Part shown: in pieces, positions 1 to 64,000 of the stretch
Layout of the letters: each line of letters starts with the position of its first letter
Position numbering within the stretch: position 1 is the stretch's first letter
DNA from: Pseudomonadota bacterium
GTDB taxonomy: Bacteria; Pseudomonadota; Gammaproteobacteria; Burkholderiales; Rhodocyclaceae
Length of the DNA stretch: 64,000 bases
Direction of reading: 5' to 3'
NCBI GenBank assembly: GCA_018241665.1
Contig: JAFEDK010000017.1
Span: 180,745-244,744 of the forward strand
Position numbers and translations under genes: made by a program
Notes under the pieces: model-generated
What the model was told of the DNA's origin: nothing
The model's database searches: none
What the model saw: the letters and a program-made list of their open reading frames with translations, nothing else

Positions 1-117
1 AGCGGGATGACGAGAATTATGTCGCATCTGGACGTCGGGAGCGGGGCAGGCCGAGAACTAGTTCTCGAAGCTTTTTGCCTCCGAAGCCGATGCTTGAGAT
101 GAGGAGTACACAGACGG

Positions 118-327
118 GTGAGGAAAATGGAAAAGCTGCTTATCTCCCGCGGAAGGAACTGGAGCGGATTCGAGCGGCGCTCCGGTAAGGACCGGCGACA
201 AAGGGAAGGCCGATCTCCCACTGGCTACGAACGTCGTCATCAGGTGGAACAGCGGGAAATCGAGGTTACCGAGTGGTACCTTTCCGAACCGGAATGGGAA
301 ATCCTGCAGAAGGTGTGGCTGCACTGA
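118..327 (+). CDS. Small basic hypothetical protein (69 aa)
   Basis: Function unknown. The protein is short and strongly charged, with an Arg/Lys-rich first half that contains two RR-[ST]-x-x-[DY]-RR-like clusters (ERRSGKDRR and YERRHQ) and a more acidic, aromatic C-terminus ending near WEILQKVWLH. The start is read as GTG at 118 because GAGGAG at 101-106 lies 11 bases upstream; an ATG at 127 is the alternative but has no well spaced ribosome-binding site. It converges on mnmE, with about 90 untranslated bases between. Similar short Arg-rich proteins occur in betaproteobacteria, but I cannot name a family. It could be spurious. Confidence 0.45.
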   Translation: MRKMEKLLISRGRNWSGFERRSGKDRRQREGRSPTGYERRHQVEQREIEVTEWYLSEPEWEILQKVWLH

Positions 328-416
328 TGAATGCAGGCCCAGGCTGCTGTTGAAAGGATTGGTTTGACAGCTATCCGGTGTTCCCGATCGTGGATGGGGA
401 TTCACTTCGGGCCGGC

Positions 417-1763
417 TTACTTTCCAATACAGAAGCGCGAGAAGATGACCCCGAGTAGATCGTCCGGCGTGAATTCCCCGGTTATCTCATTGACCGCCTC
501 CTGAGCGAGGCGGAGCTCCTCAGCCATCAACTCCAGGGCATGGCGGTTTTCCAGCGCAGCCTGGGTGTGGGCCAGCGCAGTCCGTAGCGCGACCAGATGG
601 CGTTCCCGGGCCAGGATGACGTCCTCGCCGTGGCGGTGCCAGCCGGCCACGCGCAGCAGTTCGCTGCGCAACAGGTCGACGCCTTGGTCGGCCTTGGCGG
701 ACAGGAACAGTTGGATGCCTTCCGGGCCTTCCAGTCGCTCGGGCTGGCGCTCCACCAGATCCACCTTGTTGAAGACGGTGACCCGTTCCACGCCGGCTGG
801 TAGGCGTGCGTCGATGGCTGCATCGGCGTCGGTCACGCCGGCGCGCACATCCACCAGCCGCACGACGACGTCCGCCCGGTCGATCTCCTGCCAGGTACGG
901 GCGATACCGATCTTCTCGACTTCATCGGTCGTGTCGCGCAGGCCGGCGGTGTCGGTGATGTGGAGCGGGATGCCCTCGATCTGGATGGTCTCGCGCAGCG
1001 CATCGCGGGTCGTGCCGGCGATGTCGGTGACGATCGCGCGTTCCTCGCCGGCGAGGCGGTTCAGCAGGCTGGACTTGCCGACGTTGGGCTGGCCGACCAG
1101 CACCACGTGCAGGCCGTTACGCAGCAGGCTGCCTTGGGCTGCGCGGTCGAGGATGGCCGACAACTCGTTGACGATGACCGCGACACGTTCGAAGGCGCGT
1201 GCCTCGACGAGGAAGTCCACGTCTTCGTCCGGGAAGTCCAACGTGGCTTCCACCAGCATGCGCAGGTCGATGAGGCGATCACACAGGCCATGGACTTCCT
1301 TCGAGAAGCTGCCGGTCAGCGAGCGGACCGCCGAGCGCGCGGCGGCGGCGGTGGAGGCTTCGATGAGATCGGCGACGCTTTCTGCCTGGGCGAGATCGAG
1401 CTTGCCGTTGAGGAAGGCGCGGCGGGTGAATTCGCCGGGTTCGGCCAGACGGGCGCCGAGTTCCAGGCAACGGGCCAGCAGCATTTGCATGACCACCGGG
1501 CCGCCGTGGCCCTGCAATTCGATGACGTCTTCGCCGGTGAAGGAGTGGGGCGCCGGGAAGTAGAGGAGGAGGCCTTCGTCGATCAGTTGCCCGCTGCCGT
1601 CACGGAAGCGGGCGAACTGGGCGACCCGGGCTTGCGGCTCGCGGCCGGAGAAGGTGGCCACGAGCGCAGAGAGCTTCGGCCCGGAGATCCGGACCACGCC
1701 GATACCACCGCGCCCGGGCGCGGTGGCGATCGCCGCGATGATGTCACTCGGCGGGTTTGCCAC
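417..1763 (-). CDS. mnmE: tRNA uridine-5-carboxymethylaminomethyl modification GTPase MnmE
   Basis: MnmE works with MnmG to install carboxymethylaminomethyl groups on wobble uridine 34 of certain tRNAs, using formyl-tetrahydrofolate and GTP. The 448-aa length is normal. An N-terminal tetrahydrofolate-binding domain ([10 protein letters not shown]-like start, GRGGIGVVR) is followed by a helical domain carrying a Ras-like G domain: P-loop GQPNVGKSS near residue 225, GTTRD, DTAGLR, NKVD and SAK. The C-terminus ends in FCIGK, the conserved cysteine motif of the active site. The start overlaps the last 20 bases of yidC, so it is the last gene of the rpmH-rnpA-yidD-yidC-mnmE operon, the usual proteobacterial order. 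Nothing looks damaged. Confidence 0.97.
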
Positions 1764-3387
1764 CGGCCGCGATCATCCGGTTGATCTGCCATTGCTGGGC
1801 GATCGACAGGGAGTTGTTCACCACCCAGTACAGCACGAGGCCGGCCGGGAACCACAGGAACATGAAGGTGAACAGGATCGGCATCAGCATCATCACCTTG
1901 GCCTGGATCGGATCCGGCGGAGCCGGGTTCAGGCGGGTCTGGATCAGGCTGGTGGCGCCCATGATCAGCGGCAGGATGTAGAACGGATCCTTCACGGACA
2001 GATCGTGGATCCAGCCCAGCCACGGCGCGCCGCGCATCTCGACGACGCCGAGCAGCACCCAGTAGAGGGCGATGAACACGGGGATCTGGATCAGGATGGG
2101 CAGGCAGCCGCCGAGGGGATTGACCTTCTCGCGCTTGTAGAGGTCCATCATGGCCTGCTGCAGCTTCATCTTGTCGTCGCCGTGCTGCTCCTTCAGGCGC
2201 TGCAGGCGCGGGCCGAGGGTCTTCATCTTGGCCATCGACTTGTAGCTGGCGGCGGACAGCGGGAAGAAGATTGCCTTCAGCCCGATGGTCACCAGGATGA
2301 TGGCCCAGCCCCAGTTGCCGGTCAGCTTGTGGAACCACTGCAGCACCCAGAACAGCGGCGCGGCGATGATGGTCAGCCAGCCATAGTCCACCACCAGGTC
2401 GAAGCCCTTGGCGAACTGGTCGAGGCGGCTCTGTTCCTGCGGGCCGGCGTACAGCGGCACCGACAGCTTGCCGGTCTGGCCCGGGGCGATGCTGGCCACC
2501 GGCACGATCACGCCAGCGGAGTACAGGTCGGAGCTGATCTGGTTGGCGAAGAACTCGCGCTCACCTTCCTTCGGCGCCCAGCCGGCGACGAAGTAATGCT
2601 GAACCATCGCGGCCCAGCCGTCGGAGGCCTTCGTGACGAACTTGGCCTTCTTGTCGGCGATGTCCTCGAACTTCACCTTCTGGTATTTCTCGGTCTCGGT
2701 GTAGAAGGCCGGGCCGGTGAAGGTCTGCACGCCGAAGCCGCCGGGCTGCTCGGCCGGCTTGCCGTCACGGGTGAACTGGAAGTAGGCGTGCGGCGCCAGC
2801 GGTGCGGCGCTGCCATTGGCGATCTCGTAGCTCACGTCAGCCACGTAGCTGCCACGATGGAAGGTGATCAGCTTGCTGACCTTCACGCCATCGGCAGTCG
2901 GCGCCGCGTCGAGGCGAAGCGTCACGGCATCTTCGCCGTCCTTCAGGGCGACGTTCTTGCTGCTCAGCGTGAACAGGGTCTTGTGATTGGGCAGGCCGTT
3001 GCCGATCAGGCCGGTCTGGGCCGCGTAGTTGTGCTTCTCGCCGTTGTCGAAAAGTACGTAGTTGCGGGCCTGGTCTTCAGTTGCCTTGTGCTGGGTCAGC
3101 TCCAGGCGAATGATGTCGCCGCCCTGGGAGGAGATTTCGGCCACCAGCAGGTCGGTGCGCACGGTGGCGATTTCGGCGGGCGCTGCGGCTGCCACAGCAG
3201 CCTGGCCGGGTACGGCGGCGGCGCCAGGAGCCGCCGTGGCGGTAGGCGTCGGTACGCCGGTGGCTGCGCTGCTGCCGGCGGCAGCTACGGGCGGAACCTT
3301 GGGCTGGTTGTGCTTCTGCCAGCCGTCCCACAGCATGACCAGCGAGAACGAGAAGACGAGAAGGAGGATCAGGCGACGGTTGTCCAT
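1744..3387 (-). CDS. yidC: Membrane protein insertase YidC
   Basis: YidC inserts and folds inner-membrane proteins, alone or with SecYEG. The ATG at 3387 ([10 protein letters not shown]) is chosen because it begins directly with the N-terminal signal-anchor helix; the frame stays open upstream but that extension is Pro-rich and unlike the family. The 547-aa product has the first helix at about residues 5-22, an Ala/Pro linker, the large periplasmic beta domain of Gram-negative YidC (about 60-330), and the conserved C-terminal insertase core with five helices (from WGWAIILVT, through [19 protein letters not shown], to LVLYWVVNN). It lies 46 bases after yidD and overlaps mnmE by 20 bases. Confidence 0.97.
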
Positions 3388-3433
3388 CGGTGTCAGTGTC
3401 AGGAAGGGGTTGAGGCGGACCGGAGGCGGTGGA

Positions 3434-3646
3434 TCAGGGCACAGGGTCGAAGCCGCCGCCACTGAAGGGATGGCAACGGCACACCCGGCGTGCGGCGAGC
3501 CACGAGCCCTTCAGGGCTCCATGACGTTCCACGGCCTCCACGGCGTACTCCGAACAGGACGGAACGAAGCGGCAGTTGCGTCCCAGCATGGGGCTGATGG
3601 CGTAGCGATAGACCTGCAGCAGGGCCAGCACGGCGCGTTTCATCAC
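3434..3646 (-). CDS. yidD: Membrane protein insertion efficiency factor YidD
   Basis: YidD is a small inner-membrane-associated protein that assists YidC-dependent insertion. At 70 aa it matches the family. It has the diagnostic [14 protein letters not shown] segment, the PSCSEYA motif and the [17 protein letters not shown] tail with conserved cysteines. The start overlaps the stop of rnpA by 4 bases, and yidC follows, as in most proteobacteria. Confidence 0.95.
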
Positions 3647-4134
3647 TTTGCCTTGCTTTCGCGGCCTGCCTTGGGCAAACGCTCGAACAGGGCGAGCATG
3701 TCTTCGCGCATGGTGCGTCTCGTTACGTCGCCAACCTTAGCCGACAATCGTAACACCAGATCGTAGTCCGGCAAGCTTGCGTGGGCATGACGGAACACGT
3801 CGCGGCCGATCCGCTTCACCAGGTTGCGCAACACGGCGCGCTTGGCGAGCTTCTTGGCGACAACGAGACCCAGGCGGGCGCCCCCGACTTCGTTCGGACA
3901 GTAGTGCAGTGCGAAGTACTTTCCGCGCAGCACGCGCCGAAAAGCAAAAACGGATGAGAACTCATCCGTTTTGTGCAGTCGCAAGGACGAGCCGAAGCCG
4001 AATCCTGCCGGGGGTGTCGCTTCCTCTGTCGCGCGGTCGTCGCTGTCGACAGGGGAAGTGGCCTCTGCGGCCTTAGACGGCGAGGCGATGACGGCCCTTG
4101 GCGCGGCGAGCGGCGATGACCTTGCGGCCGCCAC
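3643..4134 (-). CDS. rnpA: Ribonuclease P protein component RnpA, long N-terminal reading
   Basis: This is the protein subunit of RNase P, which helps the RNA subunit cleave 5' leaders from pre-tRNA. The core begins near [14 protein letters not shown] (residue about 50) and includes the basic RNA-binding block [22 protein letters not shown], equivalent to the RNR motif. The core is about 110 aa, as in other bacteria. The frame extends back to a GTG at 4134, which lies inside rpmH and overlaps it by 62 bases. No good ATG or GTG and no clear Shine-Dalgarno sequence lies between 4134 and the core; a TTG at the first Leu of SLRLHK is the only shorter option. The N-terminal 50 residues are low complexity and may not be translated. 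Confidence 0.88.
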
Positions 4135-4207
4135 GGGTGGCCATGCGAACCAGGAAGCCGTGGGTGCGCTTGCGACGGACGACGGAAGGTTGGTAAGTAC
4201 GTTTCAT
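4073..4207 (-). CDS. rpmH: 50S ribosomal protein L34
   Basis: Ribosomal protein L34, 44 aa. The sequence is the canonical [19 protein letters not shown] start, a [15 protein letters not shown] core and a short tail. The ATG at 4207 is certain from the family; the frame is open further upstream but that part is unlike L34. It is the first gene of the minus-strand operon running into rnpA, yidD, yidC and mnmE, and is transcribed away from dnaA. Confidence 0.98.
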
Positions 4208-4500
4208 TTTTCGTGCCCGAAAAGTTGAGTCAAACGCGCAATTTGATACGTTAACCCACTGTTTGTCAAGCACGTTTTTATGTCCCCGCGCAAGCCCCCG
4301 CTGGTCGGGCCTGATGATGGCGGGTGCCGCATGGCTGTCGGTCTGTACAAGCTGTGGATAAGTCTACGCCGGGAGGGTACAATACGCGTTTGGCCGGACC
4401 CCTTTGCGCGCCTGTCCGGCTGCCCCGACCGTGTGTCGGTGCGCCCCGTTCAACGAGAATCCGCGCGCATTCCGCTGTTTATCAAACCCACCCGTAGATC
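4208..4500. promoter_or_regulatory. rpmH-dnaA divergent intergenic region with a DnaA box; possible oriC
   Basis: This 293-base gap separates rpmH and dnaA and is richer in A/T near rpmH. It holds one perfect DnaA box on the reverse strand (TGTGGATAA, 4353-4361). A good -10 box TACAAT lies at 4378-4383, about 118 bases before the dnaA start. The DnaA box falls where the -35 region should be, which fits autoregulation of dnaA by DnaA. I see only this one perfect box and no 13-mer repeats, so calling the whole segment oriC is inference from gene order. Confidence 0.55.
4353..4361 (-). promoter_or_regulatory. DnaA box
   Basis: The nine bases TGTGGATAA are the exact reverse complement of the consensus TTATCCACA. 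The box lies 17 bases upstream of the candidate dnaA -10 box. Confidence 0.7.
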
Positions 4501-5958
4501 GTGCCCGAAGCCTCATCGTCGTCCCAATGCGCCGCCTTCTGGACGCATTGCCTGAGCTGCCTGGAGCAGGAATTGCCCGCCCAGCAGTTCAAGACCTGGA
4601 TCCTTCCCCTGCGCGTCGAAGAACTGGCCGACGACGGGGTGGGACTGCGTCTGGTCGTTCCGTCCAACTTCCATCGTCAGTGGCTGCGTGACCGCTACCT
4701 GCGGCGCATCGAGGAGTTGGGCGAAGAATACTTCGGCGGCCTGCCGACCATCGAGGTCGGCCTGGCGCCGGCGGGCGGCCTGCGTCGTCCCGCGCCGGCT
4801 GCTGCGCCCGTTGCCGCGGCCCCGGCGGCTCCTGCTGCTGCGTCCTCCCCTGCTGCGGCGCCTGCCGTCGCCGCGCCGGCGGGGTTGCGTCCGGCGGCCC
4901 CGGAGGCTGGCACTTCCGCCGAAGTCGTCAACTACGACAAGTCGCGCCTCAACCCCGATTTCACCTTCGATACGCTGGTCACCGGCCGCGCCAACGACCT
5001 GGCCCGCGCTGCCGCCCTGCAGGTGGCCCAGAACCCCGGCGTGTCCTACAACCCGCTGTTCATCTACGGCGGCGTCGGCCTCGGCAAGACCCACTTGATC
5101 CACGCGCTGGGCAACTACGTCTTCAAGCACGACCCGAAGAAGGTCATCCGCTATGTGCACGCCGAGGACTACTACGCCGACGTGGTGCGTGCCTACCAGC
5201 AGAAATCCTTCGACGTCTTCAAGCGCTACTATCGCTCGCTGGACGTGCTGATCATCGACGACATCCAGTTCTTCAACAACAAGAACCGGACGCAGGAAGA
5301 GTTCTTCCACGCCTTCAACGCCCTCACCGAGGCCAAGAAGCAGATCATCATCACCAGCGACACCTACCCCAAGGACGTCCAGGGGCTGGAAGACCGCCTG
5401 ATCTCGCGCTTCGACTGGGGCCTGACGGTGCAGATCGAGCCGCCCGAGCTCGAGATGCGCGTCGCCATTCTCAAGAAGAAGGCCGAAGCCGAGCGCATCG
5501 ACCTCAACGAGGACGTCGCCTTCCTGATCGCCAAGAACCTGCGCTCCAACGTGCGCGAGCTCGAAGGCGCCCTCAAGAAGGTGCTCGCCTTCGCCCGCTT
5601 CCACGGCCGCGACGTCAGCCTCGAAGTGGCCAAGGAAGCCCTCAAGGACCTGCTCAACGCGCACAACCGGCAGCTCACCGCGGAGTTCATTCAGAAGACC
5701 GTCGCCGACTACTACAAGATCAAGGTCGCCGACATGCACTCCAAGAAGCGCACCCGCGTCATCGCGCGGCCGCGCCAAGTGGCCATGTTCCTCGCCAAGG
5801 ACCTCACCCCGATGAGCCTGCCGGCCATCGGCGAAGCCTTCGGCGGCCGCGACCACACCACCGTGCTGCACGCCTGCCGCACCATCGCCGAACTCCGTCT
5901 CGGCGACACCCAGCTCAACCATGATCTGCACGTCCTGACCCAGGTTCTGCGCGGATGA
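4501..5958 (+). CDS. dnaA: Chromosomal replication initiator protein DnaA
   Basis: DnaA binds DnaA boxes, unwinds the origin and loads DnaB. The start is a GTG at 4501. The 485-aa protein has domain I (about 1-85, with the W-T-H-C-L and QQFKTWI motifs), an unusually Ala/Pro-rich domain II linker (about 95-135), the AAA+ domain III with Walker [10 protein letters not shown] near residue 190 and Walker B IIDDIQFF near 251, and the C-terminal DNA-binding domain IV with the signature [14 protein letters not shown] near residue 450. dnaN follows after 88 bases. The low-complexity Ala-rich linker is normal variation for GC-rich genomes. Confidence 0.98.
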
Positions 5959-6046
5959 TGATGAAACCTTTCGCCATCAAGATTGAAGGCCGGATGCCCG
6001 CCGCCGGGCGTCTGCCCCTGTAAAAACGATTCGGAGACCTCAGTCC

Positions 6047-7153
6047 ATGCTGCTCTTCACCGCGCCCCGCGACGCCCTTCTCGCCCCGCTGCAATCGGTA
6101 TCCGGCATCGTCGAGAAGCGTCACACCCTGCCGATCCTCTCGAACGTGCTGATCGAGAAGAAGGGTGAGTCCCTCACCCTCCTCGCCACCGACATCGAAA
6201 TCCAGATCCGCAACAGCACCACCGCGGCCGATGGCGCCGATGACGTGGCGATCACCGTCGGTGCCCGCAAGCTGCAGGACATCCTGCGCGCCCTGCCCGA
6301 CACCGCCGACGTCAGCCTCACGCTCGACGACAAGCGCATCACCCTCAAGGCCGGCAAGAGCCGCTTCCAGCTGCAGACCCTGCCCGCCGCCGACTACCCG
6401 CGCCTGGCTCCGCCGGAAGGCGAAGGCATCCACTTCACCACCACCCAGAAGGCTTTCAAGAAGCAACTGGCGCTGGTGCAGTACGCCATGGCCCAGCAGG
6501 ACATCCGCTACTACCTCAACGGCCTGCTGCTGGTCGTGTCCGGTGACGTGCTGCGCATGGTCGCCACCGACGGCCACCGCCTGGCCTACGCAGCGTCCCC
6601 GCTGGTCGGCGATTACGCCCGCACCGACGTGATCCTGCCGCGCAAGACCGTCGTCGAACTGGCCCGCCAGCTGGCCGACTCCGACGACGCGCTGGAAGTC
6701 ACCATCGTCGGCAACCAGATCGTCTTCCGCTTCGGCCACATCGAACTCATCTCCAAGCTCATCGACGGCAAGTTCCCCGACTACGAACGCGTCATCCCGC
6801 AAGGCCACCCCAAGCTGGTCAAGGCCAGCCGCCTGGCCCTGCTGCAGTCCCTGCAGCGTGCCGCCATTCTCACCAACGAGAAGTTCCGCGGCGTGCGCCT
6901 GATGCTCTCCGAAGGCAGCCTCAAGCTGGTGTCCACCAATGCCGAGCAGGAAGAAGCCCTCGAAGAACTCGAAGTCGACTACGCCGGCGACAGCCTCGAC
7001 ATCGGCTTCAACGTCACCTACCTGCTCGACGTGCTGACCAACGTCGCCGCCAACGAGATCGAGATCCGCTTCAACGACGGCAACGCCAGCGCCCTCTTCG
7101 GCCTCGCCGACAACGCCGACTTCAAGTACGTAGTCATGCCGATGCGGATCTGA
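6047..7153 (+). CDS. dnaN: DNA polymerase III beta subunit (sliding clamp)
   Basis: DnaN forms the ring-shaped dimeric clamp that tethers DNA polymerase III and other proteins to DNA. The 368-aa length is standard and spans three repeated clamp domains (about 1-120, 130-245, 246-368). It starts with LLFTAPRDALLAPLQSVSGI and contains the RHTLPILSNVL segment; it ends with the conserved MPMRI tail that forms part of the partner-binding pocket. GGAGA lies upstream of the ATG. It sits between dnaA and gyrB, 73 bases before gyrB, and a short GC palindrome at 7180-7195 lies in that gap. Confidence 0.98.
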   Translation: MLLFTAPRDALLAPLQSVSGIVEKRHTLPILSNVLIEKKGESLTLLATDIEIQIRNSTTAADGADDVAITVGARKLQDILRALPDTADVSLTLDDKRITLKAGKSRFQLQTLPAADYPRLAPPEGEGIHFTTTQKAFKKQLALVQYAMAQQDIRYYLNGLLLVVSGDVLRMVATDGHRLAYAASPLVGDYARTDVILPRKTVVELARQLADSDDALEVTIVGNQIVFRFGHIELISKLIDGKFPDYERVIPQGHPKLVKASRLALLQSLQRAAILTNEKFRGVRLMLSEGSLKLVSTNAEQEEALEELEVDYAGDSLDIGFNVTYLLDVLTNVAANEIEIRFNDGNASALFGLADNADFKYVVMPMRI

Positions 7154-7214
7154 TCCGTCGCATCACCATCCGACTGCGAGCCCCCGTACGGGGGCGTCCT
7201 GCTGTACCCGCTGA

Positions 7215-9701
<2,487 letters not shown>

Positions 9702-9731
9702 CGGGACATCGGCCCGGTACTGACGACGTAT

Positions 9732-9759
9732 CAGAAAGAGGCCTACGGGCCTCTTTCTG
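9732..9759 (+). terminator. Intrinsic terminator after gyrB
   Basis: A perfect 12-bp stem (CAGAAAGAGGCC, 9732-9743, pairing with 9748-9759) closes on the tetraloop TACG. The run after the stem is mixed (ctttctgg) and the stem itself supplies T-rich sequence. It marks the end of the replication operon and the left edge of the accessory region. Confidence 0.75.
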
Positions 9760-9790
9760 CTTTCTGGAGCACATCTTCAAGAGGCATGTG

Positions 9791-10789
9791 ATGAGCGAAC
9801 TGATCCTTTACGAGACCGACGACGGACAAGCCCAACTCAAGCTACGGGCCGAGGATGGCAGCGTCTGGCTCAGCCAATTGGAAATTGCGGAGCTGTTCGC
9901 CACCTCGGTACCCAACACGAACATACACATCCGGAACATCCTCAAGGAGGGAGAACTGGATGCCGGGGCAGTTATTAAGGAATCTTTAATAACTGCTGCC
10001 GACGGCAAGCGTTACCGCACCAAGCTCTATCGCCTCGAAATGATCCTGGCCGTGGGCTACCGCGTCAAAGGTGCGCGTGGCACCCAATTCCGCCAATGGG
10101 CCACGACGTATCTCGCTGAATACCTTGTCAAAGGCTTCGTCATGGACGACGAGCGCCTCAAGAACCCCGGTGGATGGGACTACTTTGACGAACTGCTGGC
10201 CCGCATCCGCGAGATCCGGGCCTCCGAAAAGCGCTTCTATCAAAAGGTCCGTGAGCTCTTCGCTCTCAGCGCCGATTACAAGGCCAGCGACAGCCAGGCC
10301 CAACTGTTCTTCGCCGAAGTGCAGAACAAGCTGCTCTACGCCGTGACCCAGAAGACCGCCGCGGAGATCATCATTGACCGGGCAAAGGCCGATCTCCCCA
10401 ACATGGGCCTGATGACCTGGAAAGGCAAGCGGGTGCGTAAGGAGGACGTCATCGTGGCCAAGAACTACCTTTCCACCGATGAAATCGACACCCTCAACCG
10501 CCTCGTCGTCATCTTCCTCGAACAGGCCGAACTACGCGCCAAGCAGAAGCAGCAACTCACGCTGGACTACTGGCGCAAGAACGTGGATCGTCTGCTCGAA
10601 TTCAACGATTACCCGGTACTGCAAGGCGCCGGAAGCCGCTCGGCCGAGCAGGCCAAGGCCGTCGCCTTTGAGCGCTATGACTTGTTTGATGCCCAACGGA
10701 GGCATGGGGATGCCGTGGCGGCGGATCTGGAGGATCTGCGGATGCTGGAGGAGGTGGAGAAGGAGATGAAGTGCCGGAAGGGAGGCTAG
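9791..10789 (+). CDS. RhuM-family (virulence RhuM-like) protein
   Basis: A 332-aa protein of the RhuM family, named after a Salmonella pathogenicity-island protein; the biochemical role is not established. It starts at the ATG at 9791, with AAGAGG at 9779-9784. Family features are the N-terminal ELILYETDDG segment, the winged-helix-like region W-LSQLEIAELF-TS-NTNIHI-NIL-EGEL, the KLYRLEMILAVGYRV motif, the RGTQFRQWAT motif and a long helical C-terminus with LDEL/LARI repeats. The N-terminus resembles phage antirepressor (KilA-N/Bro) DNA-binding modules. It stands alone right after the gyrB terminator and is typical cargo of genomic islands. Confidence 0.85.
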   Translation: MSELILYETDDGQAQLKLRAEDGSVWLSQLEIAELFATSVPNTNIHIRNILKEGELDAGAVIKESLITAADGKRYRTKLYRLEMILAVGYRVKGARGTQFRQWATTYLAEYLVKGFVMDDERLKNPGGWDYFDELLARIREIRASEKRFYQKVRELFALSADYKASDSQAQLFFAEVQNKLLYAVTQKTAAEIIIDRAKADLPNMGLMTWKGKRVRKEDVIVAKNYLSTDEIDTLNRLVVIFLEQAELRAKQKQQLTLDYWRKNVDRLLEFNDYPVLQGAGSRSAEQAKAVAFERYDLFDAQRRHGDAVAADLEDLRMLEEVEKEMKCRKGG

Positions 10790-11019
10790 GTTTTGCTGAA
10801 GGGCAGGATGTCGGCCATTGCTGCTGTTCGACTGATCCTATGAGATGAGAATGGCCGGTTCAGGTAACGAAGCGGACTCATCAGTGGTTACAACAGCGGG
10901 GGCGTTTCACTCTATTCTTGGGGCTGTTTCAGCACATCTTTAGGGTCTCCTATAAGACAAGTGCAAAACCCACTTACAACACACTCTTTCAATCAACTAA
11001 ATCTTGGAAGCCCATTCCA

Positions 11020-13296
11020 ATGTCAACCTCCGAAGTTCAGGCATATCACGTTGATTTCGCGCTCCACACACTAGGCTGGAAGGCTTTTCAGGATTTGTGT
11101 GCACAGGTTATGGAGGAGGAACTGAAGACCACGGTCTCGGTGTATCGAGAGGCCCAAGACGGCGGTCAAGATGCAGTGTTTATTGCGAAGAGCCCTGATC
11201 AGCTCGTCGTGGTGGGGTCGGTGCAATGCAAGTTTTCCAGCAAGCGCGATCAACGCCTGCGGCCATCAGACATCACCAGCGAACTTGATAATGTTAAAGA
11301 GCTCATTACCAAGAAGATGGCGACCGTCTACTACTTTATTACAAGCATGGGAGTGGATGCCGGTGTCGCTAGAGAGGTCCGTGAAAAGCTATCCGTCTTG
11401 GGAGTAATGGAGCCCCATGTTGTTGGCAGGGAGTGGTTACTGGGTAAGATCAGGGGGAGTCCCCGCTTGCGAGCACTGGTTCCCCGTGTCTACGGCCTTG
11501 GAGACCTCTCAACTATTCTTGACGAACGGTGTGCAGCCCAAACCCTAGCCTTGCTGGGTGACCACCACAAGGCTCTCAATGTGTACGTGCCAACGGCGCC
11601 TCATCGAGCTGCGGTCGACATACTGAGAAAGCATAAACTCGTACTCCTCCTCGGCTCACCCGCAACTGGAAAGTCTACCCTGGCCGCAATCCTTGCCATG
11701 ATGGCGGTCGACAAGAACGAAGTGCAGGTATTTAAGTGTGACGGACCAATAGAGCTGAAACAGCACTGGAATCCACACGACAACAAGCGTTTGTTCTGGG
11801 TCGATGATGCCTTCGGCTCCAACCTGTTGATGCCTGAGTATGTCAATGCTTGGATTGAGTTCATGCCGAAGCTCAAGACAGCGCTCGACCATGGCTGTCA
11901 CTTCATTCTCACATCTCGCACGCACATCTGGATGGATGCCAAGCCTCGCCTTGGCTCAAGAAATCATCCCCTTTTAGATTCGGGGGCTGCAGTCGTTAAA
12001 GTTGGCAACCTGAAGCCATCTGAGCGTGAGCAAATTCTTTACAACCATTTGAAGGCCGGAACTCAACCGCCAGGCTGGGTGGCACGGATAAAGGAACACC
12101 TGCCGCAGCTTTCCACACAGGACGGTCTACTACCAGAGCTTGCACGGCGGCTTGGGGATAAGGATTACACCGAGCACATCCGAAAGCTTCCGGATGACCT
12201 GATGCGCTTCATCGCCCATCCACAGGAATTCTTGGTGCAGACATTCTTGGAGCTCTCGGTAGAGCAACAAGCTGCTCTGACTTTGGTGTTCCTCACTCGG
12301 TCCAGGTTGCAGATCAACGTCCTACCGGAGGGAGAGACTAGCTTGGTGACGACAAGCTACGGGGTGAGCAAGGCCCAGATGACTCAGGCCCTGCAGCAGT
12401 TAGCTGGGTCATTCATTCTCCGGCGAAGTGACGGTGACAAAGAGTATTGGGCTTTCTGGCACCCGACATTTGCCGACGCCATCAGCGCAATTCTGAGCAA
12501 GCGTCCTGACCTGATTGATGTCTACGTCCGCGGAGCTGGGCTGGACATACTTCTTACCGAAGTGATTTGCGAGGGTGCCGCGCCTGTTCGCGACGCCGTG
12601 GTTGTCCCTCTCAGTAGCAGTGATGCACTCGTTGACCGATTGCTTGAAACTCCCGACGAAGAAAGTGCAAACAACCAATTGTTTGAGTTTCTGAATCGTC
12701 GACTTCCCAAGGAGTTGGTCCGAAAGGTCTTGGAGCGAGCACCCGATCTTCTCGGCAGGCAAAGCAAGCGTTCTAGGTGGATTCATTTCCGCCGTAGGGA
12801 GGATATCCAGCTTCGGGCAACCGCCCATGAAATGGGGGTACTGGATGAGGAAGTGCGCTCAACTACGGTAACAATGCTGCAGGACGGCGCCCTTTACTCA
12901 CTCGACGCCTCATTTATCCAGGATGACCGAATCCTCGCAATGTTCCGACCTTCGGAGCTGATGTATCTGACTGCAGGCCTGTTGGCCAAGCTGGACTCGG
13001 AGATTTCACGAAAGATCTCAGATTGTCGAGAGGATGCCGACCCGGACAGCGACATTGACAGTCAGTTCGAAGAGGTCTCCGACTTCCTCGACCATCTTAA
13101 ATACCTAGTCGAAGCTAATGATGTCTTCGAAGAAAAGCATGGCGAGCTGACCGCTGAATTAGAGCAATCCAAGAGGGATGTTGAAGCCGAAAAGTCGAAT
13201 GAGGAAGAGGAAGGCAGTTTCTTTAGCAGTGTTCCCCAGGCAGTGCAACGTGAGCAACACGGTGGCCGCTCTATCTTTAGCGACGTTGATGAATAA
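11020..13296 (+). CDS. Restriction-endonuclease-like plus STAND-type NTPase protein, probable anti-phage defence
   Basis: A 758-aa protein with two recognisable parts. Residues about 20-140 look like an Mrr/PD-(D/E)xK nuclease: a conserved acidic residue in AQVMEEEL, D51 in DGGQDAVF and a Q-C-K triad at 69-71. Residues from about 195 form a P-loop NTPase with Walker A LGSPATGKST (211-220) and Walker B LFWVDDAFG (258-266), the pattern of the STAND/nSTAND3-like NTPases found in defence genes. The C-terminal half is helical, acidic and ends in GRSIFSDVDE. The ATG at 11020 is preferred over upstream in-frame starts because GGAAG precedes it. Codon use and GC are clearly lower than in the flanking core genes, suggesting transfer. 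Target and trigger are unknown. Confidence 0.75.
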   Translation: MSTSEVQAYHVDFALHTLGWKAFQDLCAQVMEEELKTTVSVYREAQDGGQDAVFIAKSPDQLVVVGSVQCKFSSKRDQRLRPSDITSELDNVKELITKKMATVYYFITSMGVDAGVAREVREKLSVLGVMEPHVVGREWLLGKIRGSPRLRALVPRVYGLGDLSTILDERCAAQTLALLGDHHKALNVYVPTAPHRAAVDILRKHKLVLLLGSPATGKSTLAAILAMMAVDKNEVQVFKCDGPIELKQHWNPHDNKRLFWVDDAFGSNLLMPEYVNAWIEFMPKLKTALDHGCHFILTSRTHIWMDAKPRLGSRNHPLLDSGAAVVKVGNLKPSEREQILYNHLKAGTQPPGWVARIKEHLPQLSTQDGLLPELARRLGDKDYTEHIRKLPDDLMRFIAHPQEFLVQTFLELSVEQQAALTLVFLTRSRLQINVLPEGETSLVTTSYGVSKAQMTQALQQLAGSFILRRSDGDKEYWAFWHPTFADAISAILSKRPDLIDVYVRGAGLDILLTEVICEGAAPVRDAVVVPLSSSDALVDRLLETPDEESANNQLFEFLNRRLPKELVRKVLERAPDLLGRQSKRSRWIHFRRREDIQLRATAHEMGVLDEEVRSTTVTMLQDGALYSLDASFIQDDRILAMFRPSELMYLTAGLLAKLDSEISRKISDCREDADPDSDIDSQFEEVSDFLDHLKYLVEANDVFEEKHGELTAELEQSKRDVEAEKSNEEEEGSFFSSVPQAVQREQHGGRSIFSDVDE

Positions 13297-13402
13297 CTAA
13301 AATTGATTTTTTCTCGCCCCCGCACTAGTACCAGGCCTGAATATTGAATACATAAGGCAGAAATGGGTATGTCTGGATTCCTGTGTAAACAGGCCATTGC
13401 TC

Positions 13403-13410
13403 ACAGCTTT
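13403..13410. repeat. Target-site duplication, left copy
   Basis: ACAGCTTT, identical to 15790-15797 on the other side of the IS66 element. Perfect conservation suggests a recent insertion. Confidence 0.93.
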
Positions 13411-13495
13411 GTAAGCCCCCGGCCATCCCATCTTCTGCCAGCCCCATAGCTCGCTAAACATAGTGTCCACTAGCCAAATAGAAGTGGACACTTTG

Positions 13496-13861
13496 ATGAA
13501 CGTCACGAAGCCTCGCCGGATCCGTCGCACCCACTCCGAGGAGTTCAAGCAGTCCCTGATCGAAGCCTGCAGCGAGCCCGATGCCTCGGTCGCCGGCGTG
13601 GCCCTGGCGAACGGGATCAACGCCAACCAGCTGCGGCGCTGGATGCGCGAGCGGGGCATCGAGCCGCCCGAGCTATCCTGCCTGCCCTTACGTGTGGCGG
13701 CCTCCGAGCCGATGGGCGGCTTCGTCCCGGTGCAGCTTTCCCCCTGCGTTGATCCACCCATCCGGCTGGAACTGCGCAAAGGTGCCGCAGTGGTCACGGT
13801 AGACTGGCCCGCGTCTTCGGCCGCCGCCTGTGGTGCCTGGCTGCGCGAGTGGCTCGGGTGA
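13496..13861 (+). CDS. tnpA: IS66 TnpA-like accessory protein
   Basis: A 121-aa protein of the first IS66 reading frame. It has a helix-turn-helix of the transposase IS3/IS911 type: RRTHSEEFKQSLIEAC, then SVAGVALANGINANQLRRW near residues 28-47. The rest is a short beta-rich tail (PIRLELRKGAAVVTVDWP) seen in this family. The ATG at 13496 is chosen over an upstream in-frame ATG at 13463. Its stop overlaps the GTG start of tnpB as GTGA, so translation is probably coupled. Confidence 0.88.
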   Translation: MNVTKPRRIRRTHSEEFKQSLIEACSEPDASVAGVALANGINANQLRRWMRERGIEPPELSCLPLRVAASEPMGGFVPVQLSPCVDPPIRLELRKGAAVVTVDWPASSAAACGAWLREWLG

Positions 13862-14187
13862 TCCGGGTCGAAGCCTTATGGCTGTCGGTGGCGCCGCTCG
13901 ACATGCGCGCCGGCATGGACACGCTCCTTGCCCAGGTGGTGCAGGTCTTCGGTGAGGCCTGCCCGCATCATGCCTACCTCTTCGCCAACCGGCGCGGCAC
14001 CCGGGTGAAGGTGCTGATCCATGATGGCCAGGGAATCTGGCTCGCCTGCCGGCGGCTCAACCAAGGGCGCTTCCGTTGGGCCGCGGGGAACGGCTCGCTA
14101 ACGCTCTCCCAGGCCCAGTTCGACGCCCTGGTGCTGGGGCTGCCCTGGCAACAGCTGCGGGATGACGGTGTGATTCGAATGACCTGA
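13858..14187 (+). CDS. tnpB: IS66 TnpB-like protein (IS66 Orf2)
   Basis: A 109-aa protein of the IS66 Orf2 family, needed for IS66 transposition though its exact action is unclear. It carries the family core DMRAGMDTLLAQV, then a G-E-A-C-P-HHAYLFANRRGTRVKVLIHDGQGIWLACRRL block and the ending RWAAG-L-LSQAQFDALVLGLPW. The GTG at 13858 overlaps the tnpA stop; an alternative GTG lies three codons earlier. It is followed after 61 bases by tnpC. Confidence 0.92.
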   Translation: MIRVEALWLSVAPLDMRAGMDTLLAQVVQVFGEACPHHAYLFANRRGTRVKVLIHDGQGIWLACRRLNQGRFRWAAGNGSLTLSQAQFDALVLGLPWQQLRDDGVIRMT

Positions 14188-14248
14188 CGGTGCACCATCG
14201 GGGGATGCCCGGATGGCCGCAAGGACGCGCTGGAGCCATGATTTGCCC

Positions 14249-15754
14249 ATGGTTCTCCCCGCCAACCTCCACGAACTCGACGCCGACGCCCTGCGTCAGC
14301 TGCTCATCGCGCAGGATCGGGAGCTTACCTGGCGCCAAAGCAAGATCGACCAGCTCACTCATGAGCTTGCGTTGCACAAGCGCTGGCGCTTCGGGATCAA
14401 GACCGAGCGCCTGTCGGCAGAGCAGGCCCAGCTGTTCGAGGAAACGGTCGAGGCCGACCTGGCTGCGATGACCGAGGAGCTCGAACAGCTCTCCGGCAAA
14501 CCCGCATCCGCCAAGGGCCAGGCCAAGCGCAAACCCCTGCCGCCCGAACTGCCTCGCACCGAGATCCATCACGAACCGGACTCCACCCTCTGTGCCTGTG
14601 GCTGCCAGATGAAACGCATTGGTGAGGACGTGGCCGAGAAGCTCGACTACACCCCGGGCATCTTCAGCGTCGAGCGCCACATCCGCGGCAAGTGGATCTG
14701 CCAGGCGTGCGAAACCCTGGTGCAGGCCCCGGTGCCCGCGCATGTGATCGACAAGGGCATCCCTACCACCGGGCTGCTAGCCCAGGTGCTGGTGGCCAAG
14801 TACCAGGATCATCTGCCGCTCTATCGCCAGGAAGCCATCTTTGGCCGGGCGGGGCTCGCCATTCCCCAATCCACGCTGGCCCAGTGGGTCGGCCAGATGG
14901 GCGTGCAGTTGCAAGCGCTGGTCGATGCGCTGAAGGCAGAACTACTCGCCTTTCCGGTACTGCATGCCGACGAGACGCCGGTGGCCATGCTCGACCCCGG
15001 GGCTGGCAAGACCCACCGGGCCTATCTGTGGTCCTACAGCATCGGTGCCCACGATCCGGTCCGGGCGGTGATCTACGACTTTGCCGACAGCCGCGCCGGC
15101 AAGCACGCCCAGGACTTCCTGGGCGACTGGCGTGGCACCCTCGTCTGCGACGATTACTCGGGCTACAAGGCCTTGATCGCCAAAGGCGTGACCGAAGCCG
15201 GCTGCATGGCCCACGCGCGGCGCAAGTTCTTCGAGCTCCAGGAGCACGGGCAAAGCCAGATCGCCGGCCAGGCGCTGGAGCGGATCGCTGCGCTCTACGG
15301 CATCGAGCAAGACGCGCGGGAGCTGAAGGCCGAAGCCCGCCAGGCTCTGCGAGAAACGCGTGCCCGGCCGCTGCTGGAGGACTTGAAAGCCTGGCTGCTA
15401 GCGTGTCGGGGCAAGATTCCCAACGGGTCATCCAGCGCCAAAGCCATCGAGTACGCCCTCAAACGCTGGGCGGCGCTGACCCATTACCTGACGGATGGAA
15501 ACGTCCCCATCGACAACAACTGGATCGAGAACCAGATTCGGCCGATTGCCATTGGCCGCAAGAACTGGCTCTTTGCCGGATCGCTGCGCGCCGGCAAGCG
15601 CGCGGCGGCGATCATGAGCCTGATCCAGTCGGCGCGCTTGAATGGGCATGAGCCCTACGCCTACTTGAAGGATGTCCTCACCCGCCTGCCGACTCAGCCA
15701 CAGAGTCGGATCGGGGAGTTGTTGCCACATCGGTGGCAGCCGGATTCAGCTTAA
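14249..15754 (+). CDS. tnpC: IS66 transposase (TnpC)
   Basis: A 501-aa IS66 transposase. The N-terminus has a leucine-rich coiled segment (RQLLIAQDRELTWRQSKIDQLTHELALHKRWRF in part) followed by the RFG-KTERLS motif, a zinc-finger-like C-x-C-x-C region near residues 110-160 (LCACGCQM and ICQACETLV) and the DDE catalytic domain: VLHADETPVAML, LVCDDYSGYKAL and a C-terminal glutamate in DNNWIENQIRPIAIGRKNWLFAGS. The length is near the family norm and no interruption is seen, so it is probably functional. The stop lies 35 bases before the right terminal repeat. Confidence 0.95.
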   Translation: MVLPANLHELDADALRQLLIAQDRELTWRQSKIDQLTHELALHKRWRFGIKTERLSAEQAQLFEETVEADLAAMTEELEQLSGKPASAKGQAKRKPLPPELPRTEIHHEPDSTLCACGCQMKRIGEDVAEKLDYTPGIFSVERHIRGKWICQACETLVQAPVPAHVIDKGIPTTGLLAQVLVAKYQDHLPLYRQEAIFGRAGLAIPQSTLAQWVGQMGVQLQALVDALKAELLAFPVLHADETPVAMLDPGAGKTHRAYLWSYSIGAHDPVRAVIYDFADSRAGKHAQDFLGDWRGTLVCDDYSGYKALIAKGVTEAGCMAHARRKFFELQEHGQSQIAGQALERIAALYGIEQDARELKAEARQALRETRARPLLEDLKAWLLACRGKIPNGSSSAKAIEYALKRWAALTHYLTDGNVPIDNNWIENQIRPIAIGRKNWLFAGSLRAGKRAAAIMSLIQSARLNGHEPYAYLKDVLTRLPTQPQSRIGELLPHRWQPDSA

Positions 15755-15789
15755 GGCTCGGTCAAGAGGGGATCGCCGGGCGCTTACAC

Positions 15790-15797
15790 AGCTTTGC
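15790..15797. repeat. Target-site duplication, right copy
   Basis: ACAGCTTT, identical to the left copy at 13403-13410. It confirms the exact right end of the IS66 element at 15789. Confidence 0.93.
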
Positions 15798-15899
15798 TGA
15801 TCGGTAGCTTCGGCCGATGACAAGCCTTACAGACCAGCGGCAGGAGCTCGGAAAATTCTGCCGTACGATCAGTTACCCGCTGTGGCCAGCGATCACGAG

Positions 15900-16682
15900 C
15901 TAGTTCAGTTTATCGATCACCTTGGTCGCTATTTCAAGCAAGTGCTGGCCCGTTTTTATGACCTTTTCTGCATCCCCGGCAACTTCAGCAGTTTTTTTCC
16001 AGACTTTATAGAGTCCCCCAGCAAGGCGATTCATTGCGGTTTCGTCCGCATTTTCTGCTGCCGAGCGGATTTCGTCTTGGTCGATCTGGATGTCGGTTAT
16101 CAAAGCTCTCGCAGCATCCTTCATTGGCTTGGTTCCCTGAACGGGACACAGGCGGATAGCTCGTCGAATCCCCTCCAGATGCTTTGATATCGTATCTACG
16201 ATAAACCGTGGTAATCCTGGTGCTTTCAGCGCCTCCTCAAGCTCCACAAGCAGCTCTTTGAGCGCTGAAAGCTCCTCATCGGTAGTAGTCGAAGCCTCTT
16301 CAGGGAGGACGTACGAATACCAAGCGAAGGAGAGCATAACCTCATCCTTCATATAGTTGGAAATTGTTGTCCCCCACGGCGCAGAGAGGTTTGTCGCGGT
16401 CATAGCCTGCTCGGGGTAGGTGACGTAATAACTCAACAAACTCTCGGGCACCCCAAAGTCGGCCAGAAGTGCACGCATCGAACGAAGCTCCCGCGTAGTC
16501 GCGACCAGCATGTCGGTGACCTCGTGGGTTAGATCTAGACCTTGAGCGGACTCAGCGAGGTCGAACGCAAACGCCCATGCGTCCAGTGTCGACTTTTGAT
16601 GCGAAGCGCTCATAGCTTTCGCAAAGAGCCTGGTTAGGCGTGCTGCTGAGTTCGATTTTTCTTGGGGTGTAGGGTATGCCAT
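15900..16682 (-). CDS. Hypothetical protein (260 aa), helical, accessory
   Basis: I do not recognise this protein. It is mostly helical, without signal peptide or clear membrane helix, and has acidic stretches (ALKELLVELEEALKAP) and an amphipathic C-terminus (GQHLLEIATKVIDKLN) that could form a coiled coil or lie on a membrane. The N-terminal part contains AWAFAFDLAESAQGLDL and a Tyr/Trp-rich middle (SYYVTYPEQ, FAWYSYVLPEE). No obvious ribosome-binding site precedes the ATG at 16682. GC content is about 52 percent by eye, lower than the core genes. It lies just outside the right end of the IS66 element and faces it. Confidence 0.65.
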   Translation of the reverse strand: MAYPTPQEKSNSAARLTRLFAKAMSASHQKSTLDAWAFAFDLAESAQGLDLTHEVTDMLVATTRELRSMRALLADFGVPESLLSYYVTYPEQAMTATNLSAPWGTTISNYMKDEVMLSFAWYSYVLPEEASTTTDEELSALKELLVELEEALKAPGLPRFIVDTISKHLEGIRRAIRLCPVQGTKPMKDAARALITDIQIDQDEIRSAAENADETAMNRLAGGLYKVWKKTAEVAGDAEKVIKTGQHLLEIATKVIDKLN

Positions 16683-17133
16683 GCGAGGCGCTGAATGAAG
16701 TTAGGCGGCACCCATAACCATACCAACTTGTTGGCTTCATTGCCTCCAATGTCTTGTATTTAAAGCGTACTGTTCAGATAGTAAGTTGACAGCCATGAAT
16801 CCTCCTGCGGCAATGCTATGTGGAATAAGGGGCCGTCCGTTGCCCAGCGCGTTGTGCTGCGACGCCCTCGAGCGCCGTGCCTCGATCCGCGGCCGGAAGC
16901 CGACAGAGTGCGGTTTGACCTGCCAGCCGTGGATCTGGAAGCCCCGCAAGCACCGTACCGTGTTCTTGCAATCAGGCATCGGAGACCTAGACTATTAGGT
17001 CTTTGGCGTTTGGAGGGCGGGATTGGCTCTAGCACGCGAGTTCGCCGGACGGCAGCTATCTTTATGTATCGCCCCAAAGAGCAGTAAGCTATGCAGCAGT
17101 TAAGACTTACCTGCTCTGCTGCTTGCGGGTGGG
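16683..17133. other. Stretch with no convincing gene
   Basis: This segment mixes AT-rich and GC-rich patches. Several short frames are open on both strands (for example 16760-17077 on the minus strand and 16818-17087 on the plus strand) but they overlap each other, lack ribosome-binding sites and match nothing I know. The GC-rich block 16818-16980 may be a fragment of an older gene. A weak hairpin AGACCT/AGGTCT lies at 16984-17002. Confidence 0.4.
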
Positions 17134-17241
17134 ATGTTCGGAGACTTCCTAGGTGGTCTGCTGATCCTCGCCTCCATCATTTCCGTGATGGAGATCAAGT
17201 TCTCAATCGATGGTTCGCCCAAGAAAAGGAGCAAGAAATGA
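17134..17241 (+). CDS. 35-aa single-helix membrane microprotein
   Basis: A short frame ATG 17134 to TGA 17241 encodes a 35-residue peptide: MFGDFLGGLLILASIISVME, then a short linker and a basic tail ending SPKKRSKK. Residues 5-19 are hydrophobic enough for one membrane helix, and the lysine-rich end would stay in the cytoplasm. GGGTGGG just upstream is a modest ribosome-binding site. Its stop overlaps the next start as ATGA, and a strong terminator follows at 17371, which supports real expression. Small hydrophobic peptides with basic tails include type I toxins and phage holin-like peptides; I cannot tell which, if any, applies. Confidence 0.5.
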   Translation: MFGDFLGGLLILASIISVMEIKFSIDGSPKKRSKK

Positions 17242-17312
17242 AGATCGAAGTAAACCTGAAATGCAAGTGCAATGGCGCCAAGTCTCTGGGGGTTAAGGCA
17301 ACAGACCACTGA
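17238..17312 (+). CDS. 24-aa cysteine-containing microprotein coupled to the membrane microprotein
   Basis: ATG at 17238 overlaps the stop of the 35-aa frame (ATGA) and has AAGGAG at 17226-17231, six bases upstream, which is the best ribosome-binding site in the area. The peptide is MKIEVNLKCKCNGAKSLGVK followed by four residues. The C-K-C pair could bind metal or form a disulfide. No family is recognised. The good ribosome-binding site inside the end of the upstream frame argues for translational coupling. Confidence 0.42.
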   Translation: MKIEVNLKCKCNGAKSLGVKATDH

Positions 17313-17370
17313 GGGAAGCTAGAACGTTCGCTGCAAGTGGTGGGTAAGAGCAGACTCCCCCGCCAAAATT

Positions 17371-17393
17371 CAAAGCGCCCAATGGGCGCTTTG
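17371..17393 (+). terminator. Intrinsic terminator after the two microproteins
   Basis: A perfect 10-bp stem CAAAGCGCCC (17371-17380) with loop AAT and 17384-17393, followed by the T-rich run TTCTTTCTT. It lies 58 bases after the 24-aa frame and is correctly placed to end a short plus-strand transcript. Confidence 0.8.
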
Positions 17394-17472
17394 TTCTTTC
17401 TTAAACGAATTTCTTTTCATATTCAGCGGCGAGTTCTGAGGATGCAGTACGTGGCAAACTGTCCGAAATCAA

Positions 17473-17823
17473 GTGGCCCAGGGTTTGCCGTACTTCGAGG
17501 CGTACTACGCAGCCCTCGCTGCACATCGGAAGAGCACATGGCAAATCGGCGCCGACCTCGAGGCGGTATGCGGCCCCGACTTCCAACTGATCGCCAGCCT
17601 AAAGGCCTGTAACGACGACTTCTCAGGAATCGAGACCTGGTCTGCTGCGTTCTACCAGAAGTCGTCAAGTAATACCTTCACTGGTCGGGCTGATGCAATC
17701 TATCACCAAGATAGAACAGCCCCCAGAAGCTGGTTATCAGCATCTGCCAAAATGCGAACAGAAAAATCAACATATAGGTTGCAGACGTTAAAGTGTGGAA
17801 ATTCTCTGAAACGATTGCTTTAA
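17473..17823 (+). CDS. Questionable frame, possible gene fragment
   Basis: A 116-codon frame starts with GTG at 17473. The first 65 residues look coding (LPYFEAYYAALAAHRKSTWQ and following) and sit in a GC-richer patch that ends near 17660. The last 50 residues overlap the convergent membrane-protein gene by about 146 bases and have noise-like composition. I read it as the truncated end of an older gene running into the AT-rich insert; no family is recognised. Confidence 0.22.
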   Translation: MAQGLPYFEAYYAALAAHRKSTWQIGADLEAVCGPDFQLIASLKACNDDFSGIETWSAAFYQKSSSNTFTGRADAIYHQDRTAPRSWLSASAKMRTEKSTYRLQTLKCGNSLKRLL

Positions 17824-18250
17824 CAGGTAGAGAGATAGCCTGACCGAAGATTGCAAGCACAATCAGGATTAGGCTTTCAGCAGTCAAAAAGGCAAACATT
17901 GAACAGAGAAATCGTCTTCTTGTAAGTTCAATGGGCACTATCTGACCTTGAACCATGATATCCAGCTTAGGTGCTGGCTTGGGCATGGTCTTATCAATGT
18001 CTGTTTTGTTGAAGGTTGCTATTGCGGCAAGTGCTGCAATGTAGAAACCAGGTAAGCCTTGAACGAAACCAAGAATTTTAGCAATCAAAGCGCCATCAGC
18101 ATAAAAAACGATCGTTCCGAATTTTTTCAAACAGAACAAAATTCCTGTTGATAGAGTAGCCAAAACCAGAGGGTAAACCCAATCCACTACCCATTTCTGT
18201 TTGTGTTCGATGGATAGATAGGAAAGTGGTCTAAGCAAATGTCTGAACAT
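17678..18250 (-). CDS. Four-helix membrane protein, second gene of an AT-rich two-gene module
   Basis: A 190-aa integral membrane protein. Four hydrophobic stretches are clear: WVYPLVLATLSTGILFCL (about 28-45), ILGFVQGLPGFYIAALAAIA (about 60-82), FLCSMFAFLTAESLILIVLA (about 115-135) and MLIFLFAFWQMLITSFWGLF (about 158-180). The loop between helices 2 and 3 holds a polar, Lys-containing stretch (DIDKTMPKPAPKLDIMVQG). The ATG at 18250 overlaps the stop of the upstream 320-aa gene by one base (TAATG), so the two are almost certainly co-translated. GC is near 42 percent, far below the core. The arrangement of a soluble protein with a multi-helix membrane protein recalls abortive-infection pairs such as RexA/RexB, but this is only an architectural analogy. 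Confidence 0.75.
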   Translation of the reverse strand: MFRHLLRPLSYLSIEHKQKWVVDWVYPLVLATLSTGILFCLKKFGTIVFYADGALIAKILGFVQGLPGFYIAALAAIATFNKTDIDKTMPKPAPKLDIMVQGQIVPIELTRRRFLCSMFAFLTAESLILIVLAIFGQAISLPVKAIVSENFHTLTSATYMLIFLFAFWQMLITSFWGLFYLGDRLHQPDQ

Positions 18251-19212
18251 TATGCCTCCGGTACAAGTATTTCTTTCATCTTCCCAAGAATGGAATCGCA
18301 AAACTGATCATAGGATGATTTCAATTCAAATTCAAAATCGTCCAATTTCTCTTTCTTGACATAGCCCTGTGCTGAAGCTGCATCTGTATCCATTTCCACC
18401 GTTCTATCAACACCAGTAGGTGTTTTGAACTTGATACGGGCACGGCTATAGTCATCCTTCTTCTTGTTGAAGACTTTTTTCATTCGATTAAATTTATCCT
18501 TAACCGGATTGTCTTCATCCTTCAGTGTCAAAACAAGAGTTTTGCATTTCTCTTGAATGTAGCCATCTTCATCAATACTTGTGTACTTCTCTTTCTCCGA
18601 GATGAGTTCAATTGATTGGATTTTTCCGTTATCCAAGTCATGCTTCAAGCCATCAGAGATATGGCCATCAAATTGACACTTGAAGACTACACTATATTTT
18701 TTTGGTTTCCCGGCATCATCTACAGCACCATCTGGATGGTTCTGTTCAAAGTCTTGTGGGGCAAATGCCCTAGCATCACGAAGAATCTGATTGAACAATC
18801 GCTGAACCACGTACATACCAAGTCCAGTGCAATATTCAATCAGTACCAATGCTGGATTTAGTTCGTCTTGGGAAAGCTGCACAACAATGTGAACCGAAAA
18901 ATCTTGTCCTTCCTGTTCCTGCTTTTCTGCTGTACGTCTCTTCTTCTCTTTGGGAATGGTGAAAACAGGATCAGACATTCCTTTGTCCGACTTGTTCACC
19001 AGAATACTGATGGTGTCACCGTCCGACTTCCAGTCAGACACATAGAGTTGTTCGCGCCCCTTGGACATATCCTTGATGCGCTGCTCTAGGGGAACAAGCT
19101 CCATCAACTTAAGAGCTTTTCTGACAGAGATTGGCTTTGGTGCTTTGAAGGTGCGGGACTCAGCAACAATGGTGAGATCGTAGAAGAACACCAAACGCTC
19201 TGTTTTTTTCAT
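18250..19212 (-). CDS. 320-aa soluble protein, first gene of an AT-rich two-gene module
   Basis: I do not recognise a named family with confidence. The N-terminus (MKKTERLVFFYDLTIVAES) starts with a hydrophobic beta strand typical of phage-related RexA-like or DUF6731-like cytosolic proteins; residues 90-140 contain FSVHIVVQLSQDELNPALVL and a helix with LFNQILRDARAF; the middle and C-terminus are rich in Lys, Asp and Glu (DEDGYIQEKCKTLVL, KKVFNKKKDDYSRARIKF). There is no signal peptide or membrane helix. The gene is preceded by its own region at 19213 onward and drives the membrane gene that overlaps its stop. Low GC and position in an accessory island suggest recent transfer and a defence role, but function is unproven. 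Confidence 0.72.
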   Translation of the reverse strand: MKKTERLVFFYDLTIVAESRTFKAPKPISVRKALKLMELVPLEQRIKDMSKGREQLYVSDWKSDGDTISILVNKSDKGMSDPVFTIPKEKKRRTAEKQEQEGQDFSVHIVVQLSQDELNPALVLIEYCTGLGMYVVQRLFNQILRDARAFAPQDFEQNHPDGAVDDAGKPKKYSVVFKCQFDGHISDGLKHDLDNGKIQSIELISEKEKYTSIDEDGYIQEKCKTLVLTLKDEDNPVKDKFNRMKKVFNKKKDDYSRARIKFKTPTGVDRTVEMDTDAASAQGYVKKEKLDDFEFELKSSYDQFCDSILGKMKEILVPEA

Positions 19213-19621
19213 TTAATCTATCCCTTTGGAATTTTTCCTACAGCTTAAGACTTCGGCAAGGTCGTGATCAAGGTGGGTGAGTAGCTTCAGCGTTGCCTCT
19301 GCTCACGTTACACAGATCAGAAGCGTGACCTCGGCTGCGGGTGACCGCTTCTGGTCTCTGTGCTGTCGCCCCAGCGCCGATGGTTGAGTGTCTGCAAAGG
19401 CCGAGATGCCGTCGTTGACCACTCCTTCTTTATCCAAAACACATGTCTTGTGAGGATATTTCCACAACGCCCTCCCGAACGCTGTGGTGCCCTTCACACC
19501 CCCAACGGCGTCGAGTGAGGCCAAAAATCCAATTGACATGCTCTGACCCCCTATCCCAGAATCCCCTTCGCACAATTTCGTGCCAATGTCATGAATCGGC
19601 AAGCCGAGAAGGAGCGAGAGG
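19213..19621. other. Intergenic stretch between the AT-rich module and the core genome
   Basis: No convincing gene. A minus-strand frame at 19303-19602 has no ribosome-binding site and no recognisable content. The first 40 bases are AT-rich and probably hold the promoter of the 320-aa gene. A candidate plus-strand promoter for the next gene is TTGACA at 19533-19538 with CAGAAT at 19557-19562 (18-base spacing). The block 19320-19400 reads like degraded repetitive or coding remnant DNA. Confidence 0.35.
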
Positions 19622-20098
19622 ATGACCCAGAACGTGATTTCCCTGCCGCTGTCTGCGGAGCAGATCGACCTGGTCCAGAAAGCCCTGGAGGTGCTGGAGC
19701 AGCAGTTGGCGGGTTTGATTTCCCTGTCGGTGGATCAGCGGCGGGAGCTGAGCAAGATGGGGCCGAAGTCGGAGATGTTCGCGCGCAAGGCGTACGACGT
19801 GATCGCCCAGTCTCCGGAGATTCTGCCGGGGACTTTCGATCTCAAGGAATTTGGCGCGGACATCCAGGCGTTGGATCGCCTGCGTCCGGTGCTGGCCCGT
19901 CTGACCGCGCTGACTCAGCGTGGGGATGACACCGAGATGGCGCTGGGCAGCGACATCTACGCTGCGGCCTTGGAGGCTTACCGTTTTGCCAAGCTGGCGG
20001 GCAAGGGGACGGCACTGGATGAACTCCGCGCTCAGGCGTCGGCGCGTTTCAAGGGGCAGAGTCGGCGTCGCGATGAAACGGGTGCCGTTCCGGCCTGA
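19622..20098 (+). CDS. Conserved hypothetical helical protein (158 aa)
   Basis: A 158-aa, all-helical, cytoplasmic protein. AAGGAG at 19609-19614 fixes the ATG at 19622. It follows a pattern I know from uncharacterised bacterial proteins: a K-M-G-x-K-S-x-x-F-A-R-K-A segment near 50, a P-x-x-L-P-G-x-F-D-x-x-E-F segment near 70, LRPVLARLTALTQRGDDTEMALGSDIYAAALEAYRFAK near 95-130, and a basic, low-complexity tail (SRRRDETGAVPA). No enzymatic motif is visible. A block of 42-bp tandem repeats begins about 150 bases downstream, a context I have seen associated with this type of gene, though the link is not established. Confidence 0.7.
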   Translation: MTQNVISLPLSAEQIDLVQKALEVLEQQLAGLISLSVDQRRELSKMGPKSEMFARKAYDVIAQSPEILPGTFDLKEFGADIQALDRLRPVLARLTALTQRGDDTEMALGSDIYAAALEAYRFAKLAGKGTALDELRAQASARFKGQSRRRDETGAVPA

Positions 20099-20250
20099 TG
20101 GTCCTCGCTTGCAGGGGAGTGCGCGAGGCTCGGATCGAAACCCGTGTTGCTCTGGGCGGCACGGGTTTCAATTTTTGGGAAGCCAGCCTCCTCCGGACAT
20201 GAGTGGGTTTCCATCAGGGGTGAGCCAGTCCATGTCGCAGCCTCTAGCGC

Positions 20251-20380
20251 TTCGCTCTGAGGGAAGTGGGCTTCAATTGCGGGATCAAAAGTTCAGCTCC
20301 GAGGGAAGCGGGCTTCAATCACGGGATCAAATGCTCAGTTCCGAGGGAAGTGAGTTCAAGTCCCGGCATCAAGCGTTCGG
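20251..20380. repeat. 42-bp tandem repeats, about three copies
   Basis: The core GAGGGAAG recurs exactly every 42 bases (20259, 20301, 20343), with conserved GGCTTCAA and GGGATCAA segments in each unit and a fading fourth unit. The period is a multiple of three, so a plus-strand frame gives a 14-residue repeat (EGSGLQLRDQKFSS type), but there is no good start or ribosome-binding site. I regard it as a non-coding repeat block downstream of the 158-aa gene. Confidence 0.8.
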
Positions 20381-20458
20381 CTCCGGGCATCGAAGGTGCG
20401 GGTCGGAGGGGCGAGAGTCCAGGCTTGGAGGGGCGTGCAGGCGGACTTTTATCCTCGA

Positions 20459-20508
20459 TTATCCGCGTATGGATAATTTATCTTGTTCAAGATAAAACCG
20501 GATAATTG
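20459..20508. promoter_or_regulatory. AT-rich cluster of palindromes with TTATCC boxes
   Basis: Two inverted repeats lie side by side in an otherwise GC-rich region: TTATCC-N6-GGATAA (20459-20476) and TTTATCTT-GTTC-AAGATAAA (20477-20496), followed by a third GGATAATT. It could be an operator, a terminator or a protein-binding site. The TTATCC units resemble DnaA boxes but none is a perfect match. Confidence 0.5.
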
Positions 20509-20559
20509 GGCCGAATGCCAGGCGGGCCGCCGCCCCGCCAGCCTTGCTTGAGCATCCCG

Positions 20560-21114
20560 CTATTTCCCAATCTCATAGCGCAGTTCCACCATGCTGGTCC
20601 CCATCTGGCGAACTGAGATCAGCCGCAGCGTGGGGCTCAGGACGCGGCGTGGGAAGATCTGTTTCCCCTTGCCGAGGGTTACGGAGCCGATCTGGATGAT
20701 GATTTCATCGAGCAGTCCGGCGTCATGAAACTGTCCCGCCAGGTCTCCGCCGCCGACGATCCAGATGTTCTTTGGCCCCGCTGCGGCGCGCATCTGATTG
20801 TGCACCTCGCGCACGTCGCCTTTGACGAAGCGGATGTCCGCAGCTTCGATGGCGGGGAGCTGGCGGGTGGTGAATACCCAGGCCGGCTGGGTGTAGGGCC
20901 AGGGTGAGCCGGTTTCGGCGGCCACCTGGTCGGCGTTGCGGAGCATCCATTCATAGGTGGAGGACCCCATGGCCAGCGCGCCGACTTCGGCAATGAAGGC
21001 GGGATAGCTGGACGCGTTCAGATCGCCAAGGGGAAACAGCCATTCCAGCGAGTCATCCTCGGTGGCAATGAAGCCATCGAGACTGGAGGCGGTGTAGTAC
21101 TGGGTCTTCGTCAT
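20560..21114 (-). CDS. Dihydrofolate reductase family (RibD C-terminal fold) protein
   Basis: A 184-aa protein of the RibD-C/DHFR superfamily, NADPH-dependent reductases that in many cases have unknown substrates. Visible motifs are the N-terminal YYTASSLDGFIA, a GALAMGSSTYEWML helix, the nucleotide-binding PKNIWIVGGGDLAGQFHDAG segment and the IIIQIGSVTLGKGKQIFP strand. The ATG at 21114 (MTKTQYY) is preferred over 21123. It stands alone, divergent from the DUF2339 gene 92 bases away. It may reduce a small aldehyde, pterin or xenobiotic; nothing local indicates which. Confidence 0.85.
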   Translation of the reverse strand: MTKTQYYTASSLDGFIATEDDSLEWLFPLGDLNASSYPAFIAEVGALAMGSSTYEWMLRNADQVAAETGSPWPYTQPAWVFTTRQLPAIEAADIRFVKGDVREVHNQMRAAAGPKNIWIVGGGDLAGQFHDAGLLDEIIIQIGSVTLGKGKQIFPRRVLSPTLRLISVRQMGTSMVELRYEIGK

Positions 21115-21205
21115 TCCGGTCACCTCTTGCCAAAGGCGTTGTGCACACGGCGAAAATTACTCCCATGTGATAATCCGGCACACCCCTCCTGCACGGAAGA
21201 TCCGC

Positions 21206-24100
21206 ATGGAATCCCTGCTCGTCCTGCTGGCGTTTGCCTTTGTCATCGCGCCCATCGTGCTGCTGTTCCTGGTGATCGGCGCCCGGCGCCGGCTGGGGGA
21301 GCTGGAGCAAAAGGTCCTGCTGCAGGAAGAGCGGATCCAGCAGCTTTATCGTCAAGCCAGTGCCGCCCGGACGGCTGAGCCGCCGGAGGCTCCCGCCGTC
21401 CGGCCAGTCGAAGCCTCCGTGGTTCCGACGCCCGGCGCCGCCCCGGCGGCCGTCCCTGCCGAAATCGATTATGGCCCGGTGTTCGTGCCGGCGCTGCCGG
21501 GCCGGGAGCCGGCTCCGCTTGTGGAGGCCGTGGCCGACTACGGGCCGGCGCCGGCCGTGATGCCCGGCACCGTGGAGCCGCCCGCCGAGCCCGTCCGGCC
21601 CGTACCGCCGCCGGAAGCCTACGAACCAGCGCCGCCACCGGCCTGGCTGCTGGCCGCCAAGGCCTGGCTGTTCGGCGGCAATCTGGTGGCCAAGGTCGGC
21701 CTGCTGATTCTCTTCTTCGGCGTCAGCTTCCTGCTCAAGTACGCCGCGGCGCGGGTCTCGGTGCCGATCGAGCTGCGGCTGGCCGGCATCGTGGTCGCCG
21801 ACATCGCGCTGCTGCTGTGGGGCTGGCGCATCCGCGCAAGCCGCGCGTCGATCAGCCTGCCGGTGCAGGGCGCGGCCCTCGGTATCCTGATGCTGGTGAC
21901 TTTCGGCGCCTTCCGCCTGTACGCGCTGATTCCGGGTGGTCTGGCCTTCGCGCTGCTGTTCGTCCTGACCTTGTTCACCTGTCTGCTGGCGGTTCTGCAG
22001 GATGCGGTCTGGCTGGCGGTGTTTGGCATCGTCGGCGGCTTTGCGGCGCCGATCCTGACCTCCACCGGGCAGGGCAGCCATATCGGCCTGTTCTCGTACT
22101 ACGCGCTGCTCAACGCCGGGGTTCTGGCCATTGCGCTCAAGCGTTCGTGGCGGCTGCTCAACCTGCTCGGCTTCGCCTTCACCTTCCTGATCGGCACGGC
22201 CTGGGGCGTGCTGCGCTACCGGCCGGAAGACTATCTGTCGGCGCAGGGCTTCCTGATCCTGTTCTTCGTCTTCTACGTCGCCATCGCCATCCTCTACGCC
22301 GGCCGCCAGGCGCCGCGCCTCAAGCACTATGTGGATGGCACGCTGGTCTTCGGCACGCCGCTGCTGGCCTTTGGCCTGCAATACGGCCTCGTCCGCGACA
22401 CGCCCTTCGGGCTGGCCTTCTCGGCGCTGGCGCTGGGGCTGTTCTACACCGGCCTTACTGTGGCCCTGTGGCGGCGCCGCGGCGACACGCTGAAGCTGCT
22501 GGTCGAATCCTTCCTGGCCCTCGGCATCGTGTTCGGCACCCTGGCCATCCCGTTTGCCCTCGATGGCCGCTGGACCTCGGCCGCCTGGGCGCTGGAAGGG
22601 GCCGGCATCGTGTGGGTCGGCCTGCGCCAGAAGCAGACGCTGGCCTGGGTGTTCGGCGTGCTGGTGCAGGTCGGTGCGTGGGGGGCCTACGTGGCGTCGA
22701 TCGGCGGCCTGCCGCCGGAAGCCGGGTTTGCGGGGCAGGCCGTCAGCGACAATCTTTTCGATACCGGCTTCCTCGGCGGCCTGCTGCTTGCGCTCGGCGC
22801 GGGGTTCAGCAGCTGGGCCTTCCAGCGTCAGCCGGAAGGCCGCTACCGCCTGCATTCCCGCATCCTGCTCGGCTGGGCCGCCTACTGGTGGTTTGCCTGG
22901 GTGCTGGGCAGCCTCAACGGCTGGGGGGAGCAGGTTCTCGCCAGCCATAATCTGATCCGCGAGACCGCTTGGCCGCCCGTCCATCCCCTCTATTGCCTCT
23001 TCCTGGCGCTGGCCGCGCCGCTCTTTGCCCGCCTGGCCACGCGCTGGCAATGGGGCGAGCTGCGCTGGCTCGCCGCCGCCGTGTGGCCGGGCCTGCTCCA
23101 CGCCACGCTGCGGATTCTCGAGCAGCTCGGCAACCATCTCGCCATCCCCCCGTGGCCGGTGTGGCTGGCCTTTGTCGCGCTGTGGGCGGCCAGCGAATGG
23201 CTGCTGCGGGATGCCGGCCAGACCGGCTGGCTGCTGCCGGCACGCCAGCCCCGGCTGTTGCGGGTGTTGCACGCCCTCCGCACGGTCGGTCCGTGGCTCA
23301 TCCTGTGGCCGCTCGGCCACCATCTGGTCATCCTGGGCCTGCAGGCCGATTCGCCGGAACAGGCCGAACTGCTGGCTGCCGGCGGCTGGTTCACGGCCGG
23401 CAGCTGGGCGCGCTACCTGCCGGCCTGGGCGATGATGGCCTATGTGGCGCTGCTGATCCCCCGCGCCCGCAGCGAGCGCTGGCCGACCGCTCCCATCGCC
23501 GACTGGTACCGGAGCGTGCTCATCCCGCTGGGTACGTTGTGGTCCGTCGGGGTTGCCGTGATCTGGAACTTCACCCAGAACGGCCTGATGGCGCCCTTGC
23601 CCTACCTGCCGCTGCTCAACCCCCTCGACCTCACCACCGGCTACGCCGCGCTGCTCGCCGTGGCCGCCTGGCGGCTCACCGCGCCCGGCGGCGAACGCCG
23701 GCTGCCGGACTGGCTGCCGCAGCTGGCGGCCGGCGCCGCCTACGTGTGGTTCAACCTGATGCTGCTGCGCAGCGCCGCCCACTTCCTCGACATCCCTTAC
23801 CAGAGCGAAGCGCTGTTCCGCTCGCAATTCGTTCAGGCCATGCTGTCGCTGGTCTGGAGCGCCACGGCGCTGGTGCTGATGCGCTTCGCCGCCCGGCGCC
23901 TGCTGCGCAAGCCCTGGATGGCGGGGGCCGGGCTGCTGGGGTTGGTCATCGGCAAGCTGTTCTTGGTGGACCTCTCCAACGTCGGCGGCATCGAGCGTAT
24001 CGTGTCCTTCCTCGGCGTCGGCGTCCTGATGCTGGCCATCGGGTATCTGGCCCCATTTCCCACCGAACCCACCGACAAGAAACCGCCCGTCGCGCAATGA
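21206..24100 (+). CDS. DUF2339 large polytopic membrane protein
   Basis: A 964-aa inner-membrane protein of the DUF2339 family; function unknown. The start at 21206 gives an N-terminal membrane helix (LLVLLAFAFVIAPIVLLFLV), a short coiled coil (LGELEQKVLLQEERIQQLYRQ), a Pro/Ala-rich linker of about 100 residues, then more than 20 predicted membrane helices from about residue 150 to the end. GGAAG lies upstream. The last codons overlap the start of the DUF3999 gene (ATGA), and the two families are commonly encoded together, which implies a shared envelope function. Confidence 0.88.
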   Translation: MESLLVLLAFAFVIAPIVLLFLVIGARRRLGELEQKVLLQEERIQQLYRQASAARTAEPPEAPAVRPVEASVVPTPGAAPAAVPAEIDYGPVFVPALPGREPAPLVEAVADYGPAPAVMPGTVEPPAEPVRPVPPPEAYEPAPPPAWLLAAKAWLFGGNLVAKVGLLILFFGVSFLLKYAAARVSVPIELRLAGIVVADIALLLWGWRIRASRASISLPVQGAALGILMLVTFGAFRLYALIPGGLAFALLFVLTLFTCLLAVLQDAVWLAVFGIVGGFAAPILTSTGQGSHIGLFSYYALLNAGVLAIALKRSWRLLNLLGFAFTFLIGTAWGVLRYRPEDYLSAQGFLILFFVFYVAIAILYAGRQAPRLKHYVDGTLVFGTPLLAFGLQYGLVRDTPFGLAFSALALGLFYTGLTVALWRRRGDTLKLLVESFLALGIVFGTLAIPFALDGRWTSAAWALEGAGIVWVGLRQKQTLAWVFGVLVQVGAWGAYVASIGGLPPEAGFAGQAVSDNLFDTGFLGGLLLALGAGFSSWAFQRQPEGRYRLHSRILLGWAAYWWFAWVLGSLNGWGEQVLASHNLIRETAWPPVHPLYCLFLALAAPLFARLATRWQWGELRWLAAAVWPGLLHATLRILEQLGNHLAIPPWPVWLAFVALWAASEWLLRDAGQTGWLLPARQPRLLRVLHALRTVGPWLILWPLGHHLVILGLQADSPEQAELLAAGGWFTAGSWARYLPAWAMMAYVALLIPRARSERWPTAPIADWYRSVLIPLGTLWSVGVAVIWNFTQNGLMAPLPYLPLLNPLDLTTGYAALLAVAAWRLTAPGGERRLPDWLPQLAAGAAYVWFNLMLLRSAAHFLDIPYQSEALFRSQFVQAMLSLVWSATALVLMRFAARRLLRKPWMAGAGLLGLVIGKLFLVDLSNVGGIERIVSFLGVGVLMLAIGYLAPFPTEPTDKKPPVAQ

Positions 24101-25581
24101 CTGCCATGTACCCACCGCGAGTCCTGGCCTTTCCCGCTGTGCTGCTGGCGGCCAGCCTCGCCGCTCCGGCCGTGGTGGCGTCCACCGCGGCCGCGGTGAA
24201 GTCGGACACCCCGACGGACTACGCCTACGCGCTGCCCCTGCAGGTCAATGGCAAGCAGGGCGTGGTCAGCCTGCGCCTGCCGCAGACTGTCTATCTCAAG
24301 GCCAGAACGGCCGAACTCGATGATTTGCGGGTTTTTGATGCGCAGGGCGTGGTTCAGCCGCACGCCTTGTATCGCCCGCCGGCGGAACAGCCGGCCCGGC
24401 GGGGCGTTCTGGCGGCGAGCATTTTTCCGGTCCGCGGTGGGGCGTCTACGGTTGCCGGCAGGGCGCCGATCGATATCGACATCCAGACCCGCTCCGATGG
24501 CAGCGTGCAGTCGGTGCAGGCGCGGACCGGCCGCGTGCCGGACCGTGACCGTGCCGCCATCAGCCAGCTGATCCTGGATTTCGGTCCGGCGGCCAAGGGC
24601 GACGACAACGATCCGCTGCGCATCGAAGCCTTGCGCTTCCAGGCTCCCAGGGAGCAGGGTAGCTACAGCGCCGAGGTCTGGCTGGAAACCAGCAACGACC
24701 TCAAGCAATGGCACACCGCCGGCGTCGCCGAGCTGAGCTGGCTGCGCAACGACGGCGCCCAGACCCTGGCCAGCGACCGCCTCGAATTGAGTCCGCAGTC
24801 TTTCCGCTACGCGCGCCTGAGCTGGCGCAGGGGCGAGCCGATCGTGTTTCCAGGCATCGCCGCGGAAACGGTCACGCCGCAAAGCAGCGAGCCGGCCCGC
24901 GAAACCCTGTGGATCAAGCCCGTCGCCGGCAGGCAGGCCGGCGATCTGGTGTACCCGGCGGGAATCGCGCTGCCGGTGGAGCAGTTCAGCCTCGGGCTGC
25001 AGGAGGCGAACATCGTCTATCCGATGGCCCTCGGCGCCTACGTCGAGCGCCCCAGCCGCCAGGCCGGCAAAACTACCGAGTGGGTCTTTCAGCCGCGCTC
25101 CCAGGCCACCTTCTACCGGATCACCCAGGACGGCCAGACCCGTCGCTCGGGCGCCGTGGGTATCGGCCTTGGCCTCGGCCATCAGCAGGAATGGGTGATC
25201 CGGCCCTTGAATGCCGCCGCGACAGCTCAACCCGAGCTCGGACTGTCGTGGCAGGCCGCGACGCTGATCTTCCTGGCCGGCGGCACGCCGCCCTATACCC
25301 TCAGCTTCGGCCGCAGCGATGCGCCCCCGCTCAATCGGACGCTCGACCAGGTGGCCCCCGGATTCACCCCGGTCGAACTCAGGCAGCTGGAGCAGGCGCA
25401 GGTCGGCGAGCTGCAGGTCGGCCGCAGCGATGCCGCCGCCGCCAGCGCCGCCAGTCAGGCCGCTGTAGCGGCCCGGCAGCGCACTTACATCCTGTGGGGC
25501 GTGCTGCTGCTCGGCGTCGCCATCCTCGGCGGAATGGTCTGGCGGCTGGTCCGGCAGATGAGTGCGGGCAAGGAGGCTTGA
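24097..25581 (+). CDS. DUF3999 family exported protein
   Basis: A 494-aa protein with an N-terminal signal peptide (residues about 8-28, VLAFPAVLLAASLAAPAVVA), a large periplasmic beta-rich region and a C-terminal membrane helix (YILWGVLLLGVAILGGMVWRLV) with a short cytoplasmic tail. This matches DUF3999, the usual partner of DUF2339. The start overlaps the upstream stop by four bases, so the two are translationally coupled. It converges with the metallophosphoesterase gene 18 bases away. Function is unknown. Confidence 0.86.
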   Translation: MTAMYPPRVLAFPAVLLAASLAAPAVVASTAAAVKSDTPTDYAYALPLQVNGKQGVVSLRLPQTVYLKARTAELDDLRVFDAQGVVQPHALYRPPAEQPARRGVLAASIFPVRGGASTVAGRAPIDIDIQTRSDGSVQSVQARTGRVPDRDRAAISQLILDFGPAAKGDDNDPLRIEALRFQAPREQGSYSAEVWLETSNDLKQWHTAGVAELSWLRNDGAQTLASDRLELSPQSFRYARLSWRRGEPIVFPGIAAETVTPQSSEPARETLWIKPVAGRQAGDLVYPAGIALPVEQFSLGLQEANIVYPMALGAYVERPSRQAGKTTEWVFQPRSQATFYRITQDGQTRRSGAVGIGLGLGHQQEWVIRPLNAAATAQPELGLSWQAATLIFLAGGTPPYTLSFGRSDAPPLNRTLDQVAPGFTPVELRQLEQAQVGELQVGRSDAAAASAASQAAVAARQRTYILWGVLLLGVAILGGMVWRLVRQMSAGKEA

Positions 25582-25599
25582 GGCGGAGGGGACCGTCGC

Positions 25600-26784
<1,185 letters not shown>

Positions 26785-26799
26785 TCCGTTCTTGTTGTT

Positions 26800-27189
26800 T
26801 CAGGCCTTGCCGGACGATTGATCGCTGCTGTCGCCAGTGCTCTCCGGGGTGTCGGTCTTGCCCGGCAAGCCGCAGCGGCCCCAGCGGCTGTGGAAGCGGC
26901 CCTTGAGTTGCTGGCGCTCTTCCGGCGTCAGGCTCTCCCACTGGGCGCGGCGCTCGCGCCAGTGGCCGTGGCAGCCGCCGCGCAGGCCGCCGAAGAGGAT
27001 TCGGCTGAGCACCAGCACGCCCAGCGCCTGCCAGTAGCCGATGCGCGAGACGCCGGTAAACAGGTCGGGCAGCAGGCAGTTCCACAATTCCATGACGACC
27101 CAGGTGAGGGCGCCGATGCCGGCCACGGCCAGCAGGCCGATCTTGATGCAGCGCGACACGCAGCCGGATTTCTCGGTAGAGCATTTCAT
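26800..27189 (-). CDS. Small membrane protein partner of the sigma factor
   Basis: A 129-aa protein with two membrane helices (about 14-34 and 52-70: CIKIGLLAVAGIGALTWVVM and YWQALGVLVLSRILFGG) followed by a charged cytoplasmic tail with WESLTPEERQQLKGRF. This layout is common for small proteins encoded right after an ECF-like sigma gene; it may act as an anti-sigma or sensor, but this is inference. It starts 16 bases after the sigma gene stop. N-terminal cysteines (MKCSTEKSGCVSRC) are unusual and may bind metal. Confidence 0.7.
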   Translation of the reverse strand: MKCSTEKSGCVSRCIKIGLLAVAGIGALTWVVMELWNCLLPDLFTGVSRIGYWQALGVLVLSRILFGGLRGGCHGHWRERRAQWESLTPEERQQLKGRFHSRWGRCGLPGKTDTPESTGDSSDQSSGKA

Positions 27190-27205
27190 CTTGGTGGTTT
27201 CCCGT

Positions 27206-27757
27206 TCAGTTTCGTTCGTCGTAAAGGGGCTGGAGGCGCTCGCGCAGGTGCAGCACCGCTTGGCGCTTCCAGCCGAGCAAGGTGTTCAGGGGGACGCCGC
27301 TGTCGGCCGCCATGTCCTTGAAGCTGCGCCCGTCGATCTCGTGGCCGATGAAGGTGTCGCGCGGCCCCGGTGGTAATTCGTCGAGGGCCGCCGCGATGGC
27401 TTCCAGCCACAGCCGCCGCAGGTGCGCCGCCTCGGGCCCGCCGTCGCTGGCCGGCAGTTCGTTGTCCAGCCAGTGCGCGTCGTCGTCGTCGCCATCCTCC
27501 GGCCTGGCGAGCGGCAAGGGCTCTTCGCGCCGTTTGCGAAAGCGGTCCACGATCCGGTTGCGCGCCACCCGGAACAGCCACGCGCCGACCTGCTCGATCG
27601 GCTGCGGCAGGCGCCAGGCCTGGACCAGCTCGAAGAAGACATCCTGCAGGATGTCCTCCGCCTCGCCCGAGTCCGGCACCCGCTGACGGATGAAGCTGCC
27701 CAGCCGCCCGCTCTCGCGGGCGATGGTTTCAGTCAGGCGTCGGTCCTGCTCGGCCAT
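27206..27757 (-). CDS. ECF-type RNA polymerase sigma factor
   Basis: A 183-aa sigma-70 family factor. Region 2 is clear (EDILQDVFFELVQAW, then GAWLFRVARNRIVDRFRKRR) and region 4 has LDELPPGPRDTFIGHEIDGR followed by a helix-turn-helix (MAADSGVPLNTLLGWKRQA). The linker carries an acidic insert (EDGDDDDAHWLDNELP). The ATG at 27757 (MAEQDRRL) is preferred because 16 upstream codons look non-coding. It leads an operon with the small membrane protein and the metallophosphoesterase, so these are its likely partners or targets. Confidence 0.9.
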   Translation of the reverse strand: MAEQDRRLTETIARESGRLGSFIRQRVPDSGEAEDILQDVFFELVQAWRLPQPIEQVGAWLFRVARNRIVDRFRKRREEPLPLARPEDGDDDDAHWLDNELPASDGGPEAAHLRRLWLEAIAAALDELPPGPRDTFIGHEIDGRSFKDMAADSGVPLNTLLGWKRQAVLHLRERLQPLYDERN

Positions 27758-27997
27758 CGGCGTGGGCTCTTGGTGGGGCAGAGGAAGTGAAAACGGTGCA
27801 TCCATGCCTGGGTAGACGAACGCCAGGCGTGGATATTGTGGGTGGGTGGAAAAATAGTTGGGGCCTGCGCATGTGAAGTTTCGCCAGACTGCTTAGCAGA
27901 ACTTCGCATAAGCGCAGCCCTTTCCGCGCAAGGTTCGCCCCAGCCCCGCGCGTTATCATCAGCGCCCCTTCATGACGTTTCCGAGCTCCGCGCCATC

Positions 27998-30727
27998 ATG
28001 TCCCTGATCCCCCGTCGCCTGCCCCTGGCCGTGTTTCTTGCCGTACAGATGCTGATGCCCGCCGCGGAGGCCGCGGGGAAAACCGAGGCGGTCGTGCCGA
28101 AGGCGGAGGCCGAGGCGGGCGGGTTTGCGTCGTACCGGCTGGCCAATGGCTTCAAGATCATCCTGGCGCCGTTTCCGTCGGCGGCGAGCGTGCGGGTCGA
28201 GCTGCTGGTAAAGACCGGCAGCAAGCAGGAGGGCTATGGCGAGACCGGCATGGCGCACCTGCTGGAGCACATGCTGTTCAAGAGCGCCGGCCCGCGCGCC
28301 GACCTGAAGCGGGACCTGACCGCGCTGGGGGCGACATGGAACGGCACGACCTCCACCGACCGCACCAACTATTTCGAGGTGGTGGCCGCCGAGCCGGAGA
28401 AGGTGGACGAGGTGCTGCGCCTGGAGGCGGACCGCTTCATCCGCGCCAGCTTCACCAAGGCCCACCTGGCCAGCGAGATGACGGTGGTGCGCAACGAGCT
28501 GGAGCGCAACGACACCGATCCGGGCAGCGTGGTGATGCGCGCGCTGCAGCGCCAGTCCTATTTCTGGCACGGCTACGGGCGGCCGACCATCGGCGCGCGC
28601 AGCGACATCGAGGACGCACCCTTCGAGGCGCTGCAGGCCTTCCACCGCAAGCATTATCGGCCGGACAACGCGGCGCTGATCGTCACCGGCAACTTCGACA
28701 CGCAGCGCGTGCTGGCGCTGGCCAGCCGCCTGTTCGCCGAGGCGCGCAACCCGGCCGAGCCCAAGCCGGCCACGTGGACGCGCGAGGAGCCGCGCGCCGT
28801 CATCAACCGCAGCGAGCTGTTCCTGCCGGCCGGCACCACCATCGCCGCCAGCGGCTGGAAGCTGCCGGGCATGCGTGATCGCAGCCTGTACGCCTTCGAT
28901 CTGGGCGTCAGCGCCATCTGCGCGCAGGACTGGGGCAGCCTGCGCAAGGATCTGGTGCTGGAGCGCAAGCTGGCGGTGTCGGCCCAGTGCCGCACCCAGT
29001 TCCAGTCCGACTACAGCCTGCTGGTCGGCAGCGCCTCGGCGGGCAAGGACGCCGATGCCGAAGCCCTCGGCCGCGCGCTGCGCGAGCACCTGGAGACGGC
29101 GGCACGCCAGGGCATCAGCCAGGAACAGCTGGAGCGCGCCCGCCAGGCCGAGCTGAACGGCTACGAGCGGTTGGCCAGCAACCACGAGAGCGTAGCCAGC
29201 CTGCTGTCCCGCGCCGAGGTGGCCGGCGACTGGCGCCTGTTCTTCTGGCAGCGCGACCGGGCCCGCGACGTGACGCTGGACGAGGTGAACGCGGCGCTGC
29301 GCAAATGGGTGGTGCCGACCAACCGGGCCGACGTGCTGCTGCGCCACGGCGACCAGCCGGAAGTGCCGGCATGGACCGCCGCGCCGGCGGCGCAGGAACT
29401 GGTCGCCGGTGGCAACTGGCCGACGCTGGCCCAGGCCAGCGACCCGATGCCCGCCAGTGCGGTGGAACTCGCCAAGGCCAGCGTGACGGTGCCGCTGCCC
29501 GGCGAGACGGCCAGGGCCGTGCTGATCCCGCGCAAGACCCAGGGGGCGCTGGCCTGGATCAGCCTCAACAACGACTACGGCAACACCCAGGCCTTCACCG
29601 GCCGCCGCGTGGCCTGCAACTTCGGCAGCAGCCTGCTGGCTTACGGTGGCGCGGGCCTCGACCGGGACCAGCTCGACGCGAAGCTCGAAGCCCTGCAGGC
29701 CCAGTGGTCCCTGAGCCTTGGCGAGATCACGCTGGAAGTGCCGTGCAAGAACGCCGAGGCCGCGCTGGATATCCTGCTGGCGGTGTGGGCCAAGCCGAGC
29801 CTGCCGCAGAACGAATTCGAGCGCATGAAGGCGGCGTCCATCGCCCGCCTCGAGGCCGCGCTGAAGGACCCGGCCGCCGTGGCGTCCAGCCAGGCCGCGC
29901 TGCGCTTCGACAACTACCCGGACGAGCATCCCAACCAGCCCTGGTCGCTGGAGCGCCAGCTGGCCGCGGTGCGGTCCGCCACCTACGAGCAGGCCCGCCA
30001 GTGCGTCGCCGACCTGCACGGCATCGGCCGGCTGCGCCTGGCGGCGGTGGGCGATTTCACGCCGGCCGACGTGCAGGGCCTGTGGGGCAAGGTTGCGCAG
30101 CTGCCGAAATCCCCGGTGCCCTATGAACGCATCCGCGAGGAGGCCGCGCCGGCCGCCGTCGACACGGCGCCCATCGTGGTGAGCATGCCGGCCAAGCCGA
30201 ACGCCTCGGTGGTCGGCCAGGCCCTGCTGCCGATCACCGACGATTCGCCGGATTTTCCGGCCCTGCGCATTGCCGCCAAGGTGCTCGGCGGCGATGCCGA
30301 CAGCCGCATCTGGCAGCGTCTGCGCGAGAAGGAAGGCCTGGCCTACGGGGCCGGCGTCAGCCTCGCCGGGCGCAGCTTCGACCCGCGCAGCAGCTTCCGG
30401 CTGCAGGCCTCGGCGGCCAGCACGCAGGCGGAGGCCGCGCGGGCCAGCCTGCAGGCCGAACTGGCCCGCGCCCTGAAGGACGGTTTCAGCGAACAGGAAG
30501 TGGAGCGCGCCAAGCGCACCTGGCTGGAGGAGCGCAAGACCGGGCTGCGCAACGAGAAGGGCTTTGTCGGCGTGCTCTCCGCCGGCCTGGAAAACGGCCA
30601 CGACTACGCGTGGATCGCCCAGTACGACGCGCAGATTTCCCGCCTCAGCGCCGCCGACGTGACCGCGGTGTTCCGCAAGTATCTGCAGGGCGCGCCGCTG
30701 GTGTGGTCGGTCGGCCGCGGCGAGTAG
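27998..30727 (+). CDS. M16 family zinc metallopeptidase, periplasmic, two M16 halves
   Basis: A 909-aa insulinase/pitrilysin-type peptidase. The ATG at 27998 gives a signal peptide (LPLAVFLAVQMLMPAAEAAG). The first half has the inverted zinc motif HLLEHMLF with the downstream glutamate in VVRNELERND. The second half (from about residue 480) has the M16 fold but no zinc motif, as in two-domain M16 proteins. The closing part contains LREKEGLAYGAGVSLAG. It stands alone and divergent from the sigma operon. It probably degrades small peptides in the periplasm. Confidence 0.92.
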   Translation: MSLIPRRLPLAVFLAVQMLMPAAEAAGKTEAVVPKAEAEAGGFASYRLANGFKIILAPFPSAASVRVELLVKTGSKQEGYGETGMAHLLEHMLFKSAGPRADLKRDLTALGATWNGTTSTDRTNYFEVVAAEPEKVDEVLRLEADRFIRASFTKAHLASEMTVVRNELERNDTDPGSVVMRALQRQSYFWHGYGRPTIGARSDIEDAPFEALQAFHRKHYRPDNAALIVTGNFDTQRVLALASRLFAEARNPAEPKPATWTREEPRAVINRSELFLPAGTTIAASGWKLPGMRDRSLYAFDLGVSAICAQDWGSLRKDLVLERKLAVSAQCRTQFQSDYSLLVGSASAGKDADAEALGRALREHLETAARQGISQEQLERARQAELNGYERLASNHESVASLLSRAEVAGDWRLFFWQRDRARDVTLDEVNAALRKWVVPTNRADVLLRHGDQPEVPAWTAAPAAQELVAGGNWPTLAQASDPMPASAVELAKASVTVPLPGETARAVLIPRKTQGALAWISLNNDYGNTQAFTGRRVACNFGSSLLAYGGAGLDRDQLDAKLEALQAQWSLSLGEITLEVPCKNAEAALDILLAVWAKPSLPQNEFERMKAASIARLEAALKDPAAVASSQAALRFDNYPDEHPNQPWSLERQLAAVRSATYEQARQCVADLHGIGRLRLAAVGDFTPADVQGLWGKVAQLPKSPVPYERIREEAAPAAVDTAPIVVSMPAKPNASVVGQALLPITDDSPDFPALRIAAKVLGGDADSRIWQRLREKEGLAYGAGVSLAGRSFDPRSSFRLQASAASTQAEAARASLQAELARALKDGFSEQEVERAKRTWLEERKTGLRNEKGFVGVLSAGLENGHDYAWIAQYDAQISRLSAADVTAVFRKYLQGAPLVWSVGRGE

Positions 30728-30753
30728 GCGCGCCGTCGCCAAAGCCGTTGAAT

Positions 30754-30820
30754 GTAGGGGCGAATTCATTCGCCCGCGGACTCCGTTCCTGCGACCCAGG
30801 GCGAATGAATTCGCCCCTAC
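30754..30820. repeat. REP-like element, paired hairpins
   Basis: Two arms of 22 bp (30754-30775 and 30799-30820) are exact inverted copies around a 23-base spacer. Each arm also folds on itself around GGGCGAATTCATTCGCCC. The same unit recurs at 52681-52767, so it is a dispersed genomic repeat of the REP/BIME type. It lies between the M16 peptidase and gshA, which converge, and could also end transcription in both directions. Confidence 0.88.
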
Positions 30821-30832
30821 GACAGCCGCAGG

Positions 30833-32407
30833 CTAGGTGTGGATGGCGCTCAGATAGTGCGCCATGTAGTCCTCGAAGCTGCCTTGTTGCTCCGCTTCCA
30901 GCCTGGCCTGGGCGGCCAGGGAGTCGCTGGCGGCCTGTTCGAAGCGGGCTTCCGCGTCGGCGTCCAGCGGGTGCTGGCGGAACCATTCGGCGTGGCGCTC
31001 GGCCTGGCGGCAGCCGAAGGCGAACAGGCTGATCTTGTCGTCCTGCAGGCTCTTCAGCACCTGGGCGGAGGGCGTCAGCGATACGTCCTCCAGCTTGGCC
31101 CGCTGGGCGTCCAGCGCGCGGCGGTGCTGGTCGTGGCCGAAGGCGGCGTCGAGCCGGTCGGCACAGGCGCCGATGCGCTCCAGCAGTTCCAGCCCCCATT
31201 CCTTGAGGCCGATCGGCTTGCCGTGGCGCTTCAACTGCAGGCCCGGCTTGCGGCCTTCATTGACGCTGCGCGCGAAGTTGCCGGTGCATTCGCCGCATTC
31301 GCCGGAGATCAGGCCGGGGCCGTCCTCCAGCGCGCAGAACAGCAGGAAGGCGTCGAGGAAGCGCGTTTCGGTGAGGTCGATGCCCAGCGGCAGGAAGGGG
31401 TTGAGGTCCAGGCAGCGGACTTCGACGTACTGCACGCCGCGGGCGCCCAGCGCCTGCAACGGCCGCTCGCCGCTGTTGATCACGCGCTTGGGGCGGATCG
31501 TCGAGTAGTACTCGTTCTCGATCTGCAGCACGTTGGTGTTGAGCTGCACCCACTCGCCGTCCCGCTGCGTGCCGACCGCCGCGTAGGGGGCGTAAGGCGT
31601 GCTCACGGCGCGGCGCAGGCTGTCCAGGTAGCTGTCCAGGCTGTCGTAGCAGGGCGTCAGGCTGGCCTGGGCCTCGCTCTGGTAGCCCAGGTCACTCATG
31701 CGCAGGCTGGTCGCCCACGGCAGGTACAGGGTTTCGGCGTCCAGCGTGTCGAGGCGGTGCGGTTGGCCGCGGAAGAAGCTGGCGCCCACCGCCGGCGAGG
31801 CGCCGAACAGGTAGGGCAGCAGCCAGCTGTAGCGGCGGAAGTTGCGGATCAGCGCGATGTAACAGGCCGATTGCCAGTCCTGCGCCGGGCGCGTGTCGCC
31901 TTCCTCCTGCTGCAGCAGCGGCCACAGGGCCTCGGGCAGCGAGAAGTTGTAGTGGATGCCGGCGATGCACTGCATCGTCTTGCCGTAGCGCACTGCCAGG
32001 CCCTTGCGATAGACGTGCTTGAGGCGGCCGACGTGGCTGCGGCCGTAGTCGGCGATCGGGATGGTGGCTTCGTCCGGCAGCCGGCACGGCATCGAGTTGG
32101 GCCACAGGGTCTCGGTGCCGAGGTGGGCCTGGACGAAGCGGTGGATGGCGTCCAGCTCGTCCAGCGTGTCGGCGGCGTCCTCGCGGGCGTCGGTGATGAA
32201 CTCCAGCAGCGCTTCGGAGTAGTCGGTGGTGATCTGGGTGTGGGTCAGCGCCGAGCCGAGGGCCGGCGGGTGGGGCGTCAGGGCCAGGTCGCCGGCGGGA
32301 TCGACGCGCAGGCTCTCCCGCTCCACGCCGTGTCGGCAGTGACGCAGCAGGGCGTGCCGGTCGGCACGGTCGAAGAGGGCCAGGCGGCGCAGCAGGGGAT
32401 CGCTCAA
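30833..32407 (-). CDS. gshA: Glutamate-cysteine ligase, proteobacterial type
   Basis: This enzyme makes gamma-glutamylcysteine, the first step of glutathione synthesis. The family signature runs through the protein: [41 protein letters not shown], the PYLFGASPA segment, [25 protein letters not shown] and CALEDGPGL. The start is read as TTG at 32407 (giving SDPLLRRL and 524 aa, close to the E. coli enzyme), with AGGA upstream; the frame is open to 32542 but the extra residues look non-coding. It follows the pterin-like operon on the same strand after 153 bases and may be a separate unit. Confidence 0.93.
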
Positions 32408-32560
32408 GGGTCGGATTCCTAGGGGCAGATTCAGTCGGGGCAGAGGCGGTTGCCGGCAGTCGGCGGCCGCGTCGCGACGGATGGGGCGAGAGCCCCATCC
32501 TCCAGTATTGGGCGGCATTATGACGGAAGCCGACCCATGCACGACTATTGTGCGTATCCC

Positions 32561-33445
32561 TTAGAGCGGGAGATGCGGCGGAAGTGCCAGCAGATCCAGA
32601 TGGCCGACCTCCAGGGCCAGCAGGCCGCCGTCCAGCTGGGCCTGGCGCTCGGTGGCCCAGCTGGTAATCCACCGTTCAGCGGCCGGGTCGGCCGCGCGGG
32701 CGACCGCGGCGGCCTCGTCGAGCAGGTAGCGCAGCATGTCCGGCTGGCTCGCCCCGATGCGCCAGTCGCTGCGCGCCGTCGTCACCCGATGGCCGTGGCT
32801 GGCGAGGCAGGCGGCCAGATGGGCGACGGCTTCGTTAGCCAGGGATGGCCCAAAGCCCTTGTCGACGCCCTGATGGCGCTGGAAGCCGGCCAGCACCGGG
32901 GCGTCGGCGGGGTGTGGCGGGTGCCAGGCCCGGCGGCCGTCCACCGTCAGCGTGGCGAGCAGGGGCCGCCGCAGGCGGGCCAGCAGCTTGCCGAGGCGGT
33001 CCAGCCAGGTGGCCGAGACCAGGTCCAGGAAGGCGGTGGTGACCAGGCCGTCGAAGGGAATCCGTTCGAGCGCCTCGAGCTCGCTGGCCAGGTCGAGGCC
33101 TTGCCCGCGTACCGTCCAGCGGGCAAGGCCGGTATCCACGGCGATGTGCTCGCCATCCGCCGTCCAGCGCCAGCCATGGCGGGTGGCCCAGTCCACGATC
33201 TCGGCACGCTGGGCGGTCAGCAGCGCCGGGTCGTGGTCCACCAGCAGCCAGTTTTGATCGCCGCCCAGCAGCGGGGCCAGGACCCGGAAATTGGCGCCGC
33301 TGCCGGCGGCCAGGTCGACGATGCGCAGCGGCCCCGCGGCCTGCCTGCGCAGCGCGGCAGCCAGGCCGTGGGCAAGGGCGGGGCTGCGTGCCTGCCGGTC
33401 GATGGGTTCGCGCAGGCGCAGCCAGTCGGCGGAAAACCCGGTCAT
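32561..33445 (-). CDS. Class I SAM-dependent methyltransferase, last gene of the pterin-like operon
   Basis: A 294-aa methyltransferase. Motif I (VDLAAGSGANFRVLAPLLGG near residue 43) and an acidic loop in LLVDHDPALL mark the Rossmann SAM site; LVTTAFLDLVSATWLDRL is the post-motif region. No close functional relative is recognised. The start overlaps the stop of the glycosyltransferase (ATGA), so it is part of the seven-gene operon that begins at ribA. In that context it probably methylates the pathway intermediate, or a linked sugar. Confidence 0.82.
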   Translation of the reverse strand: MTGFSADWLRLREPIDRQARSPALAHGLAAALRRQAAGPLRIVDLAAGSGANFRVLAPLLGGDQNWLLVDHDPALLTAQRAEIVDWATRHGWRWTADGEHIAVDTGLARWTVRGQGLDLASELEALERIPFDGLVTTAFLDLVSATWLDRLGKLLARLRRPLLATLTVDGRRAWHPPHPADAPVLAGFQRHQGVDKGFGPSLANEAVAHLAACLASHGHRVTTARSDWRIGASQPDMLRYLLDEAAAVARAADPAAERWITSWATERQAQLDGGLLALEVGHLDLLALPPHLPL

Positions 33446-34491
33446 GCGGCCACCTGGTCCAGGGCCGCCGCCCAGCGGTCGATGGCCTGGTCCCAGTCGG
33501 GCAGGACTGCGGCGGCGCCGCGAGCACCGGCGGCCCGGCGGCTGCGCAGCGCGGCGTCGGACAGCAGCTGTTGCAGCGCGCCGCGCAGGGCCGCCACGTC
33601 GCCGGGCGGGACGAGCAGGGCGGCGTCGGCCGGCACCGTGTCTGGAATGGCGCCGGCGGTGGTGGCGACGATGGGCAGGCCGTGGGCCAGGGCTTCGGTG
33701 AACACCATGCCGTAGCCTTCATGGAAGGACGGCAGCGCGAAGAGGTCGGCGTGGCGGTAGGCCTCGGCCAGGCGCTCGGCGGGCTGCTCGCCAAGCAGCG
33801 CGACCCGTTCCTCGAGCCCGTGGGCGGTGATGGCGGCGCGCAGCGCATTGACGCTGCCGGGGGCCCGTTCCAGGCTGCCGATGCAGGTGAGGTGCCAGTC
33901 CAGTTCGCGCAGGCCGGCCAGCGCGTCGATCAGCAGGCGATGGCCCTTGCGCGGGGTGAGCGTGCCGACGGTGAGGATGTCCAGTGTGGCTTTTGCGCGG
34001 CGTGGGCTGCTGGAGGCTGGCTTGGCGGTGCCGGGTGGCGCGATGGCCACGCGTCCGGTGGCCAGCCCGGCGGCGAGCAGATGGCGGGCGGTGTGCGGGC
34101 TGGGGCAGATCGCGCCGCGCAGCCGGGGCCACAGGTCCGCTTCCAAGGTGGCGTAGCGGGCCGCGTCGGCCGGGCCGAGGCCGGTTTCGAGGGACAGGGG
34201 GTGATGGATGAAGCCGACCAGGCGCAGGCGCGCGGCTTCGGCGGTCAGGCACGGGGCGAAGGCCGGTAGCGCCAGGCCGTCGATCACCGCGATGGTGCCG
34301 TCCGGCAGGCTGGCCAGCGCGGCGGTGGCGGCCTGCCGGGCGTGCTCGTCGGCCTCCGGATGGCGGCCTGCCAGTTCCACGAGCTGAACCTGGTGGCCAC
34401 GGGCGCGCAGGCCGTGCACCACCTGCCGGTCGTAGAGATAACCACCGGTGAGCTGATCCAGCGCGCCGGGCACCAGGAAGGCCAGTTCCAT
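33442..34491 (-). CDS. GT4 family glycosyltransferase in the pterin-like operon
   Basis: A 349-aa GT-B fold glycosyltransferase. The N-terminal half has GGYLYDRQVVHGLRARGH; the C-terminal nucleotide-sugar domain has LTVGTLTPRKGHRLLIDAL, and the donor-binding ADLFALPSFHEGYGMVFTEALAHGLPIVAT with the EX7E-type glutamates. Start and stop overlap its neighbours by one and four bases. It may glycosylate the product of the pterin-like pathway; no polysaccharide genes lie nearby other than the OpgH-like gene. Confidence 0.87.
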   Translation of the reverse strand: MELAFLVPGALDQLTGGYLYDRQVVHGLRARGHQVQLVELAGRHPEADEHARQAATAALASLPDGTIAVIDGLALPAFAPCLTAEAARLRLVGFIHHPLSLETGLGPADAARYATLEADLWPRLRGAICPSPHTARHLLAAGLATGRVAIAPPGTAKPASSSPRRAKATLDILTVGTLTPRKGHRLLIDALAGLRELDWHLTCIGSLERAPGSVNALRAAITAHGLEERVALLGEQPAERLAEAYRHADLFALPSFHEGYGMVFTEALAHGLPIVATTAGAIPDTVPADAALLVPPGDVAALRGALQQLLSDAALRSRRAAGARGAAAVLPDWDQAIDRWAAALDQVAA

Positions 34492-34895
34492 CAGCGCAGG
34501 CTGCCCTCGAAGCTGGCCCAGGCGACCGGCGATTCGCGCAGCACCACGCGCAGGGATTCCAGCGCGTCGGCGGTGCCCAGCCCGATGTCACCGGCCGCCA
34601 CGCGGGTCTTGAGGCGCTGGAAGATCACGCCGGCCATCACCTCGGTGGTGGTGTTCTGGCCGTGCAGCTCGGGCAGGGTGTCGAGGTTCTTGAAATTGAA
34701 TTCGCCCAGCACTTCCTTGAGGACTTGCAGGGCCAGGCCGATGTCGCAGACCAGGCCGTTGGCGTCCAGCTCGCGGCGGCGGAATTCGACCTCCACGCCG
34801 TAGGTGGCGCCGTGCAGCTGCTGGGCCGGGCCGAAGATTTCGCCGCGGAAGCTGTGGGCGATCATGATGTGGTCGGATACGGCAAGGCTGTACAT
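34491..34895 (-). CDS. PTPS/QueD-like protein with altered active site
   Basis: A 134-aa protein of the 6-pyruvoyl-tetrahydropterin synthase/6-carboxytetrahydropterin synthase fold (T-fold). The ATG at 34895 (MYSLAVSDHIMIAHSF) is preferred, as the longer reading is Pro/Cys-rich noise. In canonical enzymes a Cys and an H-G-H-N-Y motif supply the catalytic nucleophile and zinc ligands. Here the stretch is GPAQQLHGATYGVEVEF: the second histidine is replaced by alanine and the cysteine is missing. The first His (IAHSF) and the C-terminal T-T-T-E-V glutamate are kept. It is therefore a divergent subfamily, probably with a different reaction. It shares an operon with GTP cyclohydrolase II and a RibD-type reductase. 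Confidence 0.82.
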   Translation of the reverse strand: MYSLAVSDHIMIAHSFRGEIFGPAQQLHGATYGVEVEFRRRELDANGLVCDIGLALQVLKEVLGEFNFKNLDTLPELHGQNTTTEVMAGVIFQRLKTRVAAGDIGLGTADALESLRVVLRESPVAWASFEGSLR

Positions 34896-34926
34896 GGGGC
34901 GGACTCCGGGCTTTGGGTAGACGTGT

Positions 34927-35899
<973 letters not shown>

Positions 35900-35907
<8 letters not shown>

Positions 35908-36700
35908 GGAAGTCGCACTCGATCATCACGTCCTCGCCGAGGATGAAGCGCCGCGTGCGCGGGCGCAGGCTGTGGCACAGGTCGGTGATCTCGGGCAGCA
36001 CGATGCTCGGCCGGCCGGAGCCGAGGATCACCGGCGCCACGGTGATCTGCAGGCGGTCCAGCGCGCCGGCGGCGAGGAAGCGCGACACCGTGACGCCGCC
36101 GCCCTCGATGAACAGCCAGGCCAGCCCGCGCCGGTGCAACGCGTCGCGGATCGCGTGGGGATCGAGGCCGTGGGCGCCGCGGGGAATCGGGATCACCTCG
36201 GCCTGGCCGCGCCGTTCGCCGGGGAGGGCCAGGTCGTCGGCGACGAGGAGCAGGGTCGGCGCCGCGCCGTCGCGGAAGACGCGCTGGCTGCCGTCGAGCC
36301 GTCCGTCCGGGTCGATCACCACGCGGACCGGGTTGCGCCCGGCGCACAGGCGCACCGTCAGCTGCGGGTCGTCGTGCAGTACGGTGTTGGCGCCCACCAG
36401 CACGGCGTCGGCGATGGCGCGCATACGGTGGGTGTGGAGCAGGTCCTCGCCGCCGCTGAGCCAGCGGGAGATGCCGCTGGTGGTGGCGATGCGGCCGTCC
36501 AGGCTCTGGGCCAGGTGGCCGACGGCATATGCGCCGCGGGCGCGGGCGGCGAGCAGCGGCTGGTACAAGGCCTGCAGCGGGCAGCCGGCGTGGGGCGGCG
36601 GGGCGTCGTCGCGGCGCTCGAGCAAGGCCTGCCAGCGGGCTTCGTCCGTCGGTGGCACTGGGTTGGCGGCCACCGCGGCGCTTGTGACGGCCGGGTTCAT
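35900..36700 (-). CDS. RibD C-terminal-type reductase, without deaminase domain
   Basis: A 266-aa protein with the RibD C-terminal (DHFR-like) reductase fold: [67 protein letters not shown], and [19 protein letters not shown]. Normal RibD carries an N-terminal deaminase with H-A-E and PCxxxxxxPC zinc motifs; these are absent and the first 55 residues are unrelated. It would reduce a ribosylamino-pyrimidine such as the product made by GTP cyclohydrolase II, encoded upstream. The ATG at 36700 overlaps the OpgH-like stop (ATGA), and the stop overlaps the dehydrogenase start. Confidence 0.86.
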
Positions 36701-38481
36701 TCGGCCTTGCCAGTGCTTGCCACGGCCAGGCGTGGCGCCGGGGCGAACGGCGTGAACAGGGCCGCGAACCCCGGTTCGGCATGGGGGCGGGCTTCTTCCG
36801 GCACGCGGCACAGGCCCGCCGCGGCCAGCAGTCGGCCGACCCGTGGGTGGGCGCTGAGCATGGCCAGCGGGATCGCGCCGGCGAGGCCGAGGACGAAAGG
36901 TGCCCACAGCCAGACGGCGCCCGGCGCGGCGCGCCAGAACAGCACCGCGAAGGCCGCGCCCAGCAGGGTCTGTGGCCACAGCCGGCGGGCGGCCAGCCGC
37001 AAGGGCACGCCTTCCGCGTCCCGGTGCTGGGCGGTCCACCCCACCTGGCGCCCGAAGGGCAGGCCGAGCAGGAACAGCGTCACCGCGACGGCGGAGACCG
37101 GCGCCAGCAGCATCGAGAAGAGGGTTTCCAGCACCGCGCTGGCCACGACGCGGACACTGCCGCCGTAGGCCTGGCGCAAGGCCGGCCGGGCCAGCACGTC
37201 AGCGAGGGTGGCGAGCTTGGGCGCGAAGCTCATGCCCATCGTCAGTGCGAACAGCACGCCGCCGAGATCCGGGTGCATCGGCAGCTGGCGGGCGAGGCCC
37301 AGCGCGACGAGGCCGAGCCAGGCCGGCGCGCCGGCATACATCGCGATGGCGAGGCCCAGCTGGCAGCGGCTCACCGGCAGCAGGCGCGGCATGCGCAGGA
37401 AGTGGAAATACTGCATGTTGCCCTGGCACCAGCGCAGGTCGCGGCGGACGAACTCGGGCAGGGTCGGCGGATTCTCTTCCCAGCTGCCGGCCTCGTCGGG
37501 CAGCACCCGTACTTCGTAGCCGGCGCGGCGCATCAGCACTGCTTCGAGCTGGTCGTGGCTCAGTACGTCGCCGCCCAGCGGCGGCTGGCCGGGTAGTACC
37601 GGCAGGTGGCAGTGCTCGGTGAAGGGCGCCACGCGGAGGATCGCGTTATGCCCCCAGTAGGGGCCGCAGTCGCCCTGCCAGCTTGCCGCGCCGAGGGTGT
37701 ACGAACGCATGCCGAGGCGCATGCCGAACTGGAAGATGCGGGCGAAGGCGCTGGTGCTCGGCAGGCCGGTGACCAGGGTCTGCAGGATGCCGATCTGCGG
37801 TTGCACCTGCATGATCCGCACGAGGCGCAGCATGGCCGCCGGCGTCATCACGCTGTCGGCGTCGAGGACGATGGCGAATTCGTGCCGGTTCCCCCAGCGT
37901 TCGCAGAAGTCGCGGATGTTGCCGGCCTTGAAGCCGCGGCCCTGCTCGCGGCGACGGTAGGTGACGGCGACATCGGCACCGAAGCGGGCGGACAGGCGGG
38001 CGGCTACGGCCTGCTCGTCGGCGATGATCGCCGCGTCGTTGCTGTCGCTGAGCATGTAGAGGTGGAACCAGCGCCCTTCGCCGGTGGCGGCCAGGCCGCC
38101 GAGCATCAGTTCCAGGTTGCGTTCCAGGCGCTGGGCGTCCTCGTTGCGGATGCAGATCAGCAGCGCGGTGGCGCTGGCAATCGGTTCCTTGCCGGTGATG
38201 CTGCGCAGGTGCGGCGCCACCAGGCCGGCCGGATCCCGCGTGAAGTGCATCAGTGCGAAGCCGATCGCCGCGTTCCAGAAGCCGATCGTGGTCCATGGCA
38301 GGGTCAGCGCGAACAGCAGCAGCATGGCGATGCCGAGGGCGTCCGGCGGGCCGACGAACAGCGTCGCCGCCATCAGCCCCAGCAGGGCGGCGGAGGTGCC
38401 GAGCACCAGCGCGGCGAAGCCGAGGCGGCGTCGGCGCAAGCGCGTGCGTGGGTCGGTGGCGGGGGTAGAGGGGTTTCTCAT
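36697..38481 (-). CDS. OpgH/MdoH-like inner-membrane glucosyltransferase
   Basis: A 594-aa GT2 glycosyltransferase of the glucans-biosynthesis OpgH family. It has N-terminal membrane helices (about 20-75), a cytoplasmic GT-A domain with ALLICIRNEDAQRLERNL, the acidic VLDADSVMTPAAML and GGDVLSHDQLEAVLMRRAG, the R-R-D-L-R-W-C-Q-G-N acceptor motif, and about six further helices. E. coli OpgH is about 250 residues longer at the ends. No opgG gene is present. It sits inside the pterin-like operon, with its stop overlapping the RibD-like start, which is an odd context for a periplasmic-glucan enzyme. Confidence 0.88.
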   Translation of the reverse strand: MRNPSTPATDPRTRLRRRRLGFAALVLGTSAALLGLMAATLFVGPPDALGIAMLLLFALTLPWTTIGFWNAAIGFALMHFTRDPAGLVAPHLRSITGKEPIASATALLICIRNEDAQRLERNLELMLGGLAATGEGRWFHLYMLSDSNDAAIIADEQAVAARLSARFGADVAVTYRRREQGRGFKAGNIRDFCERWGNRHEFAIVLDADSVMTPAAMLRLVRIMQVQPQIGILQTLVTGLPSTSAFARIFQFGMRLGMRSYTLGAASWQGDCGPYWGHNAILRVAPFTEHCHLPVLPGQPPLGGDVLSHDQLEAVLMRRAGYEVRVLPDEAGSWEENPPTLPEFVRRDLRWCQGNMQYFHFLRMPRLLPVSRCQLGLAIAMYAGAPAWLGLVALGLARQLPMHPDLGGVLFALTMGMSFAPKLATLADVLARPALRQAYGGSVRVVASAVLETLFSMLLAPVSAVAVTLFLLGLPFGRQVGWTAQHRDAEGVPLRLAARRLWPQTLLGAAFAVLFWRAAPGAVWLWAPFVLGLAGAIPLAMLSAHPRVGRLLAAAGLCRVPEEARPHAEPGFAALFTPFAPAPRLAVASTGKAE

Positions 38482-38498
38482 CGCAAGCCCGGCTGGCC

Positions 38499-39167
38499 CT
38501 AGCTGGCTTTCCGCGCATCCGGCGCGGCCCATTCGCGGGCGTCCGGCAGGTCGTGGCCCATGCGCTGCCGCTTGGTCTTGAGGTAGCCGATGGAATGCGT
38601 GTTGGGCTGGGTGATGACCGGCAGGCAGCTGTCGACCCGGATACCGAGGGCAGTCAGCTTGCTCAGCTTGTCGGGGTTGTTGGTCATCAGGCGGATGCTG
38701 GGCACCTTGAAATAGGCCAGCATCTCCGGCACCACCTCGTAGCTGCGCGCGTCATCGGGCAGGCCCAGCATGCGGTTGGCGTCCACCGTGTCGTAGCCCC
38801 GCGATTGCAGGTGATAGGCGCGCACCTTGTTGGCGAGGCCGATGCCGCGGCCCTCCTGGCGGAGGTACAGCACGATGCCGGCGCCGCGGCGGACGATTTC
38901 GGACAAGGCCAGATCGAGCTGGTCCCGGCAGTCGCACTTGAGGGAGCCGAAGACTTCGCCGGTCAGGCATTCGGAATGGACCCGCACCGGTAGCCCGGCG
39001 ACGCCTTCGACCTGGCCATGGACCAGCGCCACGTGCTCGTGGAAGCCCTGTTCCGGATCGGACGCCGGACTGCGGAACACGTGCATTGCAAATGGGCCGT
39101 AGGACGTCGGCAGGACGGTGGACGCCAGCCAGTTCGAATGGCGCGATGGCACTGGTGAAGCAGACAT
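38499..39167 (-). CDS. ribA: GTP cyclohydrolase II
   Basis: GTP cyclohydrolase II opens the imidazole ring of GTP to give 2,5-diamino-6-ribosylamino-pyrimidinone phosphate, formate and pyrophosphate. The zinc-binding region (VHSECLTGEVFGSLKCDCR) and the catalytic RQEGRGIGLANKVRAY motif are intact. The 222-aa length fits; the ATG at 39167 (MSASPVP) is preferred over an extension to 39221. No ribB domain is fused. It is the first gene of the seven-gene operon, 17 bases ahead of the OpgH-like gene, so it could feed a dedicated pathway rather than, or as well as, riboflavin. Confidence 0.94.
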   Translation of the reverse strand: MSASPVPSRHSNWLASTVLPTSYGPFAMHVFRSPASDPEQGFHEHVALVHGQVEGVAGLPVRVHSECLTGEVFGSLKCDCRDQLDLALSEIVRRGAGIVLYLRQEGRGIGLANKVRAYHLQSRGYDTVDANRMLGLPDDARSYEVVPEMLAYFKVPSIRLMTNNPDKLSKLTALGIRVDSCLPVITQPNTHSIGYLKTKRQRMGHDLPDAREWAAPDARKAS

Positions 39168-39651
39168 TTCCAAATCTTCTGTTGGCGGCGGAATTCGTGG
39201 AGAAACGAAAGCCGCGCGCATCTGTAGGGGGGCGAATGGCAGTGCCTTATTGTGGAAGGCATTGAAGCCTTCCTTGATTTGGCGACGATCCTAGCATGAG
39301 GATTCGATAAAGCCATGCCTGGCGGAAATGGCGTGAATGTCCGGGCGGTCTATTCAAAACAGCGTGCCGGATGAATTGGGAGATGCTTTTTGCCGAGGGA
39401 GAACAGTGAATAGGCTTTCTGCTGGTTGGGTGTTGAACGGCTTGTTTTTGATGCAGATGTGTGTCTTATGAAGGTGGTTTCATGATTTTTATCCTTCGCC
39501 TGCTTTCTGTCTTCGGGGTACTTTTCAACCGGATGAAGGCCTTTTCAGGAAATCTGAAAACTATTCATTAAATTAAATAGTGATAACCATGTGAGTATTT
39601 CTTAGTAAATAAGGCGGATTCCGGAAGCCAATGGCCGTTCGGGCGCTGGGG
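39168..39651. other. Intergenic region upstream of ribA, AT-rich in part
   Basis: This 484-base gap is AT-rich from about 39420 to 39610, unlike its surroundings. It probably holds the promoter of the ribA operon. A hairpin GGAAGGC/GCCTTCC lies near 39253-39273, and TTTCAG/CTGAAA near 39543-39560. I see no FMN-riboswitch-like conserved sequence. One short frame (39482-39571) is listed separately. Confidence 0.4.
39482..39571 (+). CDS. Possible 29-aa hydrophobic microprotein
   Basis: ATG 39482 to TAA 39571 encodes MIFILRLLSVFGVLFNRMKA and nine further residues. AGGTGG lies five bases upstream. A hydrophobic first half with a basic second half could be membrane-associated. It lies in AT-rich DNA where such short frames arise by chance, so this is tentative. 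Confidence 0.2.
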   Translation: MIFILRLLSVFGVLFNRMKAFSGNLKTIH

Positions 39652-40587
39652 TCAATTCGCCGGCGGGGGTGTGTCCGAGTTCTTCATTTCGGCGCGCATG
39701 AAGTCCACGAAGGCGCGCACGCGGGCCGACAGGTGGCGGTTGTGCGGATAGAGGATGGAGAAGCGCCGTGTGCGCCCGCCGAAATCCTGCAGCACCTCGA
39801 CCAGTTCGCCATGCCGAACCAGTGGGTCGGCGATGAAACGGTAAGTCTGGAACAGCCCGCCGCCGGCCTGGGCCCAGCTGATGCAGCCCAGCGCGTCGTC
39901 GAGCACGCGCAGGCGGCTGTGGAACGTCAGATCGATGTCCTTGCCGTCCGGGCCGCTGAAGATCCACGGCATCGGTCGGCCGGTGCTGGGCAGGATGAAC
40001 TGGATGCAGTCGTGTTGCGCCAGCTCGTCCAGGGTCTGCGGCACGCCGCGCCGCGCCAGGTAGCCCGGCGTGGCGTAGATGCCCACCGGGGCGTCCTCCA
40101 GCGGGTGGGCGATCAGCCGCGAATCTGGCGGGATGCCGAGGCGGATGGCCAGGTCGAAGCCCTCCTCGACGAAATCGATGACCCGGTTGGACAGGCTCAG
40201 CTCCAGCTCGATCTGCGGGTAGGCGGCGGTGAAGCGGGGCAGCAGCGGCAGCACGCGGAAGTTGGCGTACAGCGTGCCGATGCTGATGCGCAGCAGGCCG
40301 CTGGGTACCTTCTGGTGGCCGGTGATGGCCCGCTCGGCTTCGGCGATCTGCTCCAGTGCGCGCTGGCATTCCTGCTGGTACAGCGCGCCCTCGGCGGTCA
40401 GGCGCACGCTGCGCGTGGTGCGCGAGAATAGGCGCACGCCGAGGCGCTCTTCCAGGCGCTTGATCGAGCGGCTCACCGAGGCTGGCGTGAGGCCGAGGGT
40501 TTCCGCCGCCGCCGTGAAGCTGCCCAGCTCGGCCGCCTTGCAGAACAACTCGATGCTGTTGAGCTGGACCGGATCGAAGGTACGCAC
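39652..40587 (-). CDS. LysR-family transcriptional regulator
   Basis: A regulator of 311 aa if it starts at the GTG at 40587 (VRTFDPVQLNSIELF). The winged HTH is clear: FCKAAELGSFTAAAETLGLTPASVSRSIKRLEERLGVRLFSRTTRSVRLT. The C-terminal effector-binding domain belongs to the common CrgA-like subgroup (PSGLLRISIGTLYANFRVLP, FVEEGFDLAIRLG). The start is uncertain because no ribosome-binding site is visible and the frame is open to 40749. It is divergent from the SRPBCC gene, its probable target. Confidence 0.88.
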   Translation of the reverse strand: MRTFDPVQLNSIELFCKAAELGSFTAAAETLGLTPASVSRSIKRLEERLGVRLFSRTTRSVRLTAEGALYQQECQRALEQIAEAERAITGHQKVPSGLLRISIGTLYANFRVLPLLPRFTAAYPQIELELSLSNRVIDFVEEGFDLAIRLGIPPDSRLIAHPLEDAPVGIYATPGYLARRGVPQTLDELAQHDCIQFILPSTGRPMPWIFSGPDGKDIDLTFHSRLRVLDDALGCISWAQAGGGLFQTYRFIADPLVRHGELVEVLQDFGGRTRRFSILYPHNRHLSARVRAFVDFMRAEMKNSDTPPPAN

Positions 40588-40726
40588 GATTTGTTCTGCG
40601 ATGTAATGGATGAAGTGATGTGGGAGCGATTTATCCGCGAAAAGTGCCGCAATACAGTGCGCTGCGTTGGCGGTGTCCCATCGGGATGGTCCGCCGCGGA
40701 ACTTCACCACAGGACGAACACAGCCC

Positions 40727-41242
40727 ATGAGCGACATCATCTGGCCCACGGCCTATCTGCCCGGCACCACCGACAACTATGTTTCCAACGAGATCATCGT
40801 GCCCGACCTGACCGCCGCGCAGGTGTGGCCGCAGCTCAACGAGCCCTTGCGCTGGCCCGGCTACTACGGCAACGCGGCGGACATCGCCTTTTACGACGGC
40901 GCCGGCCCCGAGCTGGGCCCCGGCGTGCGCTTCCGCTTCACCACGTTTGGCTTCCCGGTCGAGGCCGAGGTCGTCGAGTACCAGCCGCCGGCGGCCGGCC
41001 AGCCGGCCCGGGTGGCCTGGCACGGCTGGGTCGAGGGCGACGCCGAGGCGCGCCTCGACGTGCATCACGCCTGGCTGTTCGAGGACCTGCCCGGCGGCCG
41101 TGTGCGGATCCTGACCCAGGAAACCCAGATCGGCGCGCCGGCCCGCCAGCTGGCGGCGACCAGGCCGAACCCGATGCTCAACGCGCATCAGGAATGGATC
41201 GAAGGCCTGGCGCACAGCGCTCGTCAAGCCGTCGCCGAATAA
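40727..41242 (+). CDS. SRPBCC-fold ligand-binding protein
   Basis: A 171-aa protein of the START/Bet v 1-like SRPBCC superfamily, which binds hydrophobic ligands. The pattern of an N-terminal strand (YVSNEIIVPDLTAAQVWPQL), a W-P-x-Y-Y loop, a GVRFRFTTFGFPVEAEVVEYQPP strand pair and a long C-terminal helix (NAHQEWIEGLAHSARQAV) fits well. ATG at 40727. No ligand or enzyme activity can be assigned. It is divergently transcribed from the LysR gene and followed directly by a terminator shared with the transporter gene. Confidence 0.78.
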   Translation: MSDIIWPTAYLPGTTDNYVSNEIIVPDLTAAQVWPQLNEPLRWPGYYGNAADIAFYDGAGPELGPGVRFRFTTFGFPVEAEVVEYQPPAAGQPARVAWHGWVEGDAEARLDVHHAWLFEDLPGGRVRILTQETQIGAPARQLAATRPNPMLNAHQEWIEGLAHSARQAVAE

Positions 41243-41276
41243 AAAAAGCCTCCGCGCCGGGGCCGGCGGGGAGGCT
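41241..41276 (-). terminator. Terminator for the transporter gene
   Basis: Read on the minus strand, the stem AGCCTCC (41270-41276) pairs with 41247-41253 and is followed by seven T. The loop region is GC-rich and can extend the stem. It overlaps the last bases of the SRPBCC gene and may act in both directions. Confidence 0.75.
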
Positions 41277-41312
41277 GAGGAGATGCGGATGCCGGGGCAT
41301 CCGCGTCAGGGA

Positions 41313-42671
41313 TCAGGACTGGGCGGGCTGCAGCTGGGCTTCCGCTTCGATCAGCGAGCTGGCGCGGGTGTCGCGCATGAACCAGCACACCAGCAGCGTG
41401 CAGCCGATCACCACGGTGGCGTACCAGTAGAAGCCGCTTTCGAGGCCGGACTGCTTGAACCACAGGGCGATGTATTCCGAGGTGCCGCCGAACACCGACA
41501 CCGCGAAGGCGTAGGGCACGCCGACGCCGGTGGCGCGGATCGACGCCGGGAACATCTCGGCTTTCACCAGCGCGTTGATGGAGGTGTAGCCGGACACGAT
41601 GAGCCAGGCGCAGGCGATCAGGCCGAAGGCTTCCCACGGGCCGCTGGCGTGGCGGATGGCGGTCAGCAGCGGCACGGTGAACAAGGTGCCGAGCAGCGCG
41701 AAGCCGACCAGCAGCGGGCGCCGGCCGATACGGTCGGACAGCGCGCCATAGAGCGGTTGCAGGCACATCGCGAAGATCAGCGAGGCGGCCGACACGGCGG
41801 TGGTCTGCGCGTCGGTGAGGCCCACCGACAGGCGCAGGAACTTCTGCATGTAGGTCGTATAGACGTAGAAGGCCAGCGTGCCGCCCATCGTCAGGCCGAC
41901 CACCAGCAGCACTTCGCGGGGGTGCTGGGCGAGCTGCTTGAGGCCGCCCATCGGCGAGGCCTTCTTGCGGGCGTTTTCGAAGGACTGGGTTTCCGGCAGA
42001 TCGTGGCGCATGCGCAGGGCCAGCAACGCCAGGCCGGCGCCGACGGCGAAGGGGATGCGCCAGCCCCAGGCGCGCAGCTGTTCGGCGTCGAGCAGGAAGT
42101 TCTGCAGCACGAGTAGCAGCAGCAGGGCCAGCAGCTGGCCGCCGATCAGCGTCACGTACTGGAAGCTGGCGTAGAAGCCGCGATGGCGCGAGTCGGCCAT
42201 CTCCGACAGGTAGGTGGCGCTGGCGCCGTATTCGCCGCCGAGGCTGAGGCCCTGCAGCAGGCGGGCGATCAGCAGCAGGATCGGCGACAGGATGCCGGCG
42301 GTGGCGTAGGTGGGCGCACAGGCGATCAGCAGGGAGCCGAAGCACATCAGCAGCACCGACAGCATCAGCGCCACCTTGCGGCCGTGGCGGTCGCCGATGT
42401 GACCGAACAGCACGCCGCCGAGGGGGCGGATGAAGAAGCCCAGCGCGAAGATGCCGGCGGTGGACATCATCTGCGCGGTGGGGTCCTGGGCCGGGAAGAA
42501 GGAATTGGCGAAATAGAGGGCGAAGGCTGCGTAGCAATAGAAGTCGAACCATTCGACCAGGTTGCCCGCCGAGCCGACGATGATCGCGCGCAGGCGTTGC
42601 CCGCTGATGCGCTCGCCGCGGGCCGCCTCCAGCGGGCGCTCCAGGGCCAGTTGTGCCGTGCCAGTGCTCAT
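41313..42671 (-). CDS. MFS transporter, metabolite:H+ symporter (KgtP-like)
   Basis: A 452-aa, 12-helix major facilitator of the MHS group, which takes up organic acids such as alpha-ketoglutarate, citrate or proline. Group features: GSAGNLVEWFDFYCYAAFALYFA in helix 1, the loop GHIGDRHGRKVAL between helices 2 and 3, and LLQGLSLGGEYGASATYLSEMA. AGGAGA precedes the ATG at 42671. It is divergent from a DctS/DctR-like two-component system, which suggests a C4- or C5-dicarboxylate as substrate and inducer. Confidence 0.9.
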   Translation of the reverse strand: MSTGTAQLALERPLEAARGERISGQRLRAIIVGSAGNLVEWFDFYCYAAFALYFANSFFPAQDPTAQMMSTAGIFALGFFIRPLGGVLFGHIGDRHGRKVALMLSVLLMCFGSLLIACAPTYATAGILSPILLLIARLLQGLSLGGEYGASATYLSEMADSRHRGFYASFQYVTLIGGQLLALLLLLVLQNFLLDAEQLRAWGWRIPFAVGAGLALLALRMRHDLPETQSFENARKKASPMGGLKQLAQHPREVLLVVGLTMGGTLAFYVYTTYMQKFLRLSVGLTDAQTTAVSAASLIFAMCLQPLYGALSDRIGRRPLLVGFALLGTLFTVPLLTAIRHASGPWEAFGLIACAWLIVSGYTSINALVKAEMFPASIRATGVGVPYAFAVSVFGGTSEYIALWFKQSGLESGFYWYATVVIGCTLLVCWFMRDTRASSLIEAEAQLQPAQS

Positions 42672-42798
42672 GTCTTGTCTCCTGTGGAACCGCGTCTGCC
42701 CCCGGATGGAGGTTCGCGTTATGGGGCCAGTATCCGCAGGCGGCGGGGCGGGCACATCCGCAGCATTCACCCCTGGCCCCTCCGTAAAACTACGCAGA

Positions 42799-42845
42799 GC
42801 GCGTCTGCCTGCCCCGTGATGGGCGGCAGACGCGCTATCGTTGAC
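42799..42845. promoter_or_regulatory. 11-bp inverted repeat in the transporter/kinase promoter region
   Basis: GCGCGTCTGCC (42799-42809) pairs perfectly with 42835-42845, with a 25-base spacer. It lies between the divergent transporter and kinase genes, right before the kinase start, and is a candidate operator for the adjacent response regulator or an mRNA hairpin. Confidence 0.45.
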
Positions 42846-42867
42846 GCTCCCGAATGCCGCTGCCGCG

Positions 42868-45006
42868 ATGACGCCGACCGCCCGTTCTTCCTTCCTGCGC
42901 CACTGGCGCTGGGGCCTCGCCGCCCTGGCTGCGCTGCTGCTGATCGTGGCGGTCGGGCGCTGGGCGGAGAACCGCGAGTTCCAGCTCAAGGCCGCCACGC
43001 TGCGCCAGGCCGCCGCCGCGCATGCGCTGGGCCTGCGCGGCATCGTCGAGAAGCACGACTACCTGCCCTACGTGGCAGCCCGCCATCCGGACGTACTGGG
43101 CCTGCTGCTGCACCCGGCCGACCCGGCGCTGCCGGACCGGGTCAATCGCTACCTGGCCGACCTGCAGCAGCGCACCGGCGCCGCCGCGCTGTTCGTCGTG
43201 GATGCCCAGGGGCAGACGCTGGCGGCCAGCAACTGGGGCACGGCGACCAGCTTCGTCGGCCAGTCCTATCGCCAGCGCCCGTATTTCGAGGACGCGCTGC
43301 AGGGGCGGCGCGGGCTGTTCTACGGCCTCGGCCTGACTACCGGCCAGCCCGGCCTGTTCATCGCCGAGCCGGTGCGCAGCGGGGCGGCCATCGTCGGCGT
43401 GGCGGTGGTCAAGCTGGGGCTGGAGAGGCTGGAGCAGACCTGGTCGCGCAGCGTCGATCCGGTGGTGCTGCAGGACAGCCGCGGCATCGTCTTCCTGAGC
43501 TCGGTGCCGGAATGGCTGTACCACAGCGACCGGCCGCTCGATCGTGCCGACCTGGACTGGCTGCGCCAGCACGGCCAGTACGGCGCGCGGGAGCGTTATG
43601 AGCGCCTGCCGTGGCAGCTCGAGCGCAACGGCGACGGAGACGGCTTCGCCTTGCAGGCCAGCCTGCAGAACCGCCGCAAGGACTATCTGGCGGTGCAGAC
43701 GACGCTGCCGGAGCTGGGCTGGACGCTGACCGTCACCAGCGACCTGGTGGAGGTCCGCCAGGCCCGCCAGGAGGCGCTGGCCATCGCCACGCTGGCCGCT
43801 GCACTGCTGCTGCTCGGCGTGCTGTACTGGCGCCTGCGCGAGAAGCGCTACGCGGAGCAACGCCAGGCCCGCCTCGAACTCGAACGCCGCGTGCAGGAGC
43901 GCACCCACGACCTGCAGGAAGCCCACGCCTTCCGCAAGGCGATGGAGGATTCCCTGCTGATCGGCATGCGCGCCCGCGACCCGCAGGGCCGCATCATCTA
44001 CGTGAACCCGGCCCTGTGCGAGATGGTCGGCTACAGCCAGGAAGAACTGCTCGGCTGCATGCCGCCTTACCCCTACTGGCACCCGGACGACCTGGACAAG
44101 CACATGCGCGAAAGCGACGACGCGCTGCAGGGCCGCGCCGCGCCGCACGGCTTCGAGTCGCGCGTCCGCCACCGGGACGGCCACGACGTGGTCACCATGG
44201 TCTACACCGCGCCGCTGATCGATGCCGAGGGTGAGCACCAGGGCTGGATGAGCTCGGTGGTGGACATCACCGCCCAGAAGCACGCGGAAGCCCGTCAGCG
44301 CGAGCAGGAGCGCCAGCTGCAGCGCAGCGCGCGCCTCGCCAGCGTCGGCGAGATGGCGTCCACGCTGGCCCACGAGCTCAACCAGCCGCTGATGGCCTTG
44401 TCGAACTTCGCCGTCGCCGCCCGCGCGATGATCGGCCACTGCCCGCAGGACATGCTGGTGACGGCCCTCGACGAGATCGTCGAGCAGGCCACGCGGGCCA
44501 GCGAGATCGTCAAGCGCGTACGGGCCTTCATCAATCCCCAGCGGGGGAGCTACGAGGGCTTGGCCATCGACGGCGTGATTGCCCACTCGCTGGCGCTGCT
44601 GCAGCCCGAGCTGCAGCGCGGCCACGTGACGGTCCGCAGCGTGCTGGCGGACGGCTTGCCGCCGGTACGCGGCGACCGCGTGCTGCTGGAACAGGTGCTG
44701 GTGAACCTGATCCAGAATGCCGTGCAGGCCATGCACGACACGCCGCCAGCGCGGCGCCGCATCGAGTTGACCGCCCGCCAGGCCGGGCCGGCCGTCGAGG
44801 TGACGGTGGCCGACAACGGCCCGGGCATCCCGGCCGAGCAACTGGAGCAGGTTTTCTCGGCCTTCTTCAGCACCAAGTCCGACGGCCTGGGGCTGGGCCT
44901 CAACATCTGCCGCACCATCGTCGAGGCCCACGGCGGCCATCTGGCGGTGGCCAACCGTCCCGGCGGCGGTGCCGCCTTCACCTTCACCCTGCCGACAAGC
45001 CCATGA
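42868..45006 (+). CDS. Sensor histidine kinase, DctB/DctS-like
   Basis: A 712-aa membrane sensor kinase. It has an N-terminal membrane helix (GLAALAALLLIVAVGRW), a periplasmic Cache-type domain of the C4-dicarboxylate sensor group (to about residue 300), a second helix (ALAIATLAAALLLLGVLYW), a coiled coil, a PAS domain (about 365-480), a HisKA helix with LAHELNQPLMAL and an ATPase domain (NLIQNAVQAM, DNGPGIP, GLGLGLNICRTIVEAHGG). ATG 42868 is chosen over the upstream TTG at 42841. Its stop overlaps the start of the response regulator (ATGA). Confidence 0.92.
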   Translation: MTPTARSSFLRHWRWGLAALAALLLIVAVGRWAENREFQLKAATLRQAAAAHALGLRGIVEKHDYLPYVAARHPDVLGLLLHPADPALPDRVNRYLADLQQRTGAAALFVVDAQGQTLAASNWGTATSFVGQSYRQRPYFEDALQGRRGLFYGLGLTTGQPGLFIAEPVRSGAAIVGVAVVKLGLERLEQTWSRSVDPVVLQDSRGIVFLSSVPEWLYHSDRPLDRADLDWLRQHGQYGARERYERLPWQLERNGDGDGFALQASLQNRRKDYLAVQTTLPELGWTLTVTSDLVEVRQARQEALAIATLAAALLLLGVLYWRLREKRYAEQRQARLELERRVQERTHDLQEAHAFRKAMEDSLLIGMRARDPQGRIIYVNPALCEMVGYSQEELLGCMPPYPYWHPDDLDKHMRESDDALQGRAAPHGFESRVRHRDGHDVVTMVYTAPLIDAEGEHQGWMSSVVDITAQKHAEARQREQERQLQRSARLASVGEMASTLAHELNQPLMALSNFAVAARAMIGHCPQDMLVTALDEIVEQATRASEIVKRVRAFINPQRGSYEGLAIDGVIAHSLALLQPELQRGHVTVRSVLADGLPPVRGDRVLLEQVLVNLIQNAVQAMHDTPPARRRIELTARQAGPAVEVTVADNGPGIPAEQLEQVFSAFFSTKSDGLGLGLNICRTIVEAHGGHLAVANRPGGGAAFTFTLPTSP

Positions 45007-45602
45007 AAGACACGCCGCTGACCCTCTACGTGGTGGACGACGACGAGGCCCTGCGCCGCTCGCTGCTGATGCTGCTGTTCTCCCAGGGGCTGGCGGTGCA
45101 GGCGTTTGAGTCCGGCGAGGCCTTCCTCGACGCGGTGGACATGCGCCAGCCCGGCTGCGTGATCCTCGACCTGCGCATGGGCGGCATCAGCGGCCTGGAA
45201 GTGCTGGAGCGCCTGCGCCTCGGTCACAGCCCGCTGGTAACCCTGTTCCTGTCCGGCCACGGCGATATTCCCACCGCGCTGGAGGCGATGCGCAACGGCG
45301 CCTACGACTGGGTCGTCAAGCCCGACACCCAGCAGCTGCTGCAGAAACTGCCCGCCGCGATGGCCGAGGCGCGGGCCCGCAGCACCGCGCTGCGCCTGTG
45401 GGCCGAGCTGACCCCGCGGGAGCGGGAGGTCGCCCGCCTGGTCGGCGTCGGCCAGCCCAACAAGGAAATCGCCCGCCTGCTGGTGCCGCCGTGCAGCCCG
45501 CGCTCGGTGGAAACCCACCGCGCCAGCCTCTTCGCCAAGTTGCAGGTGGCCAACGACAACGAACTGGGACGCTGGCTGGCGTCCCATCCGTGGCTGGCCT
45601 GA
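45003..45602 (+). CDS. FixJ/DctR-type response regulator
   Basis: A 199-aa regulator with a receiver domain (acidic pocket D12-D13, phosphoacceptor D56 in VILDLRMGG, K in WVVKPDT) and a LuxR-type HTH (LTPREREVARLVGVGQPNKEIARLL, then SVETHRASLFAKL). It is translationally coupled to the sensor kinase. It most likely switches on the divergent MHS transporter when the inducing dicarboxylate is sensed. Confidence 0.92.
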   Translation: MKDTPLTLYVVDDDEALRRSLLMLLFSQGLAVQAFESGEAFLDAVDMRQPGCVILDLRMGGISGLEVLERLRLGHSPLVTLFLSGHGDIPTALEAMRNGAYDWVVKPDTQQLLQKLPAAMAEARARSTALRLWAELTPREREVARLVGVGQPNKEIARLLVPPCSPRSVETHRASLFAKLQVANDNELGRWLASHPWLA

Positions 45603-45621
45603 GCGGCGGAAGCGCCGCGGA

Positions 45622-46248
45622 TCAGCCGCCCGCAGGCAGCGGCAGCGGGGCCATGTCCTTGAAGCCGGGGATCGCCGCCACGCGCGCCAGCCAGGCCTGA
45701 ATGTTCGGGTAGGGGGCGAGGCTGATGCCGCCCTCCGGCGCGTGGGCGATGTAGGCGTGGCAAGCCAGATCGGCCAGCGTCGGGTGGTCCGCGGCGAGGA
45801 AGCTGCGCTCCGCCAGATAGGTTTCCATGAAGCCGAAAAGGCGCGCGGCGATGGCCTTGGCGGCCGCCAGATCGCCGGGCAGCTGCCACTGGCTGATGGC
45901 TCGCGCGATGGCCGGGCCGAAGCGGACCTCGGCGGAGGCGATCGACAGCCAGCGCTGCACCTCGGCGCGGGTCAGCGGATCGCGCGGCAGCCACGGGCTG
46001 TCCGGCGCGTATTTCTCCGCCAGGTAGACGAGGATCGCGGTGCTGTCGCAGATCACCGCGTCGCCATCCACCAGCACCGGGATCTGCCCCAGCGGGTTCA
46101 GCGCCAGGAACTCCGGCGTCTTGCGCACGTCGGCCGTCGCCGTCACGTAGGTGTAGGGCAAGCCCAGCAGGGACAGGAAAACCTCGACCCGATGGGCATG
46201 GCCCGACGGCGGGGTTCCGTAGAGGGTGATCGAAGCGGCGTGGCTCAT
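45622..46248 (-). CDS. Glutathione S-transferase family protein
   Basis: A 208-aa GST. The N-terminal thioredoxin-like domain has ITLYGTPPSGHAHRVEVFLSLLGLPY and the cis-proline turn NPLGQIPVLVDGDAVICDSTAILVYLAEKY; the C-terminal helical domain has LADLACHAYIAHAPEGGISLAPYPNIQAWLARV. ATG 46248. The active-site serine candidate is in PPSGHAHR. It lies between the two-component regulator and the Gate-domain gene; no specific substrate is indicated. Confidence 0.9.
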   Translation of the reverse strand: MSHAASITLYGTPPSGHAHRVEVFLSLLGLPYTYVTATADVRKTPEFLALNPLGQIPVLVDGDAVICDSTAILVYLAEKYAPDSPWLPRDPLTRAEVQRWLSIASAEVRFGPAIARAISQWQLPGDLAAAKAIAARLFGFMETYLAERSFLAADHPTLADLACHAYIAHAPEGGISLAPYPNIQAWLARVAAIPGFKDMAPLPLPAGG

Positions 46249-46324
46249 CGCATTTCTTCGGCTTGATAGGAGGGGAAATGCTGAATGGTTTGCCGGGGCT
46301 TGGCAACCGACAAGCCCGGCCCGC

Positions 46325-47575
46325 TCACCCACCGTGGTAGAACAGGTAGCCCACGATGATCGCCCCGATCAGCCCCACGAAATCGGCGATCAGGCCGCAG
46401 GCGACGGCGTAGCGGGTGCGGGTGATGTTGACGCTGCCGAAATACACCGCCAGCACGTAGAAGGTGGTTTCGGTCGAGCCCTGGATGATGGCGGCGAGGC
46501 GGCCCTGGAAGGAGTCCACGCCGTAGGTCGTCATCACGTCCACCATCAGCCCGCGGGCGCCGCTGCCGCTGAGGGTCTTCATCAGGCCGACCGGCAGCGC
46601 CGGCACAAAGTCCGCGTTGATGCCGAGGGCCACCACCACGTGGCGGATACCGTCGATCAGGTAGGCCATGCAGCCGCTGCTGCGGAAGATCGAGATCGCC
46701 ACCAGCATGGCGATCAGGTAGGGAATGATCTGCACCGCGACGCCGAAGCCTTCCTTGGCGCCTTCCACGAAGGATTCATAGACGTCCACGCCGCGCCATG
46801 CGGCGACGCCGACGAACAGCACGATCAGCGAGACGATGATGCCGCTGCCGAGCAGGCCGATCATCTGCGCCATCTCGGCCGGCGGTAGCGGCGCGAGCCA
46901 CGCGTAGAGCCCGCCCATCAGCAGCCCGAAGCCGGCGAAGAAGGCCAGCAGCGGGGCGGACAGCAGGTTGATGCGCTGCCAGGCGGCCACCGCGACCAGG
47001 CCGGCGCAGAAGGAGATGAAGGTGCTCAGCAGCGTCGGCAGGAAGATGTCCGCCGCGTTGAAATGGGTCAGCCCCTGCTGCACGGCCATGCTCTGGCGGA
47101 TCGCGATCACCGACGTAGGGATCAGCGTGATGCCCGCCGTGTTGAGCACCAGGAACATGATCATCGGGTTGCTGGCGGTGTCCTTGCGCGGGTTGATCTC
47201 CTGCAGCTCCTGCATCGCCTTCAGGCCCAGCGGCGTGGCGGCATTGTCCAGCCCGAGCAGGTTGGCGCTGAAGTTCATGACGATGCTGCCGCTGGCCGGA
47301 TGGCCCGGCGGAATGTCCGGAAAGACGCGGCGGAAGAAGGGCGCGACGAGCCGCCCGAAGAGCTGGATCAGGCCGCCTTTCTCGCCGATCTTCATCACGC
47401 CTAGCCACAGGCTCATGACGCCGGCGAGACCGAGGGCGATCTCGAAGCCGCTCTTGGCGGTGTCGAACAGGCCGGTCAAGAGGCGCGAGAAGATGTCGAG
47501 ATCGCCCTGGACGGTCTGCACCAGGGCCGCGACGAAACCGACGAGGACAAACGCGACCCAGATCCGGTTGAGCAC
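46325..47575 (-). CDS. Nucleoside-recognition (Gate) domain membrane protein, SpmA-SpmB fusion type
   Basis: A 416-aa polytopic membrane protein in which two Gate/nucleoside-recognition domains are joined: the first half resembles spore maturation protein A (GLAGVMSLWLGVMKIGEKGG, ANLLGLDNAATPLGLKAMQEL) and the second half SpmB (AKEGFGVAVQIIPYLIAMLVAI, TYGVDSFQGRLAAIIQGSTETTFYVLAVYFGSV). Such fusions are found in Gram-negatives without sporulation; function is unknown, with a transport role suspected. It is encoded alone between GST and the transpeptidase-like gene. Confidence 0.88.
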   Translation of the reverse strand: MLNRIWVAFVLVGFVAALVQTVQGDLDIFSRLLTGLFDTAKSGFEIALGLAGVMSLWLGVMKIGEKGGLIQLFGRLVAPFFRRVFPDIPPGHPASGSIVMNFSANLLGLDNAATPLGLKAMQELQEINPRKDTASNPMIMFLVLNTAGITLIPTSVIAIRQSMAVQQGLTHFNAADIFLPTLLSTFISFCAGLVAVAAWQRINLLSAPLLAFFAGFGLLMGGLYAWLAPLPPAEMAQMIGLLGSGIIVSLIVLFVGVAAWRGVDVYESFVEGAKEGFGVAVQIIPYLIAMLVAISIFRSSGCMAYLIDGIRHVVVALGINADFVPALPVGLMKTLSGSGARGLMVDVMTTYGVDSFQGRLAAIIQGSTETTFYVLAVYFGSVNITRTRYAVACGLIADFVGLIGAIIVGYLFYHGG

Positions 47576-47660
47576 GATGACGGGAGCGGCCCGGCGCCTT
47601 GCGGGGCGTGGGCGGGGAAGGGTTGAAATGCCGGCAGTCTATCGGCGGTGCTGGCGCCTG

Positions 47661-48335
47661 TCACCGCCGCGGCAGGCGCCAGGCGTGCTGGTGGCGGGCG
47701 AACTCCGCCTCGGGCAGTTGTACCAGCAGCGGCTGGCGCTCGCCGTCCAGCCAGGTGGCAAGGGCCTGCATGTCGGCCAGGCTCATCGCGGTGCATCCCG
47801 CCGTTGGTGTGTCCGGTGTTTCCCACACGTGCAGGAAGATGCACGAGCCCGCGCCCGGCAGCGGAGGCGCGGTGTTGTGGGCGACGACGGCGCCGGCCTC
47901 GTAGCGCCGGTCCTGGCGCAGCATGTCCTCGCAGGAGGCCCAGTCTGCGGCCAGCGCGGATTGATCGACGAGGCAGTTGTAGTGGGCCGAGGCCGGATCG
48001 TCGACGCACTTGAGCCCGGGCTGCGCGGCGAAGTAGGGCAGGCGCAGGCCCGCCGTCCACCCGTCGCCCGCCGCCGCGTAGCCGAACAACCCGGTGATCG
48101 CGAAGACCCCGGCCGGCGCCCGGTCATCGCCCTCGCATTTGCCGCGGCCATCAACGGACGGATGCAGGCCGCGTCCCCACGCCATGCCGTTGCGTCCGAG
48201 CGTCACGGCGATCGGCGACCCGACGGGTTGCCAGTCTTCGCCGGCCTGCCGTTCGAAGCGCTGCAGGTGTCCGGCCGGCGCGTCCCAGTTGGGCGACAGG
48301 CACAACACTAACTGTGTGGAGCCAGCGGGGATCAT
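47661..48335 (-). CDS. L,D-transpeptidase (YkuD) family protein
   Basis: A 224-aa protein with a YkuD-type catalytic signature: FLHVWETPDTPTAGCTAMSL supplies the histidine and catalytic cysteine of the H-x(n)-T-A-G-C motif seen in the variant subfamily. There is no N-terminal signal peptide in this reading, which is unusual since these enzymes act on peptidoglycan; a mis-placed start or a non-wall role is possible. The ATG at 48335 overlaps the stop of the upstream sensor kinase (ATGA), so the two are co-translated. Residues about 50-100 show GRNGMAWGRGLHP, typical for this subfamily. Confidence 0.82.
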   Translation of the reverse strand: MIPAGSTQLVLCLSPNWDAPAGHLQRFERQAGEDWQPVGSPIAVTLGRNGMAWGRGLHPSVDGRGKCEGDDRAPAGVFAITGLFGYAAAGDGWTAGLRLPYFAAQPGLKCVDDPASAHYNCLVDQSALAADWASCEDMLRQDRRYEAGAVVAHNTAPPLPGAGSCIFLHVWETPDTPTAGCTAMSLADMQALATWLDGERQPLLVQLPEAEFARHQHAWRLPRR

Positions 48336-49939
48336 GGCTGCGTCGTCCCGACGGCATCGCCCTGTACCTGAGGGTTCCTGAGCGGCAGGCTCACGACGAA
48401 GGTGCTGCCGACGCCGACTTCGCTGGAGACCTCGATGTTGCCGCCGTGCTTCTTGATGATGTCGTAGGACAGGGACAGCCCGAGGCCGGTGCCTTTGCCG
48501 ACTGGCTTGGTGGTATAGAAGGGCTCGAAGATCCGTTTCAGCACGTCGGGCGGCATGCCCTTGCCGGTGTCGCTGATCTCGATGCGGGCGTGGTCCTCGT
48601 CGCTGTGGGTGCGGATCGTGATGGTGCCGTGCTTGTCGATGGCCTGGGCGGCGTTGACGACCAGGTTCATCACCACCTGGTTGATCTGCGCGGCGATGCA
48701 CGGCACCGGCGGCAGCGTGCCGAAGTCCCGCAGCACCTCGGCGCGGTACTTCAGCTCATGGGCGACGACGTTCAGCGTGCTGTCGATGCCGGCGTTGAGG
48801 TCCGCGTCCTGCCACTCGGCCCGGTCCACGTGGGAGAAGTCCTTCAGGTCGGCGACGATCTTCTTCACGCGGGCCAGGCCGTCGCCGGACTCACGGATGA
48901 GGTCGACGATGTCCGTCTTGAGGTAGTCGAAGTCGATGGCGTCGTAGTCGGCCTGGATGGCCTCGCCGCGGCGGCAGCGTTCAAGCAGCTCCACGATGCT
49001 CTCGCTGTAGCGCTTCAGCGTGCCCATGTTGGAGCTGACGAAGCTGACCGGGTTGTTGATCTCGTGGGCCACGCCGGCCGCCAGCTGGCCGATGGCGGCC
49101 ATCTTCTCGGATTGCAGCAGCTGCCCCTGGGTGGCCTGCAGTTCCCGTACCTTGTCGTCGAGTTCCAGCCAGCGGCGGCGCAGCTGCTCCAGCAGCAGCC
49201 AGCCGACCGCCGTGCCGAACAGGAACACCGCGCTATGCGTGATCAGCGAGTCGCGGATGCCCGCGGTGACGGCATCCTCGATCGGCTGCTGCCGTTGCGA
49301 CACGCTGAGGCCGCCGCGCACGTCGCCGACCTTGTAGCCCTGGTCGCCGTGGCACTGCAGGCAACTCGGCTCGACCTTGAGAGGTGCCATGAAGCGCAGC
49401 ATGTTGCCGTCCGGCCCCTTGGCGCTGCCGATGTATTCCCGCGCGCCGCCCTCGAAGGCCCGCAGGGCCTCGGCTTCCCAAGGATCCGGCGCGTTGCCGG
49501 GGCGCAGCGGCTTGAGGCTGGTGAGGCGGAACACCGCGCCGGACGAGGCTTCCGCGGTCTCGCCGATCAGGCGGGTCATGTAGGCCGGGTTGACCAGGGT
49601 CAGCTGCTGCCCGTCGCTGGTGATCACGTCCCGGTTGGGCACGCGGAGGTAGGGGTTGGGCTGGGTCTGCGGCGTGACCGGCACATAGACGCCGCCGTGG
49701 CTGGCGTTCCAGTTCCGGGCCAGCAGCACCGAGCGGAACATGTTGCGGGCCCCCTCGATCGCCACCGCCGTGGTCTGCTGCCTGATCTGCTCCAGGTGGG
49801 AATACAGCGACAGGGCCGTCGCGGCGAACCACACGGCGAGCAGGAGCAGCCACCAGCCGCGGTTCCGGATGCTGTTGGGGACACGGCTGGCGGGGTGGGC
49901 CGGATTTTCCGGTGGGGGAAGCGGGCTGCGGGCAGGCAT
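48332..49939 (-). CDS. Sensor histidine kinase with a CXXCH Tll0287-like (DUF3365) sensor domain
   Basis: A 535-aa membrane kinase. A helix near residue 30-48 (WWLLLLAVWFAATALSLY) precedes a periplasmic domain with PSCLQCHGDQGY, the single c-type haem motif of the Tll0287/DUF3365 family. A second helix is followed by a coiled coil, HisKA with GVAHEINNPVSFVSSN, and HATPase motifs NLVVNAAQAI, DTGKGMP and GTGLGLSLSYDIIKKHGG. ATG 49939 is used; 23 extra codons upstream have little support, and a -10 element lies at 49974-49979. No response regulator gene is adjacent. A haem sensor for redox or gas, coupled to a wall enzyme, is an unusual pair. Confidence 0.87.
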   Translation of the reverse strand: MPARSPLPPPENPAHPASRVPNSIRNRGWWLLLLAVWFAATALSLYSHLEQIRQQTTAVAIEGARNMFRSVLLARNWNASHGGVYVPVTPQTQPNPYLRVPNRDVITSDGQQLTLVNPAYMTRLIGETAEASSGAVFRLTSLKPLRPGNAPDPWEAEALRAFEGGAREYIGSAKGPDGNMLRFMAPLKVEPSCLQCHGDQGYKVGDVRGGLSVSQRQQPIEDAVTAGIRDSLITHSAVFLFGTAVGWLLLEQLRRRWLELDDKVRELQATQGQLLQSEKMAAIGQLAAGVAHEINNPVSFVSSNMGTLKRYSESIVELLERCRRGEAIQADYDAIDFDYLKTDIVDLIRESGDGLARVKKIVADLKDFSHVDRAEWQDADLNAGIDSTLNVVAHELKYRAEVLRDFGTLPPVPCIAAQINQVVMNLVVNAAQAIDKHGTITIRTHSDEDHARIEISDTGKGMPPDVLKRIFEPFYTTKPVGKGTGLGLSLSYDIIKKHGGNIEVSSEVGVGSTFVVSLPLRNPQVQGDAVGTTQP

Positions 49940-49972
49940 GGCGCGGGCGGGCGTGGATCGGATGGAGCCTAA

Positions 49973-49980
49973 TTTATAGC
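49973..49980 (-). promoter_or_regulatory. Extended -10 promoter element for the haem-domain kinase
   Basis: Read on the minus strand, TGCTATAAAT is an extended -10 about 35 bases before the ATG at 49939. No good -35 is visible, as is usual for extended -10 promoters. Confidence 0.45.
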
Positions 49981-50056
49981 AAGCCAGGCTTCCGCTTCCT
50001 TGAGACATATCATCACGGCGGCCTGCCCGACCACCGGCGTGCCTCGAATGCGCCGT

Positions 50057-51796
50057 TCAGTGCCCGCTCAGCGCCTGGCGTAGCACCAGCACGATCACCA
50101 CGATGGCCAGCAACACCGTGCTGCCCTGCCAGAAGCGAACCGGATTGCGTTCGATCAGTGGCGGCCTCCGCTGGCTGCGGAACTGCTGGCCGGGTGCGTG
50201 CAGGTCGTGGACGAATTCGGAGACGACTTCCTGGCGCTTGCCGGGATGGACTTGCAGGGCCTTGCCCAGCACCGCGTCCACCCACGGCGGCAGGTCCGGC
50301 CGGTGGTGGCGCAGCGGCACGTAGCGCAGCCGGCGCAGGTCCTGCGGGCTGCGCACGCGGGCCGCGTCGAGGCCATAGGGCAGCTGGCCGCTGAGCATCC
50401 GGTAGGTGAGGGCGGCCAGCGCGTAGAGGTCGGTGCGCGGGCTGCCGGGGTGGCCGAGCAGGCATTCCGGCGCGATGTACTGCAGCGTGCCGGGGGCCGC
50501 GTCGGCGTGGCCGTCGGGTGCGTCCTCGGCGAGGCCGGCGACGTGGACGGTGGCCAAGTCGATGAGCTTGACCGTGCCGTGCTGGTCGATCATCACGTTC
50601 TCGGGGCGCAGGTCCTGGTGCACCATCTCGCGCCGGTGCAGGGCCTGCAGGCCCTGGGCCAGCTGCGCGACGATGGCGCGCACGCTGTCGAGCGCCGGCT
50701 GGGGGTGGTCCACCATCCACTGGGCAAGGGTCTGGCCGTCGATGTATTCCATCGCCACGTAGAGGTGGCTGCGCGGCCGCTCGCCGGCCCAGGCCTTGAT
50801 GACGTGGGGGCTGTCCACGCGACGGGCGACCCATTCCTCCAGCACGAAGCTGTCCAGGTAGGCGGCGTCCTCGCGCCGGTCGACGGATGGCGCCTTGAGC
50901 ACCACCGCCGTGCCGCTGGCGTCATCGACGGCGAGGAAGACGTGGCTGCGGGCGCTGACCTGCAGCTCCCGCACGATGGTGAAGCCTTCGAAGGCCATCC
51001 GCGGCGCGAGGGGCGGCGGCAGCGCCAGGCCGTCGCGGCGCAGGTCGGCACGCGGCGCGCCGGCGTCGGGCAGCGCGTCGATGCGCAGCAGCTGGAGCGT
51101 GGCGTCGTCGCTGCTGCCGCGCAGGCGGGCCTGCTCCACCAGCCACGCCGCGGCGGCGTCCAGGTCCTGCGGGTGGCGGTGCAGCGCGTCGTGCACCGTG
51201 GTTGCGTCGAGCTGGGCATAGGCGCCGTCGGTGGCGAGCAGGTAGAGCTCGCCGGCTTCCGCTTCCCAGCTGCGGTAATCGATCTCGATGTTCGGGCCGA
51301 TGCCCAGCGCGCGGCCCAGGTAGGACTCGACGGACGACAGCCGGACCCGGTGGTCCTCGGTGAGCTGCTCGAGGGCCTGGGCATGCACACGGAAGATGCG
51401 CGAATCGCCGACGTGGAACAGGTGCAGGTCGCGCCCCTTGAGGATCAGCGCGCTGAAGGTGCACACATAGCCCCGGTCCTTCTCGAAGCGGGCGTCGCTG
51501 GCGATGGTCTGGGAATGCAGCCAGGAATTGGCCGCGCTGAGCACCCGCTCGGCGGCCCGGCGCACCGACCAGGCCTCGGACGTGGCGTAATAGTCTTCGA
51601 GGAAGGAGCGGACGGCGGTCTGGCTGGCCACCTGGCTGACTTGGCTGGAGCTGATGCCGTCGGCGATGGCCAGCGCGATGCCCTTGCCGGCGAGCTGGCT
51701 GCCCCTGGGCAGCACGGCGCCGTGGAAGTCCTGGTTGGTGTCGTGGGCCCCGGCCAGGGAAGCCTGGCCGAGACTCACGCGCAGGGTTGCCGACAT
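50057..51796 (-). CDS. Fusion of PP2C-type phosphatase and Ser/Thr protein kinase
   Basis: A 579-aa bifunctional protein. Residues 1-240 form a PP2C phosphatase (AIADGISSSQVS, HVGDSRIFRV, LLATDGAYAQL, GSSDDATLQLL). Residues about 265-530 form a protein kinase with VVLKAP for the ATP lysine, HQDLRPENVMIDQHG for the catalytic loop (HQD in place of HRD), DLATVH in place of DFG, and IAPECLLG. A C-terminal helix (VLLAIVVIVLVLRQAL) anchors it in the membrane. The glycine loop is degraded. This fusion recurs beside nitrate/nitrite assimilation genes, as here beside nirC, nirD and nirB, so it probably modulates them. ATG 51796 is preferred. Confidence 0.88.
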   Translation of the reverse strand: MSATLRVSLGQASLAGAHDTNQDFHGAVLPRGSQLAGKGIALAIADGISSSQVSQVASQTAVRSFLEDYYATSEAWSVRRAAERVLSAANSWLHSQTIASDARFEKDRGYVCTFSALILKGRDLHLFHVGDSRIFRVHAQALEQLTEDHRVRLSSVESYLGRALGIGPNIEIDYRSWEAEAGELYLLATDGAYAQLDATTVHDALHRHPQDLDAAAAWLVEQARLRGSSDDATLQLLRIDALPDAGAPRADLRRDGLALPPPLAPRMAFEGFTIVRELQVSARSHVFLAVDDASGTAVVLKAPSVDRREDAAYLDSFVLEEWVARRVDSPHVIKAWAGERPRSHLYVAMEYIDGQTLAQWMVDHPQPALDSVRAIVAQLAQGLQALHRREMVHQDLRPENVMIDQHGTVKLIDLATVHVAGLAEDAPDGHADAAPGTLQYIAPECLLGHPGSPRTDLYALAALTYRMLSGQLPYGLDAARVRSPQDLRRLRYVPLRHHRPDLPPWVDAVLGKALQVHPGKRQEVVSEFVHDLHAPGQQFRSQRRPPLIERNPVRFWQGSTVLLAIVVIVLVLRQALSGH

Positions 51797-51815
51797 GGGC
51801 GGCCGTCTGGGCCGG

Positions 51816-52628
51816 TCAGGCGGCGCGGCGCTTGGGGGCGGTCTTGTAGTGGGTGGAGTACAGCGTGGCACCGACGAAGGTCAGGCCGCCCACCACGTTG
51901 CCGAGCACGGTCGGGATCTCGTTCCAGATCAGGTAGTCCATGAAGGTGAAGTTGCCACCCAGCATGAGGCCCGACGGGAACAGGTACATGTTCACCACGC
52001 TGTGCTCGAAGCCCATGTAGAAGAAAACCAGGATCGGCATCCACATGCCGATGACCTTGCCGGACACGCTGGTGGACATCATCGCGGCGACCACGCCGGT
52101 GGACACCATCCAGTTGCACATCACCGCGCGCACGAACAGCGTCAGCATGCCCGCCGCGCCGTGGGCGGCGTAGCCGACGGTGCGGCCCTCGCCGATGTGG
52201 CCGATCTTCTGGCCGATGGCGTTGGCCGGCTCGGAGAAGCCGTTGGTGAAGATGATGGCCATGAAGACCGCCACCGTCAGCGCACCGGCGAAGTTGCCGG
52301 TGAATACCAGGCCCCAGTTGCGCAGCACGCCGCTCCAGGTGGCGCCGGCACGCTTGTCGAGCACCGCCAGCGGGGCCAGCGTGAACACGCCGGTCAGCAG
52401 GTCGAAGCCCATCAGGTAGAGCATGCAGAAGCCGACCGGGAAGAGCAGTGCGCCGATCAGCGGGTTGGCGGTGTTCACCGACACCGTCACCGCGAAGGCG
52501 GCGGCGAGAGCCAGGATGGCGCCGGCCATGTAGGCGCGGATCAGGGTGTCGCGGGTGGACATCAGCAGCTTGGATTCGCCGGCGTCCACCATCTTGGTGA
52601 CGAACTCGGCGGGAGCGATATAAGCCAT
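51816..52628 (-). CDS. nirC: Formate/nitrite transporter (NirC-like)
   Basis: A 270-aa channel of the FNT family with six membrane helices. AAGGAAA lies seven bases ahead of the ATG at 52628. Family residues include the loops FTNGFSEPAN and the GFEHSVVNMYLFPSGLMLGG segment containing the pore histidine region. It belongs to the nirB-nirD-nirC-PP2C/kinase set, where it would pass nitrite. A REP-like repeat separates it from nirD. Confidence 0.9.
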   Translation of the reverse strand: MAYIAPAEFVTKMVDAGESKLLMSTRDTLIRAYMAGAILALAAAFAVTVSVNTANPLIGALLFPVGFCMLYLMGFDLLTGVFTLAPLAVLDKRAGATWSGVLRNWGLVFTGNFAGALTVAVFMAIIFTNGFSEPANAIGQKIGHIGEGRTVGYAAHGAAGMLTLFVRAVMCNWMVSTGVVAAMMSTSVSGKVIGMWMPILVFFYMGFEHSVVNMYLFPSGLMLGGNFTFMDYLIWNEIPTVLGNVVGGLTFVGATLYSTHYKTAPKRRAA

Positions 52629-52680
52629 TGGGTTTCCTTGGTTATTTGATGCCGCCTGGAACAGCGGCGAGCCGTCGTAC

Positions 52681-52767
52681 TGTGGGGGCGAATTCATTCG
52701 CCCGCGGGCTACGGCATGGGTTCTTGCAATGACGTGCGTTTCGAGGGCGAATGAATTCGCCCCCACA
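52681..52767. repeat. REP-like element, second copy
   Basis: Two 23-bp inverted arms (52681-52703 and 52745-52767) around a 41-base spacer. The inner GGGCGAATTCATTCGCCC matches the element at 30754-30820; the outer bases differ by one (GTAGGGG there, GTGGGGG here). It lies between nirD and nirC, where it could reduce readthrough or stabilise the upstream message. Confidence 0.88.
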
Positions 52768-52843
52768 CAAAAGGCTTGGCCCCTCACATGGGCTGGGCTC
52801 CACAGGGGGCCCGGCATTTGCGCGCAGGGCTGGCCCGGCGTGT

Positions 52844-53182
52844 TCAGGCCAGGGCGACCTGTACGCGGTGATCCTCGATGCGCACCGAGTGGGCGCGCAC
52901 CGAGTGCTCGGGGGCTTCCAGGCAGGCACCGGTGTTCAGGTCGAAGTGGTTCTTGTAGAGCGGCGAGGCGACCACGATGTGTTCGCCAAGGCTGCCCAGC
53001 AGGCCGCGGGACAGCACGCTGGCGCCGGACTTCGGGTCCACGTTGTCGATGGCGTAGAAGTCGGACTGGCCGACACGGAACACCGCCACGTGGCGGTCTT
53101 CCACCAGCGCGCAGACGCCGGTATTGGGCAGGATGTCGTCCACTTTGCAGACGGTGGTCCAGACGAGGGGGTCGATGCACAT
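52844..53182 (-). CDS. nirD: Nitrite reductase (NADH) small subunit
   Basis: A 112-aa Rieske-like subunit of assimilatory nitrite reductase. It has the NirD family segment (VCALVEDRHVAVFRV, FYAIDNVDPKSGASVLSRG) and the loop YKNHFDLNTGACLE; it lacks the full Cys/His set for a Rieske cluster, as is usual for NirD. It starts 11 bases after nirB. Confidence 0.95.
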   Translation of the reverse strand: MCIDPLVWTTVCKVDDILPNTGVCALVEDRHVAVFRVGQSDFYAIDNVDPKSGASVLSRGLLGSLGEHIVVASPLYKNHFDLNTGACLEAPEHSVRAHSVRIEDHRVQVALA

Positions 53183-53193
53183 GATGGGGCTCC

Positions 53194-55731
53194 TCAGGCG
53201 GGAATGGCGTTGTCGTCGAGTGCGTCGGTGGAGCGTTCGTCGGCGCGGGCCGGGCGGATCTGGCCGCGCTCCTCCACGAAGACGATGTGCTCGTCGGCCT
53301 TGTCGCTATTGACGAAGGAACGGAAGCGCTGGCGCACCTCGGGGTTGGTGACGGCGGTCTTCCACTCGCACTGGTAGGTGTCCACCACGTGCTGCATCTG
53401 ACCCTCCAGCTCTGCGGCGAGGCCCAGGCTGTCGTTCACCACCACGTCCTTCAGGTAGTCCAGGCCACCATCCAGGTTGTCGCGCCAGGTGCTGGTGCGC
53501 TGCAGGCGGTCGGCGGTGCGGATGTAGAACATCAGGAAGCGGTCGATCAGCTGCACCAGCTGGGCCTTGGTCAGGTCCGCGGCGAGCAGCTCGGCGTGGC
53601 GCGGCTTCATGCCGCCGTTGCCGCACACGTAGAGGTTCCAGCCCTTCTCGGTGGCGATGATGCCGACGTCCTTGCCCTGGGCCTCGGCGCATTCCCGCGT
53701 GCAGCCGGACACGCCGAACTTGATCTTGTGCGGCGCGCGCAGGCCCTTGTAGCGGTTCTCCAGCTCCACCGCGAGGCCGACGCTGTCATCCACGCCGTAG
53801 CGGCACCAGGTGCTGCCGACGCAGCTCTTCACGGTGCGCAGGGACTTGCCGTAGGCGTGGCCGGATTCGAAGCCGGCGGCGATCAGCTCTTCCCAGATCA
53901 GCGGCAGCTGCTCGACGCGGGCGCCGAACAGGTCCACCCGCTGGCCGCCGGTGACCTTGGTGTAGAGACCGTATTTCTTGGCCACCTGGCCGACGGCGAT
54001 CAGGCCGTCCGGCGTCACCTCGCCACCCGCCATGCGCGGCACCACCGAGTAGGTGCCGTCCTTCTGGATGTTGCCGAGGAAGTAGTCGTTGCTGTCCTGC
54101 AGGCCGGCCAGCTCCTTCTTCAGCACGAACTCGTTCCAGCACGACGCGAAGATGCTCGCCGCGGCGGGCTTGCAGATGTCGCAGCCGAGGCCCTGGCCGT
54201 GCTTGGCCAGCAGCTCGTCGAAGGTCTTGATCTGGCCGACCTTGATCAGGTGGAACAGCTCCTGGCGGGAGTAGGAGAAGTGCTCGCAGATGTGGTTGTT
54301 CACCGCCATGCCCAGGCGGCCCATCTCGGCCTTCATCACCTGCGTCACCAGCGGCACGCAGCCGCCACAGGTGGCGCCGGCCTTGGTGCAGGCCTTCAGC
54401 TCGCCGATGGTGGTGGCGCCGTCGGCCACTGCCGCGCAGATCTGGCCCTTGCTCACGTTGTTGCAGGAGCAGATCTGGGCGCTGTCGGGCAGCGCATCGA
54501 CGCCCAGGCCGGGCTTGGCCTTGCCGTCGCTGGACGGCAGGATCAGGAATTCCGGGTCGGCCGGTAGCGCGATGCCGTTGAGGGCCATCTGCAGCAGCGT
54601 GCCGTACTCGTCGGCATTGCCGACCAGCACCGCGCCGATCAGCAGCTTGCCGTCGGCGCTGGTGACGATCTTCTTGTAGATCTGCTTCACCTCGTCCATG
54701 TAGCGGAAGCTGCGGCAGCCGGGGGTGCGCCCTTGCGCATCGCCGATGCTGGCCACATCCACGCCCATCAGCTTGAGCTTGGTGCTCATGTCGGCGCCGG
54801 CGAAGGCCGCGTCGGTTTGGCCGGTCATGTGGCGGGCCGCCACGCGGGCCATGTCGTAGCCGGGGGCAACGAGGCCGAACAGCTGGTCCTTCCACGCCGC
54901 GCATTCGCCGATGGCATACACATCGGGATCGGTCGTGCGGCAGTGGTCGTCCACCGCGATGCCGCCGCGGGCGCCGACGGCCAGCGCGTTCTGGCGGGCC
55001 AGCTCGTCACGCGGGCGGATGCCGGCGGAGAACACGATCATGTCGGTCTCGAGGTAGGTGCCGTCGTCGAACACCATGCGGTGACGCGCACGGGCGCCGT
55101 CGGTGATCTCCGTCGTGTGGCGGCTGGTGTGCACATGCACGCCCAGCTCCTCGATCTTGTTGCGCAGGATGCGGCCGCCGTCGTCGTCCACCTGCACCGC
55201 CATCAGGCGCGGCGCGAACTCCACCACGTGGGTTTCCAGGCCGAGGTCGCGCAGGGCCTTGGCGCATTCCAGGCCGAGCAGGCCGCCGCCAATCACCACG
55301 CCGCTCTTCGAGCGCTTGCCGGCTTCGGTCATGGCTTCCAGGTCTTCGATGGTGCGATAGACGAAGCAGTCGGCCCGGTCGGCGCCGCGCAGCGGCGGCA
55401 CGAAGGGTACGGAACCGGTGGCCAGCACCAGCTTGTCGTAGGACAGCACCTCGCCGTCGGCGGTAGTCACCGTCTTCTTGCGGCGGTCGATGGCGCTGGC
55501 GCGGGTCTTCAGGCGCAGCGCAAAGCCGCTCTCGTCGAAGAAGCCGGGCGCCACCAGGGACAGCTCGTCGGCGCTCTTGCCGGCAAAGAATTCGGACAGA
55601 TGGACCCGGTCGTAAGCCGCGCGCGGCTCCTCGCAGAGGACGCTGACTTCAGTGGGGACGGATGCCAGTTGGTGAAGTTCTTCGAGGAACTTGTGGCCCA
55701 CCATGCCATGGCCGACAACGATGATTTTCAT
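53194..55731 (-). CDS. nirB: Nitrite reductase (NADH) large subunit
   Basis: NirB reduces nitrite to ammonium with NADH. The 845-aa protein has an N-terminal FAD/NAD module (VVGHGMVGHKFLEEL; GGGLLGLECAKALRDLG), a BFD-type [2Fe-2S] domain (CSCNNVSKGQI and CGGCVPLV), a second short C-x-x-C (CDICKPAA), and a C-terminal sulfite/nitrite reductase ferredoxin module with the siroheme-[4Fe-4S] cysteines in SCVGSTWCRYG and SGCTRECAEA. The end is slightly longer than E. coli NirB. The start at 55731 has GGA in the arm of a hairpin. It begins the nirB-nirD-nirC-PP2C/kinase set. Confidence 0.96.
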   Translation of the reverse strand: MKIIVVGHGMVGHKFLEELHQLASVPTEVSVLCEEPRAAYDRVHLSEFFAGKSADELSLVAPGFFDESGFALRLKTRASAIDRRKKTVTTADGEVLSYDKLVLATGSVPFVPPLRGADRADCFVYRTIEDLEAMTEAGKRSKSGVVIGGGLLGLECAKALRDLGLETHVVEFAPRLMAVQVDDDGGRILRNKIEELGVHVHTSRHTTEITDGARARHRMVFDDGTYLETDMIVFSAGIRPRDELARQNALAVGARGGIAVDDHCRTTDPDVYAIGECAAWKDQLFGLVAPGYDMARVAARHMTGQTDAAFAGADMSTKLKLMGVDVASIGDAQGRTPGCRSFRYMDEVKQIYKKIVTSADGKLLIGAVLVGNADEYGTLLQMALNGIALPADPEFLILPSSDGKAKPGLGVDALPDSAQICSCNNVSKGQICAAVADGATTIGELKACTKAGATCGGCVPLVTQVMKAEMGRLGMAVNNHICEHFSYSRQELFHLIKVGQIKTFDELLAKHGQGLGCDICKPAAASIFASCWNEFVLKKELAGLQDSNDYFLGNIQKDGTYSVVPRMAGGEVTPDGLIAVGQVAKKYGLYTKVTGGQRVDLFGARVEQLPLIWEELIAAGFESGHAYGKSLRTVKSCVGSTWCRYGVDDSVGLAVELENRYKGLRAPHKIKFGVSGCTRECAEAQGKDVGIIATEKGWNLYVCGNGGMKPRHAELLAADLTKAQLVQLIDRFLMFYIRTADRLQRTSTWRDNLDGGLDYLKDVVVNDSLGLAAELEGQMQHVVDTYQCEWKTAVTNPEVRQRFRSFVNSDKADEHIVFVEERGQIRPARADERSTDALDDNAIPA

Positions 55732-55735
55732 ATTC

Positions 55736-55775
55736 GATCCTGCGAGTCCGGCTCCATGGGAAGCCTCGCAGGATC
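55736..55775 (-). promoter_or_regulatory. Hairpin over the nirB ribosome-binding site
   Basis: GATCCTGCGAG (55736-55746) and its complement at 55765-55775 form a perfect 11-bp inverted repeat with an 18-base loop, ending five bases before the nirB ATG. In the transcript the arm next to the start contains AGGA, so folding would hide the ribosome-binding site. It may be a leader structure controlling nirB. Confidence 0.6.
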
Positions 55776-56145
55776 ACCAGCGATTCACGGACGTGAATGG
55801 CACGGCGCATCAAGGGCCCCCGCAGAACGCGGCTCAAACTCGGGTTGGAACTGGCGAGCGGCGCCAACAGGGCAGCCTGCTCACTCGAATCCCGCCGTCG
55901 TTGGCGGAGGCAAATTCCCCTTCGGCAACGTTGCCAGCCGGGGTCTGGTTTCCTAATAGCAAGAGGTGGGCCAGGAGCGGATTGGGCGTAAAACGGGGGG
56001 TAGATGGGGTTTAGGGAGCCCAGCCGCGGGAAAAATGCACTTGGGTGGTGCGCATAGGCCCGGTTTTGGAGCGGGGCTGCCGCGGGAGCGCACGTGACAC
56101 CAAATGTTGCCAGTGCGCGACGACAGGCAGCGCATAATTCTGCAA
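55776..56145. other. Divergent intergenic region of nirB and the NMT1-GGDEF gene
   Basis: About 370 bases with no convincing gene. It must hold the promoters of both divergent genes. I see no clear FNR, NarL or sigma-54 site by eye. Confidence 0.4.
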
Positions 56146-57741
56146 ATGCATTGTCATGTTTTGCGCCGTCGCCTGGGGTCCCTGCTTTTCACTGCCCTGC
56201 TGGTATCTCCCGGCATGGCCTGGGCTTTGGAAAAGGTTTCCCTGCAGCTCAAGTGGAGCCATGCCTTCCAGTTCGCCGGCTATTACGCAGCGCTGGAGCA
56301 GGGCTATTACCGGGAGGCCGGTCTGGATGTCCAGCTGCGTGAGGCCACGCCGGGTGTTGACCCGCTGCAGGCGGTCCTGACCGACGAGGCCCAGTATGGT
56401 GTCGGCACCAGCAGCCTGCTGCTGGCCCGCAAGTCGGGCAAGCCGGTGGTCGTGCTGGCGGTGATCTTCCAGCATTCTCCGCTGGTGCTGATTGCGCGCC
56501 AGGACAGCGGTACCCAGGCTATCCATGACATCGTTGGCAAGCGCGTCATGATCGAGCCGCAGTCGGACGAGCTGGTCGCCTATCTCAAACAGGAGGGCAT
56601 CACGCTGGATCGCCTGGTCCAGTTGCCCCACGGCTTCAAGCCGGAAGACCTGATCGAAGGCCGCGTCGATGCCATTTCCGCCTACGTCAGCAACGAGCCT
56701 TACTACCTGGACCGCGCCAAGTTCGACTATCAGGTCTATACGCCGCGGGCCGGCGGCATCGACTTCTACGGCGACAACCTGTTCACCACCGAGCAGGAAC
56801 TGAAGGCCCACCCGGAGCGCGTGCGCGCCTTCCGGGAGGCCAGCCTGCGCGGCTGGCAATATGCGATGCAGCATCCGGAGGAAATCGCGGACCTGATCCT
56901 GGCCAAGTACTCCACGCAACATCCGCGCGGCTTCTATCTTTTCGAGGCGCAGCGCATGGCGTCGCTGATGCGCAGCGATCTGGTCGAGGTCGGCTACATG
57001 AACCGCGGGCGCTGGCGCCACATCGCCAACACCTATGCCGATATCGGGCTGCTGCCCGGGAACTACTCCCTGAATGGCTTCCTTTACGAGCCCGACACCC
57101 CGCGCGACCCGACGACGCTATACATCGCGCTGGGCTTGCTGGCCGGCGTCAGTGCGCTGGCGATCTACATCTACCGCATCAACCACCGCCTGCGCCGTGC
57201 CCTCGGCGAAAGCCGGGAGGCGGAAGGGCGCATCCGTCACCTGGCGCAGCACGATCCGCTGACCGATCTGCCCAACCGTGCGCTCTTTTCCGACCGCCTC
57301 GAGCAGGCCCTGGCCAACGCCAGACGCGATGGCCGGCTACTGGCGGTCATGTTCATGGATCTGGATGACTTCAAGCAGATCAACGACAACCTGGGGCATG
57401 GCGTCGGTGACTGCCTGCTGCAGCAGGTCGCCCTCCGCCTGCGCCACTGCCTGCGCGAATCCGATACCGTGGCGCGGGTGGGCGGCGACGAGTTCATCCT
57501 GCTCCTGCGCAACATCACGGACGCCCCCGATGCCCTGGCCGTGGCGCAAAAACTCGGCGCGGCCCTCGCCGCGCCCTTCGAGATCGCAGGCCACGCCATC
57601 CAGATCTCCGCCAGCATCGGCATTGCCCTCTATCCCGAGCACGGCCTTGGCAGCATCGAATTGCTCAAGCATGCCGACGAAGCCATGTACGAAGCCAAGC
57701 GCGCCGGCCGGAACCGGGTGCAGGTCTTCGCGCCGGCCTGA
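56146..57741 (+). CDS. NMT1/THI5-like binding domain fused to GGDEF diguanylate cyclase
   Basis: A 531-aa membrane protein. A signal peptide (HVLRRRLGSLLFTALLVSPGMAWA) leads to a periplasmic NMT1/SsuA-like domain (LKWSHAFQFAGYYAALEQGYYREAGLDVQL, EPQSDELVAYLKQEGI), a membrane helix (TLYIALGLLAGVSALAIYIY) and a GGDEF domain (HDPLTDLPNRALFSDRLEQAL, FMDLDDFKQINDNLGH, ARVGGDEFILLL). The GGDEF motif is intact, so it probably makes cyclic-di-GMP in response to a small ligand such as a pyrimidine or sulfonate. Start 56146 is chosen; ATG 56104 is possible. Confidence 0.9.
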   Translation: MHCHVLRRRLGSLLFTALLVSPGMAWALEKVSLQLKWSHAFQFAGYYAALEQGYYREAGLDVQLREATPGVDPLQAVLTDEAQYGVGTSSLLLARKSGKPVVVLAVIFQHSPLVLIARQDSGTQAIHDIVGKRVMIEPQSDELVAYLKQEGITLDRLVQLPHGFKPEDLIEGRVDAISAYVSNEPYYLDRAKFDYQVYTPRAGGIDFYGDNLFTTEQELKAHPERVRAFREASLRGWQYAMQHPEEIADLILAKYSTQHPRGFYLFEAQRMASLMRSDLVEVGYMNRGRWRHIANTYADIGLLPGNYSLNGFLYEPDTPRDPTTLYIALGLLAGVSALAIYIYRINHRLRRALGESREAEGRIRHLAQHDPLTDLPNRALFSDRLEQALANARRDGRLLAVMFMDLDDFKQINDNLGHGVGDCLLQQVALRLRHCLRESDTVARVGGDEFILLLRNITDAPDALAVAQKLGAALAAPFEIAGHAIQISASIGIALYPEHGLGSIELLKHADEAMYEAKRAGRNRVQVFAPA

Positions 57742-57802
57742 TTCGAAGCCGGGCCGCCGGGGGCATGCTCAGCCCTGGCGGACGGCTCCTGGTGGGGCGT
57801 GT

Positions 57803-58459
57803 CTACTTCGCGCTCATCGTCTTCAACACCTCGTCCAGCTCCTTGAGCGCGTGCTGGTCGTCGTCGGTCAGGGGATCGGGTTTCGTACAGCGCGGGTCGG
57901 TCTTTTGCAGGGCCGCCAGCATGCGCCGCGTGATGGGGATGGGATCGCAGCCATGGTCGTTTTCGCAGACGAAATCGAACTCGGGCCGGGCCTTCACATG
58001 GCAGGTGAAGCAGTTGCCGCCGAAGCGGTTGACCACGTCGGCGAAGCCGCGCTTGCGGATCTTCGAGCCCTCCTTCGAGACGTCCAGCTCGAAGAACTCC
58101 CAGTCGTTGGTGGCGGCATTGAAGCCTTTGGGCTGCTTCACCATCACCTCTCCGGGCACGAGCTGGATCACCGAACCCGTGGGATACCTGCCCTTCCCCT
58201 TCGCGGCGACCTTCCGCGTGGCTTCGCGGTGACCCTGCAAATTGTCCACGTAGAAATGGCGCACCTTGACCATGTCCTTGAGGCACTTGAACGAGCTGTC
58301 GCCGACCGCGATGGCGGTTGGCGGTGCGGCGTCGGCATAGCCAACGGCTACGGTCATCAGGGCGGCGGCGGCCATCGCCCGCAGCGGACTTCCCCACCGG
58401 CGATTGCTGCGCTGGTCACCAGCGACGAGTCTTTGGACGCGTGTCGGCGCTATCGTCAT
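57803..58459 (-). CDS. Cytochrome P460-like haem protein, exported
   Basis: A 218-aa secreted protein. GGAGACG precedes the ATG at 58459. A signal peptide (RAMAAAALMTVAVGYADA) is followed by a P460-type domain with a c-type haem motif in NCFTCHVKARPEFDFVCEND, further cysteines (HGCDP, RCTKP) and a strand region FNAATNDWEFFELDVSKEG. It could bind haem and handle nitric oxide or hydroxylamine, which suits the nearby nitrite genes, but this is inference. It stands alone. Confidence 0.8.
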   Translation of the reverse strand: MTIAPTRVQRLVAGDQRSNRRWGSPLRAMAAAALMTVAVGYADAAPPTAIAVGDSSFKCLKDMVKVRHFYVDNLQGHREATRKVAAKGKGRYPTGSVIQLVPGEVMVKQPKGFNAATNDWEFFELDVSKEGSKIRKRGFADVVNRFGGNCFTCHVKARPEFDFVCENDHGCDPIPITRRMLAALQKTDPRCTKPDPLTDDDQHALKELDEVLKTMSAK

Positions 58460-58536
58460 GTCACGTCTCCTTCCCATTGTCGTTTGATCGGGGCGTGCGC
58501 CGGCCGCAGGCGTGGCCGGGCGGGACTCCCGAGTTT

Positions 58537-58944
58537 TCAAACTAGGCAGTGACGAATGGCTTGTCCAGTGGCCGCCGCATCGGCCGGAACGAGAAATTCC
58601 GGCTGCCGGTATTTGGGCAGGCGCAGCGCCACCAACTGGTGGGAACGCGTCAGCGCAGCCTTCAATTCCGCCTCGCCAAGCGGATAGGGCAGGTCCATCG
58701 CGATCCAGCGCGCACGGGCCAGGTAGGGCGCCGGCCGGATTCCGGGGCGGTCGGTATAGGCCAGGAACAGATCTCCATCGACTTTGAAGGCCAGCCCTTC
58801 CACGCCCTTGGCAGGCGCGTTGAGGATGGCGAACATCTTCTCGTCCGCAATCGAGAAAACCCGGTTGCGGCCCCATTTGAGAGACTCACGGCTACCCGGC
58901 AAGCTCAGGCAGAACTCGGCAATCTGGTTCGGCGTCATCGACAT
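58537..58944 (-). CDS. MmcQ/YjbR family DNA-binding-like protein
   Basis: A 135-aa protein of the MmcQ/YjbR family (CyaY-like fold). It has AEFCLSLPGSRESLKWGRNRVFSI, FAILNAPAKGVEGLAFKVD and a W-I-A-M-D-L-P segment. The ATG at 58944 is preferred over 58971. Function is not established in the family. Confidence 0.85.
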   Translation of the reverse strand: MSMTPNQIAEFCLSLPGSRESLKWGRNRVFSIADEKMFAILNAPAKGVEGLAFKVDGDLFLAYTDRPGIRPAPYLARARWIAMDLPYPLGEAELKAALTRSHQLVALRLPKYRQPEFLVPADAAATGQAIRHCLV

Positions 58945-59053
58945 CTGCGGCGCTCTCTTTCGGTGTGACATCGGCGCTGGGCATCGCGGATCTTCGACAC
59001 CTGCCCTTGGAGGCGCCAGTTTAGTCCCATCGGTATTACCGTCTGATTCATGG

Positions 59054-59959
59054 CTACTTGTTCAGATGCACCGGAAATGTTTCCGCGAGCCAGTCGATGA
59101 ATACCCGGAGACGATGCGTCAAATGCCGGTTCTGCGGATAAACCGCATGAAAGGGAAACCGTGAAGGGCGCCATTCCTTCAACACTTCGACCAGTTCGCC
59201 ACGCTCCAGCGCCTGTCGGGTGCAGTAGGCAAAGGTCTGGATGATGCCCAGGCCGGCCTCGCCGGCGGCCACATGGGCATTGCTTTCATTGATCCCGACC
59301 CAGTGCTCGGTCTTGATCTCGGATTTCACCCCGTCGCGTTCGAATCGAAACGGCATTGCCCGGCCTGTCGCGGTCGACACATAGGCAATCAGGCGATGTC
59401 CGTTCTTCAGCTCCTCCGGATAGGCCGGAACGCCATAGCGCTTGAGGTAAGCGGGTGACGCACAGGTCACCATGTCGGCATGACCGATGGCTTTGGCGAC
59501 CAGGGACGACTCGACAAGCTGGCCACCCCGGATGACGCAATCGACGCTATCGCTGATCAGATCGACCGAGCGGTCGGATACCCCGAGGTCGATCCGGATA
59601 TCGGGATAACGCGCCAGGAAATCCGGCAGCGCGGGAATGAGCACGTCGCTCGCGGTTGAAGAACCGACATCGATCCGCAAATGTCCGCGCGGCTTGCTGC
59701 GCGCCACCGCAAAGCTCGTGTCGATATCCTCGAGATCGGCCAACACCCTGGCGGTCTTCTCGTAATAGTCCTGCCCCTCGGGGGTCACGCTGACGCGCCG
59801 GGTCGTTCGCTGCAGCAGCTTCACACCCAGATGGGCTTCCAGTTCCTGCACCAGCTTGCTGATCGTCGCGTTGGGCATGTCGAGCGAATCGGCCGCCCGC
59901 GTGAAATTGCCTGCCTCGACCACCCGGCCAAAAGCGCGAATCGCCAGCAACTGGTCCAT
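59054..59959 (-). CDS. LysR-family transcriptional regulator
   Basis: A 301-aa CrgA-type LysR regulator: HTH AFGRVVEAGNFTRAADSLDMPNATISKLVQELEAHLGVKLLQRTTRRVSVT and an effector domain with DSVDCVIRGGQLVESSLVAK and VGINESNAHVAAGEAGLGIIQTF. It is divergent from an SDR gene, with a palindrome between them that likely serves as its operator. Confidence 0.92.
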   Translation of the reverse strand: MDQLLAIRAFGRVVEAGNFTRAADSLDMPNATISKLVQELEAHLGVKLLQRTTRRVSVTPEGQDYYEKTARVLADLEDIDTSFAVARSKPRGHLRIDVGSSTASDVLIPALPDFLARYPDIRIDLGVSDRSVDLISDSVDCVIRGGQLVESSLVAKAIGHADMVTCASPAYLKRYGVPAYPEELKNGHRLIAYVSTATGRAMPFRFERDGVKSEIKTEHWVGINESNAHVAAGEAGLGIIQTFAYCTRQALERGELVEVLKEWRPSRFPFHAVYPQNRHLTHRLRVFIDWLAETFPVHLNK

Positions 59960-59977
59960 CGGGAGCGCCTCTCAATA

Positions 59978-59999
59978 ATTATCCATGAGTGTGGATAAT
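59978..59999. promoter_or_regulatory. Palindromic operator between LysR and SDR genes
   Basis: ATTATCCA-N6-TGGATAAT is a perfect 8-bp inverted repeat with T and A at LysR spacing (T-N11-A type), 19 bases from the LysR start. It also contains a perfect DnaA box (TGTGGATAA, 59990-59998), which could be coincidental. Confidence 0.6.
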
Positions 60000-60125
60000 G
60001 TTTTCGAATTTGCTCACTTTATCAACAAATCCCCGGGCCATACAGTTCAACCCATGCGCGGCACGTCTTGCACCTGGCGCTGACGGGCAGGCATCTCGAT
60101 CAATGAACTTACCCAAGGATGAATC

Positions 60126-60875
60126 ATGAACACGTCACTGAATGGAAAAATCGCTCTCGTCACCGGCGGCACCACGGGGATCGGGCTGGCCACGGCACAG
60201 GAACTGGTCGCGCAGGGCGCCCGGGTGTTCATCACCGGCCGCCGCCAGACCGAACTGGATGCCGCGGTCGCCGCCATCGGCCCGGCGGCCACCGGTATCC
60301 GGGCCGATGTGTCGGTCTTGAGCGACCTGGACCGGGTCTTTGCACAAATCGCCAAAGAAGCCGGCCATCTCGATGTGCTGTTCGCCAACGCAGGGGGCGG
60401 CGACATGATGCCGCTGGGCGCCATCACCGAAGAACACTTCGATCGCATCTTTGGAACCAATGTGCGCGGCGTGCTTTTCACGGTGCAAAAAGCGCTGCCC
60501 CTGCTGGTCAACGGCAGCTCGATTATCCTGACCGCATCGACCGTTTCCATCCAGGGCACGGCCAACTTCAGCGTGTATAGCGCCAGCAAGGCCGCCGTCC
60601 GCAACTTCGTCCGCTCCTGGGCACTGGATCTCAAGGATCGCCAGATCCGCGTGAATGTGGTGAGCCCCGGCCCGATCCGTACCCCCGGCCTTGGCGGGCT
60701 GGTGGATGACGAGAGCCGTCAAGGCCTGTTCGATTATCTGGCCGCCCAAGTCCCGCTGGGCCGCCTGGGGGAACCCCAGGAAATCGGCAAGGCCGTCGCC
60801 TTCCTGGCATCGGATTCCGCCAGCTTCATCAACGGCATCGAGCTGTTCGTCGATGGCGGTATGGCGCAGGTTTAA
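60126..60875 (+). CDS. Short-chain dehydrogenase/reductase
   Basis: A 249-aa classical SDR. It has the Rossmann motif [16 protein letters not shown], the [11 protein letters not shown] segment, the catalytic Ser-Tyr-x-x-x-Lys ([19 protein letters not shown]) and the C-terminal motif [22 protein letters not shown] precedes the ATG. It is divergent from a LysR regulator and ends in an intrinsic terminator. Substrate is unknown. Confidence 0.93.
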
Positions 60876-60948
60876 GGCGGATTGGATAGGGGGCCGAAGC
60901 CAGCGTAGTCAGCATCCAGCCCTGGCTTCATCCCTCCCGACAGTGCGT

Positions 60949-60980
60949 ATGGCCGATCCGTGTGCAGATCGGCCATTTTC
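60949..60980 (+). terminator. Intrinsic terminator after the SDR gene
   Basis: Stem ATGGCCGATC (60949-60958) pairs with 60967-60976 and is followed by TTTC and a T-rich tail. It ends the SDR transcript. Confidence 0.75.
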
Positions 60981-60985
60981 TTGAT

Positions 60986-61450
60986 TACACCGGCGGCTAC
61001 GCCCGGGCCCGGCAAGCTTGGATGGGCTCGCGAGTACCTCCGGGATACTCGCGACTATCCCGGAGGTACTCGCGAGCAGCTCCAGGTTTCTTGCGAGGGG
61101 CCTTCGGGCAGGGTGGGGGTATCGGCGGGATAGGGCGGTCTGTCCCGGAGGGGTTCGCGAGAGATGCGCGGATAGGGCAGAACATTCGCCGGGCTCCTCG
61201 TGAGGAGGTGGCGGATAGTCGGGACGGGGGCGGGGAGGGGCTGGCGGGGTGGATAGCGGGTGCGGGGTAAGTCGGCGGGGGACGAGCGGATGCCCGCGGA
61301 GGTTGCTAGGGTGTTGGCGTGCCGCTGGGCGGCTGCAGAGAGTGGGCCGGCCGGCCGACAAACGGTCTGTCACGTCAGGCGGTTGCACGGCCATAACCGC
61401 CGCTAAGTGCGCGTCGCATATCGGGCCGTAATGTGTCAGATACTTGCCGC
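60986..61450. other. Non-coding stretch with repeats
   Basis: No convincing gene. It contains the 21-bp inverted repeat at 61027-61076 and scattered CTCGCGAG, GGATAG and CCCGGAGG units that recur imperfectly, suggesting a degenerate repeat array. A long minus-strand frame through here has repetitive, noise-like translation and no start signal. Confidence 0.45.
61027..61076. repeat. 21-bp perfect inverted repeat
   Basis: Arms 61027-61047 and 61056-61076 are exact inverted copies around the 8-base loop CTCGCGAC, and CTCGCGA also occurs at the start of each arm. The stem would be one of the most stable in the window, and the arms lack a T-run, so it is not a simple terminator. Confidence 0.8.
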
Positions 61451-61579
61451 TCAGCCACGACGTACCTGAGTGGCAACGTCCCAACCGTTGGCTAGGTGCG
61501 CATCGGAAAATCCGCTGAGGAGTATCGCTAAGCCAAGCGCAGCGAGGCACATGATTATCAACTGAAGCAAACGGCTCAT
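61451..61579 (-). CDS. Small possible membrane protein (42 aa)
   Basis: ATG 61579 encodes 42 residues with a single hydrophobic helix (LLQLIIMCLAALGLAILLSG) and a polar tail. The frame is open upstream to 61699, overlapping the degenerate ligase. It could be a remnant or a real small membrane protein; no family is recognised. Confidence 0.3.
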   Translation of the reverse strand: MSRLLQLIIMCLAALGLAILLSGFSDAHLANGWDVATQVRRG

Positions 61580-61679
61580 CACTCGGACAATCCCCGTTGC
61601 TTTTCGCGGCCGTTCATGCGTTTGCGCAATGGTCAAGCTTAAGTTCAGTTTACCCGGAGGTCTTGAGGATACGCTCCGG

Positions 61680-62090
61680 TTACCGTTGCCCACGGTCATC
61701 CCCTCCCGGGCGGACCGTAGCCTCCCAAAGATTACGGAGACTTGCCATCAGTAGCGGAGAGTGTCGTTCGGCATGAGACGCGAAAATGGCGATCACGATA
61801 CCGTAATCGAAATCCACATACAGACTGGTCACCAACACTTCGCGGAGGCCGTCAAGATCGATGGCTATTCCAGTCACATCGATGCGTGGCCTCGAATTGA
61901 TTTCGATCATGCTCTCGGTGATTTCTAGCTTCACTTCACCGAAGCGATCATCGTAACGCAGGCCTGACAGCAAGTCGGTGGCGGCACGAGTCAGGTCGTA
62001 GTCACGAAGAGACACTAGTTGCAACTCCAGTTCAACGCCCAAGGTCAGTGGGCGGCTGGAGGAGAAGTTTAGTTGTGAAAGATCGCTCAT
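61680..62090 (-). pseudogene. Truncated carboxylate-amine ligase (YbdK/GCS2 type)
   Basis: Only the first part of a GCS2-type gamma-glutamyl ligase is present. The start matches well ([19 protein letters not shown], then [17 protein letters not shown]), but from about residue 70 the sequence drifts, and where the family has D-x-G-I-x-x-G-G-G-T-H-P-F this reads [15 protein letters not shown]. The frame then stops after 136 residues, while intact members are about 370-380 aa. The active site is therefore lost. Its ATG overlaps the stop of the antiporter (ATGA), so it was once in that operon. Confidence 0.75.
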
Positions 62091-63109
62091 CGATTCCGTC
62101 CGGCAGGAAGAGGTTCAGTTTCGCCCGCCTTGTTCAGTGCGTACCTGCACATTTGCGGCCCGGCGAACTCCATCAATGCAGCGGCAAGCAGTGGCAACAA
62201 TAGGGCCTGACCACTGACTTCCGGATATATGCCAGCCAGTTCGGCAGCCATGAAGATTGCCGTTGCCGATAGCGGCTGTATGCCTATACCTACGAGGCGA
62301 CGCTTGGCAATGGGCAGATCCTGCCGCCCGGTAACTAACACTCCCGCAAACTTGGCTAAGCCACGGACGACGATCAGGCCAAGTGCCTGAAGGCCGGTGA
62401 TTGGATTTAAGTCGTTCAGTGGCAACATCGCTCCCGTTACCACGAAGAGCACAATGGCCAAAATCCAATGGCCTTGGGGCAAATCTGTGTAGGCCAACAC
62501 CCTGTTCCTGTCAGCCATATTGAGAGCAGCGCCCATCATAAAAAGGCAGAGAAACACGGGCACACCGAGCATCCGCGCCACACCAATGGCCAGCAAGGCC
62601 ACTGCAACAAGAATGAATACTTGGGTCACGGACCCCTTGGCATGCCGGGCTGCAATTATCAGCGCCAGGCGGGCACAAAGCATGCCGATCCCAATACCAC
62701 CGCAGACCACCCAGAGGGGATGGGCTAGGGCATTGAGCCAGTCACCCGACTGCTCGGCATGTACGACGCCAAGCACCACAGCAAAGACGACAAAGGACAA
62801 CGCACAGTTGATCGCTGTGAGCAGCAGCGTCCGCTGCGTGACTTGCCCTTGGGCGCGGCTTTCCTCAGCGGTTAGCAGCACCACCGCCGGCGCCGAAGCC
62901 ATGGTGATGGCTGCCGTTGCCGCGCTCCAGCCAGGGCTGAGACCTACCGCAAGAAAGGCAAAAGCAAAGATCGCAGCAAAGGCAAGACCCGCTTCTCCGA
63001 CAGCACATCCCAGCAGGGATCGATTGACTCGCAGCCATCCGAGGTCCAAATGGCGCCCTGTTTCGAGCAAGAGCAAGCCTAGCGCAGCGTCAGCCACAGG
63101 CTTTGCCAT
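62087..63109 (-). pseudogene. Cation:proton antiporter lacking its N-terminus
   Basis: An Na+/H+-exchanger-type (CPA) membrane protein. Family-like sequence begins at KPVADAALGLLLLETGRHLDLGWLR, a position about 60-70 residues into a normal member, and continues through many helices (LGVPVFLCLFMMGAALNMAD, ILAIVLFVVTGAMLPL) to the end. The frame stays open to 63295, but those codons are antisense to the ClC remnant and unlike the family. ATG 63109 is the first in the family-like part. Loss of the first helices makes function unlikely. Confidence 0.72.
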
Positions 63110-63149
63110 CGACAGAGTTTCCCTGTCCAGCCACGCGCGTGCGATCCGG

Positions 63150-64000
63150 TCTTCCGACCTCATTCTGGCTGGCGGGGCCGCAGGAGTCGCCGCTGCGTTC
63201 AACACGCCGCTGGCAGGCATCGTGTTTGCGGTAGAAGAGCTCGGACGCAGACTGGAGGCCAGAACCAGCGGCGTCCTAGTCAGTACGATTATCATGTCCG
63301 GGCTTGTTGCCGTCGCTGTACTCGGAAATTACAGCTATTTTGGTCATATCAAGACCATGGGCATCAGTCACTCCATGATCATTCCTGTCCTCGCCTCCGC
63401 AGTAAGCTGCGGCATCTTGGGCGGAGCATTCAGCCGAATGATGTTGCTGCCTGTGATGTACAGGAGCGCAGCGCTATGGAAGTGGAGAGCCCGATATCCT
63501 GTGGCCTTCGCTGGCATTTGCGGCGCCCTTGTCGCAGCGATAGGCTTGGCGAGCGGTGGCACATCTTTTGGGAGTGGATATGCCATAACATCGCAAATCG
63601 TTGCAGGGCAAATAGGCGCGCCTTGGCACGCTCCCATAATGCGCTTTTTGGCTACGATCATCAGTTACTACTCAGGAATTCCCGGCGGCATATTTGCTCC
63701 ATCGTTGGCGATTGGTGCAGCACTTGGTTCGAATGTCGCCGCTGCTGTAGGAGTTACAGCCAGTACAATCTCAATCATCGCACTTTGCATGACCGGATTT
63801 CTCGCTGCTGTGACTCAAGCGCCGATAACCGCTGCGATCATTGTCATGGAAATGACGGACGGGCATGGCATGGTAATTAGCCTTATGGCAGTCGCTTTAT
63901 TTGCGAAAGCGATTAGCTCACGCATCAGTCCGGAGCTATATCAACATTTGGCTCTGGACTTTCTCCCTAAAGATGAAGTGAATCGCCCCGGGTTTCCTAG
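63150..64000 (+). pseudogene. ClC chloride channel lacking its N-terminus; runs off the window
   Basis: From about 63150 one plus-strand frame reads as the later part of a ClC channel: LILAGGAAGVAAAFNTPLAG, IVFAVEELGRRLEARTSG, then GGIFAPSLAIGAALGSNVAA and ITAAIIVMEMTDGHGMVIS. The N-terminal half, with the GSGIP and GREGP selectivity motifs, is missing; upstream DNA belongs to the oppositely oriented antiporter. No stop occurs before base 64000, so the 3' end lies outside. There is no start codon with a ribosome-binding site. Confidence 0.75.

Follow-up and report, generated by a model that had tools for sequence, protein, structure and literature searches.

We identified, in a 64,000-nucleotide stretch of a Zoogloea genome rated 99.95% complete (the window), a seven-gene operon that we judge, at roughly even odds (probability about 0.5), to be the Zoogloea version of the SCO6650/PTPS-IV biosynthetic cluster, which would make a GTP-derived, glycosylated, methylated and probably envelope-bound metabolite. 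This cluster is widespread, patchy in its distribution and sometimes found on plasmids. The sequence-only reading of this DNA had proposed an undescribed pathway, a claim that has to be narrowed given that a PTPS-IV neighbourhood with PF00925 and PF01872 was reported in 2017 (PMC5445326) and that a relative, SCO6650, has been solved; it stands insofar as no paper characterizing the product of the PTPS-IV cluster was found among open-licence PMC papers. The cluster type is accordingly already partly described, being of the uncharacterised PTPS-IV/SCO6650 kind, and the Zoogloea operon is a new variant of it.

Seven genes form a compact operon

The operon occupies positions 39167-32561 on the minus strand and has no internal stops. 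It opens with an extra ribA-type GTP cyclohydrolase II gene (38499..39167, 222 aa), followed by genes for an OpgH/MdoH-like GT2 membrane glycosyltransferase (36697..38481, 594 aa), a stand-alone RibD_C-type pyrimidine reductase (35900..36700, 266 aa), a BchC-like dehydrogenase (DH) devoid of zinc cysteines (34927..35907, 326 aa), a PTPS-IV (FGPAQ) T-fold protein homologous to SCO6650 (34491..34895, 134 aa), a GT4 glycosyltransferase (33442..34491, 349 aa) and a class I SAM-dependent methyltransferase (32561..33445, 294 aa). Intergenic gaps do not exceed 31 bases and four overlaps span 1-8 bases: ribA lies 17 bases from the GT2 gene, the reductase gene (start ATG at 36700) overlaps the GT2 gene by 4 bases and the DH gene by 8, a gap of 31 bases separates DH from PTPS, and the PTPS-GT4 and GT4-methyltransferase overlaps measure 1 and 4 bases. 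This layout agrees with the earlier description of seven genes on one strand with small overlaps and a largest gap of about 31 bases.

The next gene downstream, gshA, has the same orientation and begins after 18 bases, and the transcript may therefore extend past the seven genes. Scanning upstream of ribA for sigma-70-type promoters found none. The LysR gene located upstream (39652-40749) had no match at the relatives' loci L035-L039. Third-position GC content (GC3) was 0.865-0.948 in the operon genes and 0.911-0.928 in three flanking genes, and this comparison gave no signal of recent transfer. Elsewhere in the window, a 936-aa open reading frame (27959-30769, minus strand) lies antisense to an M16 peptidase gene; likewise, one of the protein families (family 17) probably represents the antisense strand of the methyltransferase gene.

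The operon encodes a GTP cyclohydrolase II and a pyrimidine reductase

RibA matched PF00925 at 194 bits, and a residue check confirmed that it keeps both hallmarks of GTP cyclohydrolase II, namely all three cysteines of the zinc site and the catalytic tyrosine of the KxRAY motif. Other ribA, ribD-type and queD copies are present in the genome, so the operon ribA is not its sole GTP cyclohydrolase II. The reductase matched PF01872 (132 bits) and no other Pfam domain; in particular no deaminase domain was detected, as the sequence-only reading had noted, which sets it apart from bifunctional RibD. Its closest relatives of solved structure were 6p8c (113 bits) and 2azn (86 bits), ahead of the best bifunctional RibD (69 bits), with scores below the NCBIfam cut-offs.

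Among related loci, the RibA tyrosine was kept in 24 rows, with RibD present in 24/24, and was replaced by Met or His in 21 rows, with a creatininase gene present in 21/21. The Met/His rows are exclusively from Actinomycetota, and phylogeny therefore confounds this correlation. Moreover, creatininase accompanied 18/24 of the Tyr-type rows, so it is not simply a deformylase for defective RibA, and we rejected the idea that it is required only where RibA has lost the tyrosine. This protein belongs to PF02633; its best NCBIfam model was MftE (122 bits), with ArfB at 27 bits, all under cut-off.

A PTPS-IV protein diverges from canonical PTPS and QueD

The PTPS-like protein matched PF01242 at 83 bits. 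Across 40 sequences, F21-G22-P23-A24 was invariant and Q25 was present in at least 90%. The FGPAQ motif defines the PTPS-IV subfamily of COG0720 (PMC5445326), and the window carries both this motif and the PF00925 and PF01872 neighbours. A profile comparison matched SCO6650 at E 2e-70, and the predicted model resembled the SCO6650 structure (PDB 3d7j; TM 0.92, 54% identity), an entry public since 2008 and labelled an uncharacterised protein.

Canonical PTPS and QueD proteins carry CxxxHGH, CxxxxxHGH or ExxHGH motifs (PMC5041015). In an alignment that included the genome's own QueD, the operon protein instead showed an invariant HGA, with Ala at the Cys position and in place of the last His in HGH, and the Asp-His pair had no counterpart. 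These residues exclude it as a canonical PTPS/QueD, and the PTPS chemistry on a pterin that had been proposed is unlikely. Glu121, which we take to be the ring anchor of the PTPS fold, is invariant. In four annotated plasmid records, the PTPS protein is named 6-carboxytetrahydropterin synthase (queuosine) and DH a zinc-binding alcohol dehydrogenase.

DH is of the ADH type; its best named model, that of the bacteriochlorophyllide dehydrogenase BchC, scored 55 bits, far under the 291-bit cut-off. At the position that we assume to hold the usual N-terminal zinc-cysteine motif, the protein reads S-R-G-T-E in 86/86 rows (two of them duplicates), bearing out the earlier observation of a dehydrogenase without zinc cysteines; the absence of the catalytic zinc Cys of that motif sets it apart from zinc-dependent alcohol dehydrogenases. 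The GT4 glycosyltransferase was recognized at 110 bits. The seventh protein matched nothing in Pfam or NCBIfam at E 0.001; its predicted structure (pLDDT 96.7) resembled many class I SAM methyltransferases (best E 4.9e-11, TM about 0.5), which places it in this class by fold.

The core genes are conserved together across phyla

DH, the PTPS-like protein and the methyltransferase occurred in the identical 6 of 60 related genomes. We then compared 69 fully flanked loci picked by similarity to DH, a choice that means the gene frequencies are not unbiased. DH, PTPS and GT4 stood together at 65/69 of these loci, in Actinomycetota and Pseudomonadota, and the core gene order was kept in several classes and on plasmids. 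Gene by gene, PTPS was present at 66 loci, GT4 at 65, the methyltransferase at 61, RibD at 49 (missing at 20) and RibA at 41 (missing at 28); among the accessory genes, that for CDP-alcohol phosphotransferase was present at 52 loci, that for a membrane protein of PF03706 at 39 and that for creatininase at 38. Where PTPS was missing from the flank (three loci), the gene was found elsewhere in the genome, in two cases beside GT4 and the methyltransferase. Genes for cytochrome b561 and YceI adjoin some loci.

Co-occurrence and synteny thus indicate that the adjacency of these genes is not chance: they are conserved together elsewhere in the order seen here, and ribA copies exist outside the operon. 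The proposed seven-gene set is a real unit in this genome, but the OpgH-like GT2 is lineage-specific and RibA is missing from the 28 loci noted above. A sequence scan found at least 572 stretches encoding a DH relative; given how consistently the core stays together, hundreds of genomes, Streptomyces included, may carry the cluster.

An OpgH-like enzyme marks a distinct set of loci

The GT2 enzyme is of the MdoH/OpgH type, with NCBIfam PRK05454 models reaching 690 bits, and is the sole OpgH match in the genome. Because opgG (PF04349) was absent from the genome, with a positive E. coli control, an ordinary OPG locus was rejected. The cluster OpgH proteins form a clade apart from opgG-linked Halomonas OpgH (98/97), and the operon, which places an OpgH-type enzyme alongside pyrimidine enzymes, differs in these respects from the OpgGH (MdoGH) system of periplasmic glucan synthesis.

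At 11 loci, including the window, the OpgH-like gene lies directly upstream, and CDP-alcohol phosphotransferase, PF03706 and creatininase genes occurred at none of them, compared with 52, 39 and 38 of the 58 others. OpgH without CDP-alcohol phosphotransferase was also seen at a Kiloniellales locus (L064), where it occurs together with creatininase, and at a Methylosinus plasmid locus (L132); 5/69 loci had neither gene. The mutual exclusion of OpgH and CDP-alcohol phosphotransferase rests on few lineages, as 12 beta-proteobacterial rows form one group, with incomplete support (96/79). Single-protein queries of the L039 type for CDP-alcohol phosphotransferase and creatininase gave no match in the Zoogloea genome, a search run with no positive control, whose emptiness shows nothing. 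RibA was present at 3/11 OpgH-type loci, all three Zoogloea, and missing from 8/11, so the sister lineages get RibA elsewhere or need none.

Relation to known systems and alternative explanations

The likeness to the SCO6650/PTPS-IV cluster lies in the shared PTPS subfamily. Streptomyces loci, among which the S. coelicolor locus does not figure, share DH-PTPS-GT4, plus the methyltransferase where the contig is long enough; they carry CDP-alcohol phosphotransferase, PF03706, creatininase and Met-type RibA, with RibD in a minority, whereas the window has OpgH, RibD and Tyr-type RibA and lacks the first three. With the early riboflavin steps of ArfA/ArfB/ArfC and BrbF, the operon shares a reductase nearest to diaminopyrimidine reductases (below NCBIfam cut-offs), but GTP cyclohydrolase (GCH) II replaces ArfA and creatininase is absent at the window locus. 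According to PMC9478397, the creatininase-family formamidase BrbF completes the GCH II reaction; the relatives' creatininase would match as such a formamidase, although its best model is MftE and not ArfB. The toxoflavin cluster has GCH II, a RibD-type reductase and a methyltransferase in common with the operon. It is not known to contain a PTPS, a glycosyltransferase or a BchC-like dehydrogenase.

Could the product instead be a pterin glycoside, with the PTPS-like protein working on a pterin side chain as for cyanobacterial and Chlorobium biopterin glycosides? Biopterin is made through GCH I, and the operon opens with GCH II; furthermore, its RibD-type reductase would lock the intermediate as an open-chain ribityl compound, from which neopterin is not formed. 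The PTPS fold with its invariant Glu121 and the presence of GT4 speak for such a product, and glycosides of pterins, as well as a glycosyltransferase acting on a pteridine, are already known (PMC13259868 among the sources). The cyanopterin and Chlorobium enzymes glycosylate biopterin. The shared feature, a glycosylated GTP-derived ring, is only proposed for the operon, and the replaced Cys and second His weigh further against this reading, which we consider unlikely. A periplasmic OPG-like glucan, built by the OpgH-like enzyme and decorated by the other six genes, would accord with the single, opgG-free OpgH and its separate clade; however, most loci, for example those of Streptomyces, have the core without any OpgH, so a glucan cannot be the general product, and we regard this as rather more doubtful still.

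It is improbable that the extra ribA and reductase merely raise the supply of 5-amino-6-ribitylaminouracil for riboflavin or F420. Both proteins are of the riboflavin type, and PTPS-IV has been linked to archaeal F420 in an unpublished claim (PMC5041015), but GT4, the methyltransferase and DH accompany PTPS at nearly all 69 loci, many of which lack RibA. The F420 pathway itself was rejected, as the FO synthase CofH had no match in the genome in a search that was positive in three archaeal controls among 11. That the genes are unrelated passengers, adjacent by accident, is scarcely credible: RibA and OpgH are not found at every locus, yet the identical phyletic pattern of DH, PTPS and the methyltransferase led us to reject it, and the core order recurs across classes and plasmids.

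A proposed pathway to an envelope-associated glycoside

As a Zoogloea version of the PTPS-IV cluster, the operon would begin with RibA converting GTP to 2,5-diamino-6-ribosylamino-pyrimidinone 5'-phosphate, which the stand-alone reductase would turn into the ribityl form ahead of any deamination, in the archaeal/fungal order. The conserved Glu of PTPS-IV may then hold the 2-amino-4-oxo ring, so that the ring is rebuilt or positioned without zinc-lyase chemistry, and the BchC-like enzyme may oxidize or reduce a side-chain alcohol or ketone. GT4 would add a sugar, the methyltransferase would cap the product, and the OpgH-like glycosyltransferase could extend it and/or move it across the inner membrane, occupying the place of the CDP-alcohol phosphotransferase and PF03706 protein of most relatives. 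Collectively, these steps suggest that the product is probably a glycoside that carries a heterocycle derived from GTP and is associated with the envelope. The idea of a GTP ring opened, reduced, glycosylated and methylated thus retains a dedicated gene set and plausible logic, although PTPS chemistry on a pterin is unlikely.

The comparison defines which genes make up the core, predicts which relatives require a formamidase and reveals two alternative finishing modules. With the core defined and both modules pointing to the envelope, this compact operon of seven genes now offers a way to look for the product. More tentatively, the cluster may represent a widespread, hitherto unrecognised class of cofactor-like glycosides, anchored in the membrane or periplasmic, that derive from a GCH II pyrimidine, not a GCH I pterin, with two interchangeable finishing modules (CDP-alcohol phosphotransferase plus PF03706, or OpgH-like) and possibly redox work alongside cytochrome b561 and YceI; PTPS-IV would then act as a T-fold enzyme that lacks the zinc site of PTPS and performs new chemistry.

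Seven tightly packed genes form a conserved, uncharacterised set

The operon occupies 39167 to 32561 on the minus strand, its seven genes separated by gaps of 17 and 31 bases or overlapping by 4, 8, 1 and 4 bases. Pfam and NCBIfam profiles assigned the first six, in order, to GTP cyclohydrolase II (RibA; PF00925), an OpgH/MdoH-type GT2 protein, a RibD_C reductase (start at 36700) without a deaminase domain, a BchC-like dehydrogenase (DH), a PTPS-fold protein and a GT4 glycosyltransferase. The seventh matched no Pfam or NCBIfam model; structure comparison of its predicted model (pLDDT 96.7) shows a class I SAM methyltransferase (MT) fold. Families and spacing thus bear out the sequence-only reading of a compact same-strand operon containing a deaminase-less RibD. 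The glutamate-cysteine ligase gene gshA (30833-32542, minus strand) starts 18 bases after the MT gene and may be co-transcribed with the operon; it also lies downstream of the cluster at one other compared locus (L035). The source organism is a Zoogloea, and the closest named record among the matches listed was Zoogloea sp. LCSB751, with a DH 93% identical. Elsewhere in the window, 16001-20000 has a GC content of 48-52%, against mostly 55-74%, and the two unverified ORFs searched there lack a Pfam match; 25600-26784 and 27206-27805 (both minus strand) encode a calcineurin-like phosphoesterase and a Sigma-70 region 2 (ECF-like) protein, respectively.

Among 60 related genomes, the window's own included, strong DH matches (64-100% identity) were confined to six (G000, the source genome, G011, G016, G018, G027 and G047), the 20 others with any DH match reaching at most 37 bits each. 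The MT occurred in the identical six, and the PTPS in these plus one genome with a 23.5-bit match. Within the genus, this set occurs in 4 of the 23 genomes, so its distribution is patchy, like that of accessory genes. Scanning named species genomes yielded at least 592 candidate stretches, at least 572 encoding a DH relative, of which the best 80 were retained; our own profiles were then applied to 84 distinct loci, 69 of which had sufficient flank and supply the denominators used here. PTPS was found at 66 of the 69, GT4 at 65, MT at 61, CDP-alcohol phosphotransferase (PF01066) at 52, RibD at 49, RibA at 41, a PF03706 membrane protein at 39, creatininase at 38, YceI at 14, a weakly sulfatase-like protein (match below the model cut-off) at 13 and cytochrome b561 at 7. 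The hosts comprise Streptomyces and other Actinomycetota together with many Pseudomonadota families. At the three loci lacking PTPS in the fetched flank it is encoded elsewhere in the genome, adjoining GT4 and MT in two. Plasmid records matching PTPS numbered 21, 16 of them typed non-mobilizable, and all four that were read carry the core. The idea that these families are conserved together therefore held for the core, which is syntenic at most of the 69 loci, with DH, MT and PTPS sharing six genomes. Cytochrome b561 lies near the cluster at L038, L051-L054, L056, L071, L078, L093, L133 and L134, and YceI near others, a possible redox link. A stand-alone phosphoribosyl-AMP cyclohydrolase (L134, 15350-15916) neighbours a Peteryoungia plasmid cluster.

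The gene set is real, conserved and uncharacterised, and the window carries a variant of it. No description of this variant was found, nor any product for the set in searches of open-access papers. The proposed chemistry, in which a GTP-derived ring would be reduced, modified, glycosylated and methylated, is inferred from the families.

The PTPS-fold protein belongs to subfamily IV

The operon PTPS carries the FGPAQ motif, the signature of PTPS-IV, whose 561-sequence node has PF00925 and PF01872 neighbours according to the AGeNNT study (PMC5445326). Zallot et al. tie PTPS-IV to archaeal F420 as unpublished work (PMC5041015). SCO6650 (3d7j), a Streptomyces coelicolor homologue of the same subfamily, was matched by profile at E 2e-70, and the predicted model (pLDDT 94.2) superposes on it at TM 0.92. 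Whereas the QueD of the same genome has CxxxHGH, an alignment of 40 sequences of the operon PTPS type shows Ala at the Cys position and in place of the second His of HGH, with H14, H28 and E121 invariant; the Asp-His pair has no counterpart in the alignment with QueD. SCO6650 reportedly proved, in a 2008 study, to lack zinc and PTPS activity but to retain a pterin-type pocket. Given this residue pattern, the comparison with QueD and the SCO6650 work, PTPS-IV is likely to bind a ring and not likely to perform the canonical PTPS reaction.

RibA variants and a possible formamidase

Three PF00925 regions lie outside the operon (contigs 54, 10 and 18). The second ribA that the sequence-only reading set as a check is among them, as a canonical RibA on contig 54; contig 10 encodes a RibBA whose degenerate GTP cyclohydrolase II domain misses the usual cysteine motif. 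As the genome also encodes a longer RibD_C protein (414-aa frame, contig 22) and QueD (contig 54), the housekeeping functions do not have to fall to the RibA, reductase and PTPS of the operon. Another stand-alone RibD_C-type match (20560-21123, minus strand), scoring 60 bits over the latter half of the profile, lies about 12 kb from the operon.

Among solved structures, the operon reductase is closest to the stand-alone diaminopyrimidine reductases 6p8c and 2azn. The three zinc cysteines of RibA are kept in 45 of 46 rows, the exception being half of a Vreelandella RibA split into two frames (L118, 13618-14786). The catalytic tyrosine, which corresponds to E. coli Tyr105, is present in 24 rows, accompanied by RibD at 24/24 loci and creatininase at 18/24; the position is Met in 19 rows and His in two, with creatininase at 21/21 and RibD at 5/21. 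A Met-type Streptomyces enzyme halts at the formyl intermediate. BrbF, a creatininase-family formamidase, has been shown to complete the GCH II reaction (PMC9478397). Together with these enzymes, the residue counts suggest that clusters in which RibA is altered retain a formamidase and that the Zoogloea enzyme would be expected to work without it; a search with our own profile found no creatininase at the Zoogloea locus. Counter to this idea, 18 Tyr-type rows also have creatininase, the Met/His rows are exclusively from Actinomycetota, and the cluster creatininase scored best against MftE (122 bits; cut-off 172) and poorly against ArfB (27 bits).

Alternative membrane-facing modules

An OpgH-like gene lies just upstream at 11 of the 69 loci, the window included. 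None of these 11 has CDP-alcohol phosphotransferase, PF03706 or creatininase, which occur at 52, 39 and 38, respectively, of the other 58; RibA is present at only three of the 11 and RibD at ten. In the DH tree, ten of the 11 fall within a single group (12 rows, 96/79); the eleventh, from Thiocapsa, lies outside. OpgH without the phosphotransferase also occurs at a Kiloniellales locus (L064, creatininase present) and on a Methylosinus plasmid (L132), where an RND efflux system (1-5528) adjoins the MdoH-type cluster; five of the 69 lack both OpgH and the phosphotransferase. OpgH proteins encoded in the clusters group in a clade (98/97) that excludes seven OpgH proteins of Halomonadaceae, six of them with an opgG-family ORF at the locus. 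The operon OpgH is the sole OpgH in the Zoogloea genome, in which a profile search found no opgG. The OpgH-like protein and the CDP-alcohol phosphotransferase/PF03706 alternative both belong to membrane-facing families, suggesting that the product would go to or through the inner membrane.
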